Assembly: GCF_037392515.1 (NCBI RefSeq)
Contig: NC_090288.1
Location: 4,519,501 to 4,583,500 of the forward strand
Length of the DNA: 64,000 bases
From: Haliotis asinina
Taxonomy: Eukaryota > Mollusca > Gastropoda > Lepetellida > Haliotidae
Direction of reading: 5' to 3'
The notes under the pieces are model-generated. The model ran no database searches and had not been told where the DNA came from. It was given only the letters and a program-made list of their open reading frames with translations. Both the position numbers and the translations under genes were made by a program. Positions 1-64,000 of this stretch are shown here, piece by piece. Numbering within the stretch: position 1 is the first letter of the stretch; every line of letters begins with the position of its first letter.

Positions 1-59
1 TCACATCTTTTGTTCACGAATTTGGAGCAAAATTGAAATTATTTTGTTACTCCAAACAG

Positions 60-400
60 CAGAGCTTTCGGAGTTAATTCTACCTACTGTACTGCAGGTA
101 ATGTTTCAGATCAATTTGTTTGACGTGTGTGCATATTTGTATATTAAAAAAATCATGTCATGTGGCTCAGTCCGTGGTTCCATACAGCTTTTAGATATTG
201 CACTAGTGCAATCTGAACTGCAAAATGTACCTCATGTTTATGGCCATACTTTTTACCTACTTGCACACTAAGTTCATATTTTACTGTTAAAACAGACTTC
301 ATCTGGGAAACAGACTGATGATCCAAACTCTTGGAGCAGTGATTACACTGACAGTGATCGAAAGACAGACTCATTTTTTTCTTGTGATGAAATTTCATGA
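60..400 (+). CDS. 3' end of an unrecognised plus-strand gene (two candidate exons)
   Basis: A candidate last exon runs 296-400. It is preceded by an AAAACAG acceptor and ends in TGA at 398-400. It encodes 34 residues rich in Ser and Asp (begins TSSGKQTDDPNSW, ends SFFSCDEIS). A possible preceding exon ends at 97 with CTGCAG before a GTAATG donor; read as ELSELILPTVLQ it ends in phase 0, which fits the phase-0 start at 296. That frame is open back to the window start, so the true 5' edge of this exon is unclear. Another frame in the same stretch is also open and reads about as well. The product is not recognised. An acidic, Ser-rich tail is common at the C-terminus of many intracellular proteins and is not diagnostic. 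Confidence 0.35.
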
Positions 401-3000
401 AGTAATATGAAATTATCATACCAGACCTAGAATAATTTTGTTGTAGTGATGTTTTGAATATGGAATATCAAAACTACAAGTGACAGATAATTAAGTGTTG
501 AGTAGGAGGTGCAACCTATGTTAGTCTTTGGCATCAAGGTAATCATGTGGTGGCAAGTAAATTTCTTTTTTCCTAATACTGAGCTCTGCAGTGAGTGGTT
601 TTTGTTGTCCAGTTTGGAGCTATTCTTTAAGATTTCAATTTGGATTTTTTTTTCATTGCCATGTGTTTATGGCAAAGACATACATATCAAATGCTTCCAG
701 ATCTTTAAAGGAAGACTGCTCAGTCCTTGGCATTTTGTTATTCAAGGAAGACTGTTCTTCATGTTTCTTGTTTCATGATGGTTTAGGCTATTGAACACTA
801 AATAATTGCAGTATATCACCATCAGACACTTCAGCAAACAGAAACAATCCTTGAAAGTTCATTAGACCCATTTCATATTGTGACATTGCTCCAAAACCCA
901 GGAAAAGACAATAAGGTAGAATAATATATATTTACAGAATATGAAGCATGTTTACTTTCACCAGAGACAATATAACTTCTTATATGTATATGGTTTCTTT
1001 TTTATCAAATGATAACATTTTCCGATAGATTTACATGTACTGTTACTTCAACAACATAAATGACATTATTTGTCATTTCAAAATAATTCACCAAACAAAG
1101 TGGTACTGCTGAAAACAAAAATAACTCATCACTCACCCATTTGTATTTGATGTACATTTTGGCACGATATTATGAAGAAATAAAATACACAAAATAATTT
1201 GTAACATCTATCCATATATTTTATGGCATACATTTAGTTGTAATAAAAAATTGTGCGAAACTGTCAGCTTTCCACATTACTGAAAGACATTAATTAAAAT
1301 TTGGTTATTTACACGTTGCTAATGCATTGACAGATTTTAAGTGTCTTTGCCTTTGTCTATTTGAGAGAGAAAAATAATTGTCATATTATTAATATCATTT
1401 AACATATTAAAGTATATGAAAAGATTTAAAGTTGTAACCAGTTATGAAACATAAAGCATTGACAAATCTATCGTAATTATTCATCAAGAACGTTAATTCA
1501 TTGCATAAAATTATTAATGTAATTCAACTTGTTCTAAAGTGAGACATATAATTTTCCCAATCATGTAATATGAACGCAATTTTTATCAAATCATCTCCGA
1601 TTTCATGTGAAACTATAACTGAAAATATATTTTTGTTTATAAAACATGTATACTGCAGTTCTTACTACACTACATCGTCATAAAAAGAAAAGCATGAATG
1701 TTATTTTGAAACACAAATGCCACGCCCATATCCGCGCACCTGTTGTTGAGAATGATCTTTGTACACGTTTCTGTGTTGGACCATGTGAAAAAAAGATTAA
1801 GCTGGGATCAACATGCATCACAATTATATCTTTGCTATCTTTAAATTCAGTGGACAATAAAGTAATGTGCCTAATATGAACAAAAATTCAAATAAAAGAT
1901 ACTGAAAAACTTGTATCTGCAGTGTTGATCGACTACTGTTTCCGGGTAACGGGAGCATACAAGGTCAAACTGGTTCGGCTATGTGCGAATTATATAGTCA
2001 AAAATACACCAAGAAAATTCTATGAGCTCTGATTAATCACTTTAAACAGTTATTTGTGCTAAATTCAGGCGAAATATCTCCAACTTTTCTGTTCATATTC
2101 AATTGCGAATGAATTTCATCAAGCAATCCCCGTCTGTGACATCACATCCGGTGACCTTTGCACCTACTAGAAAACAAGTTAGATTTCACGATCTTAATTT
2201 TCGTCCGTCTTTCGTCATACTAAACGGAAAATGATACATGGAACACTTGTAGAATGAGAAATTCTCCCTCTTTCACCAGGTCTTACACAGAAGAGTTCTG
2301 TAATCTTTCTTCTGACCAAAAAAGCTATATTTTATATAGGAGTTCGACGAAGCGCGCCATGTTTGTTTTTTCGTATGCGCAACACGATTTAACACCCTCT
2401 TTTTGTGGGTTTGTGCAAAAATTAATGAACCATAACACTTGATATTTGCACTCATGAATGCTTATGAATCATGTATTTTATTCTGCTATTTTCATTACAT
2501 GACACGTTTAAATAAACGTAATAGTGCCATTTCAGTAAGACCTGTCATGACATCGAAAATATTATTTGTTTACGACGAACGTTTTCGATTATTTTTTTTC
2601 AGAATTATTTTTTAATTTCTCGTCGCGCGGATATTTGCCGATACAAATATACGAAATTAAAGTCAGATACTTATGAAATATCAGTAGTAAGAATATTGAA
2701 ATCGGTTTGCGATAATTGGACAATTTATACGGTTCCTAGTATAAAACGCATCCGGCTACCAATCGAGTAATTCAGGTAAATTCAGGAAAATTTACTCTGT
2801 TTATGTTTGTCTTGTAATTAATATCTGTACGTTTGAAATTATCTGGATATTTTTTTATAGTAATGTTTATTTTTCTATGTAGTATTAATGAGCTGAATAT
2901 TTTTTCAGTTGTCCCTTATTTAGTGACGCACTGAGTGTTTGAAATCACCCACCCTCTTATTAGCGCCTTATGCTGAAATTAATTCAGCAGGCTAAAGGTT
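401..3000. other. AT-rich intergenic sequence
   Basis: No convincing coding exon, RNA gene or recognisable repeat was seen. The short open frames here (for example 1646-1879 plus) have low-complexity composition and no splice or homology support. The stretch ends abruptly where the 4 kb tandem array begins. Confidence 0.5.
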
Positions 3001-3034
3001 AAGGAAGGTTAAGTTTCCGTTTTCAGTCAGAAAA

Positions 3035-3424
3035 ATGCAAATCTTCCGATTCCCTTTTCTCTTTTTCACATATGTTTATCTCGGACACAGAATTTGTAGT
3101 CTATACGCTTGCAGTACCAGTAATAATGGACAGATGTACTTGGGTATTAAAATCATCTGCATGAAGCTGAAATACAGAGGACATAATTTCTTGAGGGGAC
3201 CATTTCTTGTGATGGACAGTGGACTTAATGACGGCTTAAACCAAACGACAGAAGGAAAGGAAGCAGATCCTGCTTTGAAGGCTGTTGTCATGGTTCCCCT
3301 CGGCGATAAAAGGAAGTGTATGTTGTGTTTGTTTGGACTCCGAGAATTAACTGGCAAACTGGTGAATGTAGGTAGTTGCTGGCAATGTCCATTCATTGGA
3401 GGTGGGGACCGTCTTGTGGTATGA
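3035..3424 (+). CDS. 129-residue frame conserved in all six array units
   Basis: The frame opens with a hydrophobic stretch (MQIFRFPFLFFTYVYLG) and continues with a mixed-charge, Cys-containing half ending in GGGDRLVV. Copies start at 7101, 11161, 15249, 19321 and 23362 and all stay open. The units are too similar for that to show selection. One inter-unit change is synonymous (CTT/CTA Leu) and one is Arg to Gly. The N-terminus lies just after a TTTTCAG that could be a splice acceptor. The product is not recognised, and it may be a chance frame. Confidence 0.25.
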   Translation: MQIFRFPFLFFTYVYLGHRICSLYACSTSNNGQMYLGIKIICMKLKYRGHNFLRGPFLVMDSGLNDGLNQTTEGKEADPALKAVVMVPLGDKRKCMLCLFGLRELTGKLVNVGSCWQCPFIGGGDRLVV

Positions 3425-4683
3425 AGCTCATGGTGTACGTTTAGGGTTCCACTACACTAAATCAGAATGACATGCTCCCTGAGCGAGTAGCGTATGTAAA
3501 ACGACAGAAGAGACAGAGACATATGACAGTTGTGATTGGATGAAATAGGGTAAGATGTTTCTGTTTTTAAACGCACATCCATCCAGTAATTAAAACTGAC
3601 AACAAGTTTAAGCATTTGCCTGCTGTCATTTTCATCACCATGACTTATGCTTAAGTGTGTACAGATATTTTCAAGGAGGCGACATTTGGTGCGGAACTGG
3701 GGTTGTCTTGTTCGGTTAGCCGGACAAGTTGGGCCGAAATTGTGTTTTATTGTAGTTTAAATGCCAGGCTGTACCCGCGTGTACGTGGAATGGCTGTTCA
3801 TAGCCTGGATAATTAAAGAAATGTAAGGTTACAGTAGGAGTCTATGGACAAACATTTGATGTTGTGTAACCTTAAGCATGACGGCAGTGCACTTCGCCTG
3901 GATACAGCTGGCTGATAAACGCGCGCTAATAAGCTGACAAGAGTGGTCTCCCTTTGTGCATAGGCCGCGAGCAAGTTGGACGTTCGTCCGCTCGTCTGAA
4001 AGGCAAGAATAGGTCACCCAACTCACTTACTCATCTGGAGACTTATGCATGTTGAATGGAGTATTGTGATTTCTCTGTGTAAACGCTCAAACGGACAGGG
4101 GCCTAGCTACCATTGTAAAAGAATGCCCGGATTTACACAGGATGGTTGACCGACTGCCGTTGGGCAAGTCCCCAATACCATCTAATATGAAGATTTGCAA
4201 CCTATCGGACTTCCACGATAAGAATTCGCATGCTACGTGCCTGGAGGAGACTAGATCTGGTCGAACTGGCAGTTCATGCACATCTGATTCATGTTCGTAT
4301 CTAACACTACTTGGCTTTCTTGATCAGATATTATAGCCTACATTTATCCTGGAAGTAAAGGGTACCAACCCTGTCCAAGTATCATACAAGTCACTGATTG
4401 TTATGTCTATTGCCTGGATTGAACATGAGTAGCAGACGAGGAGCAAATTACCGCTTTCAATCTCAGAGCCTGTATAATTAACATCCATAAGACATGGGGG
4501 CGGCTATACAGCCAGACAGAGCAATGGGAGACTACTCTCGATTATTCACGTCGTGTGCATGTAACGTATAGTAAGTGAAGTGGTCGTGAAATGTCCAGTC
4601 TTCGGACAACAGGTTTGTAGTCGTGGCCACACACGATTACAGACTTTGTGATCTCCATCACATAGAGGGTGTAATGTATTCGA

Positions 4684-4825
4684 CTAGAAGACAGCAACAC
4701 AGCAGGATACAGAAAAGACCTTTCAATTTCTTCATTTATAATTAGTTTACTCGTATAGCAACTTCAAGCTGTCACAAAAACAGACTTACTTTAGCTGCCT
4801 CTCCTGCTGTGTTGCTGTCTCCTAG
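4684..4825. repeat. 24-bp inverted repeat (stem-loop) inside each array unit
   Basis: The left arm 4684-4707 and right arm 4802-4825 are reverse complements with one mismatch (core GACAGCAACACAGCAGGA), separated by 94 bp. The same structure recurs in units 2-5 (for example 8752-8893). It could be a decayed miniature element or a structured stretch of a transcript. It lies just beyond the polyadenylation signal of the minus-strand gene candidate. Confidence 0.7.
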
Positions 4826-4884
4826 CTAAGAATTGACCCAAAGGAGGAAGGAAGACAGACTCATGTTTTTACCATTCATTAATA

Positions 4885-4890
4885 TTTATT
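4885..4890 (-). promoter_or_regulatory. Candidate polyadenylation signal for the array's minus-strand gene
   Basis: AATAAA on the minus strand, ~645 bp past the stop codon at 5534. It is repeated at the same place in the other full units. If used, the two microsatellites lie in the 3' untranslated region. Confidence 0.35.
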
Positions 4891-5220
4891 GACATATAAT
4901 CAAGAAATAGAATGGCAAGTGCTGAAAGAAAGTCTCCAAATTGGGGCCAAAAGGGAAGATCAATCCTCTTATTAGTGGAGAAATAAACAAAGAAATGCCA
5001 GCCAAAGGGTAAGCCAAAGCGTACGTGATCGAAAGGGGGTTGTCCAAAAATAAACCAAAAGGGTGTAGCCAAAAGAGACCAAAATTGGGAAACGGTATAG
5101 TAGACGAGCACCAAAACACACCATCTCATACAAGACACTTACATCCGAACATCCATGCAAAACACACCATTACGAACCATTCACACTCACACTAAATCAC
5201 AAAAAATCTGTTCCCCAAAC

Positions 5221-5223
<3 letters not shown>

Positions 5224-5281
<58 letters not shown>

Positions 5282-5517
5282 ACACACACATCAATACCAC
5301 TATCTCTCTCATCTGTATTCAAAACCACATGCAAATTGCATACTCTAACATGCACACCTAATCTTACAACATGTACTCTTGCACACATTCATCCAGTCAC
5401 ATAATACACGTTTACCCCTATCCATGCACACACACGCACACACGTCCGCTTACACTGACAAACGCACCCACGCACGCACACGCACACACTCATACACACA
5501 CACACACACACACACAC
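5224..5517. repeat. (CT)n and (CA)n microsatellites, length-variable between units
   Basis: A (CT)n tract at 5224-5277 and a CA-rich stretch ending in (CA)n at 5494-5517. The corresponding tracts in units 2-5 have different lengths and interruptions and account for most of the unit-length differences. Confidence 0.9.
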
Positions 5518-5533
5518 GCACTGGATGAGGAAT

Positions 5534-6218
5534 CTACGAGAATACTCTCCTAAAGAAGGCAGCCACTCTCCTCAGCGCCTTCCTCACGGGATGAATATCC
5601 TCCACGAAGCTGTCGTCGTCCTCGTCCTCATAGACCCAGTAGTCACTGTCGTCGTCACTTGAGACCGGGTAATAGTCGACATAGTTGATGGTGACTGGGG
5701 CAGGGAGCGTCTCGCCGTGGTCAGGGCGGGCCCAGAACGGGGTGAAAACACTCAGGGGATCGGGAGAGGGACTCGGGGACGAAGCCAGGGGACGCTACGT
5801 CGATGGAATGGGGAGGGTGGGAGAAAGGAGGGGTCATTGGGTGAGGTTGACAGGAGACTTTTAACGAAGCAATGTTTAAGAATGTTTGAGATCATAGCCC
5901 TTGGCCACACATGCTATAAGGTACTATCCAACGAAAAACATGCTGACAGATTGTTAGAAAAAGAATCTTTTTATGTTAATGTTTAAATTGGAGAGGGGTA
6001 CCCGGAGACAGACTTTCAGCACACCGTAACAGGTGTGTATATAATATACAATGTCACTGGTGTACATGAGAGGAATTCGACAAGGACAAAAGAGGCCAGC
6101 TTTTCGGCCCATTCTGAGGGGCATGTAGATCAAATACATACACAGTCGGATTCCTCATCCAGCGACGGCCATAGACTAGCGGCAGGAGTGACATGATACC
6201 GGATCATGTCTTCCCGTG
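5534..6218 (-). CDS. Array gene candidate, unit 1: acidic protein with cationic amphipathic C-terminus
   Basis: Exon 6142-6218 (25 codons, REDMIRYHV...DEESDC) has a TTTTCAG acceptor and ends at a GTATGT donor in phase 0. The last exon 5534-5794 (86 residues then TAG) starts in phase 0 after a long pyrimidine tract ending CGACGTAG. The last exon begins with Ser-Pro repeats, passes through a Tyr/Asp stretch ([18 protein letters not shown]), and ends [19 protein letters not shown]. In that tail, Val, Leu, Val, Phe and Val fall 3-4 apart and Arg/Lys fill the other face, so it would form a cationic amphipathic helix. An acidic segment followed by such a tail is the layout of many host-defence peptide precursors. 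That is analogy only. The 5' part is not established: a Met-led hydrophobic exon (6268-6412) fits the phase but would need a 49-nt intron. The family is not recognised. Confidence 0.45.
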
Positions 6219-6379
6219 CTGAAAATAACACAAACACTGCATTTAACGACACACCAAATATACGTACAGTGGAACCAAAATGTTTCGGAGGCCGACGAGA
6301 TGATAGCGAGAAAATTGAGAGTCTCTGGGGACAAGTGCAGGAAGTCAAAATCCCTCAGAGGAATTATAATGGGCATTAA
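6206..6379 (+). CDS. 57-residue plus-strand frame in each full array unit
   Basis: ATG at 6206 to TAA at 6377-6379, beginning [13 protein letters not shown] and ending KIPQRNYNGH, with hydrophilic, protein-like composition. Copies start at 10266, 14354, 18426 and 22467. Unit 4 has Ile to Met and unit 5 has Phe to Leu. The 5' part lies antisense to the minus exon at 6142-6218 and the rest antisense to the hydrophobic frame, so at most one strand is likely to be coding here. No family is recognised. Confidence 0.25.
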   Translation: MSSRAENNTNTAFNDTPNIRTVEPKCFGGRRDDSEKIESLWGQVQEVKIPQRNYNGH

Positions 6380-6753
6380 AACATCAACTAATAATGCTAC
6401 TATACTATGCATATCTGAAAAAAAATGTTCAAAGAAATAGTATACCTAGCCGACGCCCTGGATATACTAAAAACATCCACTGCAATTTAGCAACATCCTC
6501 CGTCGTATATAAACACTAACAGCTCTCATTTTACTGGTAGAAAAGACATTGAAATTATCAACATTTCTAAATTTCCCCCAAATTGCAAATGGCGGCCAGT
6601 GGGCATCCACACCGTTACTGTCAAACTACGGCCCGTTTCAATACTTATGTACGCTCTTCACTCTTTAGAATGCAATAACAGTCTGCTTAAATACCTTGAC
6701 TATGCAGCCTTGTAAACATCTTCTCAGTCGATGATCTCAAAACGATGCTGTAG

Positions 6754-6957
6754 TCAACGAAATGCAGAGCGATAGGGAGCAAGAGCGAAAGTGAATCTGT
6801 TGGAAACAGAGGGACCGTTGGCAACGACAACGGTAACTACATGGAGACGAAGTCAGAACGAGGCGTCATCGAATGTTTTCGGCAACGTCAAACAGCCAGC
6901 TATAGCGGCATCTCATGGGGTGAAATTCCTGACGGTTTTAAGGTTTTTAATCAATGA
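6754..6957 (+). CDS. 67-residue plus-strand exon candidate in each full array unit
   Basis: Open from just after a CTGTAG (possible acceptor) to TGA at 6955-6957. Composition is balanced and protein-like (contains SKSESESVGNRGTVGNDNGN and ends GISWGEIPDGFKVFNQ). Copies: 10814-11017, 14902-15105, 18974-19177, 23015-23218. Units 3 and 4 share an Arg to Gly change and unit 5 has Tyr to His. There is no recognised domain, and no donor or upstream partner exon could be fixed. Confidence 0.25.
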   Translation, partial: STKCRAIGSKSESESVGNRGTVGNDNGNYMETKSERGVIECFRQRQTASYSGISWGEIPDGFKVFNQ

Positions 6958-7066
6958 CCTGTATATTCAAACGTTGGATATACCGTAGTTCACTAAACCG
7001 CCGTGCCCGTTAGATGTTGAAAACACATGATTAACTGTGTGAAACCGTGTAAAGATTAGCACCTTT

Positions 7067-9288
7067 AAGGAAGGTTAAGTTTCCGTTTTCAGTCAGAAAA
7101 ATGCAAATCTTCCGATTCCCTTTTCTCTTTTTCACATATGTTTATCTCGGACACAGAATTTGTAGTCTATACGCTTGCAGTACCAGTAATAATGGACAGA
7201 TGTACTTGGGTATTAAAATCATCTGCATGAAGCTGAAATACAGAGGACATAATTTCTTGAGGGGACCATTTCTTGTGATGGACAGTGGACTAAATGACGG
7301 CTTAAACCAAACGACAGAAGGAAAGGAAGCAGATCCTGCTTTGAAGGCTGTTGTCATGGTTCCCCTCGGCGATAAAAGGAAGTGTATGTTGTGTTTGTTT
7401 GGACTCCGAGAATTAACTGGCAAACTGGTGAATGTAGGTAGTTGCTGGCAATGTCCATTCATTGGAGGTGGGGACCGTCTTGTGGTATGAAGCTCATGGT
7501 GTACGTTTAGGGTTCCACTACACTAAATCAGAATGACATGCTCCCTGAGCGAGTAGCGTATGTAAAACGACAGAAGAGACAGAGACATATGACAGTTGTG
7601 ATTGGATGAAATAGGGTAAGATGTTTCTGTTTTTAAACGCACATCCATCCAGTAATTAAAACTGACAACAAGTTTAAGCATTTGCCTGCTGTCATTTTCA
7701 TCACCATGACTTATGCTTAAGTGTGTACAGATATTTTCAAGGAGGCGACATTTGGTGCGGAACTGGGGTTGTCTTGTTCGGTTAGCCGGACAAGTTGGGC
7801 CGAAATTGTGTTTTATTGTAGTTTAAATGCCAGGCTGTACCCGCGTGTACGTGGAATGGCTGTTCATAGCCTGGATAATTAAAGAAATGTAAGGTTACAG
7901 TAGGAGTCTATGGACAAACATTTGATGTTGTGTAACCTTAAGCATGACGGCAGTGCACTTCGCCTGGATACAGCTGGCTGATAAACGCGCGCTAATAAGC
8001 TGACAAGAGTGGTCTCCCTTTGTGCATAGGCCGCGAGCAAGTTGGACGTTCGTCCGCTCGTCTGAAAGGCAAGAATAGGTCACCCAAGTCACTTACTCAT
8101 CTGGAGACTTATGCATGTTGAATGGAGTATTGTGATTTCTCTGTGTAAACGCTCAAGCGGACAGGGGCCTAGCTACCATTGTAAAAGAATGCCCGGATTT
8201 ACACAGGATGGTTGACCGACTGCGGTTGGGCAAGTCCCCAATACCATCTAATATGAAGATTTGCAACCTATCGGACTTCCACGATAAGAATTCGCATGCT
8301 ACGTGCCTGGAGGAGACTAGATCTGGTCGAACTGGCAGTTCATGCACATCTGATTCATGTTCGTATCTAACACTACTTGGCTTTCTTGAGCAGATATTAT
8401 TTAGCCTACATTTATCCTGGAAGTAAAGGGTACCAACCCTGTCCAAGTATCATACAAGTCACTGATTGTTATGTCTATTGCCTGGATTGAACATGAGTAG
8501 CAGACGAGGAGCAAATTACCGCTTTCAATCTCAGAGCCTGTATAATTAACATCCATAAGACATGGGGGCGGCTATACAGCCAGACAGAGCAATGGGAGAC
8601 TACTCTCGATTATTCACGTCGTGTGCATGTAACGTATAGTAAGTGAAGTGGTCGTGAAATGTCCAGTCTTCGGACAACAGGTTTGTAGTCGTGGCCACAC
8701 ACGATTACAGACTTTGTGATCTCCATCACATAGAGGGTGTAATGTATTCGACTAGAAGACAGCAACACAGCAGGATACAGCAAAGACCTTTCAATTTCTT
8801 CATTTATAATTAGTTTACTCGTATAGCAACTTCAAGCTGTCACAAAAACAGACTTACTTTAGCTGCCTCTCCTGCTGTGTTGCTGTCTCCTAGCTAAGAA
8901 TTGACCCAAAGGAGGAAGGAAGACAGACTCATGTTTTTACCATTCATTAATATTTATTGACATATAATCAAGAAATAGAATGGCAAGTGCTGAAAGAAAG
9001 TCTCCAAATCGGGGACAAAAGGGAAGATCAATCCTCTTATTAGTGGAGAAATAAACAAAGAAATGCCAGCCAAAGGGTAAGCCAAAACGTACGTGATCGA
9101 AAGGGGGTTGTCCAAAAATAAACCAAAAGGGTGTAGCCAAAAGAGACCAAAATTGGGAAACGGTATAGTAGACGAGCACCAAAACACACCATCTCATACA
9201 AGACACTTACATCCGAACATCCATGCAAAACACACCATTACGAACCATTCACACTCACACTAAATCACAAAAAATCTGTTCCCCAAAC

Positions 9289-9325
<37 letters not shown>

Positions 9326-11126
9326 TCTCTCTCTCGTACACACACACATCAATACCACTATCTCTCTCATCTGTATTCAAAACCACATGCAAATTGCATA
9401 CTCTAACATGCACACATAATCTTACAACATGTACTCTTGCACACATTCATCCAGTCACATAATACACGTTTACCCCTATCCACGCACACACACGCACACA
9501 CGTCCGCTTACACTGACAAACGCACCCACGCACGCACACGCACACACTCATACACACACACACACACACACACACACGCACTGGATGAGGAATCTACGAG
9601 AATACTCTCCTAAAGAAGGCAGCCACTCTCCTCAGCGCCTTCCTCACGGGATGAATATCCTCCACGAAGCTGTCGTCGTCCTCGTCCTCATAGACCCAGT
9701 AGTCACTGTCGTCGTCACTTGAGACCGGGTAATAGTCGACATAGTTGATGGTGACTGGGGCAGGGAGCGTCTCGCCGTGGTCAGGGCGGGCCCAGAACGG
9801 GGTGAAAACACTCAGGGGATCGGGAGAGGGACTCGGGGACGAAGCCAGGGGACGCTACGTCGATGGAATGGGGAGGGTGGGAGAAAGGAGGGGTCATTGG
9901 GTGAGGTTGACAGGAGACTTTTAACGAAGCAATGTTTAAGAATGTTTGAGATCATAGCCCTTAGCCACACATGCTATAAGGTACTATCCAACGAAAAACA
10001 TGCTGACAGATTGTTAGAAAAAGAATCTTTTTATGTTAATGTTTAAATTGGAGAGGGGTACCCGGAGACAGACTTTCAGCACACCGTAACAGGTGTGTAT
10101 ATAATATACAATGTCACTGGTGTACATGAGAGGAATTCGACAAGGACAAAAGAGGCCAGCTTTTCGGCCCATTCTGAGGGGCATGTAGATCAAATACATA
10201 CACAGTCGGATTCCTCATCCAGCGACGGCCATAGACTAGCGGCAGGAGTGACATGATACCGGATCATGTCTTCCCGTGCTGAAAATAACACAAACACTGC
10301 ATTTAACGACACACCAAATATACGTACAGTGGAACCAAAATGTTTCGGAGGCCGACGAGATGATAGCGAGAAAATTGAGAGTCTCTGGGGACAAGTGCAG
10401 GAAGTCAAAATCCCTCAGAGGAATTATAATGGGCATTAAAACATCAACTAATAATGCTACTATACTATGCATATCTGAAAAAAAATGTTCAAAGAAATAG
10501 TATACCTAGCCGACGCCCTGGATATACTAAAAACATCCACTGCAATTTAGCAACATCCTCCGTCGTATATAGACACCAACAGCTCTCATTTTACTGGTAG
10601 AAAAGACATTGAAATTATCAACATTTCTAAATTTCCCCCAAATTGCAAATGGCGGCCAGTGGGCATCCACACCGTTACTGTCAAACTACGGCCCGTTTCA
10701 ATACTTATGTACGCTCTTCACTCTTTAGAATGCAATAACAGTCTGCTTAAATACCTTGACTATGCAGCCTTGTAAACATCTTCTCAGTCGATGATCTCAA
10801 AACGATGCTGTAGTCAACGAAATGCAGAGCGATAGGGAGCAAGAGCGAAAGTGAATCTGTTGGAAACAGAGGGACCGTTGGCAACGACAACGGTAACTAC
10901 ATGGAGACGAAGTCAGAACGAGGCGTCATCGAATGTTTTCGGCAACGTCAAACAGCCAGCTATAGCGGCATCTCATGGGGTGAAATTCCTGACGGTTTTA
11001 AGGTTTTTAATCAATGACCTGTATATTCAAACGTTGGATATACCGTAGTTCACTAAACCGCCGTGCCCGTTAGATGTTGAAAACACATGATTAACTGTGT
11101 GAAACCGTGTAAAGATTAGCACCTTT
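7067..11126. repeat. Array unit 2
   Basis: Complete unit of 4060 bp with the same content as unit 1. The (CT)n tract is short and interrupted. In the 129-residue frame one Leu codon is CTA instead of CTT (shared with unit 6). Confidence 0.95.
9594..10278 (-). CDS. Array gene candidate, unit 2 copy
   Basis: Exons 9594-9854 and 10202-10278. Splice signals, phase and both exon sequences look the same as in unit 1. The copy is intact over this stretch. Confidence 0.45.
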
Positions 11127-13346
11127 AAGGAAGGTTAAGTTTCCGTTTTCAGTCAGAAAAATGCAAATCTTCCGATTCCCTTTTCTCTTTTTCACATATG
11201 TTTATCTCGGACACAGAATTTGTAGTCTATACGCTTGCAGTACCAGTAATAATGGACAGATGTACTTGGGTATTAAAATCATCTGCATGAAGCTGAAATA
11301 CGGAGGACATAATTTCTTGAGGGGACCATTTCTTGTGATGGACAGTGGACTTAATGACGGCTTAAACCAAACGACAGAAGGAAAGGAAGCAGATCCTGCT
11401 TTGAAGGCTGTTGTCATGGTTCCCCTCGGCGATAAAAGGAAGTGTATGTTGTGTTTGTTTGGACTCCGAGAATTAACTGGCAAACTGGTGAATGTAGGTA
11501 GTTGCTGGCAATGTCCATTCATTGGAGGTGGGGACCGTCTTGTGGTATGAAGCTCATGGTGTACGTTTAGGGTTCCACTACACTAAATCAGAATGACATG
11601 CTCCCTGAGCGAGTAGCGTATGTAAAACGACAGAAGAGACAGAGACATATGACAGTTGTGATTGGATGAAATAGGGTAAGATGTTTCTGTTTTTAAACGC
11701 ACATCCAACCAGTAATTAAAACTGACAACAAGTTTAAGCATTTGCCTGCTGTCATTTTCATCACCATGACTTATGCTTAAGTGTGTACAGATATTTTCAA
11801 GGAGGCGACATTTGGTGCGGAACTGGGGTTGTCTTGTTCGGTTAGCCGGACAAGTTGGGCCGAAATTGTGTTTTATTGTAGTTTAAATGCCAGGCTGTAC
11901 CCGCGTGTACGTGGAATGGCTGTTCATAGCCTGGATAATTAAAGAAATGTAAGGTTACAGTAGGAGTCTATGGACAAACATTTGATGTTGTGTAACCTTA
12001 AGCATGACGGCAGTGCACTTCGCCTGGATACAGCTGGCTGATAAACGCGCGCTAATAAGCTGACAAGAGTGGTCTCCCTTTGTGCATAGGCCGCGAGCAA
12101 GTTGGACGTTCGTCCGCTCGTCTGAAAGGCAAGAATAGGTCACCCAACTCACTTACTCATCTGGAGACTTATGCATGTTGAATGGAGTATTGTGATTTCT
12201 CTGTGTAAACGCTCAAGCGGACAGGGGCCTAGCTACCATTGTAAAAGAATGCCCGGATTTACACAGGATGGTTGACCGACTGCGGTTGGGCAAGTCCCCA
12301 ATACCATCTAATATGAAGATTTGCAACCTATCGGACTTCCACGATAAGAATTCGCATGCTACGTGCCTGGAGGAGACTAGATCTGGTCGAACTGGCAGTT
12401 CATGCACATCTGATTCATGTTCGTACCTAAAACTACTTGGCTTTCTTGATCAGATATTATAGCCTACATTTATCCTGGAAGTAAAGGGTACCAACCCTGT
12501 CCAAGTATCATACAAGTCACTAATTGTTATGTCTATTGCCTGGATTGAACATGAGTAGCAGACGAGGAGCAAATTACCGCTTTCAATCTCAGAGCCTGTA
12601 TAATTAACATCCATAAGACATGGGGGCGGCTATACAGCCAGACAGAGCAATGGGAGACTACTCTCGATTATTCACGTCGTGTGCATGTAACGTATAGTAA
12701 GTGAAGTGGTCGTGAAATGTCCAGTCTTCGGACAACAGGTTTGTAGTCGTGGCCACACACGATTACAGACTTTGTGATCTCCATCACATAAAGGGTGTAA
12801 TGTATTCGACTAGAAGACAGCAACACAGCAGGATACAGCAAAGACCTTTCAATTTCTTCATTTATAATTAGTTTACTCGTATAGCAACTTCAAGCTGTCA
12901 CAAAAACAGACTTACTTTAGCTGCCTCTCCTGCTGTGTTGCTGTCTCCTAGCTAAGAATTGACCCAAAGGAGGAAGGAAGACAGACTCATGTTTTTACCA
13001 TTCATTAATATTTATTGACACATAATCAAGAAATAGAATGGCAAGTGCTGAAAGAAAGTCTCCAAATCGGGGACAAAAGGGAAGATCAATCCTCTTATTA
13101 GTGGAGAAATAAACAAAGAAATGCCAGCCAAAGGGTAAGCCAAAACGTACGTGATCGAAAGGGGGTTGTCCAAAAATAAACCAAAAGGGTGTAGCCAAAA
13201 GAGACCAAAATTGGGAAACGGTATAGTAGACGAGCACCAAAACACACCATCTCATACAAGACACTTACATCCGAACATCCATGCAAAACACACCATTACG
13301 AACCATTCACACTCACACTAAATCACAAAAAATCTGTTCCCCAAAC

Positions 13347-13419
<73 letters not shown>

Positions 13420-13628
13420 ACACACACATCAATACCACTATCTCTCTCATCTGTATTCAAAACCACATGCAAATTGCATACTCTAACATGCACACCTAAT
13501 CTTACAACATGTACTCTTGCACACATTCATCCAGTCACATAATACACGTTTACCCCTATCCACGCACACACACGCACACACGTCCGCTTACACTGACAAA
13601 CGCACCCACGCACGCACACGCACACACT

Positions 13629-13669
<41 letters not shown>

Positions 13670-15214
13670 TGGATGAGGAATCTACGAGAATACTCTCCTA
13701 AAGAAGGCAGCCACTCTCCTCAGCGCCTTCCTCACGGGATGAATATCCTCCACGAAGCTGTCGTCGTCCTCGTCCTCATAGACCCAGTAGTCACTGTCGT
13801 CGTCACTTGAGACCGGGTAATAGTCGACATAGGTGATGGTGACTGGGGCAGGGAGCGTCTCGCCGTGGTCAGGGCGGGCCCAGAACGGGGTGAAAACACT
13901 CAGGGGATCGGGAGAGGGACTCGGGGACGAAGCCAGGGGACGCTACGTCGATGGAATGGGGAGGGTGGGAGAAAGGAGGGGTCATTGGGTGAGGTTGACA
14001 GGAGACTTTTAACGAAGCAATGTTTAAGAATGTTTGAGATCATAGCCCTTAGCCACACATGCTATAAGGTACTATCCAACGAAAAACATGCTGACAGATT
14101 GTTAGAAAAAGAATCTTTTTATGTTAATGTTTAAATTGGAGAGGGGTACCCGGAGACAGACTTTCAGCACACCGTAACAGGTGTGTATATAATATACAAT
14201 GTCACTGGTGTACATGAGAGGAATTCGACAAGGACAAAAGAGGCCAGCTTTTCGGCCCATTCTGAGGGGCATGTAGATCAAATACATACACAGTCGGATT
14301 CCTCATCCAGCGACGGCCATAGACTAGCGGCAGGAGTGACATGATACCGGATCATGTCTTCCCGTGCTGAAAATAACACAAACACTGCATTTAACGACAC
14401 ACCAAATATACGTACAGTGGAACCAAAATGTTTCGGAGGCCGACGAGATGATAGCGAGAAAATTGAGAGTCTCTGGGGACAAGTGCAGGAAGTCAAAATC
14501 CCTCAGAGGAATTATAATGGGCATTAAAACATCAACTAATAATGCTACTATACTATGCATATCTGAAAAAAAATGTTCAAAGAAATAGTATACCTAGCCG
14601 ACGCCCTGGATATACTAAAAACATCCACTGCAATTTAGCAACATCCTCCGTCGTATATAAACACCAACAGCTCTCATTTTACTGGTAGAAAAGACATTGA
14701 AATTATCAACATTTCTAAATTTCCCCCAAATTGCAAATGGCGGCCAGTGGGCATCCACACCGTTACTGTCAAACTACGACCCGTTTCAATACTTATGTAC
14801 GCTCTTCACTCTTTAGAATGCAATAACAGTCTGCTTAAATACCTTGACTATGCAGCCTTGTAAACATCTTCTCAGTCGATGATCTCAAAACGATGCTGTA
14901 GTCAACGAAATGCAGAGCGATAGGGAGCAAGAGCGAAAGTGAATCTGTTGGAAACAGAGGGACCGTTGGCAACGACAACGGTAACTACATGGAGACGAAG
15001 TCAGAACGAGGCGTCATCGAATGTTTTCGGCAAGGTCAAACAGCCAGCTATAGCGGCATCTCATGGGGTGAAATTCCTGACGGTTTTAAGGTTTTTAATC
15101 AATGACCTGTATATTCAAACGTTGGATATACCGTAGTTCACTAAACCGCCGTGCCCGTTAGATGTTGAAAACACATGATTAACTGTGTGAAACCGTGTAA
15201 AGATTAGCACCTTT
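11127..15214. repeat. Array unit 3
   Basis: Complete and the longest unit (4088 bp), owing to longer (CT)n and (CA)n tracts. It has an Arg to Gly change in the 129-residue plus frame near 11302 and an Asn to Thr change in the acidic minus exon. Confidence 0.95.
13682..14366 (-). CDS. Array gene candidate, unit 3 copy
   Basis: Exons 13682-13942 and 14290-14366. One replacement relative to unit 1: Asn to Thr in the VTINYVD segment (plus strand CATAGGTGATGG). The acidic stretch and cationic tail are unchanged. Confidence 0.45.
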
Positions 15215-17434
15215 AAGGAAGGTTAAGTTTCCGTTTTCAGTCAGAAAAATGCAAATCTTCCGATTCCCTTTTCTCTTTTTCACATATGTTTATCTCGGAC
15301 ACAGAATTTGTAGTCTATACGCTTGCAGTACCAGTAATAATGGACAGATGTACTTGGGTATTAAAATCATCTGCATGAAGCTGAAATACAGAGGACATAA
15401 TTTCTTGAGGGGACCATTTCTTGTGATGGACAGTGGACTTAATGACGGCTTAAACCAAACGACAGAAGGAAAGGAAGCAGATCCTGCTTTGAAGGCTGTT
15501 GTCATGGTTCCCCTCGGCGATAAAAGGAAGTGTATGTTGTGTTTGTTTGGACTCCGAGAATTAACTGGCAAACTGGTGAATGTAGGTAGTTGCTGGCAAT
15601 GTCCATTCATTGGAGGTGGGGACCGTCTTGTGGTATGAAGCTCATGGTGTACGTTTAGGGTTCCACTACACTAAATCAGAATGACATGCTCCCTGAGCGA
15701 GTAGCGTATGTAAAACGACAGAAGAGACAGAGACATATGACAGTTGTGATTGGATGAAATAGGGTAAGATGTTTCTGTTTTTAAACGCACATCCATCCAG
15801 TAATTAAAACTGACAACAAGTTTAAGCATTTGCCTGCTGTCATTTTCATCACCATGACTTATGCTTAAGTGTGTACAGATATTTTCAAGGAGGCGACATT
15901 TGGTGCGGAACTGGGGTTGTCTTGTTCGGTTAGCCGGACAAGTTGGGCCGAAATTGTGTTTTATTGTAGTTTAAATGCCAGGCTGTACCCGCGTGTACGT
16001 GGAATGGCTGTTCATAGCCTGGATAATTAAAGAAATGTAAGGTTACAGTAGGAGTCTATGGACAAACATTTGATGTTGTGTAACCTTAAGCATGACGGCA
16101 GTGCACTTCGCCTGGATACAGCTGGCTGATAAACGCGCGCTAATAAGCTGACAAGAGTGGTCTCCCTTTGTGCATAGGCCGCGAGCAAGTTGGACGTTCG
16201 TCCGCTCGTCTGAAAGGCAAGAATAGGTCACCCAACTCACTCACTCATCTGGAGACTTATGCATGTTGAATGGAGTATTGTGATTTCTCTGTGTAAACGC
16301 TCAAGCGGACAGGGGCCTAGCTACCATTGTAAAAGAATGCCCGGATTTACACAGGATGGTTGACCGACTGCGGTTGGGCAAGTCCCCAATACCATCTAAT
16401 ATGAAGATTTGCAACCTATCGGACTTCCACGATAAGAATTCGCATGCTACGTGCCTGGAGGAGACTAGATCTGGTCGAACTGGCAGTTCATGCACATCTG
16501 ATTCATGTTCGTATCTAACACTACTTGGCTTTCTTGATCAGATATTATAGCCTACATTTATCCTGGAAGTAAAGGGTACCAACCCTGTCCAAGTATCATA
16601 CAAGTCACAGATTGTTATGTCTATTGCCTGGATTGAACATGAGTAGCAGACGAGGAGCAAATTACCGCTTTCAATCTCAGAGCCTGTATAATTAACATCC
16701 ATAAGACATCGGGGCGGCTATACAGCCAGACAGAGCAATGGGAGACTACTCTCGATTATTCACGTCGTGTGCATGTAACGTATAGTAAGTGAAGTGGTCG
16801 TGAAATGTCCAGTCTTCGGACAACAGGTTTGTAGTCGTGGCCACACACGATTACAGACTTTGTGATCTCCATCACATAGAGGGTGTAATGTATTCGACTA
16901 GAAGACAGCAACACAGCAGGATACAGCAAAGACCTTTCAATTTCTTCATTTATAATTAGTTTACTCGTATAGCAACTTCAAGCTGTCACAAAAACAGACT
17001 TACTTTAGCTGCCTCTCCTGCTGTGTTGCTGTCTCCTAGCTAAGAATTGACCCAAAGGAGGAAGGAAGACAGACTCATGTTTTTACCATTCATTAATATT
17101 TATTGACATATAATCAAGAAATAGAATGGCAAGTGCTGAAAGAAAGTCTCCAAATCGGGGCCAAAAGGGAAGATCAATCCTCTTATTAGTGGAGAAATAA
17201 ACAAAGAAATGCCAGCCAAAGGGTAAGCCAAAACGTACGTGATCGAAAGGGGGTTGTCCAAAAATAAACCAAAAGGGTGTAGCCAAAAGAGACCAAAATT
17301 GGGAAACGGTATAGTAGACGAGCACCAAAACACACCATCTCATACAAGACACTTACATCCGAACATCCATGCAAAACACACCATTACGAACCATTCACAC
17401 TCACACTAAATCACAAAAAATCTGTTCCCCAAAC

Positions 17435-17481
<47 letters not shown>

Positions 17482-17704
17482 TCTCTCTCTCGTACACACA
17501 CACATCAATACCACTATCTCTCTCATCTGTATTCAAAACCACATGCAAATTGCATACTCTAACATGCACACCTAATCTTACAACATGTACTCTTGCACAC
17601 ATTCATCCAGTCACATAATACACGTTTACCCCTATCCACGCACACACACGCACACACGTCCGCTTACACTGACAAACGCACCCACGCACGCACACGCACA
17701 CACT

Positions 17705-17741
<37 letters not shown>

Positions 17742-19286
17742 TGGATGAGGAATCTACGAGAATACTCTCCTAAAGAAGGCAGCCACTCTCCTCAGCGCCT
17801 TCCTCACGGGATGAATATCCTCCACGAAGCTGTCGTCGTCCTCGTCCTCATAGACCCAGTAGTCACTGTCGTCGTCACTTGAGACCGGGTAATAGTCGAC
17901 ATAGTTGATGGTGACTGGGGCAGGGAGCGTCTCGCCGTGGTCAGGGCGGGCCCAGAACGGGGTGAAAACACTCAGGGGATCGGGAGAGGGACTCGGGGAC
18001 GAAGCCAGGGGACGCTACGTCGATGGAATGGGGAGGGTGGGAGAAAGGAGGGGTCATTGGGTGAGGTTGACAGGAGACTTTTAACGAAGCAATGTTTAAG
18101 AATGTTTGAGATCATAGCCCTTAGCCACACATGCTATAAGGTACTATCCAACGAAAAACATGCTGACAGATTGTTAGAAAAAGAATCTTTTTATGTTAAT
18201 GTTTAAATTGGAGAGGGGTACCCGGAGACAGACTTTCAGCACACCGTAACAGGTGTGTATATAATATACAATGTCACTGGTGTACATGAGAGGAATTCGA
18301 CAAGGACAAAAGAGGCCAGCTTTTCGGCCCATTCTGAGGGGCATGTAGATCAAATACATACACAGTCGGATTCCTCATCCAGCGACGGCCATAGACTAGC
18401 GGCAGGAGTGACATGATACCGGATCATGTCTTCCCGTGCTGAAAATAACACAAACACTGCATTTAACGACACACCAAATATGCGTACAGTGGAACCAAAA
18501 TGTTTCGGAGGCCGACGAGATGATAGCGAGAAAATTGAGAGTCTCTGGGGACAAGTGCAGGAAGTCAAAATCCCTCAGAGGAATTATAATGGGCATTAAA
18601 ACATCAGCTAATAATGCTACTATACTATGCATATCTGAAAAAAAATGTTCAAAGAAATAGTATACCTAGCCGACGCCCTGGATATACTAAAAACATCCAC
18701 TGCAATTTAGCAACATCCTCCGTCGTATATAAACACCAACAGCTCTCATTTTACTGGTAGAAAAGACATTGAAATTATCAACATTTCTAAATTTCCCCCA
18801 AATTGCAAATGGCGGCCAGTGGGCATCCACACCGTTACTGTCAAACTACGGCCCGTTTCAATACTTATGTACGCTCTTCACTCTTTAGAATGCAATAACA
18901 GTCTGCTTAAATACCTTGACTATGCAGCCTTGTAAACATCTTCTCAGTCGATGATCTCAAAACGATGCTGTAGTCAACGAAATGCAGAGCGATAGGGAGC
19001 AAGAGCGAAAGTGAATCTGTTGGAAACAGAGGGACCGTTGGCAACGACAACGGTAACTACATGGAGACGAAGTCAGAACGAGGCGTCATCGAATGTTTTC
19101 GGCAAGGTCAAACAGCCAGCTATAGCGGCATCTCATGGGGTGAAATTCCTGACGGTTTTAAGGTTTTTAATCAATGACCTGTATATTCAAACGTTGGATA
19201 TACCGTAGTTCACTAAACCGCCGTGCCCGTTAGATGTTGAAAACACATGATTAACTGTGTGAAACCGTGTAAAGATTAGCACCTTT
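15215..19286. repeat. Array unit 4
   Basis: Complete unit, 4072 bp. It shares with unit 3 the GGCAAGGTC variant in the plus frame at 18974-19177, which suggests that units 3 and 4 are adjacent descendants or have undergone local conversion. Confidence 0.95.
17754..18438 (-). CDS. Array gene candidate, unit 4 copy
   Basis: Exons 17754-18014 and 18362-18438, matching unit 1 in both exons by eye. The hydrophobic upstream frame carries a Val to Ala change in this unit. Confidence 0.45.
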
Positions 19287-21747
19287 AAGGAAGGTTAAGT
19301 TTCCGTTTTCAGTCAGAAAAATGCAAATCTTCCGATTCCCTTTTCTCTTTTTCACATATGTTTATCTCGGACACAGAATTTGTAGTCTATACGCTTGCAG
19401 TACCAGTAATAATGGACAGATGTACTTGGGTATTAAAATCATCTGCATGAAGCTGAAATACAGAGGACATAATTTCTTGAGGGGACCATTTCTTGTGATG
19501 GACAGTGGACTTAATGACGGCTTAAACCAAACGACAGAAGGAAAGGAAGCAGATCCTGCTTTGAAGGCTGTTGTCATGGTTCCCCTCGGCGATAAAAGGA
19601 AGTGTATGTTGTGTTTGTTTGGACTCCGAGAATTAACTGGCAAACTGGTGAATGTAGGTAGTTGCTGGCAATGTCCATTCATTGGAGGTGGGGACCGTCT
19701 TGTGGTATGAAGCTCATGGTGTACGTTTAGGGTTCCACTACACTAAATCAGAATGACATGCTCCCTGAGCGAGTAGCGTATGTAAAACGACAGAAGAGAC
19801 AGAGACATATGACAGTTGTGATTGGATGAAATAGGGTAAGATGTTTCTGTTTTTAAACGCACATCCATCCAGTAATTAAAACTGACAACAAGTTTAAGCA
19901 TTTGCCTGCTGTCATTTTCATCACCATGACTTATGCTTAAGTGTGTACAAATATTTTCAAGGAGGCGACATTTGGTGCGGAACTGGGGTTGTCTTGTTCG
20001 GTTAGCCGGACGAGTTGGGCCGAAATTGTGTTTTATTGTAGTTTAAATGCCAGGCTGTACCCGCGTGTACGTGGAATGGCTGTTCATAGCCTGGATAATT
20101 AAAGAAATGTAAGGTTACAGTAGGAGTCTATGGACAAACATTTGATGTTGTGTAACCTTAAGCATGACGGCAGTGCACTTCGCCTGGATACAGCTGGCTG
20201 ATAAACGCGCGCTAATAAGCTGACAAGAGTGGTCTCCCTTTGTGCATAGGCCGCGAGCAAGTTGGACGTTCGTCCGCTCGTCTGAAAGGCAAGAATAGGT
20301 CACCCAACTCACTTACTCATCTGGAGACTTATGCATGTTGAATGGAGTATTGTGATTTCTCTGTGTAAACGCTCAAGCGGACAGGGGCCTAGCTACCATT
20401 GTAAAAGAATGCCCGGATTTACACAGGATGGTTGACCGACTGCGGTTGGGCAAGTCCCCAATACCATCTAATATGAAGATTTGCAACCTATCGGACTTCC
20501 ACGATAAGAATTCGCATGCTACGTGCCTGGAGGAGACTAGATCTGGTCGAACTGGCAGTTCATGCACATCTGATTCATGTTCGTATTTAACACTACTTGG
20601 CTTTCTTGATCAGATATTATTTAGCCTACATTTATCCTGGAAGTAAAGGGTACCAACCCTGTCCAAGTATCATACAAATCACTAATTGTTATGTCTATTG
20701 CCTGGATTGAACATGAGTAGCAGACGAGGAGCAAATTACCGCTTTCAATCTCAGAGCCTGTATAATTAACATCCATAAGACATGGGGGCGGCTATAGAGC
20801 CAGACAGAGCAATGGGAGACTACTCTCGATTATTCACGTCGTGTGCATGTAACGTATAGTAAGTGAAGTGGTCGTGAAATGTCCAGTCTTCGGACAACAG
20901 GTTTGTAGTCGTGGCCACACACGATTACAGACTTTGTGATCTCCATCACATAAAGGGTGTAATGTATTCGACTAGAAGACAGCAACACAGCAGGATACAG
21001 CAAAGACCTTTCAATTTCTTCATTTATAATTAGTTTACTCGTATAGCAACTTCAAGCTGTCACAAAAACAGACTTACTTTAGCTGCCTCTCCTGCTGTGT
21101 TGCTGTCTCCTAGCTAAGAATTGACCCAAAGGAGGAAGGAAGACAGACTCATGTTTTACCATTCATTAATATTTATTGACATATAATCAAGAAATAGAAT
21201 GGCAAGTGCTGAAAGAAAGTCTCCAAATCGGGGCCAAAAGGGAAGATCAATCCTCTTATTAGTGGAGAAATAAACAAAGAAATGCCAGCCAAAGGGTAAG
21301 CCAAAACGTACGTGATCGAAAGGGGGTTGTCCAAAAATAAACCAAAAGGGTGTAGCCAAAAGAGACCAAAATTGGGAAACGGTATAGTAGACGAGCACCA
21401 AAACACACCATCTCATACAAGACACTTACATCCGAACATCCATGCAAAACACACCATTACGAACCATTCACACTCACACTAAATCACAAAAAATCTGTTC
21501 CCCAAACCCATCTCTCTCTCTCTCTCTCTCTCTCGTACACACACACATCAAAACCACTATCTCTCTCATCTGTATTCAAAACCACATGCAAATTGCATAC
21601 TCTAACATGCACACCTAATCTTACAACATGTACTCTTGCACACATTCATCCAGGCACAAAATACACGTTTACCCCTATCCACGCACACACACGCACACAC
21701 GTCCGCTTACACTGACAAACGCACCCACGCACACACACGCACACACT

Positions 21748-21782
<35 letters not shown>

Positions 21783-23327
21783 TGGATGAGGAATCTACGA
21801 GAATACTCTCCTAAAGAAGGCAGCCACTCTCCTCAACGCCTTCCTCACGGGATGAATATCCTCCACGAAGCTGTCGTCGTCCTCGTCCTCATAGACCCAG
21901 TAGTCACTGTCGTCGTCACTTGAGACCGGGTAATAGTCGACATAGGTGATGGTGACTGGGGCAGGGAGCGTCTCGCCGTGGTCAGTGCGGGCCCAGAACG
22001 GGGTGAAAACACTCAGGGGATCGGGAGAGGGACTCGGGGACGAAGCCAGGGGACGCTACGTCGATGGAATGGGGAGGGTGGGAGAAAGGAGGGGTCATTG
22101 GGTGAGGTTGACAGGAGACTTTTAACGAAGCAATGTTTAAGAATGTTTGAGATCATAGCCCTTGGCCACACATGCTATAAGGTACTATCCAACGAAAAAC
22201 ATGCTGACAGATTGTTAGAAAAAGAATCTTTCTATGTTAATGTTTAAATTGGAGAGGGGTACCCGGAGACAGACTTTCAGCACACCGTAACAGGTGTGTA
22301 TATAATATACAATGTCACTGGTGTACATGAGAGGAATTCGACAAGGACAAAAGAGGCCAGCTTTTCGGCCCATTCTGGGGGGCATGTAGATCAAATACAT
22401 ACACAGTCGGATTCCTCATCCAGCGACGGCCATAGACTAGCAGCAGGAGTGACATGATACCGGATCATGTCTTCCCGTGCTGAAAATAACACAAACACTG
22501 CATTTAACGACACACCAAATATACGTACAGTGGAACCAAAATGTTTAGGAGGCCGACGAGATGATAGCGAGAAAATTGAGAGTCTCTGGGGACAAGTGCA
22601 GGAAGTCAAAATCCCTCAGAGGAATTATAATGGGCATTAAAACATCAACTAATAATGCTACTATACTATGCATATCTGAAAAAAAATGTTCAAAGAAATA
22701 GTATACCTAGCCGACGCCCTGGATATACTAAAAACATCCACTGCAATTTAGCAACATCCTCCGTCGTATATAAACACCAACAGCTCTCATTTTACTGGTA
22801 GAAAAGACATTGAAATTATCAACATTTCTAAATTTCCCCCAAATTGCAAATGGCGGCCAGTGGGCATCCACACCGTTACTGTCAAACTACGGCCCGTTTC
22901 AATACTTATGTACGCTCTTCACTCTTTAGAATGCAATAACAGTCTGCTTAAATACCTTGACTATGCAGCCTTGTAAACATCTTGTCAGTAGATGATCTCA
23001 AAACGATGTTGTAGTCAACGAAATGCAGAGCGATAGGGAGCAAGAGCGAAAGTGAATCTGTTGGAAACAGAGGGACCGTTGGCAACGACAACGGTAACCA
23101 CATGGAGACGAAGTCAGAACGAGGCGTCATCGAATGTTTTCGGCAACGTCAAACAGCCAGCTATAGCGGCATCTCATGGGGTGAAATTCCTGACGGTTTT
23201 AAGGTTTTTAATCAATGACCTGTATATTCAAACGTTGGATATACCGTAGTTCACTAAACCGCCGTGCCCGTTAGATGTTGAAAACACATGATTAACTGTG
23301 TGAAACCGTGTAAAGATTAGCACCTTT
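19287..23327. repeat. Array unit 5
   Basis: The shortest complete unit (4041 bp), with a reduced (CT)n tract near 21513-21534. It carries several private changes in the minus exon pair and upstream of 23015, and is more diverged than units 2-4. Confidence 0.95.
21795..22479 (-). CDS. Array gene candidate, unit 5 copy
   Basis: Exons 21795-22055 and 22403-22479. Changes against unit 1: Asn to Thr in VTINYVD, Pro to Thr in WARPDHG, a silent Leu codon (GCG TTG) in the cationic tail, and a silent Ala codon in the upstream exon. The reading frame stays open. This is the most changed copy, but the cationic tail is unaltered at protein level. Confidence 0.45.
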
Positions 23328-24562
23328 AAGGAAGGTTAAGTTTCCGTTTTCAGTCAGAAAAATGCAAATCTTCCGATTCCCTTTTCTCTTTTTCACATAT
23401 GTTTATCTCGGACACAGAATTTGTAGTCTATACGCTTGCAGTACCAGTAATAATGGACAGATGTACTTGGGTATTAAAATCATCTGCATGAAGCTGAAAT
23501 ACAGAGGACATAATTTCTTGAGGGGACCATTTCTTGTGATGGACAGTGGACTAAATGACGGCTTAAACCAAACGACAGAAGGAAAGGAAGCAGATCCTGC
23601 TTTGAAGGCTGTTGTCATGGTTCCCCTCGGCGATAAAAGGAAGTGTATGTTGTGTTTGTTTGGACTCCGAGAATTAACTGGCAAACTGGTGAATGTAGGT
23701 AGTTGCTGGCAATGTCCATTCATTGGAGGTGGGGACCGTCTTGTGGTATGAAGCTCATGGTGTACGTTTAGGGTTCCACTACACTAAATCAGAATGACAT
23801 GCTCCCTGAGCGAGTAGCGTATGTAAAACGACAGAAGAGTCAGAGACATATGACAGTTGTGATTGGATGAAATAGGGTAAGATGTTTCTGTTTTTAAACG
23901 CACATCCATCCAGTAATTATAACTGACAACAAGTTTAAGCATTACTGCTGTCATTTTCATCACCATGACTTATGCTTAAGTGTGTACAAATATTTTCAAG
24001 GAGGCGACATTTGGTGCGGAACTGGGGTTGTCTTGTTCGGTTAGGCGGACAAGTTGGGCCGAAATTGTGTTTTATTGTAGTTTAAATGCCAGGCTGTACC
24101 CACGTGTACGTGGAATGGCTGTTCATAGCCTGGATAATTAAAGAAATGTAAGGTTACAGTAGGAGTCTATGGACAAACATTTGATGTTGTGTAACCTTAA
24201 GCATGACGGCAGTGCACTTCGCCTGGATACAGCTGGCTGATAAACGCGCGCTAATAAGCTGACAAGAGTGGTCTCCCTTTGTGCATAGGCCGCGAGCAAG
24301 TTGGACGTTCGTCCGCTCGTCTGAAAGGCAAGAATAGGTCACCCAACTCACTCACTCACTCACTCACTCATCTGGAGACTTATGCATGTTGAATGGAGTA
24401 TTGTGATTTCTCTGTGTAAACGCTCAAGCGGACAGGGGCCTAGCTACCTTTGTAAAAGAATGCCCGGATTTACACAGGATGGTTGACCGACTGCGGTTGG
24501 GCAAGTCCCCAATACCATCTAATATGAAGATTTGCAACCTATCGGACTTCCACGATAAGAAT
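23328..24562. repeat. Array unit 6, partial and diverged
   Basis: Only the first ~1.24 kb of the unit is present. It has extra ACTC repeats at ~24346-24369, a small deletion near 23941 and scattered substitutions not seen in other units. Identity stops at GATAAGAAT. The next ~20 bp still resemble the unit loosely (GCATGCTA then GCCT), so the edge may be ancient homology and not a clean break. Confidence 0.9.
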
Positions 24563-24631
24563 CGGCATGCTATGAGCCTTATAGATCGGGCAAACGCCCT
24601 TCGCAACAACAGTATCTGTGATGTTTCTTGA
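24428..24631 (+). CDS. Plus-strand frame crossing the array's right edge
   Basis: The frame contains ECPDLHRMVDRLRLGKSP and NMKICNLSDFHDKN, which are in every unit (unit 1: about 4085-4336). At the array edge it then continues in frame with a different tail (RHAMSLIDRANALRNN, ending CDVS) to TGA at 24629-24631. In full units the tail after DKN is SHATCLEETRSGRTGSS. First Met is at 24479. An AG after a pyrimidine-rich stretch could act as acceptor near 24428. The family is not recognised. The edge copy may preserve the ancestral 3' part of a gene whose exon was captured in the array. Confidence 0.3.
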   Translation, partial: ADRGLATFVKECPDLHRMVDRLRLGKSPIPSNMKICNLSDFHDKNRHAMSLIDRANALRNNSICDVS

Positions 24632-25001
24632 ACTATTGTCATGATGCATTTTTACTGCCTGAGAGGCAACGTGAGATAATCTTGTGACTAAGTGACACTA
24701 TGCACGCAGCCATTGACTGGAATTCCCTCTCAACATCCTCTTTAGGCACAGGCATCATGGTGAGTAAGCATAATTCACTGTATTCACTTTCATGTGTTTG
24801 TTTGAGTTCTGCAGCGGTCCTTGTTGCACGTTGAATACCCTGATGTTCATAACAAGATTGAAAATGTCGTTGTTTGGTATTAAAAATTCATTACCAATCC
24901 GTTGCTTAATCCAGCTTTAACCTGTCTTGTATTTTGTGTCTTGAGGAGAATTCACAAACAAACACATTTGTAAATGTTTTACTGCCACGTTCACGTTCCA
25001 T
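24563..25001. other. Non-repetitive spacer and 3' flank of dehydrogenase copy A
   Basis: Single-copy sequence between the array and the 28-bp minisatellite. From ~24900 it is recognisably related to 40436-40530, downstream of copy B (shared TCACAAACAAA and tACTGCCA/TTGCCA phrases), so the ancient gene duplication reaches this far. Confidence 0.55.
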
Positions 25002-25795
25002 GGGAAGATATGACTTGAGTAACCTCCGTGGGAAGATATGACTTGAGTAACCTCCCAGGTAAAATATGACTTGAGTAACCTCCCTGGTAAAGATATGACT
25101 TAAGTAACCTCCCTGGGAAGATATGACTTGAGTAACCTCCCTGGTAAAGATTTGACTTGAGTAACCTCCCTGGGAAGATATGACTTGAGTAACCTCCCTG
25201 GGAAGATATGACTTGAGTAACCTCCCTGGGAAGATATGACTTGAGTAACCTCCCTGGTAAAGATTTGACTTGAGTAACCTCCCTGGTAAAGATATGGCTT
25301 GAGTAACCTCCGTGGGAAGATATGACTTGAGTAACCTCCCTGGGAAGCTATGACTTGAGTAACCTCCCTGGGAAGATATGACTTGAGTAACCTCCGTGGG
25401 AAGATATGACTTGAGTAACCTAACTGGGAAGATATGACTTGAGTAGCATCCGTGGGAAGATATGACTTGAGTAACCTCCGTGGGAAGATATAACTTGAGT
25501 AACCTAACTGGGAAGATATGACTTGAGTAGCATCCGTGGGAAGATATGACTTGAGTAACCTCCGTAGGAAGATATGACTTGAGTAACCTCCCTGGGAAGA
25601 TATGACTTGAGTAACCTCCCTGGGAAGATATGACTTGAGTAACCTCACTGGTAAAGATATGGCTTGAGTAACCTCCCTGGGAAGATATGACTTCAGTAAC
25701 CTCCCTGGGAAGATATGACTTCAGTAACCTCCCTGGGAAGATATGACTTGAGTAACCTCCGTGGGAAGATATGATCTGAGTAACCTCCGTGGGAA
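25002..25795. repeat. 28-bp minisatellite, about 28 copies, downstream of dehydrogenase copy A
   Basis: The unit reads GGGAAGATATGACTTGAG followed by TAACCTCCCT with small variants (CCGT, AACT, GGTAAAG). Because 28 is not a multiple of 3 and the unit lacks stops in some frames, long minus frames appear (332 and 182 residues). They are artefacts of the repeat. The array sits inside sequence otherwise shared with the flank of copy B, which has no such repeat, so it expanded after the gene duplication. Confidence 0.95.
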
Positions 25796-26357
25796 TAGAA
25801 TGTATTCCAGTAAACATAAATACATGTATTCTGAATGTCACTGTACTCCACAGCCAGCAAAAGTGGTTACCCAATTGCAAGAGGATACATGTTTTATCCA
25901 GCAATGTCTCTTCTGAGCAAATACTCTACCTACACACAGTGATATAATCAACCATGTCACTTGACCGCCTACGTGTCACTTGAGCACTCGACAGCCAAGG
26001 TGTCCCTTTCTGGGATGCTCTATGGCACAATGGGAAACGTGGGGAATATGACCACCAGACCTTCAGATATTCAAAATGACAGTCCTGTCCGGAAGATTTT
26101 TAATTTTGTATTTTTTATTTATTTTTTCTCATCCTCACTACAATATGTCTAAGGTGAATCGGATATCATATACAATTATATTCTGAAAGGATTATACACA
26201 GATTATCCATGGAAGAAAACGTGCAACACGGGGAGTGCACCATGCTGCTATTTCACCCAGTGTAGTACACTTCAATTTTACCCTGATTACATGCAATAAA
26301 AACGTATGCATTGCGCATCATTAAAGCCACTTTTCGCGTTTCAGAATAACATGGCAA
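25796..26357 (-). other. 3' flank/3' UTR of dehydrogenase copy A, shared with copy B
   Basis: 25800-26040 aligns by eye with 40540-40760 (shared GTCTCTTCTGAGCAAATACT and GGTACAATGGGAAACGT-like phrases), at the same distance order from the stop codons. No second gene was seen. Confidence 0.6.
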
Positions 26358-29300
26358 TTATAAGCCTCCGATACAGACATATTTCATTTCCAGATAGTCA
26401 TCCATTCCGTATTTGCTGCCTTCTCTGCCGAGCCCAGACTCCTTCACTCCTCCAAACGGCGCCTCTGGGGCGTTGATGAAACCTTCATTAACACCACATA
26501 GGCCAATCTCCAACTTCTCTGCCACTCGCCAGATCTGGCTTAGGTTTTGTGAGTAGAAATATCCTGAAAGATTACATGACAACTCATGGTTCTTTTATGT
26601 TTAGATATATATTACTAAGCTTTTGAAAATAACAAAAAAAAAAACCTAACACCACTTGTAGCTTCACCTTTACATTGATGAAAAGTATCAGTTTGTAGAA
26701 CTTTTGAATAATGAGAAGATAATTTGAAGAAAATGATAATTTTCTTATTAATACTTGTTTTCTAAATGTTCACCCAAATTTGCTTTATGAGAATAGAATA
26801 CCAAACCTTGTTAAACAATTGACTCTATTACTCATTTATTATAAGAAATATCATACTTATTTTCTCAATTTTCAGGAAAAATTGCTTTCTTGGGCTAGAA
26901 TGCCAAACCTTGTTAATAATTGACTAATTTCTCTCCTCATTTTGAAAGACAACATATGTTCCCAACTGTCAAGGGAACTCCAGAATGTATGCGTTACCTG
27001 CCAAGCCAGAACTTGATGAATTTGCTATGGTTACTGCCTCTTCTTCTGTCTTGAACCTGTAAATCAGTCAAATGTGGTCTTAATTCTCTCTTCTAAGTTC
27101 TTTTTACTCATGTGATAATAAAACAAATTTCCAACTCTATTGCTTCATCTCCAGTGTTTATTATTCTGCATTAGGAGATGGTAACCAACTGACCTAAATT
27201 TCAGATGGCTCGAATGTGTAACTTGTCTTAATATAAGCTATCATCTCTGAGGAATTTAACATCCATGCCTAATAGTGGACAATTAACTAGACTCAGTCCT
27301 CAAGAGGAAATGTATTGGATCCCCTCTGATATCTCTATATCTTGATCCTCAATGCTATACATGAAAACATGATTCTTGTATTACGAAGAGACCATATTCC
27401 TTCCTCATAAGAAATACATGCCAAACGCAAAAATATGGACTGAATTCCATTCAAATATTCTGAAGTATCTTCTGTGTATCATTACATCCTATCATAAAGA
27501 CGTAAAAGAAACCTCAAGATTCTTTCATATCAATGTAGAAAGGTTAATCAGTACTATCAAATTATATTAAGTAAAATGAAGGATCCTTGAGTGGTTTAGT
27601 GTTTTTGAGTAGTTTATGCCAACAGTCGACCCAGCTTGATTGATAACAAAGTATTCTAATACTGAGAAGTTACATTACCCCTGATGATGCCTTACAGCCA
27701 ACCATATATGAGCAGTTATGGCATGTGATTCTGATTACAACTTTACTTGATAACAGGAGCAACTGGTCCAAATATTTCCTCTTTAGCACATCTCATTTCC
27801 ACAGTGACATTGGAGAGTAGCGTTGGCTCAAAGAAGTTGTCTCCCTTGTTTGACCTCTTGCCTCCACATACCAGACCAGCGCCTAGTCTCTTCGCATCTT
27901 CTACAATGCTTTCGACCTGTCAACAAGTGGCATATACGTTAACATAAACTCATACCACTATATCACAGAGTAAACAGAGTTTCTTAGCAATGACTTGGAT
28001 CACTTTCTCTTCTCTATACATACAAGCATCCGGATCGGTTATAGGAGTGTGCACCAACGCGCTTCGCTGATGCCAAGGTGAAATATACACATCTGAGTTT
28101 TAGTAAATCCTGATAGTTCATTACACCACGGCTGATATATGTGACGTTGAATTTTAATTTATGTATCCTAAGAACTTACCAAATGCCTGTCTGCCAGCCA
28201 TTGTTGATTACGAACTTTCGATCCTTGGTTAAACTTCACGACTTTACTTATCATGAACTAATTAATGTTTTAGTCATCATATGGCTGAATTATTGCCGAT
28301 ATAACTACAGATCTGAATGCACTCACGCACTCAAACGCCAGTGCCAAACATCCTTGTTTGACAACGGTCTCAGAATTTACACCGAAAACATGGCATCATA
28401 ATGGAATAAAGAAGTTGTTATCTACAACGTATCCGGCCTTGAAAGTTAATTTCACTTCTGTCTAAGACACAATTTCCCATTATAGAATACCGTATTTCCT
28501 CCAATATACGCCCGAGCTATTGTTTTTTCAACGGCGTTCCAGACCCGCCGCTGATTTGCGTTCACTGGATCGATGGTTACCGTAATTGATAGTGACCCGG
28601 CCTGTATTAGAGACCAGACGCATATTAAAGGAAATACGGTAAACGTTTTGGCCCAGACAACTTACCTTTTCCACAGCCTTAATGTTGATGAGAGGTCCCT
28701 GAGTTGTGCTGTCGTCAAGCCCGTCTCCGACTCTCAGCTCTTGCTTCATGACTTCAGCGAGACGTGCAACGTATTGGTCATACACTCCCTCCTGAACCAA
28801 CATCCGGTTGGCGCACACACACGTCTGTAGGAAACAGGAAACAGTGATCAATTGCGCTGTTTGCTTGCTGAACATGTTTGATTCAATATTTGTGTACATA
28901 GGTGACCACATTCATGGCACATCATCATCATCATCAGTCTGAAGACATTACGTCATAATTCCACAATCACGTGGTACTACTGATGACTCTGCTGTGTTAA
29001 GGCCATTACTAAGTCGCTGGACTCGAGCACGGGCATTCTGTAATGGCATACAACTAAACAGTGAACCGGTGCAAAGACCATATACCAGTATATGGACCAC
29101 TGTCAATCATCTAGGAACAGGCTGTGAAAGAAGGAGCGCATCTGAAGAGAGTTCCACATCATAGCAGAGTGCTTTAAGGATCTGGAACCAAATGGGTTTA
29201 TTTCAAATTTTAGGGAGGTGCACAAAGCAGGAATCTGTCAGATGAACGAAAGTTTCTCGGAATATTAGTCGGTAGGGTGCTCAGCAAAGTCAGAACAAAC

Positions 29301-32300
29301 CTGCCCACTACATCGAAACCTGCTGACGATGGTTCCTCGCACGGCTGCGTCAATATCAGCACTGTCGAACACGATGAAGGGCGCATTTCCGCCCAGCTCC
29401 AGGGACACTTTCTTCACTGTAGAAGCCGACTGCTGCAGCAGAATCTGTAATGGGAGACAAGTCTTAGTGAACATCTCAACGTTGAGCATCATCCTTGGCG
29501 ATGCAGGGTAAGACATCCGGTCAAACGTAGTCAGGCCCGGTGGGGTGGTTTGTTATACTAGTATTCTATTATACTCGCATGTTTGATTGAATAGGGTTTT
29601 ACTAATGTGCTTTTAGTTTCTTTCTGGCCCCTCAGACTCAACCCTTTGAATAGCAAGTTGACATTAGTCCATCAACAGCTGTAGCCGCAATAAAGATCTG
29701 AACAGTTCCGCGTTAGAATTGGTCTTCGACAACCCATGCTTGTCAGAAGAGGTGATAGAACCAAGTGGTCAGGTATGCTGACTTGGCTGACACGTCATCG
29801 TCTCTCAATTGCGTTAAACGATGTTTTATGTTGGATAATGTCGTCATTATCACCAGTTTGTTGGAGCAATCATATGTTCAATAACTCAGACCCTTACTTT
29901 GCCTATCCATCCCTATCCACCCGAATGTTTAGTCGGTGTTCATTTTCAACTGTGTAAACACATTTGTTTAAGACAAACTAAAGCTGCAGTGTTAGAGAAT
30001 TTAGGCATGGAGCCTGTATGTAACTACACTATGTGAATGAGTTGGGTTTTACGCCGCTTTCAACAATATTCAACCAAAATCACGACAGGAACACAGGTCG
30101 TGGTGTCACTGCTAGGATTAAAGACCTTTTTTAAAATATATATACATTTTGAGATGACCCCCGACTTGAAACACTTCACAGTACAATAGCGGACGACAGC
30201 AAGCGTCGAGCAATGAGAGGGCTTGCTTTGATAACATCCCTTTTATCCGGCCTTACCGTCCTCGCTATCGTCCGCCATTTGTGTCAAGATCATTTAGTTC
30301 AGGGTCAAAATCGGCTTTGAGTCGACTTCTAGAAATGAACAAAACACTGGTAGGTGTCATCACTGTTTACAATACGTTGAGAGCTGACACTTTTGTGGCC
30401 ATTCAGTGTTTAGTTTGAAGCGTTGGCAGCACGTATGAATAACCGTAAACAATAGAAAAACAAGTGTCCTTATGTATTGATTGAAGCGATTGTAACTTCA
30501 AATTGCTTTTTATGCGCTTGAATAACTAACGTTGATTCTGGCGACTCCTGCCTATCTCAAACATACAAAATGTGTCTTGCATATTTTGATTTGTGATATA
30601 TTTATTGCAGGTTGTGGAGATCGTGAGGCAGGAACATAGAAAAAACAATTTGGTTGAGGTTGACAAATAATATGTAGAAAAAGAAAACATAAAAACAACG
30701 GCATGTGTATCATTCTGTAGGTGAGATTGACTACATATTGAACGCGCCTGAAATAAACACGGTCCGCAAAAGCAACGTTTCACAGTGCATGACACAAATG
30801 TGCCTTTACCAACGTCAGATATCTGGACTCAGTGTACGCTGAATACATGACATGACTCAGTTGAATACATGACGAGCTTTGTGGATTTCAAACGGTATGA
30901 CGTTTCAGAGCTAATAATTGCTCAAACATCGTAGAATGAATAAATAGAAGTTGTTTTCAGTGAAACGTGTCATGTATTCATGTTCGTGAAGGACTTCAAG
31001 GACTTTTCTCACCTTCCCTACGACCGTGGAGCCTGTGAAAGAAATCTTCTTGATGATGGGGCTGGTGCACAGTGTGTTGCCAACGGAGGGAGCATTGTCC
31101 CGGGAACTGGTCACCACATTCAACACTCCGTCCGGGAGGCCCGCCTCCTTCGCCAACTGGTAGGAAGAGAGAGGCTACTGAATCATTGTCATCTTGCGGA
31201 ATCATTTGATAACTCTATCGACGTGATTTTGGGGTTGATAGAAATAATGAAATATTTTGCAGTCTCTAGAAACATATCATAGAGTCTGGGCAACACGTGC
31301 ACGCCTCGGGACTACTGACCACAACATGTCACCGGGGTCATTTTCAGTAGAATTGGTGTAAGCGTATGGGCTCCATTAGTGGAACTTATGTGATCAAACA
31401 ATATCTTACTGGACTAATATTTTCTCGGGTTTATTAACGTCTTCTTTCCAGACATTGACCTGTGCAAATCAAAGCTGCAATTTAATCTTGGATTATTGAG
31501 TGAATGAATTCTTCAAAATGAAATTGTTAAACTTTCTCATTCAGGGCGAATATTTTGCATGTCATAAATATGTTTGCAAGTTGTGTGGAAGACAGCGATT
31601 CAGTTTAAGGAGTTGAAGTTAAACAAGGTTAATGATGACAACAGTTTGCTCTGATTTTTAAAAGTCAGCTCAAGCATCAAGGAAAGGAACAATCAGCTCC
31701 GAGCTCTCCTCCTTTTTTTCCCTGAACGTCATCGAACCTGTCCTTGGTAACCGCTACGTACGTGACACATGGCCAGAGCTGAGAATGGGGTGTCTTCTGC
31801 TGGTTTCAAGACGACAGTGCAGCCGGCAGCAATGGCGGCACATGCCTTCCTGGTGATCATAGCACTCGGGAAATTCCACTGGAACACAAATATATTCAAA
31901 GCATGCAAAGACTCATTCATCAATTCAAGAACTGTTTTATCTGGTTAAGTTTTCGGGGTTTACAGATCATTGTTGTCAATCTCAAAAAGAACAAATCATG
32001 GAGCAAGCTTCCACTGTGCATACATCTGAAGACATCAAGTCGAAACAACCTATAAGCCGGCCATTCAGATAACGCGTTATGTCAAGACAACTTTTAATCT
32101 GACCAATCAGATTGCACGTCATGTCAGAATAACCTTTAATCTGATGATTCAGATTCGCACGTTATAAACCGAAATTGAAAGTCCCGATGTATTTCTGTTG
32201 AATTATGTAAACTCAAAACGATAGCATAAGCCAAAAAATCAAACAAAGCTATTTCGAACAAACAGTTACGGGATGTACAACTGATTCTATCAATTGAATT

Positions 32301-35300
32301 GTCTGAATTTCACTTCAAAGAAATAAACATCGACAGATTCAGCAAGGTACGTGGTTAGTACTGCCATACAATTTCACCCATCTGTAAGGCATTCGAGAAT
32401 ATTTTTTTTGTTTCAGATGTTATCGAGAAATTTGGCAAAGTGTTCTTTTAAAGAGTAGTCTGAAACAAAAATCACGAGTTCGAATTACAAGTGAGTGAGT
32501 GAGTGAGCTTAGTTTTACGCCGCTTTTAGCAATATTCCAGCAATATCACGGCGGGGGACACCAGAAAATGGACTTCACACATTGTACCCATGTGGGGAAA
32601 CGAACCCGGGTCGTCGGCGTGACGTGCGAACGCTTTAACCACTAGGCTACCCCACCGCCCCGAATTACAAATGTCATTTATGTTAAAGAATGCTGTTTTC
32701 TCATTGTCTGATGTCAACTTCCCGTTAGTCGATCAAGGCGGTGGTGGAGTAGCCTAGTGGTTAAAGCGTTCGCTCGTCACACCGAAGACCCAAGTTCAGT
32801 TCCCAATATGGGTACAATATGTGAAGCCCATTTCTGGTGCTTCTCGCCCTGATATTGCTGGAATGTTACTAAAGGCTTCGTAAAACTAAACTCACTCACG
32901 ATAAAACATTCCATGTTCACTCATGTGAAACAGCTTGGTAGAATCCACTGTCATAAGTCTGACTTACAGGCGTGATCATGCCGGCCACACCAATGGGCTG
33001 TTTCAAGACCAACATCCTCTTATTGGCTGTCGTTGACTGAATGACGTCACCACACACACGCCTGGCTTCCTCCGCATACCACTCGATAAACTCACCGGCG
33101 TTGTTAATCTCAAACAAGGCGTCTTTCAGAGGTTTGCCCTGCGGAATAGGCGATATTAAAAGTACTTTGATACTGGCAGTATCACTGATCATTGCACAAT
33201 TTATTATCAATGACAGTACCTTCACCTGACACCCTTAACTGCGAACTTCATAGATCAGAGAACGTGCATTCTGTGAAAGATGTATTTTTCAGTGGTGCCA
33301 CTGGGCATTAGTAAAGATGTAATGGTGTGCCCTTTACAATTTACGTGTATCGACAAGACTAATTGTTTTGAAACACCTCCGGACTTGGTGTGTGCCGCTT
33401 TTAGTTCGAGTAATGAGCTGTTGGAATATCATAGTTGTGCGCTTTCCCGTTTTAAAGACTAAAACATTTTTCTTTTCAAAGTCTGAATCCGCAGGTTTAA
33501 TTCATCAATCCTACTCTAATAAATATGCTTAAATATTCATTTTACATGTGCTTATCACATCTGGTTTCCAATTAAAACATTTCAGGTATATTCAGGTCTA
33601 ATTTCAGCCCTGGGCACATATCACCTGTGTTATTATCATGTTTGTGACGCCACTCTCAAAATTATGTCACAAGGTTCAAATGTTGACTTTGTTTCAGATT
33701 TGGAAGATATTTTGGGCTTTTAAGTTGGAAAAGACCAAAGCTCCATTGCCAGCATGTATAATCCACACGTGCTGAACACTGGCGTGTCATGTCCAACAAA
33801 GCATCTAAGAACTTCCACGAGTTGTTTGGGTTTGTTTTTTTTCTCACGTTTTCAGTTGTCAGTAGTTTAGCCAACTCCAGCTTGTTTTGATTGGTCAGAT
33901 CAAACCATTTCCTCAGAATCAAGCCCCGATCCTGTAAAAAATATTCCAAAACATTTTCAGTGACAATGAGTCAGTTATCCGAAAGGAGAACTACTTCATT
34001 AACAGCCACTATGTGTAAACTACTAAACAATATACCTCTTAAAATCTTGACAAATTAAAACCATACGCAGACATGAATAACTTCAGGGTATTTCTGCCTT
34101 ATCATCTACACATGGAGCCTACCTTTGCCGTGGTTTCCCTCCACCTGAGGAATGCAGCATTAGCTTTCTCTATGGCCTGCAGTGTGTCATCTGCGTTCAT
34201 GTCAGGGACAGAACCTATCGTCTTGCCTGTCGACGGGTTGGTGACTGAGGGGCAACAGATGGTGGAATATGAGAGAGACATCGGTGATGCCTGTTTCATG
34301 TTTATGAGGTTTTTGATAAACCAAGAAACATAATAGGTTAAAACTCAGGTTCGAGTCCACTGTCGCCGGGTCTTTTCATGCCTTCGAAGGAATGCAACTT
34401 GAAGAGTTAAAAACAAACATTTTGAACAAAAGGAAATGTCGCTTATACGTTATGGTGTAGCTGCGATAGTATTATGAAAGCGTTACACTTGGTATTGTAG
34501 AGACGTTTGTCCCTCTCAGACCCTTTTGAAGGTTTGTTTTATGGCTTTTGTGTAATTTCTTCACTTGCATTCCACATAAAAATCATCTTCGGTTAAAGAC
34601 TTGCTTGTGTTCAAACGTTAGATAAACACTTCCAGACAATATTTTAATGTGTTTTAATGAGCTTCAAAGACGAAGACCAAAGTCACATTCACATTAACAC
34701 ACATTTTTCCAACACCTTTTGATAATGTCTTGAATGGTGGCCAACACCACAACACCTCATCCTTTACTATTACCCATGAATACTGCATTAATTAATCAGA
34801 ATAATCTTACTTTGGTATACCGAGCCAGACTTAGCTGTGACCCACTGTCCATCCACAAATGCCTTGTCAAAGAGGAAGCTGCTGATGCTGCGGACACCCA
34901 ATGCTGCTGCAGGTGTGACTGCATCTTTGGTTGTGATGTGAAATACACGCAGCTGGGAAAGTTTCAGATGTCGGGACACTATTTGAACAGATCGCGAACA
35001 CATGTAGCGACCCTGAAAATTTTAAAAAATATCGCTAGCAACCAAAAATGTTTTAGACTCATTCTAAACTAAAATATTTTGTAACAACGAAAATCATACA
35101 AGGTCCGTTCATGAATGAAACTATCACATGTTTTTGATGATGATGCCTTTCGTACTATACAAATCAACATGCGTTTACAGTAACACATTGGGTGATTGAG
35201 TTGGAACAGTATCCCCGGTCCATCAAGGCAAATCTGTATCATATGAACCTGTGAAGATCCGTGCTAGAGTTGGTCCTCAGCGATCGATGTTTGTCGTAAG

Positions 35301-35724
35301 AGGCAACGACCGTGACCGGATAGTCAGGCTCTCTTACATGGTCGAGATGGTAGTGATATACGGATTTTAAATGTTAACAAGTGACATCCACGAGCAGAAC
35401 TATGGTGCTGACAAACCCAAAAATATAATCAGGGCGAAGTGGGATTCACACCTTAGAGCGTAGGTTTCTGGCATGCCCAAGGGACATAACTCTGTACGGT
35501 GAACTGCCTCAGATGAAAGGGCTACCTATGACTCCTTAGTTATATAAACGTGCGACTTGTGAAAATGGTCTGGGAGCCTCAAGTGCACATATGCGACTAC
35601 CTAAAAGGTGAATCAAAGAGAGCTGGCATACCTAGAATGATAATCTGACCTTTGATTTAATGTATTCCTGTTGGAATATTGCTGAGTGTGGCGTAAACCT
35701 AAACTCACTCACTCACTCACTCAC

Positions 35725-35775
<51 letters not shown>

Positions 35776-35827
35776 TGGTGGTGTTTTAGCAGAAATCTTA
35801 ACATATCTTAAGATATCTTAACAATCA

Positions 35828-35858
<31 letters not shown>

Positions 35859-36195
35859 GTGTGTGTGTGTGTGTGTATATATATATACAGAGAGAGAGAG
35901 ACAGACAGACAGACTAACAGTACCACCACACATGTAAAGAAACTGCAGTGTCAGCTCCTCTGCTGACACAACTGGTTTCAGTGGGCTGAACCGTCTACGA
36001 TGCAGTTCGGATTGTGTAACACTATGTCACGTAACACTCACTTTATCAGCGCAGGCTCGTGAGCTCGACTGCAGATGACACTGAACTAATGTCTCCGTCA
36101 GTCACACTCTGCCACCGTGAGTGCACAAGATCAATTGTGTAGCACATCACCACAGGCTAGTTTCTGTCAACGTTATGCAAAAGTTTACGTACCAT
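26358..36195 (-). CDS. ALDH5A1-like: Succinate-semialdehyde dehydrogenase, mitochondrial, copy A
   Basis: NAD-dependent oxidation of succinic semialdehyde to succinate, last step of the GABA shunt, mitochondrial matrix. Coding exons: ATG at 36195-36193, then 35012-34811, 34244-34123, 33931-33848, 33138-32968, 31878-31762, 31156-31013, 29444-29301, 28824-28666, 27916-27747, 27056-26998, 26563-26358. All junctions keep frame; 526 aa against 535 in human. The N-terminus is basic and lacks acidic residues (targeting peptide). Seen: [11 protein letters not shown] (Asn and Arg matching human N205/R213), FTGST, ELGG (Glu297 here, human E306), FRCSGQTCVC (Arg = R334, catalytic Cys331 = C340, second Cys of the redox loop). 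Human Ser498 is replaced by Asn489 ([10 protein letters not shown]). EARRVCGD also has Cys for Tyr. One donor is weak at -1 (CAC/GTACGT after 31762). The frame is intact, so I infer a working enzyme with possibly altered substrate binding. Confidence 0.95.
28488..28641. mobile_element. Miniature inverted-repeat DNA element in an intron of copy A
   Basis: The ends TACCGTATTTCCT (28488-28500) and AGGAAATACGGTA (28629-28641) are exact reverse complements, and similarity extends ~24 bp inward with three mismatches. A TA at each edge fits a Tc1/mariner-type target duplication. Total 154 bp, no coding capacity. Its right end is 24 bp from the splice donor at 28665. Copy B lacks it. Confidence 0.6.
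29691..29895 (+). mobile_element. SINE-like fragment (CCCATGCTTGT family) in an intron of copy A
   Basis: Contains GTTAGAATTGGTCTTCGACA followed by ACCCATGCTTGTCAGAAGAG and GCTGACTTGGCTGACACGTC, the signature of a dispersed family that recurs at 35247, 37093, 37750, 44275, 50845 and 55807. Diverged and without a clear tail. Confidence 0.6.
32491..32660 (-). mobile_element. tRNA-like SINE with perfect target-site duplication
   Basis: On the minus strand the element starts GGGCGGTGGGGTAGCCTAGT, then GGTTAAAGCGTTCG and GACCCGGGTTCG (A-box and B-box-like), and ends in ACTC repeats. It is flanked by CGAATTACAA at 32481-32490 and 32661-32670, an exact 10-bp duplication. It lies in an intron of copy A and is absent from the matching intron of copy B. 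Confidence 0.85.
32737..32899 (+). mobile_element. tRNA-like SINE, plus orientation
   Basis: The same family as the element at 32491-32660, in the opposite orientation and 76 bp away: GTAGCCTAGTGGTTAAAGCG, CCCAAGTTCAGTTCCC, then CTGATATTGCTGGAATGTTA and a short ACTC tail. The nearby inverted pair could fold in the intron transcript. Confidence 0.75.
35247..35724 (+). mobile_element. SINE-like element (CCCATGCTTGT family), split by other sequence
   Basis: The head at 35247-35345 (GTGAAGATCCGTGCTAGAG, GTCGTAAGAGGCAACGACCG) and the tail at 35650-35724 (TGTTGGAATATTGCTGAGTG, then ACTC repeats) are separated by ~300 bp of unrelated DNA. Either this is one interrupted element or two fragments. It lies in intron 1 of copy A. 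Confidence 0.5.
35725..35890. repeat. (GTA)n and (AT)n/(GT)n microsatellites
   Basis: About 17 GTA repeats at 35725-35774, followed by AT and GT runs at ~35826-35888, next to the ACTC tail of the preceding SINE-like fragment. In intron 1 of copy A. Confidence 0.9.
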
Positions 36196-36330
36196 TCCGA
36201 ATCCTGCGCCATGCACTGATATGACTTTATCTTGACTCGCTCAGGGACTGTGCATTGCTCACGACTGTGGTTATAGTAGGCAACCATTCCGGTCATAAAT
36301 AAGTACCACTATCGTAATCGCTAAAATTGC
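36193..36330 (-). promoter_or_regulatory. Promoter and first exon of dehydrogenase copy A
   Basis: The first exon ends at 36193 with ATG immediately before a GTACGT donor; ATG then GGT CGC TAC ATG continues in frame in exon 2. A TATTTAT box lies on the minus strand at 36295-36301, about 100 bp upstream of the start, and the same box and spacing recur in copy B. A second, out-of-frame ATG at 36212 precedes the start and is also present in copy B. Confidence 0.55.
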
Positions 36331-36570
36331 AGATTCATCATGGCGATATGGACTTCATGGCCGAATCCTGTTACGCAAATAAACATTTCATGTGGATGAA
36401 TTATTTATGGTTTTATCAACAACTACAGTTGTTAGGTGTTCTATATGGTTGGTTAAAAGTGCTTTCAAAGCCCCTGGTGGCCATGACGTGTTGACTAGGC
36501 AAAAACCTAGGTTAACCTTGATAAACCAGTGTCAGCAGACGTTAACTGATTTACACCATACCTATATTAA

Positions 36571-36632
36571 CCATTCTCTTTGACATTACATAGGAACATA
36601 TGACAGGAGTTACCTCTGTGGGAAGAGAGTGA
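36571..36632. repeat. Decayed relative of the 57975-58050 palindromic element
   Basis: ATATGACAGGAGTTACCTCT then GTGGGAAGAGAGTGA closely matches the arm at 58019-58050. A weaker left arm (CATTCTCTTTGACA) precedes it. The same motif resembles the 28-bp minisatellite unit. Confidence 0.5.
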
Positions 36633-37092
36633 TATTAACTAAAGTTGGCAATATCCACTGTATCTCCAGGTTTCGGTATACCAGTTGGTAACCCATACCA
36701 AATGAAGTCATCGTAAAATCATATTTTTCATAAATTCATTCTTTTAATCGTAATCAACGGCGTTTTAATGAATATATTAACTAATTTTTATAGTATGTAT
36801 GTATTCTGATATGCGTGACGGAAGTAAACGTAACATTCGATTCTTCGTCTAAGTACTCAACAACCAGTCAGAATGAATTCAACTGACCATCAGTTCTGCT
36901 TGAGGTTTCACGTCATGTTTCTGAACGTTTTTATTGTTTGGTTGTTTATTTTTATTTATTTAACAGAAGGTGCAGTTCTAGTTTAGCCATCCACTTTTTA
37001 CCCTCTTATGTATCAGATACAGTAAATATACCTGACTGATCTGCTGCTCCTTCTCTTGGTAGCCATTTTGTATAATATTATCCTGATATCCG

Positions 37093-37205
37093 TGAAGATC
37101 CGGGTTAAAACTGGTCTTCAGTAACCCATGCTTGTCGTAAGAGGCGACTAACGGGATCGGATGGTGAGGGTAGTTGACTTGGTGGACACATGTCGGTTAC
37201 GTTAA
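37093..37205 (+). mobile_element. SINE-like fragment (CCCATGCTTGT family)
   Basis: A good match to the family head: GTGAAGATCCGGGTTAAAAC, GTCTTCAGTAACCCATGCTT, GTCGTAAGAGGCGACTAACG, GACTTGGTGGACACATGTC. Truncated at its 3' side. Confidence 0.65.
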
Positions 37206-37400
37206 GTATTCTTTCTGTGTTATGGATGGCTTTGGTAAGAACAATATAGTGCACGCGGGTAAGTGGAAGTTTATGGGTCACTGCATGATGTTTTAAGTCG
37301 TTGCATTGTATGTGGGATCACGTCCCTTCGTGATACATGACGACGAAGACAGGTCACTCTATTTTCGTATAAATCTCGCCTATTCCTCATGCATGAACTG

Positions 37401-37480
37401 GGACGGTGGGGTCGCCAGGCGGTTAAAGCGTTCGCTCGTCACGCCGAAGACCCGGGTTCCATTGCCCACACGTGAAACGG
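37401..37480 (+). mobile_element. tRNA-like SINE, 5' fragment
   Basis: GGACGGTGGGGTCGCC, GGTTAAAGCGTTCGCTCGTC and GACCCGGGTTCC mark the tRNA-like head; the body and tail are missing. Confidence 0.6.
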
Positions 37481-37749
37481 GGGCCTGGTAGCTGTATCAG
37501 AAAACTTGGCCTCGGTCTGGTGACATATGTGGCGTAGTAAACATTGATGTGGATACAATACACTCGTCATCTTTGATTCTGTGTCCAGCCCATTCCTGCC
37601 CTGAACAATAAAATATGTTATTATATATGACACCGTGGAGGGGGCATTCTGATACCTCTGTTCTGTTTGGATGTCTAGTCGATCTGTAACATTCTGACAA
37701 TTCTAAACGGTTTGAAACAGGATAATAGCCATACTTTCGTTGCACAAAC

Positions 37750-37975
37750 CTAATCTGGGTTATTGCTGGTCTTCAGCAACCCATGCCTCTCGCAACGGAC
37801 TAACGAGATCGGATGGTCTGGATCACTGACTTGGTTACATGTCACCGCATTCCATCTGCACAGATCGTTGCTCATGTTGGTGATCACTGAATTGTCTGCT
37901 CCAGACCCGATTGTTTACATATCGCCGACATATAGCTGGAATAGTGACTAGTCCGGCTCACTAACTCACTAGTTT
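37750..37975 (+). mobile_element. SINE-like element (CCCATGCTTGT family), nearly full length
   Basis: Head (CTTCAGCAACCCATGCCTCT), middle (GCTCATGTTGGTGATCACTG, AGACCCGATTGTTTACATAT) and tail (CATATAGCTGGAATAGTGAC, then a short CTCACTAACTCACT) are all recognisable; well diverged. Confidence 0.6.
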
Positions 37976-38600
37976 CGCAACAATAACAAACCTGATAGGA
38001 TATTCACAGGATCGGTTAAAGTATTATAGCAAAATGCAAGAAAAGTTTGCAATGTGACACCCACAATTCAAAATCTCACACAAGTGCTTGTGGACATTAT
38101 ATTAACCCATCACTCTTACAGTTTGCTTCGTCACACTGACACAGACAGCTGTCAAATTAGATTCCGTACCTTGTATATTTCATGCAGGTGTTCACCAGCA
38201 TTTTCAAGTGTTACAAGTTAAACCAATCAGAGCTCACTTCCGTTGCGCGTGTTTTTATTGCAAGCAGGAAGCAGAAGACAATTCAGATGCAAATTTTCAG
38301 CAATGTTGTCAGAATTTACGGCGTTTAGAGACTGAACACTTGCTAAAGACGTGTGAACTTTTTACGCGCCTCGAGAAACGTTCTGTTGGATTTTTCGGTC
38401 GCGTTTTTTAGCATGATTTCATACTCAGCATTAATCTTGTGCAGCTGTGGCAACCCTGGAAAAAACAGGTAAGTGCATACATATATTTGACAATATGTTC
38501 TTAAAATAAGCGATGAGGAAATTAATATTTTAGAAAACACTATGACATAAAATATTTATTTCTTCACTGATTTCGTTCAAATTTGAAATGTATGGTAATA

Positions 38601-38700
<100 letters not shown>

Positions 38701-39367
38701 CATTATACGATTGTAAAAAAAGTGATTCTAACCCCTGTGATAGAGCGGAAAATAGAATATTGAGAATACCATCTCTTGACAGCGAACCAGCCCATAAACT
38801 TAAACACTATGCCAGGTAACGTTCCGGCGGCATCATCTTTACACAGTAACTATGGTTACGACCCTAATACGCGAATAAGATACCCTACTTCAGTATTCGT
38901 CCCATGCAGTAAGGGTTAATTGATATCAAATTGAATTAAGGTCTGCTTACTTCTACCAGGGACAACCTACAACTGTTAGAGCCTCCCTTTACTTGTTGAC
39001 TGGAATAAAACTTAGTTCAGTTCCGCTAAAGCAACACTCCAGCTATAAACCTATAAATATTCGAATCTAAATCACACATTCCGTTGTTTGACCTCATGAG
39101 CATGAACACGCATCATTCGTTTCTGAGAGCCTGACCATCGATGTACGATCCCGGTAGTCGCATTTTACTAAGCATATACTGTTCAATACCTTGCTTATAT
39201 GGCGGTGCAGCAAATATACATGGTCCTGCACAATAGCTGGTGAATCATATAATGTATACTCTCTTCTCTGACGTTACCACTACGAGGAGCTGTTAATGTA
39301 CTTCAGTCATATCTTAGGAAGAACGGGTCTACTGGTTCACAGATAATTTCCTGGAGACCTGGCTAGC

Positions 39368-39472
39368 TATTCTCGAAACGTTCGTAGCCCTCCGAAGTCC
39401 GTAAGCCCATTCCTAACACATTGACTACGACCAAAGTTAAGAATTCTTAGGGCTACGAACGTTTCGAGAATA
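39368..39472. mobile_element. 105-bp hairpin, probable miniature DNA element
   Basis: The arms 39368-39391 and 39449-39472 are perfect 24-bp reverse complements (core CGAAACGTTCGTAGCCCT) around a 57-bp loop. A perfect arm of this length suggests either recent insertion or selection on the fold. No coding capacity. Confidence 0.65.
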
Positions 39473-39837
39473 AAGGCCCTGCTCTGGCCGAATCCCACTT
39501 TTTAAGATGTCGTCGTGCGGACGCCAGTCAAAGCATCACCACAGCCCTCAAACATCCGCCAACTTCGGATGATGTATGGCCAGCTGGAAATGCCTTCAAC
39601 GTTCATTCTCCTACCTTGTATAGTATTTCTGTATTTGAAAAAACGGTCGACTCTTGATTGCGCCCCACTAACCAAGGATTCGCGTACAGGGACTAAAGAG
39701 ATTCCAGGAACCGTGGAACTTCCATCCCGAGCAGCTTCTCATCAAACCACACTCAAAGACGCTATTTCAGCCAAAGATCGTACTGCTACACTCCCCTCGT
39801 ATGTCTCAGGAATTCAGAGGGATTCTTTTACTGCGTA

Positions 39838-39990
39838 TGGGGCGGTCAGGTAGCGCAATGGTTACAGCTCGTCAAACTGAAGATACGGGTTCGATCCCCA
39901 TCATGTTTACAATGTGCAAAGACCAGTAACGGAAACCCTGAACTTGCTGGAATGTTACTAAATTCCTCGTAAAGCCATACTGACTCGTAC
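39838..39990 (+). mobile_element. tRNA-like SINE, diverged
   Basis: GGTAGCGCAATGGTTACAGC and ACGGGTTCGATCCCCATCA (B-box like) followed by CTTGCTGGAATGTTACTAAA and CTCGTAAAGCCATACTGACT. The 3' tail is short. Confidence 0.65.
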
Positions 39991-40508
39991 AGAATACCAT
40001 AAGGTGAGAGGACAGGCCCCGCGAAGCGTATGCACCGGTTCATCACGTACTACTTTCTGTTTCTACAAAAGTGAAAGTATCAGAACCTCCCGACCTTCTG
40101 GTAGCACAGTCATAACGAGCTGGTAAAGACGTCACAGTTTTGCCTTTGACCCCTTACCAAGTATTTTTTTTTTTGATTCAGAAACATCATGGCCAAGTTC
40201 TGATGACAGTAATAATAACGTGAAACTACTTTTGTACTGTTGTTCTTTGATGCTTGCCTGTCATAAGGCCCTAAAACAAATATATTCCACATAGCGCATG
40301 CAAGTCTAAAATATAAATAGAAGGTTATAGAGCTCTTTTCATTGCATTTCATTTCTAGATATTCGCCCTTCTGCACCTGGAGACTCCTGGAATATTAATA
40401 GAACAGCATTATTTTCATTTCCCTCCTCTCACTGAATCCAGCATTGTGTTATGTTGAATTTTGTACCCACAAGAAGAGTAATCACAAACAAATACATTGC
40501 TGATTGGT

Positions 40509-40514
40509 TTTATT
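40509..40514 (-). promoter_or_regulatory. Candidate polyadenylation signal of copy B
   Basis: AATAAA on the minus strand, ~1.2 kb past the stop codon. The matching base string in copy A (near 24979) reads AGTAAA, so the two copies may end their transcripts differently. Confidence 0.3.
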
Positions 40515-41586
40515 GCTAATTGCCATGTTCAATATTCCTATAAAACAAATATTCTGAATATCACTCTACTCAATAGTTAGCAACAAACAGTTGCCCAATA
40601 CAAGAGGATAAAATATTTTACCCAACAAAGTCTCTTCTGAGCAAATACTCTACCCATATTGGCATAACGATCCATGTCACTTGACATGGATGTCAAAGAT
40701 GTCCCTTTAAAATTTCTGGGAGGATCTATGGTACAATGGGAAACGTAGGAAAGGGCAGAATATAATCAACAGACTTTCAGATTTTTGGCTATGACACATT
40801 TGTCTGAAATTGATTCAGAACATTAGGTGGAAAGAATATACCACTCAATGTACTGAAGGGATCATACTGAAGTAGCATCTGTAAAATGGCGTTTGTATGT
40901 CAGTATTATGACAGTGTGGTCACATTGCTGTTTTACCTGTGTTGGCACATTTGTTTATGAATATTACACTCACTGCAAGCAAATACACTTTCTCTCTGAA
41001 ATCTATGTAGAACCTAAAGTTCTTGCTATTCCTGATATCCCCCTAACCATATTTTGCTGGAATATTTCTAAAAGTGTTGTAAAATCAAACTCACTCACTC
41101 ACTCACTCACTCACTCACTCACTCACACACGCACTAAAAGCTAACCATAAATTTGTTATTTTCAGCTTTTTAATGTTGATATTTTAAGATGTCAGATACA
41201 TTCATGGGTTAACACATTGCAAAAATGTGCATCCAATATGCACAAATGTTACAAAATAGATACTGAAAACAAAATGTTTTATGTCACGAAGGATGCACAA
41301 AAATACGCATTGAGGTGAATTCTTGAGAAGATTTATAAAGTTCCTACAAGTAAAGAGACTTCACAGGGCCTCATGCTTCCTGTAAGGACCCTGACAAATA
41401 GTTACTGGGGGTCCAGTGGATCACAATGTGGGATGTCAAGATAAAATGTTGCACATAAGTTCAAGAATCACAAACCTTGAGAAAATGAATCAGCAAAGAA
41501 AAAGACAGAACTTGTGAATCTTGGAATCATGAAATCATGATTCATCATTCATGAACTTGAATTTGTATGCACAGCATCATGAAAGC

Positions 41587-41706
41587 CTACTGACATAACC
41601 TCTACTGACATAACCTCTACTGACATAACCTCTACTGACATAACCTCTACTGACATAACCTCTATTGACATAACCTCTATTGACATAACCTCTACTGACA
41701 TAACCT
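41587..41706. repeat. 15-bp tandem repeat, exactly 8 copies, in the 3' UTR of copy B
   Basis: Unit CTACTGACATAACCT with occasional CTATTGACATAACCT. It begins 32 bp downstream of the stop codon at 41738 on the minus strand. Copy A has nothing similar here. Confidence 0.95.
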
Positions 41707-41737
41707 CTCTCGAACATGTTTCAAAATAACACAGCAA

Positions 41738-44700
41738 TTATAAGCCTCCGATACAGACATATTTGATCTCCAGGTAGTCATCAATTCCATATTTGCTGCC
41801 CTCTCTGCCGAGCCCTGACTCCTTCACTCCACCAAATGGCGCCTCTATGGCGGAGATAAGTCCATCATTAACTCCACACAGGCCAACCTCCAACTTCTCT
41901 GCTACTCGCCATATCTGGCTCAGGTTTTGTGAGTAGAAATATCCTGTAAGACAATTCATGGTTCTATTATATACAGATATCAATTATTCATTTTTTGAAA
42001 ATCACAAATCTTTCCTACCTGGACTCATAAATACATGAAAAAGGAATAGATTAAATAATTGTCATTTTATGATACACTGATAAAATAACCATCTTCAATC
42101 AGACTGTCCAAAATGAGACTTTTCTGTCTGAATTTCCAAGACAAGTCTGTCACCACCTTGTTGCCATACCTGCCAAGCCAGAATTTGATGAGTTTGCTAT
42201 GGCAACTGCCTCCTCCTCTGTCTTGAACCTGTAAATCAATCAAAATGGTCTTAGTTCCCTTCATCATTTTTACTCAGGAACGAGTCCAAAGAATATTTCC
42301 TAGCTCTGTATTTCTTCATCTTCAGTGTTTATGCTTCATTAGAACAAGGTCAAGCGCTTCTTGTTCATATAACTTGACTTAAATGTGAAATGGCTAGAAT
42401 GTATGGCCTGTCTGTCAGCCATCGTGTTTGTTTCTGTGCCTAATGTGGGAAATTATATAGGACTTATTTTTCACAAGAACATTTATTTGATGTGTTCATA
42501 AAGGAAATACTTTAGTCTAGAGTTTTTTCTGTGAAATATATAAATAGTAAGGGCATTTGATAATCAGCGGTGTACATGAAAACATGATGCTTGTATTGTG
42601 GAGGGACTATATCCCTTCCTCATAAGATCTTGAGATATGTCAAACAAAAACATTACCTGAATTCAATTCACGTAACATGAATTTTGTAAACTAACTTGTT
42701 AACTATTTTCAGTGTGCTTCATATGTATGACTATAGGATTACACACAACTAAAATGTGGGAAAAGAATGCGAAATTCCATTCATATTATCTGGCCAAAAG
42801 GCATTAACTATAAAAAAAATCTATTTTTAGTTTAACTTCTGTTGAATAACTTATGTCAAAGATGCCGCACCATAACTGATATTACGTTACCCAGATGGCA
42901 CATACATATACTAATGTGAGAATGGTTAAGGCCCATGATGCAGATTACATCTGTGTTTCCAACATACTTGATAACTGCAGCCACAGGTCCAAATATTTCT
43001 TCTTTAGCACATCTCATTTCCACAGTGACATTGGAGAGTAGTGTTGGTTCGAAGAAGTTCTCTCCCTTGTCTGATCTCTTGCCTCCATATAGCAGCCCGG
43101 CGCCTAGTTTCTTGGCATCCTCCACGATGCTTTCTACCTGTCAACAAGTGGAACAAACAAGAGCCATCAAATCATCATCTCACAGTTACTTAAAGCCCAT
43201 ATTGTTTCCATGGAAATCGAGGAAAATCAGAAAGCTAAAATTCTACAAATACCAAAGGCACCACCTTGAGATCTGTTTCATATATCTTATATTGTAACAT
43301 TGATAGATTTTGAGCAGTTTTTGAGTTATGCTCCTGAAACAAAGAGCACATCTTCCTTTTGAGAAGAAGTCCAAATTGTTTCCATGGAAATCCAGTCACA
43401 AAAAAATGCCAAATCACTGCAAATAGCAGATGGCCCCAGTTTAGGTTTTGTTTGATACATCTAACAATTTTTGTTGGAAACTTTTATATGTTTTTTGAGT
43501 TATGCTCCGGCAATGAAATGATTATGGTGGGACAGGCAGACAAGGTGTTTACAATATCATTCCAATACAGTAGGCTAGGGCGATAAATAAACGAAATAAA
43601 AACAATATAATCATTGTGACTGAGTAAAGATCTACTGCTACTTTTACTTCCATCTAAACAATTCGTGTTAGAAACAAACAGAATCATATTTTAGCTGGAG
43701 ACCACATTACCTTGTCCACAGCTTTGCTGTTGATGAGAGGTCCCTGAGTTGTGCTGTCGTCAAAGCCATCCCCAACTCTAAGCTCTTGCTTCATGACTTC
43801 AGCGAGGCGTGCAACGTATCGCTCATACACTCCTTCCTGAACCAATATCTTGTTGGCGCACACACATGTCTGCAGAAAACAGGAAGCAGTGATCAATTGT
43901 GCTCTACACCTGATGAAAACTGAATGTTTGATTCATGCTTGTGTGAAGATCTGGTGCACTATAGCCAAGTTAATCAATTACACGTGTTGGCACACAGAAT
44001 TGCCCAAGTTGATATGACATTATGATGTGTTATTTTTGCAGATATGCAATTTTCATGACATCATTCAGAATTCACGGCTTGTCTAGTTGTACGAGTTTCA
44101 ACATTGTATTAGAGCCACTGGCATTACGGCTCAATGAAAACTAATAATATAAAAAAATATTTCAAAATAATCAGCATCTTGTCACAGTTGTCTGGGGATG
44201 AAATTAATATAATCATTGCATTATATGGTCCAAATGCAAATATTAAGAACTGCTTGTAGTAAGAGCTGACAAACACGATCAGCTGATCAAGCTCGCTGAC
44301 TTGGTTGATACATGTCTTCATATTGCTAATGCTGTTGATCATTGGATTGTGTGGTCTAGTCTCGATTATTGTCATATAGCTGTTATATTGCTGAGTGTGG
44401 TATAAACTCACACACACAAACCATATGACTGATGGTCTTAATGTTTATCACTGCACTGTATGGTCCAGACTCAAACATTTACAGACAGCTGTTGCATTTC
44501 TTTACAGGGTATTCAACAAACAAAACAGACATCACTTACCTGTCCACTACATCGAAACTTGCTGACCATTGTACCTTGGACGGCTGCCTCAATATCAGCA
44601 CTGTCGAACACAATGAACGGCGCATTACCACCCAGTTCCAGGGACACTTTCTTCACTGTCGAAGCTGATTGCTGTAGCAGAATCTGTAATGGGAGACAAC

Positions 44701-47700
44701 TCTTAGTGAAGATCTCAACCATGAACACCAACAGGTAAGAAAACAAGTCTCCAAATCAAATTTCTCGTGTAGTCAGAAATCAGTGAGGATTGTAAGTCAT
44801 TTCAGTATGATTCTACACCATGTTTGCAATATTCCAGCATAACAATTGAATGTTTGAGCAAGTTTTACGATGCTCTTAGCAATATTCCATCAATACCAGA
44901 AATGGGCTTCACACATTGTACTCATGTGGGGAATCGAGCCTGGGTCTTCAGCATGACATGTTTTAACCACTTGGCTAACCCACAGCCCCTTTTGAATGTT
45001 TGAACCTAAACTCAGCCAAGCAAGGTTTCACAACATATGACACAAACGTGGCTTGACAAATGACAGGTATCTGGCTTCATAGTCCGCTCACCTTCCCTGT
45101 GACCGTGGAGCCTGTGAACGAAATCTTCTTGATGATGGGGCTGGCGCACAGTGTGTTGCCAACAGAGGGAGCATTGTCCCGGGAACTGGTCACCACATTC
45201 AACACTCCGTCCGGGAGGCCTGCCTCCTTCGCCAGCTAGAAGGAGAGAGGCTACTGAATTATTGTCATGTGATTGGATAGTTTTGTTGCTGTAAAAACTT
45301 CATGTTTTGGCTAGTAGAGAAATATTTTCAAGTTGGATTCTCTAAACACAAAGCACAGGTTCTGTGGCAAAACGTTATAAGACTGCTGGCCCGATCACAG
45401 CAGCTAGGATCATTTTCAATAGGATTTACTTCAAGAAACAGTATTTTACTGCACCATTTCCATGGATGATATAAGAATCTTCTGTGTAATACTGCTGTTA
45501 AAGTTACTATTTATATCAACCATGAAAATATGAATGCTGTGAATTATCAAAATGAAAACATTAAACTTTCCTATCTAGGAAGTGAACTTATCTCTAAACA
45601 CATTAAACTACATAACTATGTTTGTAATTTGTGTGGAAGAGGGCCATGTAATTTGCCAGAATTTACAGGGGGCAATATCAGTCATGACAAGTGCTTGCAC
45701 TGATGTCCTCAAAGTAAGTTCAAACATTAATGAAAGGAACAAGTTGCTCAGAGTGGTCCTCTGTATTTTCGGTCTTCGTATCAATGATGACAAGAGCTTG
45801 CAATGATGTTCTCAAAGTAAACTCAGTTACAGATGGACAAAAAACATTGATGACAAGAGTTTGTACTCAAAGTAAATTCAAACATCAACGGAAGGAACAT
45901 TCTGCTTAGAGTGGTCATCTGTATTTTCCCTGGGTGACTGAAGCTTCCCTTGATACCAACTACTCACCTGACACATGGCAAGAGCTGAAAACGGGGTGTC
46001 TTCTGCTGGTTTCAAGACGACGGTGCAGCCAGCAGCAATGGCTGCACATGCCTTCCTTGTGATCATAGCACTGGGGAAATTCCACTGGAACACAAATATA
46101 TTCAATGTACAACTGCTGTGAGACTCTCTTATAATATAAAAACAATTTTTTGCAAACAATGCCGATACTAACGAAGCGTTCTTCTTCATTTTCATAGCAA
46201 TATTTTCACACTTTTTAGCCACCTGTGCTTATTTTGAGACATGAAAAATGTTACAGATGGTTGACTTGGTTGATTGTCAGTACACTGTTTCATCTTTCAT
46301 TAAATCATTTCACTTCAAAACGCCAACAAAAGATAAAATGTGAACATTATCATAACATATAGCATAGATCTGAAACGAAGCAGTATTGCCATACAATTTT
46401 GACGATCTTTTCATACATTCCAGAACATCTTCAGTTTTCAAGTATAATCCAGAAATTCGGAAAAATATTTTTACAGATTAGGCTGAAATATAAATCACCA
46501 GATTGAAAAAAGTTTAAGAAGCTGTTTTCTGATTGGTTCAGCTGTGCATCACTTCCATTTTCACTGAACAATCACTGGACAATCTTGGTGGCGTACACTG
46601 TCATACAATTCCCTTATGATTGACTTACAGGTGTGATCATGCCAGCCACACCAATGGGCTGTTTCAAGACCAGCATCCTCTTGCTGGCTGCTGTAGGTGG
46701 AATGACGTCACCATACACACGTCGAGCTTCCTCTGCATACCACTCAATAAACCCAGCAGCATAGTTAATCTCACCTATGGCCTCTTTCAGTGGTTTGCCC
46801 TGTAGGATATGAAATGTCAAGTGTATCTTGATACTTGCAGCATTAATGAAGATTACAGAATATCAGATCAAAACCTCACTTCACCTACCATCCTTACCTG
46901 TTAAAATTGCAGTCCATCCAGGGGCAGATCCAAAATTTAGAAAAAAGGCGACGCACATAAATCAGTAAGTCCAAAGGTTAGAGGGTATTTTTTTTCAAAA
47001 GAGAGAATGGGAGCCTGCCACTACCTCTGTGCATCACTTCTAAATGTTATTCCAAGACTTTAAATAATCCTAACATTCTTCCATCTAGAGGTGCAAGCAA
47101 ACACATTTAGTTAATTCACAGCAAGGCTAAATGGTTTCTCTTGCACATCAAGAACAGTATCTAATACACAACCTTACAAATAACACATGGCACTTCTACA
47201 GAGAGGCATAACCTCTGTGCAGTATGTCACAATATATAAGACTACATAAAAAGTACTGTAATGTTTCTCGGGCATCGGTGCATCATTTTTATTGGTACGC
47301 ATGACAATTTTTCATTGCCATTAAAAAAATCATTCTGACTTGGCTACATACGGATCATCCATTTGTCCACTAAAAGAATGAGAGTCTGTAACAAGTGGGA
47401 CTGAATCTACAACTCATCAACACATGCTAAACTTCCAAGCTGTGTTTCTGAGAGAAGAAAACATAAAAATGTGTCCCTCCCATGTCACTTCTTTTTCCAT
47501 CAAACATTTTAAAAAAAGTCCAAACGCCCTCGTCACTTTTGAAGAAAATGTGCCTGAGAAACATTGAATTGTTTTTTTTCTGCCAAACGTTACAGTCCTC
47601 ATATTAAGTAGTCTGCTCAAAAGAAGTAAAAGAACACCTGTTCTTTTACACAATAATGAATTTGCATTGCCATGAAATGATTAACATTGTCAAGCCAAAC

Positions 47701-50474
47701 ACACACTACTTAAAAGTTGTTCCAGAGCACCTTTTCTTTCATATGACATGTTAACTTTAGAAATCTTAAAGAACTGCATGATCTTTGAATCTTTCGAGAA
47801 GTATATGCTTGCCTTGATCACTTCACATCAGGAGCTCATACTGAACAAAAACATAATAATCCAGTGTTTACATATATGGCTGGTACAAGAAGAGAAAGGC
47901 CACAAACTATAGAATTTGTTTTCTCACATTTTCAGCTGTCAGAAGTTTTGCCAACTCCAGCTTGTTTTGATTGGTCAGATCAAACCACTTCCTCAGAATT
48001 AAGCTCCGTTCCTGTAAAAAAGATTTCTGAGTAAATTTTCAGACAGACTGAGTAAGTTATCAAAATGGGACTATTTCATTAACAGCCAGTATGCATATGT
48101 GTAAACTACTTAACATTATTCTTGTTAAAGGCTCAACAAATTAAAACCATACGCAGACATGAATAACTTCAGGGTATTTCTGCCTTATCATCTAGATATG
48201 GAGCCTACCTTTGCCGTGGTTTCCCTCCACCTGAGGAATGCAGCATTAGCTTTCTCTATGGCCTGCTGTGTGTCATCTGCGTTCATGTCAGGGACGGAAC
48301 CAATCGTCTTGCCTGTTGACGGGTTGGTGACTAGAGGGCAACAGATGGTGGAATATTAGAGAGCCATGGGTGATGCCTGTTTTCTTAACCCTTTCATGAC
48401 ACGCACTGACATAGATGAAGTGTGGACAAACCAAGAATAAGAGGACAAACACAAGCCCACAGTCACAGGACTGCATCGTGCCTTGACAAGGGATGCAACT
48501 TGCTATGTCAAACAGGAAATGTATCATTGAAGAGTTATGGAAAATCAATATTGTTGTTGTGCTTAGTATCGTGAATAACATCTAGTCGTTTCTAGTCCCA
48601 TTAAACACTCTGACCCTAGAAGTACCTGAATACCTATGTAAACATCAACTGGCTTTAAGGACTTGTTAGATACAAATGTTTGATAGTAACTTCATGAAAA
48701 CATGTATGACATGCATTCTTAATGCACAATTAGAACCAAAAGGAACAAGATGAATGTCGAATTCACATTCACATTAATCATCTGACAAAACTACCACATC
48801 ATAATATAGTCCAAAACATTTCCTAATTTCTTGACTAACTGATAGTTTATGGGTTAAAATGATTGCTACAACACCTTTTCCTTAACCCTGTAGTATTACA
48901 GCATTAATTCAAAAGAATAATCTTACTCTGGTATACCGAGCCAGACTTAGCTGTGACCCACTGCCCATTGACAAATGCCTTGTCAAAGAGGAAGCTGCTG
49001 GCGCTGCGGACGCCCGATGCTGCAGGTGGCACTGTATCCATGGCGATGTGAAATACACGGAGTTGGGAAAGTTTCAGTTGTCTTGACAATATCTGTACTG
49101 ATCGTGAACACATGCAACACACCTGAAAAATTTGAAAGCATTACTTTTCACCCACATTAAATTCTGCTGGCACTAAGAAAATCATACAGTATTTCTGATC
49201 CACCACAGCACATCTGCTTCAAATGGGATTGGGAGGGAGGCCCAAAGTAATATACAGATCTCATTTGTTTATCATGTGACATCCACAAGCAGACCTATGG
49301 TTCTGAAAAACCTAGAAACATAATCAGAGCGAACTGGGATTCAAACCTAGGAACATAGGTTTCTGACACACCCAATCCTGCACAGTGAACTGCATCGCCT
49401 CATGACACGGCTACCTATGACGTCTTTGTCATATATGTGGCTTATTCATGTGCATAGGTGACTTACTAATATCAGACTGTACCTGAAGTTGTCTAAGAAA
49501 CTTACTACTTCCATGAATCAAAGAGTATGGTCCTGACACAAGTTGAAAGATAATCAAACCCCCCAAAATCAAAGGAAAGGTTTGTCTTGTGATGGCTTAA
49601 AATTGCCTGTATATCAGAGAGCTGGTGTATATGCATGATCAGTCATCTCAAATTGAGCATATACATTATTTGAACAAAAATCTGAACATAAAATATAATG
49701 AATAGCTTATTCTCTATGGTAGGGGTACCGCCATTATGGTGCCACATATGCATTGAAGGGGTACTGCACTTGATGTCACAACTTCATCACCATTTCCACT
49801 GTAACTACTGGTTTCACTGAGCTCAGAAGTGTATATATGTGTTTCAAAAATCATTTCTGAAATGCATAAAGCACTGTAATCATATTATAATATGCCAATG
49901 TGGCTAAAATTACCATTCCAACATTAGGCAGCTGATACCATGCAGAGACTTAAAAATGGTCCCTAGAAACATGGTGCTCACTAGACAAGACTCAATAATT
50001 AAGAGTTTCATATTACATTAAGAATACAACTACATAGACTTCAAATTGAAATTGCAGGTCATTTTTTGAGACACGATGTTTCTGAATCATCTATCAAAAC
50101 TCTCACAAGACTCGCATCACACAGTATGACAGCACCTATCTGGATAAATGACTTCTCCCTGAGCTAAGGAGTGATGAGTAGATCTACCACACTATCTATT
50201 AAGACATTCACCAGCCAGACCAGCTGATCATGTCAGTGCATCCGATCTTGGCGATTCTCGCGTACCGTCTCTAATGCAGTTCGGAGTGTGACACACGAAT
50301 GTTACTTCACAAACCCTGCATCAATGTACCGTTGTTCGCTCGTGCGTTTGACTGATACTGAGACAGCACAGTCTCGTCAATCACTCACCGCCGCAGATGC
50401 ACTCGTGAGCTCACAAATGACACATAACCGCAGACTAGTGTCGGTCAACTTCTTGCTAAGATTGTACGTACCAT
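41738..50474 (-). CDS. ALDH5A1: Succinate-semialdehyde dehydrogenase, mitochondrial, copy B
   Basis: Same reaction and compartment as copy A. Coding exons: ATG at 50474-50472, then 49122-48927, 48330-48209, 48011-47928, 46799-46629, 46084-45968, 45235-45092, 44683-44540, 43869-43711, 43137-42968, 42228-42170, 41943-41738. Every exon has the same length as in copy A except exon 2, which is two codons shorter; total 524 aa. Seen: [24 protein letters not shown] (Glu295), FRCSGQTCVC (catalytic Cys329) and [14 protein letters not shown]. The Ser of GLIS (Ser487) matches human Ser498, and Arg323 and Arg202 match human R334 and R213, so the whole known substrate-carboxylate pocket is kept. The N-terminus [18 protein letters not shown] is basic (targeting peptide). 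EARRVYGD keeps Tyr as in human. This copy looks like the conserved enzyme; copy A lies 3' to it in the same orientation. Confidence 0.96.
43201..43530. repeat. Two-copy diverged tandem repeat (~176 bp) in an intron of copy B
   Basis: TTGTTTCCATGGAAATC recurs at ~43201 and ~43377, and TTTGAGTTATGCTCC recurs at ~43320 and ~43495, in the same order and at similar spacing. Strongly diverged; origin unknown. Confidence 0.6.
44275..44415 (+). mobile_element. SINE-like fragment (CCCATGCTTGT family), 5' truncated
   Basis: The middle and tail are recognisable: GCTCGCTGACTTGGTTGATA, GCTGTTGATCATTGGATTGT, CATATAGCTGTTATATTGCT. It lies in an intron of copy B and is not present in copy A. Confidence 0.6.
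44868..44992 (-). mobile_element. tRNA-like SINE, minus orientation
   Basis: Reads on plus as AGTTTTACGATGCTCTTAGC ... GTGGGGAATCGAGCCTGGGT ... TTTTAACCACTTGGCTAACC. In an intron of copy B, absent from copy A. Confidence 0.65.
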
Positions 50475-50640
50475 TCTGAATCCAACACCATACACACATA
50501 TCACGTTATCGTGTGACCCAGTGCCTCGCTGAGGGACCGTTCGTTGTTTTCGACTTAGTTTACAGTACACTACCGTTCGGATCATAAATAAGTACCACAT
50601 TCACGATCTCTGACGTTGCAAATTCATCTCCGCAAATTCA
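50472..50640 (-). promoter_or_regulatory. Promoter and first exon of dehydrogenase copy B
   Basis: Paralogous to 36193-36330. ATG abuts the GTACGT donor, and TATTTAT is at 50584-50590 on the minus strand. The upstream out-of-frame ATG is also kept. Similarity to copy A extends in both directions (50280-50640 versus 36000-36330). Confidence 0.55.
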
Positions 50641-51612
50641 TCTGAGCAAAATGGTTATGAGCCGTGACACAAATTAAAACTCGATTCGTGTGGTCAACTC
50701 AAGATATTGATGGTGTTGATGCCTGTAATATTTTCTTTTATCGGTGTTTTCCGTATCCAATGTCGACATTGCTGAAGAGCCTGCAAATGTGTTGACCTGA
50801 GTAAAGCAGGTTAATTAGATTGTTTGTTTGTGCGTTGTTTAGCGGCCGTCTGTAAATAATCGTGTCTGGACCAGAGATCAGCATCATGAGAGTATATCGA
50901 TCTGTATATCGACATGTGTCAATCAAGTCAATGAGCATGACCACCTGATCCCGTTAGACGCCTGTTAACTCTAGCATGTGTTACTGAAGACCAACTCTAA
51001 TCCGGATCTCAAGGATTTAACCTGAATTGACCAACATTAGCAAATGCTTACAGATTTACGTTTTACCCATGCTTCTGCTTACCTATATTGTTTCATATCC
51101 ACTGAGCCTGAGTGGTGCTGTACTCTATCAGTTTAGGGGACCCCTTGATGCCTAACAGTTTTAAATTTATTGATTCAGTAGTGAATGCTATGGTTTCAAT
51201 GAATATTATGAATTTATTATTAAGAGTATGTCTATTCTGAAATGCGGGAAATGGGGAAATAACAATTAATAATCTATTTACAGAGTGTTGATCTAAACAA
51301 TGCAACTTTGGCAATAATTTCCTTTTTAAGTCCATATCTGAAATGTCAGGGATAACCTGTTAGAGTCTCCCTGGAGATAGAAATTACTAGTAATGAAACA
51401 ATTGTTACCTTTGATAGACCATATTTGATATTGTAATGACAGAACCCACGGATTGTTATGCTCATTCGGGGTTCCTGTTAAATATGGTTCCAGAATAATG
51501 TAATGCTATAGATCGTACTTACAGGCGTAATGGATCACTTTATCAGGCTTTGTGACTTGTCTCGTAGCCTGTTATGACTACTCTCAGTTTGACTACCCGT
51601 CCAATATGCAAT
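50641..51612. other. Intergenic sequence with one SINE-like fragment
   Basis: A minus-orientation fragment of the CCCATGCTTGT family at ~50845-51010 (GTGTTACTGAAGACCAACTC, ATCCGGATCTCAAGG). The rest is single-copy with no convincing exon. Confidence 0.55.
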
Positions 51613-51615
51613 CTG

Positions 51616-52324
51616 GACCCGGTTGTATCAGGGCGTAATTATGTAGTCATCAATTAAACACTAATCATTGATAAAATTCTTAATGTTTGATTAGTTAATG
51701 AAGTGTTTAAACACTGTATAGTGTTGTATAAACCCTTATTTAAACACCCGTTAAGTAAGTATACCTCTAATGAAAGTCTCATCATTAAATCATCATCAAC
51801 TTAGGGGAATCCCCTGATTATTATCCATGGTGCATTGCGGGTAAACACTAATCTATCGTCTGCATGATGGCTGTCGTCAGAAAGTTGAGAGGTGTGAAAT
51901 ACAACTTCTAACAGACCTAGTTGAAGATCACGTCGGTGTGTTAAACAGCAAACTGACTAACTCTATTGCTAATAACAAAAGAAGCAGATATGGGACACAA
52001 TAACGACCGAGATCAATAGCCTAGGGGTAAGCAATAGAACGTCCAAAGAAATCAACACTAAATGGGACAATATGTTTCAAAATTTAAAAAAGAGTTTTGG
52101 GATACGTAATTGATGAAACGTTATGTTGTATGCCATGTTGATACGGCTAATGACGAGTTAATGATACCCCCATATTTAAACCTTCATCAGCTTAATGATG
52201 GATTAACGAAGGGATTAATTTATTAAGGGTTTCATGCAACTGAAGATAACCAATGACTAATTGACTTACTACTCATAGTAGAATTAACGATTAAAGCTTT
52301 ACTACAGTTTGATACAACGGGGTC
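51616..52324 (+). mobile_element. PIF/Harbinger-type DNA transposon, short, non-autonomous
   Basis: The 15-bp terminal inverted repeats GACCCGGTTGTATCA (51616-51630) and TGATACAACGGGGTC (52310-52324) differ at one base. Both ends are flanked by CTG (51613-51615 and 52325-52327), which fits the 3-bp CWG/TWA target duplication known for this superfamily. At 709 bp there is no room for a transposase; the only coding trace is a decayed Myb/SANT-like frame, the second protein autonomous members usually carry. An internal deletion derivative is the simplest explanation. Confidence 0.75.
51864..52113 (+). pseudogene. Decayed Myb/SANT-like DNA-binding domain of the Harbinger element
   Basis: In three successive frames the translation gives MMAVVRKLRG, EIQLLTDLVEDHVGVLNSKL, then KKQIWDTITTEINSLGV and TKWDNMFQNLKKSFG. 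The spacing of Leu-Val-Glu, a WDTIT-like Trp and a final KWDNMF fits the Myb/SANT-like domain found in Harbinger accessory proteins and in NAIF1-like host proteins. At least two frameshifts (near 51898 and 51985) break the frame, and it ends at TGA 52111-52113. Its place inside the inverted repeats supports transposon origin over a host retrocopy. Confidence 0.65.
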
Positions 52325-52377
52325 CTGTTCCAGACCGAGTGGTGTTAATTACTTTAAGGAGATTTTGTTTTGTGGAT

Positions 52378-52427
52378 CTTTATTGTTTTTGTTTTGTTGT
52401 TGTTTTTCTGGGGTTTTTTTGTTTGTT

Positions 52428-52491
<64 letters not shown>

Positions 52492-52640
52492 TGTGTGTGT
52501 ATGTGTGTGTGTGTGTGTTTCAGTTTGTTTGTTGTTGCTTTTCTTTTGTTTTTGGTGTTTGGTTGGGTTTTTTTGTTGTTGTTTTTTGTTGTTTTTGGGA
52601 GGTTTTGGAGTTTTTTTGGTTTTTTTGTTTGTTTGTTGGG
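52378..52640. repeat. T/G-rich low-complexity tract with (GT)n core
   Basis: A GT run at ~52433-52518 with three interruptions, flanked by GTTTGTTT and TTTTTTGG runs. All open frames here are low-complexity products and are not genes. Confidence 0.95.
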
Positions 52641-53048
52641 GGGTTTTATAATACATAATGGAGGTCTCCAGACACGCTTCCTGGCTGTCCCAATATACCG
52701 TCGTTCGCTTTTAGCAACATTAAGCACTATAGATGAATTTGATACTTACAGCGGGATAATTGGTTACGGATTTATCACGGAATCCAAAGGAAATGTCTTT
52801 GCCAAACAAGATTTTTTTTTAAATCTAAATTAAATCACACTCACATACCGAATGGTGTCGCAGTTCTCCATGCAGACTTCCCTCATATGCATAATTTGTT
52901 TGGTTTTACGCTGCTTGTAGCCAAAATCCAGCAATACCACAGCGGGGAACACAGGTTTTACGAGCGAACGCTTTAACCACCATGCTACCCCACCTACCCC
53001 TTTGGAGAGAAAACTATCAAAGACCTAAGCGTTTGAATATGAACACAC

Positions 53049-53090
<42 letters not shown>

Positions 53091-53786
53091 CTCATGGCAT
53101 ACTTGAGAAGCGACGTCACTGGGACAGCTTAATGTTTCTTAAAGAGTCGTCCCAAAGTAGGTTATATTTGTTTAAGAGATCGGGTGACTGGCCTTCTTCG
53201 TCATGTGTCATGAGGAGACGTGAACTCACATGTGTCTCCCCGTCTTAAAGTGTGGCCACTGTGAGCTGGCTACCAATAGAAGACGAAGAGAAAAAGTACA
53301 CACGTTAAACCTTCGTCCATGATATGACTGATTAGACAGATTTCTGTGTGATCAATATTCACATGCACTCTGTCTCCAAATGAATCCGTGATAATGCAGG
53401 ACCTTTGCAAACATGTATGACTTATTTAGTCTGGGTTGAAGGTTTCAAACCAGACAAGTTTCTATCGTGTGTGAAAATGCAACCACTCGGACTATGGCGT
53501 ATCAGAATCACTTGCAATAAACGTTACTTTTATCATCTCAGCATATTCGGATGTTAAACTGATAATCATACTTTCTTCGTTTTGCTCTAGTTACAAACTC
53601 TGACCTGATTTAAAGTCAAATGTTCCCAAACAGCTTCAACGTTTACTCATCGTTTACTTTCGACCACTTGTTTGTTTGCAAACTTGGTTGTTTGTAGGTA
53701 TCTCTAATTGTACGGTCATCTTTGTGTCATCTTTCAAATACAGATCTGCGTGCCTGCTTCTTAAGAGGTGTGTACAATACTAATGA

Positions 53787-53920
53787 ATGAGTATGCCTTT
53801 ACGCCGCTTTTGGCGTTTTTCCAGCAGTATCAGGGCGGGGAACACCGGAAATGTGGAGAATCGAACTCGGCTCTTTGTGACGAACGAACATTTTAACCAC
53901 TAGGCTACCCCACCTTCGTA
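53787..53920 (-). mobile_element. tRNA-like SINE, minus orientation
   Basis: On plus: CCTTTACGCCGCTTTTGGCG, CAGGGCGGGGAACACCGG, ATTTTAACCACTAGGCTACC. Head and body are present. A related head-only copy lies at 52891-52999. Confidence 0.65.
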
Positions 53921-54956
53921 CAATGACAGGTCCCAAAGCGGAGTCCATCCACATTTTTCATATGCTTCTCATTTGCAACGTCAGCCAGCACGAGTATGCA
54001 CGGCTACGCAAAATAATATAAAATAATCTTAATAATAAATTAATCACTAATCCTATGACTTATTATTTAAAAATACTTGGTACCAGTGTTTGAATTAAGT
54101 TCAGTTCTGACGTAGTTCCTGTCCCATTGCTTCGGAAATGGATTTTATTAAACCTAGTTGAAGCAAGACGATTGCGTATTTTATAAATATTCGATGGTAG
54201 TAGTATTTGCCAACCGCACCAGTGGATACGATCCACAGCAGGAGAGAAAAGTGAGATATCGAAACGTATTATTTTGCGTCCAGTGAAATTTTAAGGGTTG
54301 GGCGGAAGACGAGAAACTCACAAAAAAGTACCTACACCCTAACAAGGACATGAATCTCATTAAATCAACACGGACGTCAGAATGGGAACAAAATGGCAGT
54401 CCTAATTCTGCCTGTAGCTCCCTGAGTCTCTAAATACCGAGAATCCCGGGTTTATCAAACACCACCTGTTATATTCTTACCTGTAGCTCGAACTGTCGCC
54501 AAGAAAAGGACTGTTAACCGGTGACCTGTCGCTTATCAACCGCTAGATATTCGGAGCAGGGTGTAAGTTCGCTGGCGTCCTAGTTTTCATGTCTGGTCAA
54601 CACAAACCCGCCTCAGATGTTGAGAAAATATTCGAAAGTGTTTTTTTTAATAATCCGCCACGGATTTAGTTTCTTAATCTGTTTGAAATTCCACGTTTAC
54701 TGAAAATGAACAATTCTTTGAATGTTAATGAGGCGTTGTTATTGATGTCAGTTATTGCACGTACTACATCAAAGCATGCAGCATAACGTGACAGTTCAAA
54801 TCGGCAGGCGAGTGTACTCTCCTGAATGCATACTTATCATTGATATCCCAGCTTGCATCAGTTGTAAATTCAACAGATTTATACAATCTGTATTTTCTAT
54901 ATCTGTACGTTTATGTACCAAGAAAAACAAACAAAAAGGCCACATGTGTGCCTCTG

Positions 54957-55127
54957 TTGGGGAGGGTGGTCTTGTGGTTAAAGCATTGGCAAGTCACTTG
55001 GCATTCTTAGGTTCCATTCCCCATGACAGTATGGGGCAAGAATGTGAAGTCCATATGTGGTGTCCCCAACCGTGATGTTGCTGAAATCACGCATAAACGC
55101 GTTAAACCATGCCCATTCACTCACCCT
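54957..55127 (+). mobile_element. tRNA-like SINE, plus orientation
   Basis: GGAGGGTGGTCTTGTGGTTA, GGTTCCATTCCCCATGACAG, CCGTGATGTTGCTGAAATCA and a short TCACTCACC tail. Confidence 0.6.
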
Positions 55128-55806
55128 GTCCTTCCTGTAAACAGCTCAAAGACAGCTATATTCTGTTTCTATTAGGTGCTCTCGTGTTCCCCCTAAACTG
55201 TATAAATGCACTCGACATATGTTTGAAATATCAGCTGTTTTATGTTTGAAGTATCTGGGTACATCATATATCCACAATGTGTGTTCATGAGTTGCTGTAA
55301 CGCTGTTACCGTGCAGTTTGACAATCCAGCTGTTGTCACAAACCCATCTAGTATATGGGTCAGTGTATTTAATGACAATACATATTATGTATGTGATCTA
55401 AAGGTCAAGGCTGTTAGCTCTATATCACCAGATAGCCTGGGTATCGTCGGCCGATAGAAGTATGCGCGGGCAGTATGGCGTTATATAATTAACGCGTCAT
55501 TTATTTTTGCTGTGTTCGTATCTGAGATGATGGTGCATGTGAACACCCTCTCTGATTTCTGAGACTCTATCGTCCGAAGTGCTCAGTATCCGTTTGGGCC
55601 AATTAAATCACCATCGAGGCTGCAAAATGTGTGAACCATCATAGTGTGTCATTGTATTCCTCAAGCGAGGTGTATCAAGCCCACAGAATAAATCACTTTG
55701 ATAATATCGATCACTCGAAGTGACCAGTGACCGAAAGAATATTCAAACAAAAATATAGCCTTCTTCCATCATTACTGCAACTCCCATATTGGTTTTAAAT
55801 TTATCA

Positions 55807-56050
55807 ACCCTCGAAGATCCGGGTTAGAATTGATCTTCAGTAACCCATGTCGAAAGATGCGATTAACGGGGTCGGGTGTTCAGGCTTGCTGACTTGGTTG
55901 ATTCATGTCGTATCCCATTTGCGTAGATCCATGTTCATGCTGTTGATCACCTGATTGTCTGGTCCAGAGTCGATTATTTAGTTGTATATATGTATGTAGT
56001 TGGAATATGGGTGGGCGCGGCCTAAAATTAAATCCACTCACTCACTCAAT
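55807..56050 (+). mobile_element. SINE-like element (CCCATGCTTGT family), near full length
   Basis: The best-preserved copy in the window: GAAGATCCGGGTTAGAATTG, CTTCAGTAACCCATGTCG, GCTGACTTGGTTGATTCATG, GCTGTTGATCACCTGATTGT, GTCCAGAGTCGATTATTTAG and an ACTC tail. Length ~244 bp. The whole reads in one direction, so it can serve as the local reference for the other fragments. Confidence 0.75.
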
Positions 56051-56919
56051 CGATCTTAGATACCCTCTGCATCGTTTCTCACTTCACTCCTTTTCAAGGG
56101 TTCCTGCTGATCTGCAAGACGATTTCTGGTCAAGTTCTTGACTGTGAATGCCGAATTATATTAGCTCCATACTGTTTACATTTGCTATTGTTATTGCAAA
56201 ACGACCGATGGTCAAGTTCTAGACAGAGAATATTGAATTATGTTCACTGCAAGCAACCAGCGGTTTAGCATAACTTACTGCACAGAGCGCAAACAATTCA
56301 GATCATTCTAAGGTCACTTCAACAACTGAATGGCGTAACTGAGACCAGCTGTACTGACGATCACTATTAATTCAAAATTGCTCGGAAAGCTGGAAATCTG
56401 TCGTTTTTCGCGAATCAATTACAAAATACTCTTCGCAATCCGTCATCTGCTACTGATATCAAAACACCGTCTATGCATAGATCCTGCAATATCTTCCGTT
56501 CACGATGAAGCCGTTTGGAATTCTTCGATCCGTCTGAAGGTTCCGAAATGTCCCTTAATTGATTTCGAATCCGTGAATGCTGAGTGAATCAATACCAACG
56601 CAGATTCCGGGGACCATGTGTCGTTAGCTCCCCTGCCCCGACTTAATATAGCGGGGATATGTCACCCTTGTCTTGTAAAATGTTTGATCGTTGAATTGAG
56701 GCGTTTAATGATCTAAATACAGAACCGGGCAAAATTAACTCACTCAAGTAAGCATCACCTTAGGTAAGACGTTTAGGTATTGGGGGTTAAAAGTTAAATC
56801 AAGTAACTATATGCATTGTTTCCAACTTAGAAAACCTTCGTTATGGAAAGGGCGTTTACTGAACAGTTTCTTGGGGTTTTACAGCGAAGAAAATGCAGTC
56901 CAAATTGGTGCGGTGGTAT

Positions 56920-59900
56920 TTACTTCTTGTTTCCGTGGTGGTGAAGACGCTGGAATAAACATAGGTCATTAGGCTTCAAATCCTTGAGCACGACATAATT
57001 ATTGGGTTCTGAATGGGGAGTAGAAACGGGGAGTTTATGTGGGGATTTACGGTTATACCCAGTCAAACACGGATGTGTCGAAACTGAAGAGACGTGCGAG
57101 TTATTCAAAGTTCAACAAAAATGGTGAAATCCACAAATTGGTGACTCAAGTAAGAATACGCAGGGGCATAACTTTCACTTCGAAACAAGCGTATTTCGCC
57201 ATAACAGACATAACTGTATATGTATCAGGTTTACACGGTATCGCATGCACGTATATAAAGGAATAATGTCCTTACGTGGTGAAGATAAGTTTCGAACTCA
57301 ACCTTGTTCACCGAACCATTTGCTGTAAGTATACAAAAATATATAACTCTACATACATTTAACCTCTTTTTGAGTTATATCATTTTCTATGGTACACGTC
57401 GATGAAAGTATGATATTGTTTTACTCTGCATAACTCCCGGTGGGAATAGAATCGCATAGTCTGTTTAATGAACTTAAAAACACATCAAACAACTTGCTGT
57501 CTGGAAAACATAACCTAAATTCAGTGGAAGTATGGAAAATACCTGTATGACACAGACTTTCGCAATAAGAACCCCATCCATAAAAGATTTTCAGTAATTG
57601 TAACTCAAAAAGGGTTTATCAAAATTGTGTTTAAAGTTATTTTCCACATAGAACTGACCGTCGCCGTCGAATGCGGCAGTTATTGCCTTGATCCCGGCGT
57701 CGTCGAGGGTGATCCAGCGGCGGTGACCGATATCGAAGGCGTGGAAGAGGCTCACGGCGTAGGCATGCATGTCGTGGTTCCGGTTGGTGGAACAGTGGAA
57801 GAACTCAGCCTCCGTCAAACGCTTATCATCTGCAGTGAGGGTAGAAATAAAGTCGGGTTTTCTTCTCCTCTATTTCGGCTAAATATGCCTTCAATCGCCA
57901 ATGGCGTAAAGTAAGACTTAAACCCAACTAGGGTCCATGCAGGTAGCGAAAGTACTGTAAGTCCTCGAGGACCTCATTCTCTTCCCACAGAGGTTACTCC
58001 TGTCATATCTCCCTACGTATGACAGGAGTAACCGCTGTGGGAAGAGAATGCGTGCATGGATCTCAGTCTGGTGATCTACCTTCAGCTGTTGGCGACCTGT
58101 AGCCTGTTTTTATATTGTATTGTCTTCGTAAACAAATTATTTTCAGATTTATCGCTGCTTTTAAACACCATCGGATAGTTATTTTGCAGGCTTTAAAATT
58201 GGTTACCGAAGAACTTATATTTATTGTGTATGGAAAACCTTTATCGTCAGCTGAAATATTGCCGAGATGACGTTAAATCTTAACTCACTTACTCACTCAC
58301 TCACTCACTCACTAAAGGTAGGCGTCGAGCGATAACCGAAGGCTTTACGACATAAACTAACACTTCACTTAAACCGCCTCTTTGGATTAATAAGTGCTTG
58401 AAAATTCATGATATGTATCTTCAACTACATACACTCACACGCTCATGCATCTCCTGATATCTCTCCATGGTATCATTTCAACAGTTCGGGGAAGACGGGA
58501 AATCTTTTCACATATGTGGAATTACTACTTAATTCAAAGCCATATTTACTCTAAAATATCAATCAATCAATCAATAACAAATCCTGTGTTTATCCCGTGT
58601 AACATTGTGGCCTGATTAATAATGACGCTTTTGAAACCATGCTGCCAAACATCACAACAGATGCATAAAGGTATACATAGATATAATTATAGGGTCGCAA
58701 CTCGGTTTTATTTCATCAAATTTTTAAAAATAATTGTCCATCCATATTATAACTTTTTGAAAGACTGTTACCAAGTCATAGAAAAATCATTTAATAAAGA
58801 GAATTTACACAGTTAGTGAATAACCTTTTGAAAACATTTTTAAGCCGGAATAGAGTTGAGCCTAGAAGCAGGTAACAGAACAGTGCCTGTCTATACGTAC
58901 CGTTCCTGTCACAGCCGACGAGGTAGGTCATCATCTCGTCGTTGGAGATACTGCCGTCACGATCTTCGTCCTTGAGCAGAAACAGGCGGTCTGTTGCCGA
59001 CTCGATGGAAGCATAACTATCAAAGAAAATGGCTGTAAAATATCCGCTCTTTTGAGAATGGTAATCTTCCTAATAATTTCCAGATACATTTAAAGATTTT
59101 TTTATATTCTTTCACACAAAGAAATGAAAACATTGATAATAAAATAATTATACTGTAACAGACATTAAGAACTATTACAGTTTGGCGTTTTACCTTTTCT
59201 AAATTTCTTGTGATGACTACAGTATGTTTATGACAGATGGATAATATTGTAGACCATGTGGTCATATAGGGTTCATAATGACAATTCTTTGTTGTTTTTT
59301 AAAAGGGAAGTTAGCGGACATTTGGAACAACAAGCGATGTATACTACGTATCATAAACTGAAACTTCAGTCAACTAATGTATGTATAGCCACTTACTTCA
59401 GTCAACTAATGTATGTATAGCCACTTACTTCAGTCAACTAATGTATATATAGCCACTTACTTCAGTCAACTAATGTATATATAGCCACTTACTTCAGTCA
59501 ACTAATGTATATATAGCCACTTACTTCAGTCAACTAATGTATATATAGCCACTTACTTCAGTCAACTAATGTATACATATATAGCCACTTACTTCAGTCA
59601 ACTAATGTATATATAGCCACTTACTTCAGTCAACTAATGTATACATATATAGCCACTTACTTCAGTCAACTAATGTATATATAGCCACTTACTTCAGTCA
59701 ACTAATGTATACATATATAGCCACTTACTTCAGTCAACTAATGTATATATAGCCACTTACTTCAGTCAACTAATGTATATATAGCCACTTACTTCAGTCA
59801 ACTAATGTATATATAGCCACTTACTTCAGTCAACTAATGTATATATAGCCACTTACTTCAGTCAACTGTTCTAAACTAGATTTGGCAAAACATTCAAAAT

Positions 59901-60315
59901 TCTTTCAAGGCGCTGTTTACACATGAACTGATGCACCGTAAAACAAATTCGTAAAGGTGAAAGTTTATTGTCATGAATTCATTAAATGATGAGACTCCGT
60001 GAAAAGTGGCGAATTCTTAACAAAACTTTTCACCAAAACGCAGCTGTTCACATGCACAGTATTTGGAAATGCTTTTCAGCAAAGTTGATACATGGTCCTG
60101 CTGCAATTCATGTGGTTTGCAGTTCGTTCCACCAAGTTAGTGGCGAAATTCATCTTTTATGTAAACATATATATCTACATAGCATATAGTGCCTGCTTTG
60201 AGCGAGTCCAATTATTTTATAGGTAGTAAATTATTATGTTATTGATGTAGTCACAACCCAGTGAACTTACTCACCAGATGGCGACACCAAAAAGAAGGAA
60301 ACTCAAGGTCAACAT
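56920..60315 (-). CDS. Small secreted EF-hand calcium-binding protein
   Basis: Exons 60315-60275, 59016-58901, 57829-57659 and 57008-56920 join in frame to 138 aa. Residues 1-16 (MLTLSFLLFGVAICYA) form a signal peptide. Loop 1, DEDRDGSISNDE (30-41), is a canonical 12-residue EF-hand loop. Loop 2, DRNDDKRLTEAE (50-61), keeps the D/N/D/E ligands with Lys at the usual Gly position. Loop 3, DIGHRRWITLDD (85-96), is degenerate and a fourth stops at FDGD. The C-terminus is Lys/His rich (LHHHGNKK). An upstream non-coding exon probably ends at 60927 (GTGAGT donor) and joins the acceptor at 60326. The exon-2 acceptor at TTTGATAG was chosen because the nearer ACAG breaks the frame. I infer extracellular calcium binding. 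A mantle/shell-matrix role is possible but not shown. An unseen exon between 57659 and 57008 cannot be excluded. Confidence 0.75.
57975..58050. mobile_element. 76-bp palindromic element
   Basis: The arms 57975-58006 and 58019-58050 are 32-bp reverse complements with one mismatch, around a 12-bp loop. The arm reads ATGACAGGAGTAACCGCTGT then GGGAAGAGAATG. It lies in intron 2 of the EF-hand gene region, between exons at 57829 and 58901, and is related to 36571-36632. Confidence 0.75.
59365..59867. repeat. 32-bp minisatellite, 15 copies, in intron 1 of the EF-hand gene
   Basis: The unit starts TTCAGTCAACTAATGTATAT and ends ATAGCCACTTAC. Twelve units are 32 bp; three (starting 59557, 59625 and 59693) are 36 bp because they read GTATACATATATAG. 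Long and short units alternate, so a 68-bp dimer repeats three times. Confidence 0.97.
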
Positions 60316-60926
60316 GGCGACAGGTCCTAAAACAACCAAATTAAACCAGCATACATTTACAATCAGGCTTAATTACAACGTATTTCTATATGGGAACATT
60401 CCAGTCCAAACCTGACTTTCCACCCCTCATCCTAATTGTTTCATATAAATAAGCACCTGAACATCCATATCACTGTAGACATAGTTTAATACGGAGGCAC
60501 AGGCTAACGTGGGAAAATTACTAATTCACAGAACCTAGATCTACTTTACTCTTTTTATGGATACATGTCACATTGGTTCAAACGTGCGACAGCTGTTTCA
60601 GATCAAATCCGTTTTCCAACTAATCTAATGGGCAAGCTAAAGATTTGTGATTCATAGTTCATTCGTAAGAGCCCGTTTTCTCTGGTACTAATTATCACTT
60701 GTGCTTGTTTAAATGGAAGCGGGTTCAATGCACCCGGCTTCACCATGTGTCCGATAACGTGGCAATAGCAGCAACGTGTCAAAACAAAAAAGAAAATTGT
60801 TGCATAGTACCAACAAATTGGTTAGCTTGTTGTGACGGATGTGTATGGTGCATGGCCAAATATCAATACTATTTTCCCGTCGTCAAAATTCTTTGTGTTG
60901 CTGATGTTGAGTGTTCTCAAACTCAC

Positions 60927-61000
60927 CTATGCCTAGGTGCCGACAAGCAGGAAAAAGTGAAGAATGAAGAGTCGAGTCTTATCTCTGTGCTCAGAACTTT
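60927..61000 (-). promoter_or_regulatory. Probable 5' non-coding exon of the EF-hand gene
   Basis: On the minus strand a strong GTGAGT donor follows CACCTAGGCATAG at 60927. Its upstream edge is not visible. A frame of 110 codons on plus (60699-61031) overlaps and is judged accidental. Confidence 0.3.
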
Positions 61001-61130
61001 CACGATAAAAATGAACTCGTCACGGGTGTAACGCGAGTGTTTTCTTATCTAAAGACGTTGACACAGCACTTGATTCTTTGTGAAATGTGCCACATTTGAG
61101 TTGTCCATATTTGCGTACATTTGCCTCGAC

Positions 61131-64000
61131 CTTTGCTGTATCCTCGACTGGATCCCTACTCTATCCCAGACCAGACCACATACTCTATCTTTGACTGTAT
61201 CCTCGACTGGATCCCTACTCTATCCCAGACCAGACCACATACTCTATCTTTGACTGTATCCTCGACTGGATCCCTACTCTATCCTAGACCAGACCACATA
61301 CTCTATCTTTGACTGTATCCTCGACTGGATCCCTACTCTATCCTAGACCAGACCACATACTCTATCTTTGACTGTATCCTCGACTGGATCCCTACTCTAT
61401 CCTAGACCAGACCACATACTCTATCTTTGACTGTATCCTCGACTGGATCCCTACTCTATCCTAGACCAGACCACATACTCTATCTTTGACTGTATCCTCG
61501 ACTGGATCCCTACTCTATCCTAGACCAGACCACATACTCTATCTTTGACTGTATCCTCGACTGGATCCCTACTCTATCCCAGACCAGACCACATACTCTA
61601 TCTTTGACTGTATCCTCGACTGGATCCCTACTCTATCCTAGACCAGACCACATACTCTATCTTTGACTGTATCCTCGACTGGATCCCTACTCTATCCCAG
61701 ACCAGACCACATACTCTATCTTTGACTGTATCCTCGACTGGATCCCTACTCTATCCTAGACCAGACCACATACTCTATCTTTGGCTGTATCCTCGACTGG
61801 ATCCCTACTCTATCCCAGACCAGACCACATACTCTATCTTTGACTGTATCCTCGACTGGATCCCTACTCTATCCCAGACCAGACCACATACTCTATCTTT
61901 GACTGTATCCTCGACTGGATCCCTACTCTATCCCAGACCAGACCACATACTCTATCTTTGGCTGTATCCTCGACTGGATCCCTACTCTATCCTAGACCAG
62001 ACCACATACTCTATCTTTGGCTGTATCCTCGACTGGATCCCTACTCTATCCTAGACCAGACCACATACTCTATCTTTGACTGTATCCTCGACTGGATCCC
62101 TACTCTATCCTAGACCAGACCACATACTCTATCTTTGACTGTATCCTCGACTGGATCCCTACTCTATCCCAGACCAGACCACATACTCTATCTTTGACTG
62201 TATCCTCGACTGGATCCCTACTCTATCCTAGACCAGACCACATACTCTATCTTTGACTGTATCCTCGACTGGATCCCTACTCTATCCCAGACCAGACCAC
62301 ATACTCTATCTTTGACTGTATCCTCGACTGGATCCCTACTCTATCCTAGACCAGACCACATACTCTATCTTTGACTGTATCCTCGACTGGATCCCTACTC
62401 TATCCTAGACCAGACCACATACTCTATCTTTGACTGTATCCTCGACTGGATCCCTACTCTATCCTAGACCAGACCACATACTCTATCTTTGACTGTATCC
62501 TCGACTGGATCCCTACTCTATCCTAGACCAGACCACATACTCTATCTTTGACTGTATCCTCGACTGGATCCCTACTCTATCCTAGACCAGACCACATACT
62601 CTATCTTTGACTGTATCCTCGACTGGATCCCTACTCTATCCCAGACCAGACCACATACTCTATCTTTGACTGTATCCTCGACTGGATCCCTACTCTATCC
62701 CAGACCAGACCACATACTCTATCTTTGACTGTATCCTCGACTGGATCCCTACTCTATCCTAGACCAGACCACATACTCTATCTTTGACTGTATCCTCGAC
62801 TGGATCCCTACTCTATCCTAGACCAGACCACATACTCTATCTTTGACTGTATCCTCGACTGGATCCCTACTCTATCCTAGACCAGACCACATACTCTATC
62901 TTTGACTGTATCCTCGACTGGATCCCTACTCTATCCTAGACCAGACCACATACTCTATCTTTGACTGTATCCTCGACTGGATCCCTACTCTATCCTAGAC
63001 CAGACCACATACTCTATCTTTGACTGTATCCTCGACTGGATCCCTACTCTATCCCAGACCAGACCACATACTCTATCTTTGACTGTATCCTCGACTGGAT
63101 CCCTACTCTATCCCAGACCAGACCACATACTCTATCTTTGACTGTATCCTCGACTGGATCCCTACTCTATCCTAGACCAGACCACATACTCTATCTTTGA
63201 CTGTATCCTCGACTGGATCCCTACTCTATCCCAGACCAGACCACATACTCTATCTTTGACTGTATCCTCGACTGGATCCCTACTCTATCCCAGACCAGAC
63301 CACATACTCTATCTTTGGCTGTATCCTCGACTGGATCCCTACTCTATCCTAGACCAGACCACATACTCTATCTTTGGCTGTATCCTCGACTGGATCCCTA
63401 CTCTATCCTAGACCAGACCACATACTCTATCTTTGACTGTATCCTCGACTGGATCCCTACTCTATCCTAGACCAGACCACATACTCTATCTTTGACTGTA
63501 TCCTCGACTGGATCCCTACTCTATCCCAGACCAGACCACATACTCTATCTTTGACTGTATCCTCGACTGGATCCCTACTCTATCCTAGACCAGACCACAT
63601 ACTCTATCTTTGACTGTATCCTCGACTGGATCCCTACTCTATCCCAGACCAGACCACATACTCTATCTTTGACTGTATCCTCGACTGGATCCCTACTCTA
63701 TCCTAGACCAGACCACATACTCTATCTTTGACTGTATCCTCGACTGGATCCCTACTCTATCCTAGACCAGACCACATACTCTATCTTTGACTGTATCCTC
63801 GACTGGATCCCTACTCTATCCTAGACCAGACCACATACTCTATCTTTGACTGTATCCTCGACTGGATCCCTACTCTATCCTAGACCAGACCACATACTCT
63901 ATCTTTGACTGTATCCTCGACTGGATCCCTACTCTATCCTAGACCAGACCACATACTCTATCTTTGACTGTATCCTCGACTGGATCCCTACTCTATCCCA
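61131..64000. repeat. 59-bp satellite array, at least 48.6 copies, open at the window end
   Basis: The unit contains CTGTATCCTCGACTGGATCC and CAGACCACATACTCTATCTT and recurs every 59 bp without visible indels. The main variants are TATCCCAG/TATCCTAG and TTTGACTG/TTTGGCTG. Each unit has a GGATCC site. Long plus frames here (for example 61722-62054) exist only where CCCAG replaces the TAG of CCTAG, so they are not genes. Since 59 is not a multiple of 3, each frame cycles through all three translations. Confidence 0.98.

Follow-up and report, generated by a model that had tools for sequence, protein, structure and literature searches.

A tandem SSADH-like gene in the abalone Haliotis asinina carries Asn at the position of Ser498 and may have a rebuilt substrate entrance

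The window—the whole stretch of DNA that was analysed, 64,000 nt in length (C9:4519501-4583500)—holds two complete SSADH-like genes, one of which (copy A) has Asn at the position of Ser498 in human ALDH5A1 while the other (copy B) has Ser. The reading that we prefer, with a probability of roughly 55%, is that copy A encodes an intact, constrained ALDH5-type dehydrogenase whose substrate entrance has been rebuilt, and which would be weaker for succinic semialdehyde (SSA) and probably shifted or broadened toward other acidic aldehydes. Under this proposal, the whole SSADH gene would have been duplicated in tandem to give copy A, which would have kept its catalytic centre (Cys340, Glu306, the Cys340/Cys342 pair, Arg213, and Arg334) and rebuilt its entrance through S498N, L496F, G155F, and Y159N, with Glu at position 162. 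The two Arg would still hold a carboxylate, and Phe at 155 and 496 together with Asn at 159 would swap large and small side chains around the mouth. Because Asn498 is larger than Ser and has no hydroxyl, and because the rim is altered, SSA would be expected to fit more poorly, and the enzyme may accept other acidic aldehydes. Copy A would then function as an SSADH of higher Km whose range of acidic aldehydes is shifted or broadened, leaving the ordinary SSADH work to copy B—a role open to copy B, since searches of the assembly with two exon queries brought up no SSADH-grade gene besides these two.

The two genes are encoded on the minus strand with 11 exons each, in models built from homology and splice sites. 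All ten introns of copy A and all ten of copy B are bounded by GT..AG, and none of the 11 exons in either copy contains an internal stop. When the assembly (1.14 Gb, 159 contigs) was searched with exon 11 of copy B, both last exons were recovered at C9:4545861-4546064 and C9:4561241-4561444, matching their positions in the window; copy A matched at 90% and copy B at 100%, with the next candidates at 46% and 42% (7/7 candidates scored). A query with exons 7 and 8 matched the two copies at 79–96% and the next candidate at 47% (16/16 scored). No third SSADH gene was found in the 1.14-Gb assembly by these two queries among the best candidates scored, nor was an extra copy detected within 10 kb on each side of the window when the exons of copy A served as queries. 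Both proteins pass the curated cut-off of the SSADH model TIGR01780 (646.35 bits), with scores of 686.2 bits for copy A and 701.5 bits for copy B, and among solved structures copy A finds its best match in human ALDH5A1. An Arg-containing N-terminal extension, as in the human enzyme, suggests a presequence, and copy A is probably mitochondrial. Coordinates of the genes, diagnostic codons, and possible conversion tracts are collected in the table.

Table. Features of the two SSADH-like genes, in positions of the window
Feature	Positions	Strand	Remarks
Copy A, SSADH-like (ALDH5-type) gene	26358..35003	-	522 aa; 11 exons, homology and splice sites
Copy A, exons 1-6	35003-34811, 34244-34123, 33931-33848, 33138-32968, 31878-31762, 31156-31013	-	
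Copy A, exons 7-11	29444-29301, 28824-28666, 27916-27747, 27056-26998, 26563-26358	-	exon 11: tctttcag, then GATATT...TTATAA
Copy A, exon 4	32968..33138	-	highest Ka between copies (0.103)
Copy A, codon TTT	33112..33114	-	Phe at human Gly155 (ALDH2 Val120 position)
Copy A, codon AAC	33100..33102	-	Asn at human Tyr159 (ALDH2 Met124 position)
Copy A, codon TGT	29310..29312	-	Cys at human Asn335, catalytic loop
Copy A, codon TTC	26478..26480	-	Phe at human Leu496 (ALDH2 Asp457 position)
Copy A, codon AAC	26472..26474	-	Asn at human Ser498
Copy A, exons 2-3 and intron 2	33835..34296	-	88% identity with 48382-47915 of copy B; candidate conversion tract around exon 2
Copy A, exon 6 and edges	31008..31192	-	93% identity with 45268-45087 of copy B; candidate conversion tract
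Copy B, SSADH gene	41738..49113	-	520 aa; 11 exons, homology and splice sites
Copy B, exons 1-6	49113-48927, 48330-48209, 48011-47928, 46799-46629, 46084-45968, 45235-45092	-	
Copy B, exons 7-11	44683-44540, 43869-43711, 43137-42968, 42228-42170, 41943-41738	-	
Copy B, codon TGT	44549..44551	-	Cys at human Asn335, catalytic loop
Copy B, codon TCC	41852..41854	-	Ser at human Ser498

The Asn that the first-pass annotation had noticed in copy A, opposite Ser in copy B, is confirmed by reading of the exons and by alignment to human ALDH5A1 (2w8n, 2w8p), which runs from residue 58 to the end; in the numbering of 2w8n, with the chain end set to residue 535, it falls on residue 498. The spacing reported at the time also holds, at 158 residues C-terminal of Cys340, as do the retention of both Arg, the catalytic Cys, and Glu, and the Phe in place of the neighbouring Leu496. 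Both copies resemble human ALDH5A1 in the two-Cys catalytic loop and in R213, K214, E306, R334, C340, C342, and E515—a set that includes the catalytic Cys340 and Glu306 and the ALDH5-specific Cys342, Lys214, and Arg334. Unlike the human enzyme, copy A carries S498N, L496F, G155F, and Y159N, and both copies carry N335C. A study that covered 2191 ALDH5 and 3011 other representative sequences attributes to SSADH a conserved carboxylate triad, with Ser498 common to all SSADHs (PMC11681614). Both copies have Arg213 and Arg334, and copy B also has Ser at 498 (a site where Ser or Thr is expected); as read from its residues, copy A is thus a member of the ALDH5 family and yet lacks the complete SSADH substrate triad (R213, R334, S498).

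The earlier annotation had allowed that Asn might be common at this position in the family. Among the best 80 of at least 583 bacterial relatives, 76 had a readable site 498 (L002, L029, L030, and L069, too short when read from the match start, were left out of the counts), and these have Ser in 40 cases, Thr in 34, Ala in two, and Asn in none; one of them, L017, combines Ser or Thr at 498 with Asn at 335. Nine plasmid relatives, from 30 listed of 2853 records, likewise include no Asn (Ser 6, Thr 1, Arg 1, Ala 1), and Ser occupies the site in all six solved enzymes with alignments (human, 3jz4, 4v6h, 8of1, 8s33, and 3ek1). Asn is therefore absent at 498 from the bacterial, plasmid, and solved relatives counted. 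The five solved bacterial enzymes—E. coli GabD 3jz4, 4v6h, 8of1, 8s33 (named SSADH), and 3ek1 (named aldehyde dehydrogenase)—belong to the same family by sequence, with the RxxGQTCVC loop; all five differ from copy A in having Ser498 and from both copies in having Asn335. Since Thr is common at 498 in the bacterial relatives, the trait conserved in that sample is, by residue counts, a hydroxyl (Ser or Thr) and not strictly Ser. Ser is likely the ancestral state, given that human, copy B, and about half of the bacterial relatives have it and that most of the others have Thr.

Could the Asn instead stem from an error of sequencing, assembly, or splice modelling? We regard this as very improbable. 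Codon 498 reads AAC in copy A and TCC in copy B, a two-base difference for which a single wrong base call cannot account, and codons 155, 159, 496, and 500 likewise differ by two bases each between the copies. The exons are in frame with GT..AG introns, and a search of the assembly gives the last exon at two places, one 90% and the other 100% identical to the query. Nothing points to an artefact, and the observation is real.

The change at 498 is accompanied by others around the substrate tunnel. A drug-docking paper names residues of the tunnel and mouth of ALDH2 (PMC10650273), from which we took 14, leaving out two catalytic ones at the tunnel bottom. With ALDH2 residue letters confirmed from PDB and the mapping made by mafft alignment (numbering after residue 114 adjusted by one), these correspond to SSADH positions 150, 151, 154, 155, 159, 162, 206, 209, 210, 213, 334, 341, 496, and 498. 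V120 maps to G155, M124 to Y159, K127 to F162, and W177 to R213; F296 and C303 were placed at R334 and 341 by counting from the catalytic Cys, not read off the alignment. The SSA-carboxylate residues 213, 334, and 498 occupy the positions of ALDH2 W177, F296, and F459. The two copies differ at 45 alignable sites, where human sides with copy B at 18 and with copy A at 7, and is ambiguous at 20. With human as the outgroup, one distant animal on which the polarity rests, this amounts to 18 A-specific versus 7 B-specific changes, an excess that is only just significant (binomial p 0.043); maximum-likelihood branch lengths under LG+G4 are 0.073 for copy A and 0.025 for copy B. Four of the 18 A-specific changes (G155F, Y159N, L496F, and S498N) hit tunnel positions versus none of the 7 B-specific ones. 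The hypergeometric p for this clustering is 0.0011 (0.0086 without 498), and against columns of matched variability it is 0.0013 (again 0.0086 without 498), values to be taken as a guide because the finding itself had singled out site 498 and the tunnel list was chosen after the divergence of exon 4 had been seen.

Other features of these changes vary in strength. A residue absent from the bacterial relatives counted was acquired in 8 of the 18 A-specific changes (sites 121, 155, 159, 175, 332, 487, 496, and 498) versus 0 of the 7 B-specific changes, a difference that is not significant (Fisher p 0.057), and copy A has changed at the strongly conserved sites 152, 155, and 332; site 155 is Gly in 73 of the 76 bacterial relatives (best 80 of at least 583). 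Two more tunnel positions differ between the copies and are unpolarised, namely 154 and 162, the latter being Glu in copy A, Gly in copy B, and Phe in human. By its nonsynonymous/synonymous ratio, exon 4 does not stand out (Fisher p 0.38), and it gives p 0.012 when nonsynonymous sites are taken alone; its Tyr to Cys change in copy A falls at position 175. A candidate change beside Arg213 in exon 4 (RRVCGD) was rejected, since the 2w8n numbering places R213 in the ITRK of exon 5. The first-pass annotation had suggested a changed or relaxed substrate preference on the strength of position 498 and its neighbour. Judging from the residues, the direction of that suggestion holds with support beyond one site, in that positions 155, 159, and 496 make a change of the pocket likelier; the shift in preference itself is a prediction.

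Copy A could alternatively be drifting under relaxed constraint toward loss, with the pocket changes as early damage. The faster amino-acid branch of copy A, its changes at 152, 155, and 332, and an SSADH score below that of copy B all fit such decay. Against it, Ks between the copies is ~0.35 and yet the 11 exons of copy A are free of stops, frameshifts, and broken splice sites, its catalytic residues are intact, and its changes cluster at tunnel positions and are not evenly spread. The pairwise comparison gives Ks 0.353, Ka 0.052, and Ka/Ks 0.15 (bootstrap 0.10-0.20), a ratio that averages both branches and is not near 1 as in a pseudogene. On these codon statistics, copy A appears selectively constrained, its description as an intact gene stands, and decay appears improbable.

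The copies most likely go back to a tandem duplication that took in the entire SSADH gene. Their intron sequences can be aligned in places, and ~350 bp before the start codon both carry a similar stretch of 130 bp (80% identity), so that the duplicated unit was genomic DNA. In the open-licence literature, we found no report of ALDH5A1 gene duplication in molluscs. The upstream element itself (35480-35352 in copy A, 49375-49246 in copy B) has by eye a stretch like a tRNA B-box and is perhaps an old SINE that predates the duplication. Divergence is uneven along the genes, with Ks of ~0.11 in exons 2 and 6 versus 0.32-0.53 in the remaining exons; synonymous differences are fewer in these two exons, which were chosen after the table had been seen, than elsewhere (Fisher p 0.00026). 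The low Ks of exons 2 and 6, and the surrounding tracts that are among the most similar DNA, suggest that gene conversion may have acted round both exons and spared exons 4 and 11. Exon 3 by itself has an ordinary Ks of 0.32.

Elsewhere in the window, a tandem array with a unit of ~4.07 kb extends from ~3000 to 24570 or beyond (the end near 24570 was judged by eye) and continues into locus L156. Six in-register copies, at 2999, 7065, 11125, 15213, 19285, and 23326, are identical over a 300-bp piece, and two hits ~4.1 kb apart occur in the 10 kb that precede the window. Four minisatellites are present, at 24997-25795, 41587-41708, 59363-59867, and 61131-63998, with respective units of 28, 15, 32, and 59 bp; the first two are located past the 3' ends of copy A and copy B. 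Of the longer other ORFs in the window, eight were scanned with no Pfam match, a result that holds too for the three array ORFs covered, and Rfam gave no match in the 64-kb window at gathering score. Relatives on contigs classed as viral were also found at 67 loci (L081-L147; longest open stretch read, frames as they came). With 21 duplicates and 10 loci without a residue at 498 excluded, sites 213/334/335/498 read W/G/T/G in 31 distinct relatives, R/R/N/S in three, R/R/N/A in one, and L/S/N/A in one; by these residues, the 31 W/G/T/G relatives, most at ~37% identity, are another ALDH type.

The main rival to our preferred reading is that copy A remains an ordinary SSADH, with a high Km and no new substrate; the Asn and its companion residues in the tunnel would then be tolerated or would adjust the kinetics (as, for example, in an isoform of higher Km that serves other tissues or other SSA levels). 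The Ka/Ks of 0.15, the TIGR01780 score above its cut-off, the retained Arg, Cys, and Glu, and the frequency of Thr at 498 (34 of 76 bacterial rows from the best 80 of at least 583) are all compatible with this. Additional support comes from the Ser420Ala variant of Cyanothece SSADH, reported to show a 9-fold higher Km, a 2-fold higher kcat, and 25% of kcat/Km retained (PMC7510979), so that loss of this Ser alone need not change function. The Ser lies near the SSA carboxylate, its equivalence to human S498 being our own assignment; the Cyanothece enzyme belongs to a single-Cys family, was engineered to Ala and not Asn, and has no other tunnel changes. On the contrary, the four A-specific tunnel changes (155, 159, 496, and 498), each unseen in the bacterial relatives and each with the human residue in copy B, exceed one tolerated swap. 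We hold an unchanged substrate range to be the less likely outcome, although a serious one.

Other characterised enzymes bear on how readily such a pocket might acquire substrates. In the laboratory-evolved Q262R variant of E. coli Sad, SSA activity is reported as unchanged and activity on two sugar phosphates as raised (PMC11480449), which indicates that a single substitution at a triad position can widen the substrate range with SSA activity undiminished. Sad is of another SSADH family, and its changed site, six residues before the catalytic Cys, corresponds to human R334, which copy A retains; the gain was measured there, and for copy A it is predicted from sequence. The malic semialdehyde dehydrogenase of Acinetobacter baumannii uses an Arg/Arg/Ser triad for a related C4 semialdehyde and, unlike copy A, keeps the Ser (Ser447; PMC11353897).

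A second departure from human SSADH is common to both copies. The loop before the catalytic Cys reads RNTGQTC in human and RCSGQTC in copies A and B, with Cys in place of Asn335. Asn occurs at this site in 75 of the 76 bacterial relatives (best 80 of at least 583; L078, the one without it, is of another type), in 8 of the 9 plasmid relatives (from 30 listed of 2853 records), in 6/6 solved enzymes with alignments, and in four further ALDH loci of the same genome with a readable segment (L148/L176 taken as one, L175, L179, and L180). N335 is reported to hold the catalytic loop in its orientation through hydrogen bonding, and N335K is known as a disease variant in humans (PMC10371128, PMC2823781). 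Because two whole-genome queries gave no other SSADH gene, the animal appears, on this genomic evidence, to rely on a Cys335 SSADH, or else the distance between its enzymes and human SSADH is greater than the first-pass annotation supposed. More speculatively, copy A might now be a dehydrogenase for a different carboxylate aldehyde, working through a tunnel rebuilt round its two Arg, and the animal-wide SSADH without Asn335 might have, in its third Cys beside the Cys340/Cys342 redox switch, an altered or added redox control; we put this extended version forward tentatively.

These observations have implications for both the enzyme family and the animal. A constrained natural paralogue without Ser beside one with Ser is a ready pair for working out what residues determine specificity. 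In humans, Asn335 has been linked to SSADH deficiency, and its replacement by Cys in both genes found implies either that the residue is replaceable or that these enzymes differ. SSADH is an enzyme of GABA breakdown, and GABA triggers the settlement of abalone larvae, which gives GABA breakdown added interest in abalone.

What the first reader, a model, noticed from the sequence alone, without database searches (positions are those of the whole stretch)
26358..26563. Duplicate SSADH (copy A) has Asn at the position of the substrate-binding Ser498
Sequence: copy A reads [10 protein letters not shown] and copy B reads [10 protein letters not shown] at the same exon position. Spacing from the catalytic Cys is 158 residues in copy A, copy B and human, so the alignment is unambiguous. 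Established: in human ALDH5A1, R213, R334 and S498 contact the succinic semialdehyde carboxylate. Inference: copy A keeps both Arg, the catalytic Cys and Glu, but lost the Ser and has Phe for the neighbouring Leu. This suggests a changed or relaxed substrate preference while the gene stays intact.
Basis: partly seen in the sequence, partly recalled or inferred. Interest (0 to 1): 0.72.

Follow-up and report, generated by a model that had tools for sequence, protein, structure and literature searches.

The report
Abalone SSADH twin with rebuilt pocket
This mollusc genome, probably an abalone's, carries two intact side-by-side copies of the gene for a GABA-breakdown enzyme; one copy has asparagine where 223 of 233 relatives from other animals and bacteria have a substrate-holding serine, along with other changes at its predicted substrate tunnel, so it likely handles a different aldehyde, which is untested.

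Summary
The minus strand holds two complete 11-exon ALDH5A1 (succinic semialdehyde dehydrogenase, SSADH) genes in tandem: copy A 35003-26358 and copy B 49113-41738. Copy A has Asn485 and copy B Ser483 at human Ser498, 158 residues after the catalytic Cys in both. It is neither an error nor a common variant: Asn also occurs in both Haliotis database proteins found (H. rubra, H. cracherodii) and in 0 of 233 other listed homologues (223 S, 4 A, 4 P, 2 T). The story is larger than one residue. A/B differences concentrate at positions equivalent to the ALDH2 substrate tunnel (7 of 16 named residues versus 47 of 504, P=5e-4; list applied after seeing the differences), including Gly155Phe and Tyr159Asn. 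A/B dN/dS is 0.14, and copy A keeps the seven other active-site residues checked. The A/B duplication predates the split from H. rubra (A+B clade rejected). Best reading: an active duplicate with a remodelled tunnel and likely changed semialdehyde preference. Against it: a test on conserved sites is not significant with all homologues as reference, faster evolution of copy A is significant with only 2 of 6 outgroups, and no enzyme or expression data exist.

The parts
26358..35003 (-). Copy A, complete ALDH5A1-like gene, 11 coding exons, 522 aa (Asn at human Ser498)
   Evidence: Exon model with GT..AG at all 10 introns, frame kept; TIGR01780 686.2 bits over cut-off 646.35
26358..26563 (-). Copy A exon 11 (the finding); carries loop [14 protein letters not shown] and stop
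26472..26474 (-). Copy A codon 485 AAC (Asn), equivalent to human Ser498 and ALDH2 Phe459
26478..26480 (-). Copy A codon 483 TTC (Phe), human Leu496, ALDH2 Asp457
32968..33138 (-). Copy A exon 4; holds helix alpha-3 with D152, L154, F155, N159, G161, E162 (human numbers)
33112..33114 (-). Copy A codon 142 TTT (Phe) in place of Gly, human 155, ALDH2 Val120
   Evidence: G in 193 of 212 Ser-type homologues with a residue there
33100..33102 (-). Copy A codon 146 AAC (Asn) in place of Tyr, human 159, ALDH2 Met124
   Evidence: Y in 207 of 214 Ser-type homologues with a residue there
29301..29444 (-). Copy A exon 7; catalytic Glu306 and Arg334 equivalents kept
28666..28824 (-). Copy A exon 8; catalytic Cys340 and redox Cys342 equivalents kept
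34811..35003 (-). Copy A exon 1 from predicted ATG; likely mitochondrial presequence (inferred from position only)
   Evidence: start codon not tested by transcript
41738..49113 (-). Copy B, complete ALDH5A1-like gene, 11 coding exons, 520 aa, canonical Ser at human 498
   Evidence: TIGR01780 701.5 bits
41738..41943 (-). Copy B exon 11; loop [14 protein letters not shown]
41852..41854 (-). Copy B codon 483 TCC (Ser), human Ser498
46629..46799 (-). Copy B exon 4; helix alpha-3 with the usual G155, Y159, A161, G162

Best explanation
Copy A is an intact tandem duplicate of the SSADH gene (ALDH5A1) whose predicted substrate tunnel differs from copy B's at several positions (Gly155Phe, Tyr159Asn, Leu496Phe, Ser498Asn in human numbers) while the catalytic Cys and Glu and both carboxylate-binding Arg are kept, so it likely still oxidises an aldehyde that bears an acid group but with a changed preference, leaving copy B as the predicted ordinary GABA-shunt SSADH. 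Shown here: two complete genes, the residue states, purifying selection, sharing of Asn498 with two other Haliotis proteins, and the clustering of A/B differences at tunnel-equivalent positions. Inferred: that these positions line the tunnel in this protein (by alignment to human SSADH and ALDH2 and by residue numbers to RlGabD), that both Arg still hold a carboxylate with Asn498 as a weaker or re-aimed hydrogen-bond partner, and that the bulky Phe155/Phe496 and small Asn159 reshape which chain fits. Not tested: activity, substrate, expression, mitochondrial location.
For: Complete gene structures, splice sites and frames intact. TIGR01780 SSADH profile passed by both. Asn498 in A, H. rubra P0003 and H. 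cracherodii P0004, in 0 of 233 others. F155, N159, G161, E162, N498 all shared by A and H. rubra. ALDH2 tunnel residues named in PMC10650273 (passages read): A and B differ at 7 of the 16 equivalents against 47 of 504 other positions, P=4.9e-4; leaving out four named residues (tunnel-bottom Asn169 and Glu268, charged Lys112 and Arg329), 7 of 12 against 47 of 508, P=4.7e-5; leaving out two more beside an alignment gap, 6 of 10 against 48 of 510, P=1.5e-4. A/B differences in helix alpha-3 plus the Ser498 loop, the two pocket-mouth elements named for RlGabD (PMC10599462, passages read): 10 of 26 against 35 of 453, P=3.4e-5; dN/dS 0.51 and 0.58 there, 0.10 in the rest of the mature part. Whole-gene dN/dS 0.142; neutral drift at 0.10-0.18 substitutions per site would give 4.7-7.7 stops on average, none seen.
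Against: The two segments and the tunnel list were applied after I had seen the differences, so the P values are optimistic. Several tunnel sites (human 151, 154, 162, 496) vary in ordinary SSADHs. With all 233 homologues as reference, copy A's departures at 90%-conserved sites are not significantly enriched in the two segments (2 of 9 against 9 of 188, P=0.08; without 498 P=0.35), although with the 223 Ser-type as reference they are (4 of 11 against 10 of 190, P=0.004, 498 being conserved there by construction). More changes on A than B is significant with only 2 of 6 outgroups. The AlphaFold model of the H. rubra protein has pLDDT under 50 over the Ser498 loop and catalytic loop, so it gives no structural support. 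Asn can also donate a hydrogen bond to a carboxylate (general knowledge), so SSADH activity may be unchanged; conversely the malic semialdehyde dehydrogenase of PMC11353897 (passage read) took another substrate while keeping the Ser. No expression data.
Confidence: 0.55

Rival explanations
1. Copy A is still an ordinary SSADH: Asn498 replaces Ser as hydrogen-bond donor, and the other changes are tolerated drift; the pair is kept for dosage or tissue-specific expression.
For: Both Arg, catalytic Cys and Glu, Lys214, Cys342 and Glu515 are kept; copy A still passes the SSADH profile cut-off (686.2 over 646.35); Thr, Ala and Pro occur at 498 in 10 of 233 homologues; the conserved-site test is not significant with all homologues as reference.
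Against: Asn is absent from 233 others; Phe155 and Asn159 are unseen among the 223 Ser-type homologues; A/B differences cluster at tunnel positions.
Confidence: 0.26
2. Copy A is under relaxed constraint and on its way to losing SSADH function, with no new role.
For: More departures from conserved sites in A than B (14 against 9 of 201); A-only changes such as Tyr175Cys and Glu119Asp; more changes than B with all six outgroups, significantly with two.
Against: dN/dS 0.142 overall and at most about 0.28 for the A branch; no stop, frameshift or broken splice site where drift would give several stops; the same tunnel residues 155, 159, 161, 162 and 498 are found in H. rubra.
Confidence: 0.15
3. 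The Asn and neighbouring changes are an assembly or sequencing artefact.
For: None found.
Against: AAC against TCC differs at two bases; Asn498 recurs in proteins from two other Haliotis records; the two genes are clearly distinct at DNA level (matching stretches 70-93% identical).
Confidence: 0.01

Closest known systems
Human SSADH, ALDH5A1 (PDB 2W8N)
   Different: Copy A has Asn for Ser498, Phe for Gly155, Asn for Tyr159, Phe for Leu496.
Copy B, the neighbouring ALDH5A1
   Same: Same 11-exon structure and 89.6% amino acid identity to copy A.
   Different: Copy B keeps Ser498, Gly155, Tyr159, Leu496.
Haliotis rubra P0003 and H. cracherodii P0004
   Same: Both have Asn498; P0003 also F155, N159, G161, E162; P0004 shares Phe496.
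   Different: P0003 keeps Leu496; P0004 has Ala155, Thr159, Ala339 and lacks Cys342.
Oyster (P498), Mytilus (A498) and Lineus (T498) ALDH5A1 proteins
   Same: Lost Ser498; each falls in a clade with Ser498 proteins of the same lineage.
   Different: Other residues at 498; all keep Tyr159; stems of the oyster and mussel types are long (0.61 and 0.44); most rows in these groups are unnamed.
RlGabD sulfolactaldehyde dehydrogenase (PMC10599462)
   Same: An SSADH relative acting on another anionic aldehyde while keeping the two Arg; pocket mouth formed by helix alpha-3 and the 449-458 loop (passages read).
   Different: Bacterial; the paper reports poor alignment and no clear consensus at the Ser498 position among such enzymes.
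Malic semialdehyde dehydrogenase of Acinetobacter (PMC11353897)
   Same: ALDH with the same Arg/Arg/Ser network proposed to hold a carboxylate (passage read).
   Different: Reached another substrate with the Ser kept, so loss of Ser is not needed for a new substrate.

Membership tests
ALDH5 / SSADH (TIGR01780) | Score above the curated cut-off of the SSADH profile | tested here: met
   Copy A 686.2, copy B 701.5, cut-off 646.35
ALDH5 / SSADH (TIGR01780) | Catalytic Cys340 and Glu306 | tested here: met
   Both copies
ALDH5 / SSADH (TIGR01780) | Arg213, Arg334, Lys214, Cys342, Glu515 | tested here: met
   Both copies; list from PMC11681614 section 2.1
SSADH proper (carboxylate-binding Ser498) | Ser at human 498, reported conserved among all SSADHs (PMC11681614) | tested here: not met
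   Copy A Asn; copy B Ser
SSADH proper (carboxylate-binding Ser498) | NAD-dependent oxidation of succinic semialdehyde | not testable with these tools
   Needs purified protein
ALDH5 / SSADH (TIGR01780) | Mitochondrial location | not tested
   N-terminal extension present in both copies; no targeting predictor run

The most novel reading that the evidence does not exclude
Abalones carry a distinct ALDH5 enzyme, born by tandem duplication of SSADH before H. rubra and this species split, with a re-cut substrate tunnel (Phe155, Asn159, Asn498) tuned to a different acid-bearing aldehyde; and losing Ser498 is a repeated route by which SSADH duplicates in molluscs and a ribbon worm take new substrates while a Ser copy stays behind.
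Probability: 0.38. Interest if true: 0.62.

Novelty: new variant of a known kind. Interest (0 to 1): 0.45.

Why it matters
Ser498 is described as conserved in all SSADHs (PMC11681614, section 2.1), yet here it is replaced in an intact, constrained duplicate, together with other tunnel-equivalent positions. That gives a clean natural pair (89.6% identical, side by side) for asking which residues set semialdehyde choice in ALDH5. GABA can induce competent abalone larvae to settle (stated in PMC3517415, passage read), so a second enzyme of GABA-pathway descent in abalones could bear on that biology; this link is speculation.

Tried and rejected
Structure: an AlphaFold model of the H. rubra protein on 38 sequences had pLDDT under 50 at residues 478-509 and 323-331, the very loops of interest, so I drew nothing from it beyond the helix at 140-161. 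I did not hand in the spliced window proteins, since they are not contiguous in the DNA, and ran no fold search.

Prokaryote look-out: one pattern scan of genome contigs for Gly-x-Ile-Asn-xxx-Ala-Pro-Phe-Gly-Gly gave 16 stretches, of which 0 of 16 matched copy B by blastp at 1e-5. A tblastn of copy B against plasmids matched 3437 records; I did not look at their residue 498.

Co-variation of 498 with 155: 3 or 4 of 5 independent pairs on the tree go together (mean 3.8 over 200 pairings), 0 opposite, median P 0.125: suggestive, not significant.

Conserved-site enrichment: significant for copy A only when the Ser-type homologues are the reference.

Gene conversion: exons 2 and 6 have dS 0.11 against 0.32-0.56 elsewhere; not pursued.

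Single origin of Asn498: holding A, H. rubra and H. cracherodii together costs 0.18 log units (P 0.49), so one origin is possible but not shown; B with H. cracherodii P 0.095; A with B is rejected (P 0.0005).

Literature: 'ALDH5A1' + 'gene duplication' + 'mollus' gave 0 papers; 'Haliotis' + 'succinate-semialdehyde dehydrogenase' gave 2 and 'aldehyde dehydrogenase' + 'gene family' + 'oyster' + 'succinate-semialdehyde dehydrogenase' gave 1, listings and abstract starts seen only, none about these gene copies by title. Kim et al. 2009, the primary paper for Ser498, is not held; its content is taken from papers that cite it. Passages of PMC5385487 and PMC12784744 were seen and not used.

Full report
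What is there. The stretch 26358-26563 is the last coding exon, on the minus strand, of a complete SSADH (ALDH5A1-like) gene, copy A (exons from 35003 down to 26358). A second complete gene, copy B (49113 down to 41738), lies upstream in the same orientation. Each has 11 coding exons with matching intron phases, GT..AG at each of the 10 introns, and an open frame of 522 and 520 codons before the stop. A tblastn of copy A exon peptides against the window found these two copies and no third. Both pass the TIGR01780 SSADH cut-off. The two best database relatives of both are Haliotis proteins (H. rubra 92% to each; H. cracherodii 85% to A and 89% to B), so the source is likely an abalone, probably neither of those two; the whole-genome search did not complete.

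The residue. Copy A has Asn485 and copy B Ser483 at human Ser498, each 158 residues after the catalytic Cys as in human. In human SSADH, Arg213, Arg334 and Ser498 hold the carboxylate of succinic semialdehyde (stated in PMC11681614 and PMC10599462, passages read). PMC11681614 (section 2.1 read) lists Ser498 among residues conserved in all SSADHs. Three searches listed 235 distinct relatives (best 120 of each search); 233 are not Haliotis: 223 have Ser, 4 Ala, 4 Pro, 2 Thr, 0 Asn; both Haliotis proteins have Asn. The set leans to close animal relatives, is redundant (17 pig entries), and one of the three searches was seeded with copy A's own Asn stretch. Asn AAC against Ser TCC is a two-base difference.

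More than one residue. Comparing A and B, the amino acid differences fall heavily in two places: exon 4, helix alpha-3, and the loop around 498. PMC10599462 (passages read) names helix alpha-3 (106-121) and the loop 449-458 as the mouth of the pocket in RlGabD; I converted these to copy A 135-150 and 481-490 by the numbers of the shared Arg and Cys residues, not by aligning RlGabD itself. There, 10 of 26 codons differ in amino acid, against 35 of 453 elsewhere in the mature part (P=3.4e-5); dN/dS is 0.51 and 0.58 in the two segments and 0.10 in the rest. A separate list of ALDH2 tunnel residues (PMC10650273, passages read) was mapped by alignment: Val120 = human SSADH Gly155, Met124 = Tyr159, Lys127 = 162, Asp457 = Leu496, Phe459 = Ser498, Trp177 = Arg213, Phe296 = Arg334. 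Over all 16 residues named in those passages that I mapped, A and B differ at 7, against 47 of 504 elsewhere (P=4.9e-4). Without the two at the tunnel bottom (Asn169, Glu268) and the charged Lys112 and Arg329 it is 7 of 12 (P=4.7e-5), and without two more beside an alignment gap 6 of 10 (P=1.5e-4). All these choices were made after seeing the differences.

How unusual each change is. Among Ser-type homologues with a residue at the site, Gly155 is found in 193 of 212 and Tyr159 in 207 of 214. Among 201 positions at least 90% conserved in the 223 Ser-type homologues, copy A departs at 14, and its only three states not seen in any of them are Phe155, Asn159 and Asn498; copy B departs at 9, none unseen. 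With all 233 as reference there are 197 such positions, Gly155 drops below the limit, and copy A's departures are not significantly concentrated in the two segments (P=0.08; P=0.35 without 498). So the case rests on the A/B comparison and on the identity of the changed residues rather than on this test.

Selection. Whole-gene A/B dN/dS is 0.142 with dS 0.37. Laying all nonsynonymous change on A and splitting dS equally gives at most about 0.28. Simulated neutral drift of copy A at 0.10 and 0.18 substitutions per site yields 4.7 and 7.7 stops on average, and no stop in 0.7% and 0% of 1000 runs. Copy A is therefore a constrained gene. Relative-rate tests give more changes on A than B with all six outgroups but significantly with only two (Littorina 0.008, Mytilus 0.012).

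History. A and H. rubra P0003 are sisters (support 100/99), and a tree that joins A with B is rejected (P 0.0005), so the duplication is likely older than the split from H. rubra; a single Asn clade of A, H. rubra and H. cracherodii is neither supported nor rejected (P 0.49). H. cracherodii P0004 has its own helix changes (Q151, Q152, A155, T159) and lacks the redox Cys342. On a 66-protein tree (quick method), the other non-Ser498 proteins are a group with Crassostrea gigas (4 rows, Pro, stem 0.61), a group with Mytilus galloprovincialis (4 rows, Ala, stem 0.44) and one of two Lineus proteins (Thr); each falls in a clade with Ser498 proteins of the same lineage, though the oyster fork, which also holds Pinctada, is unresolved. 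One further Thr protein (P0113) was not in that tree. Change at 498 and at 155 goes together in 3 or 4 of 5 independent pairs (median P 0.125).

Reading. Shown: two intact genes, the residue states, constraint, presence of the same changes in H. rubra. Inferred: the tunnel location of the residues and a changed semialdehyde preference with carboxylate binding kept by the two Arg. Untested: activity, substrate, expression, location. It is an ALDH5 family member by profile; I do not file copy A as a proven SSADH, since Ser498 is not met.

Noticed in passing
window 3035-23751 and flanks (repeated ORF starts at 3035, 7101, 11161, 15249, 19321, 23362): A head-to-tail array of about 4.04-4.09 kb units, five successive units 99.3-99.7% identical; four ORFs from it hit no Pfam family at 0.01, and Rfam found nothing in the window at gathering scores.
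   Followed up: partly
window 24997-25795: 28-bp minisatellite, about 28 copies at 90% match, just downstream of copy A's stop.
   Followed up: no
window 61131-63998 and 59363-59867: 59-bp satellite, about 49 copies at 99% match, running to the end of the window, and a 32-bp array of about 15 copies before it.
   Followed up: no
copy A and B exons 2 and 6 (A 34123-34244 and 31013-31156): dS is about 0.11 there against 0.32-0.56 in the other exons, which could mark gene conversion between the copies.
   Followed up: no
P0004 (H. cracherodii) and P0045 (C. gigas): Both have Ser for the redox-switch Cys342, so some molluscan SSADH-like proteins would lack that control; P0004 and the Mytilus Ala498 type also share Ala at 339 next to the catalytic Cys.
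   Followed up: partly
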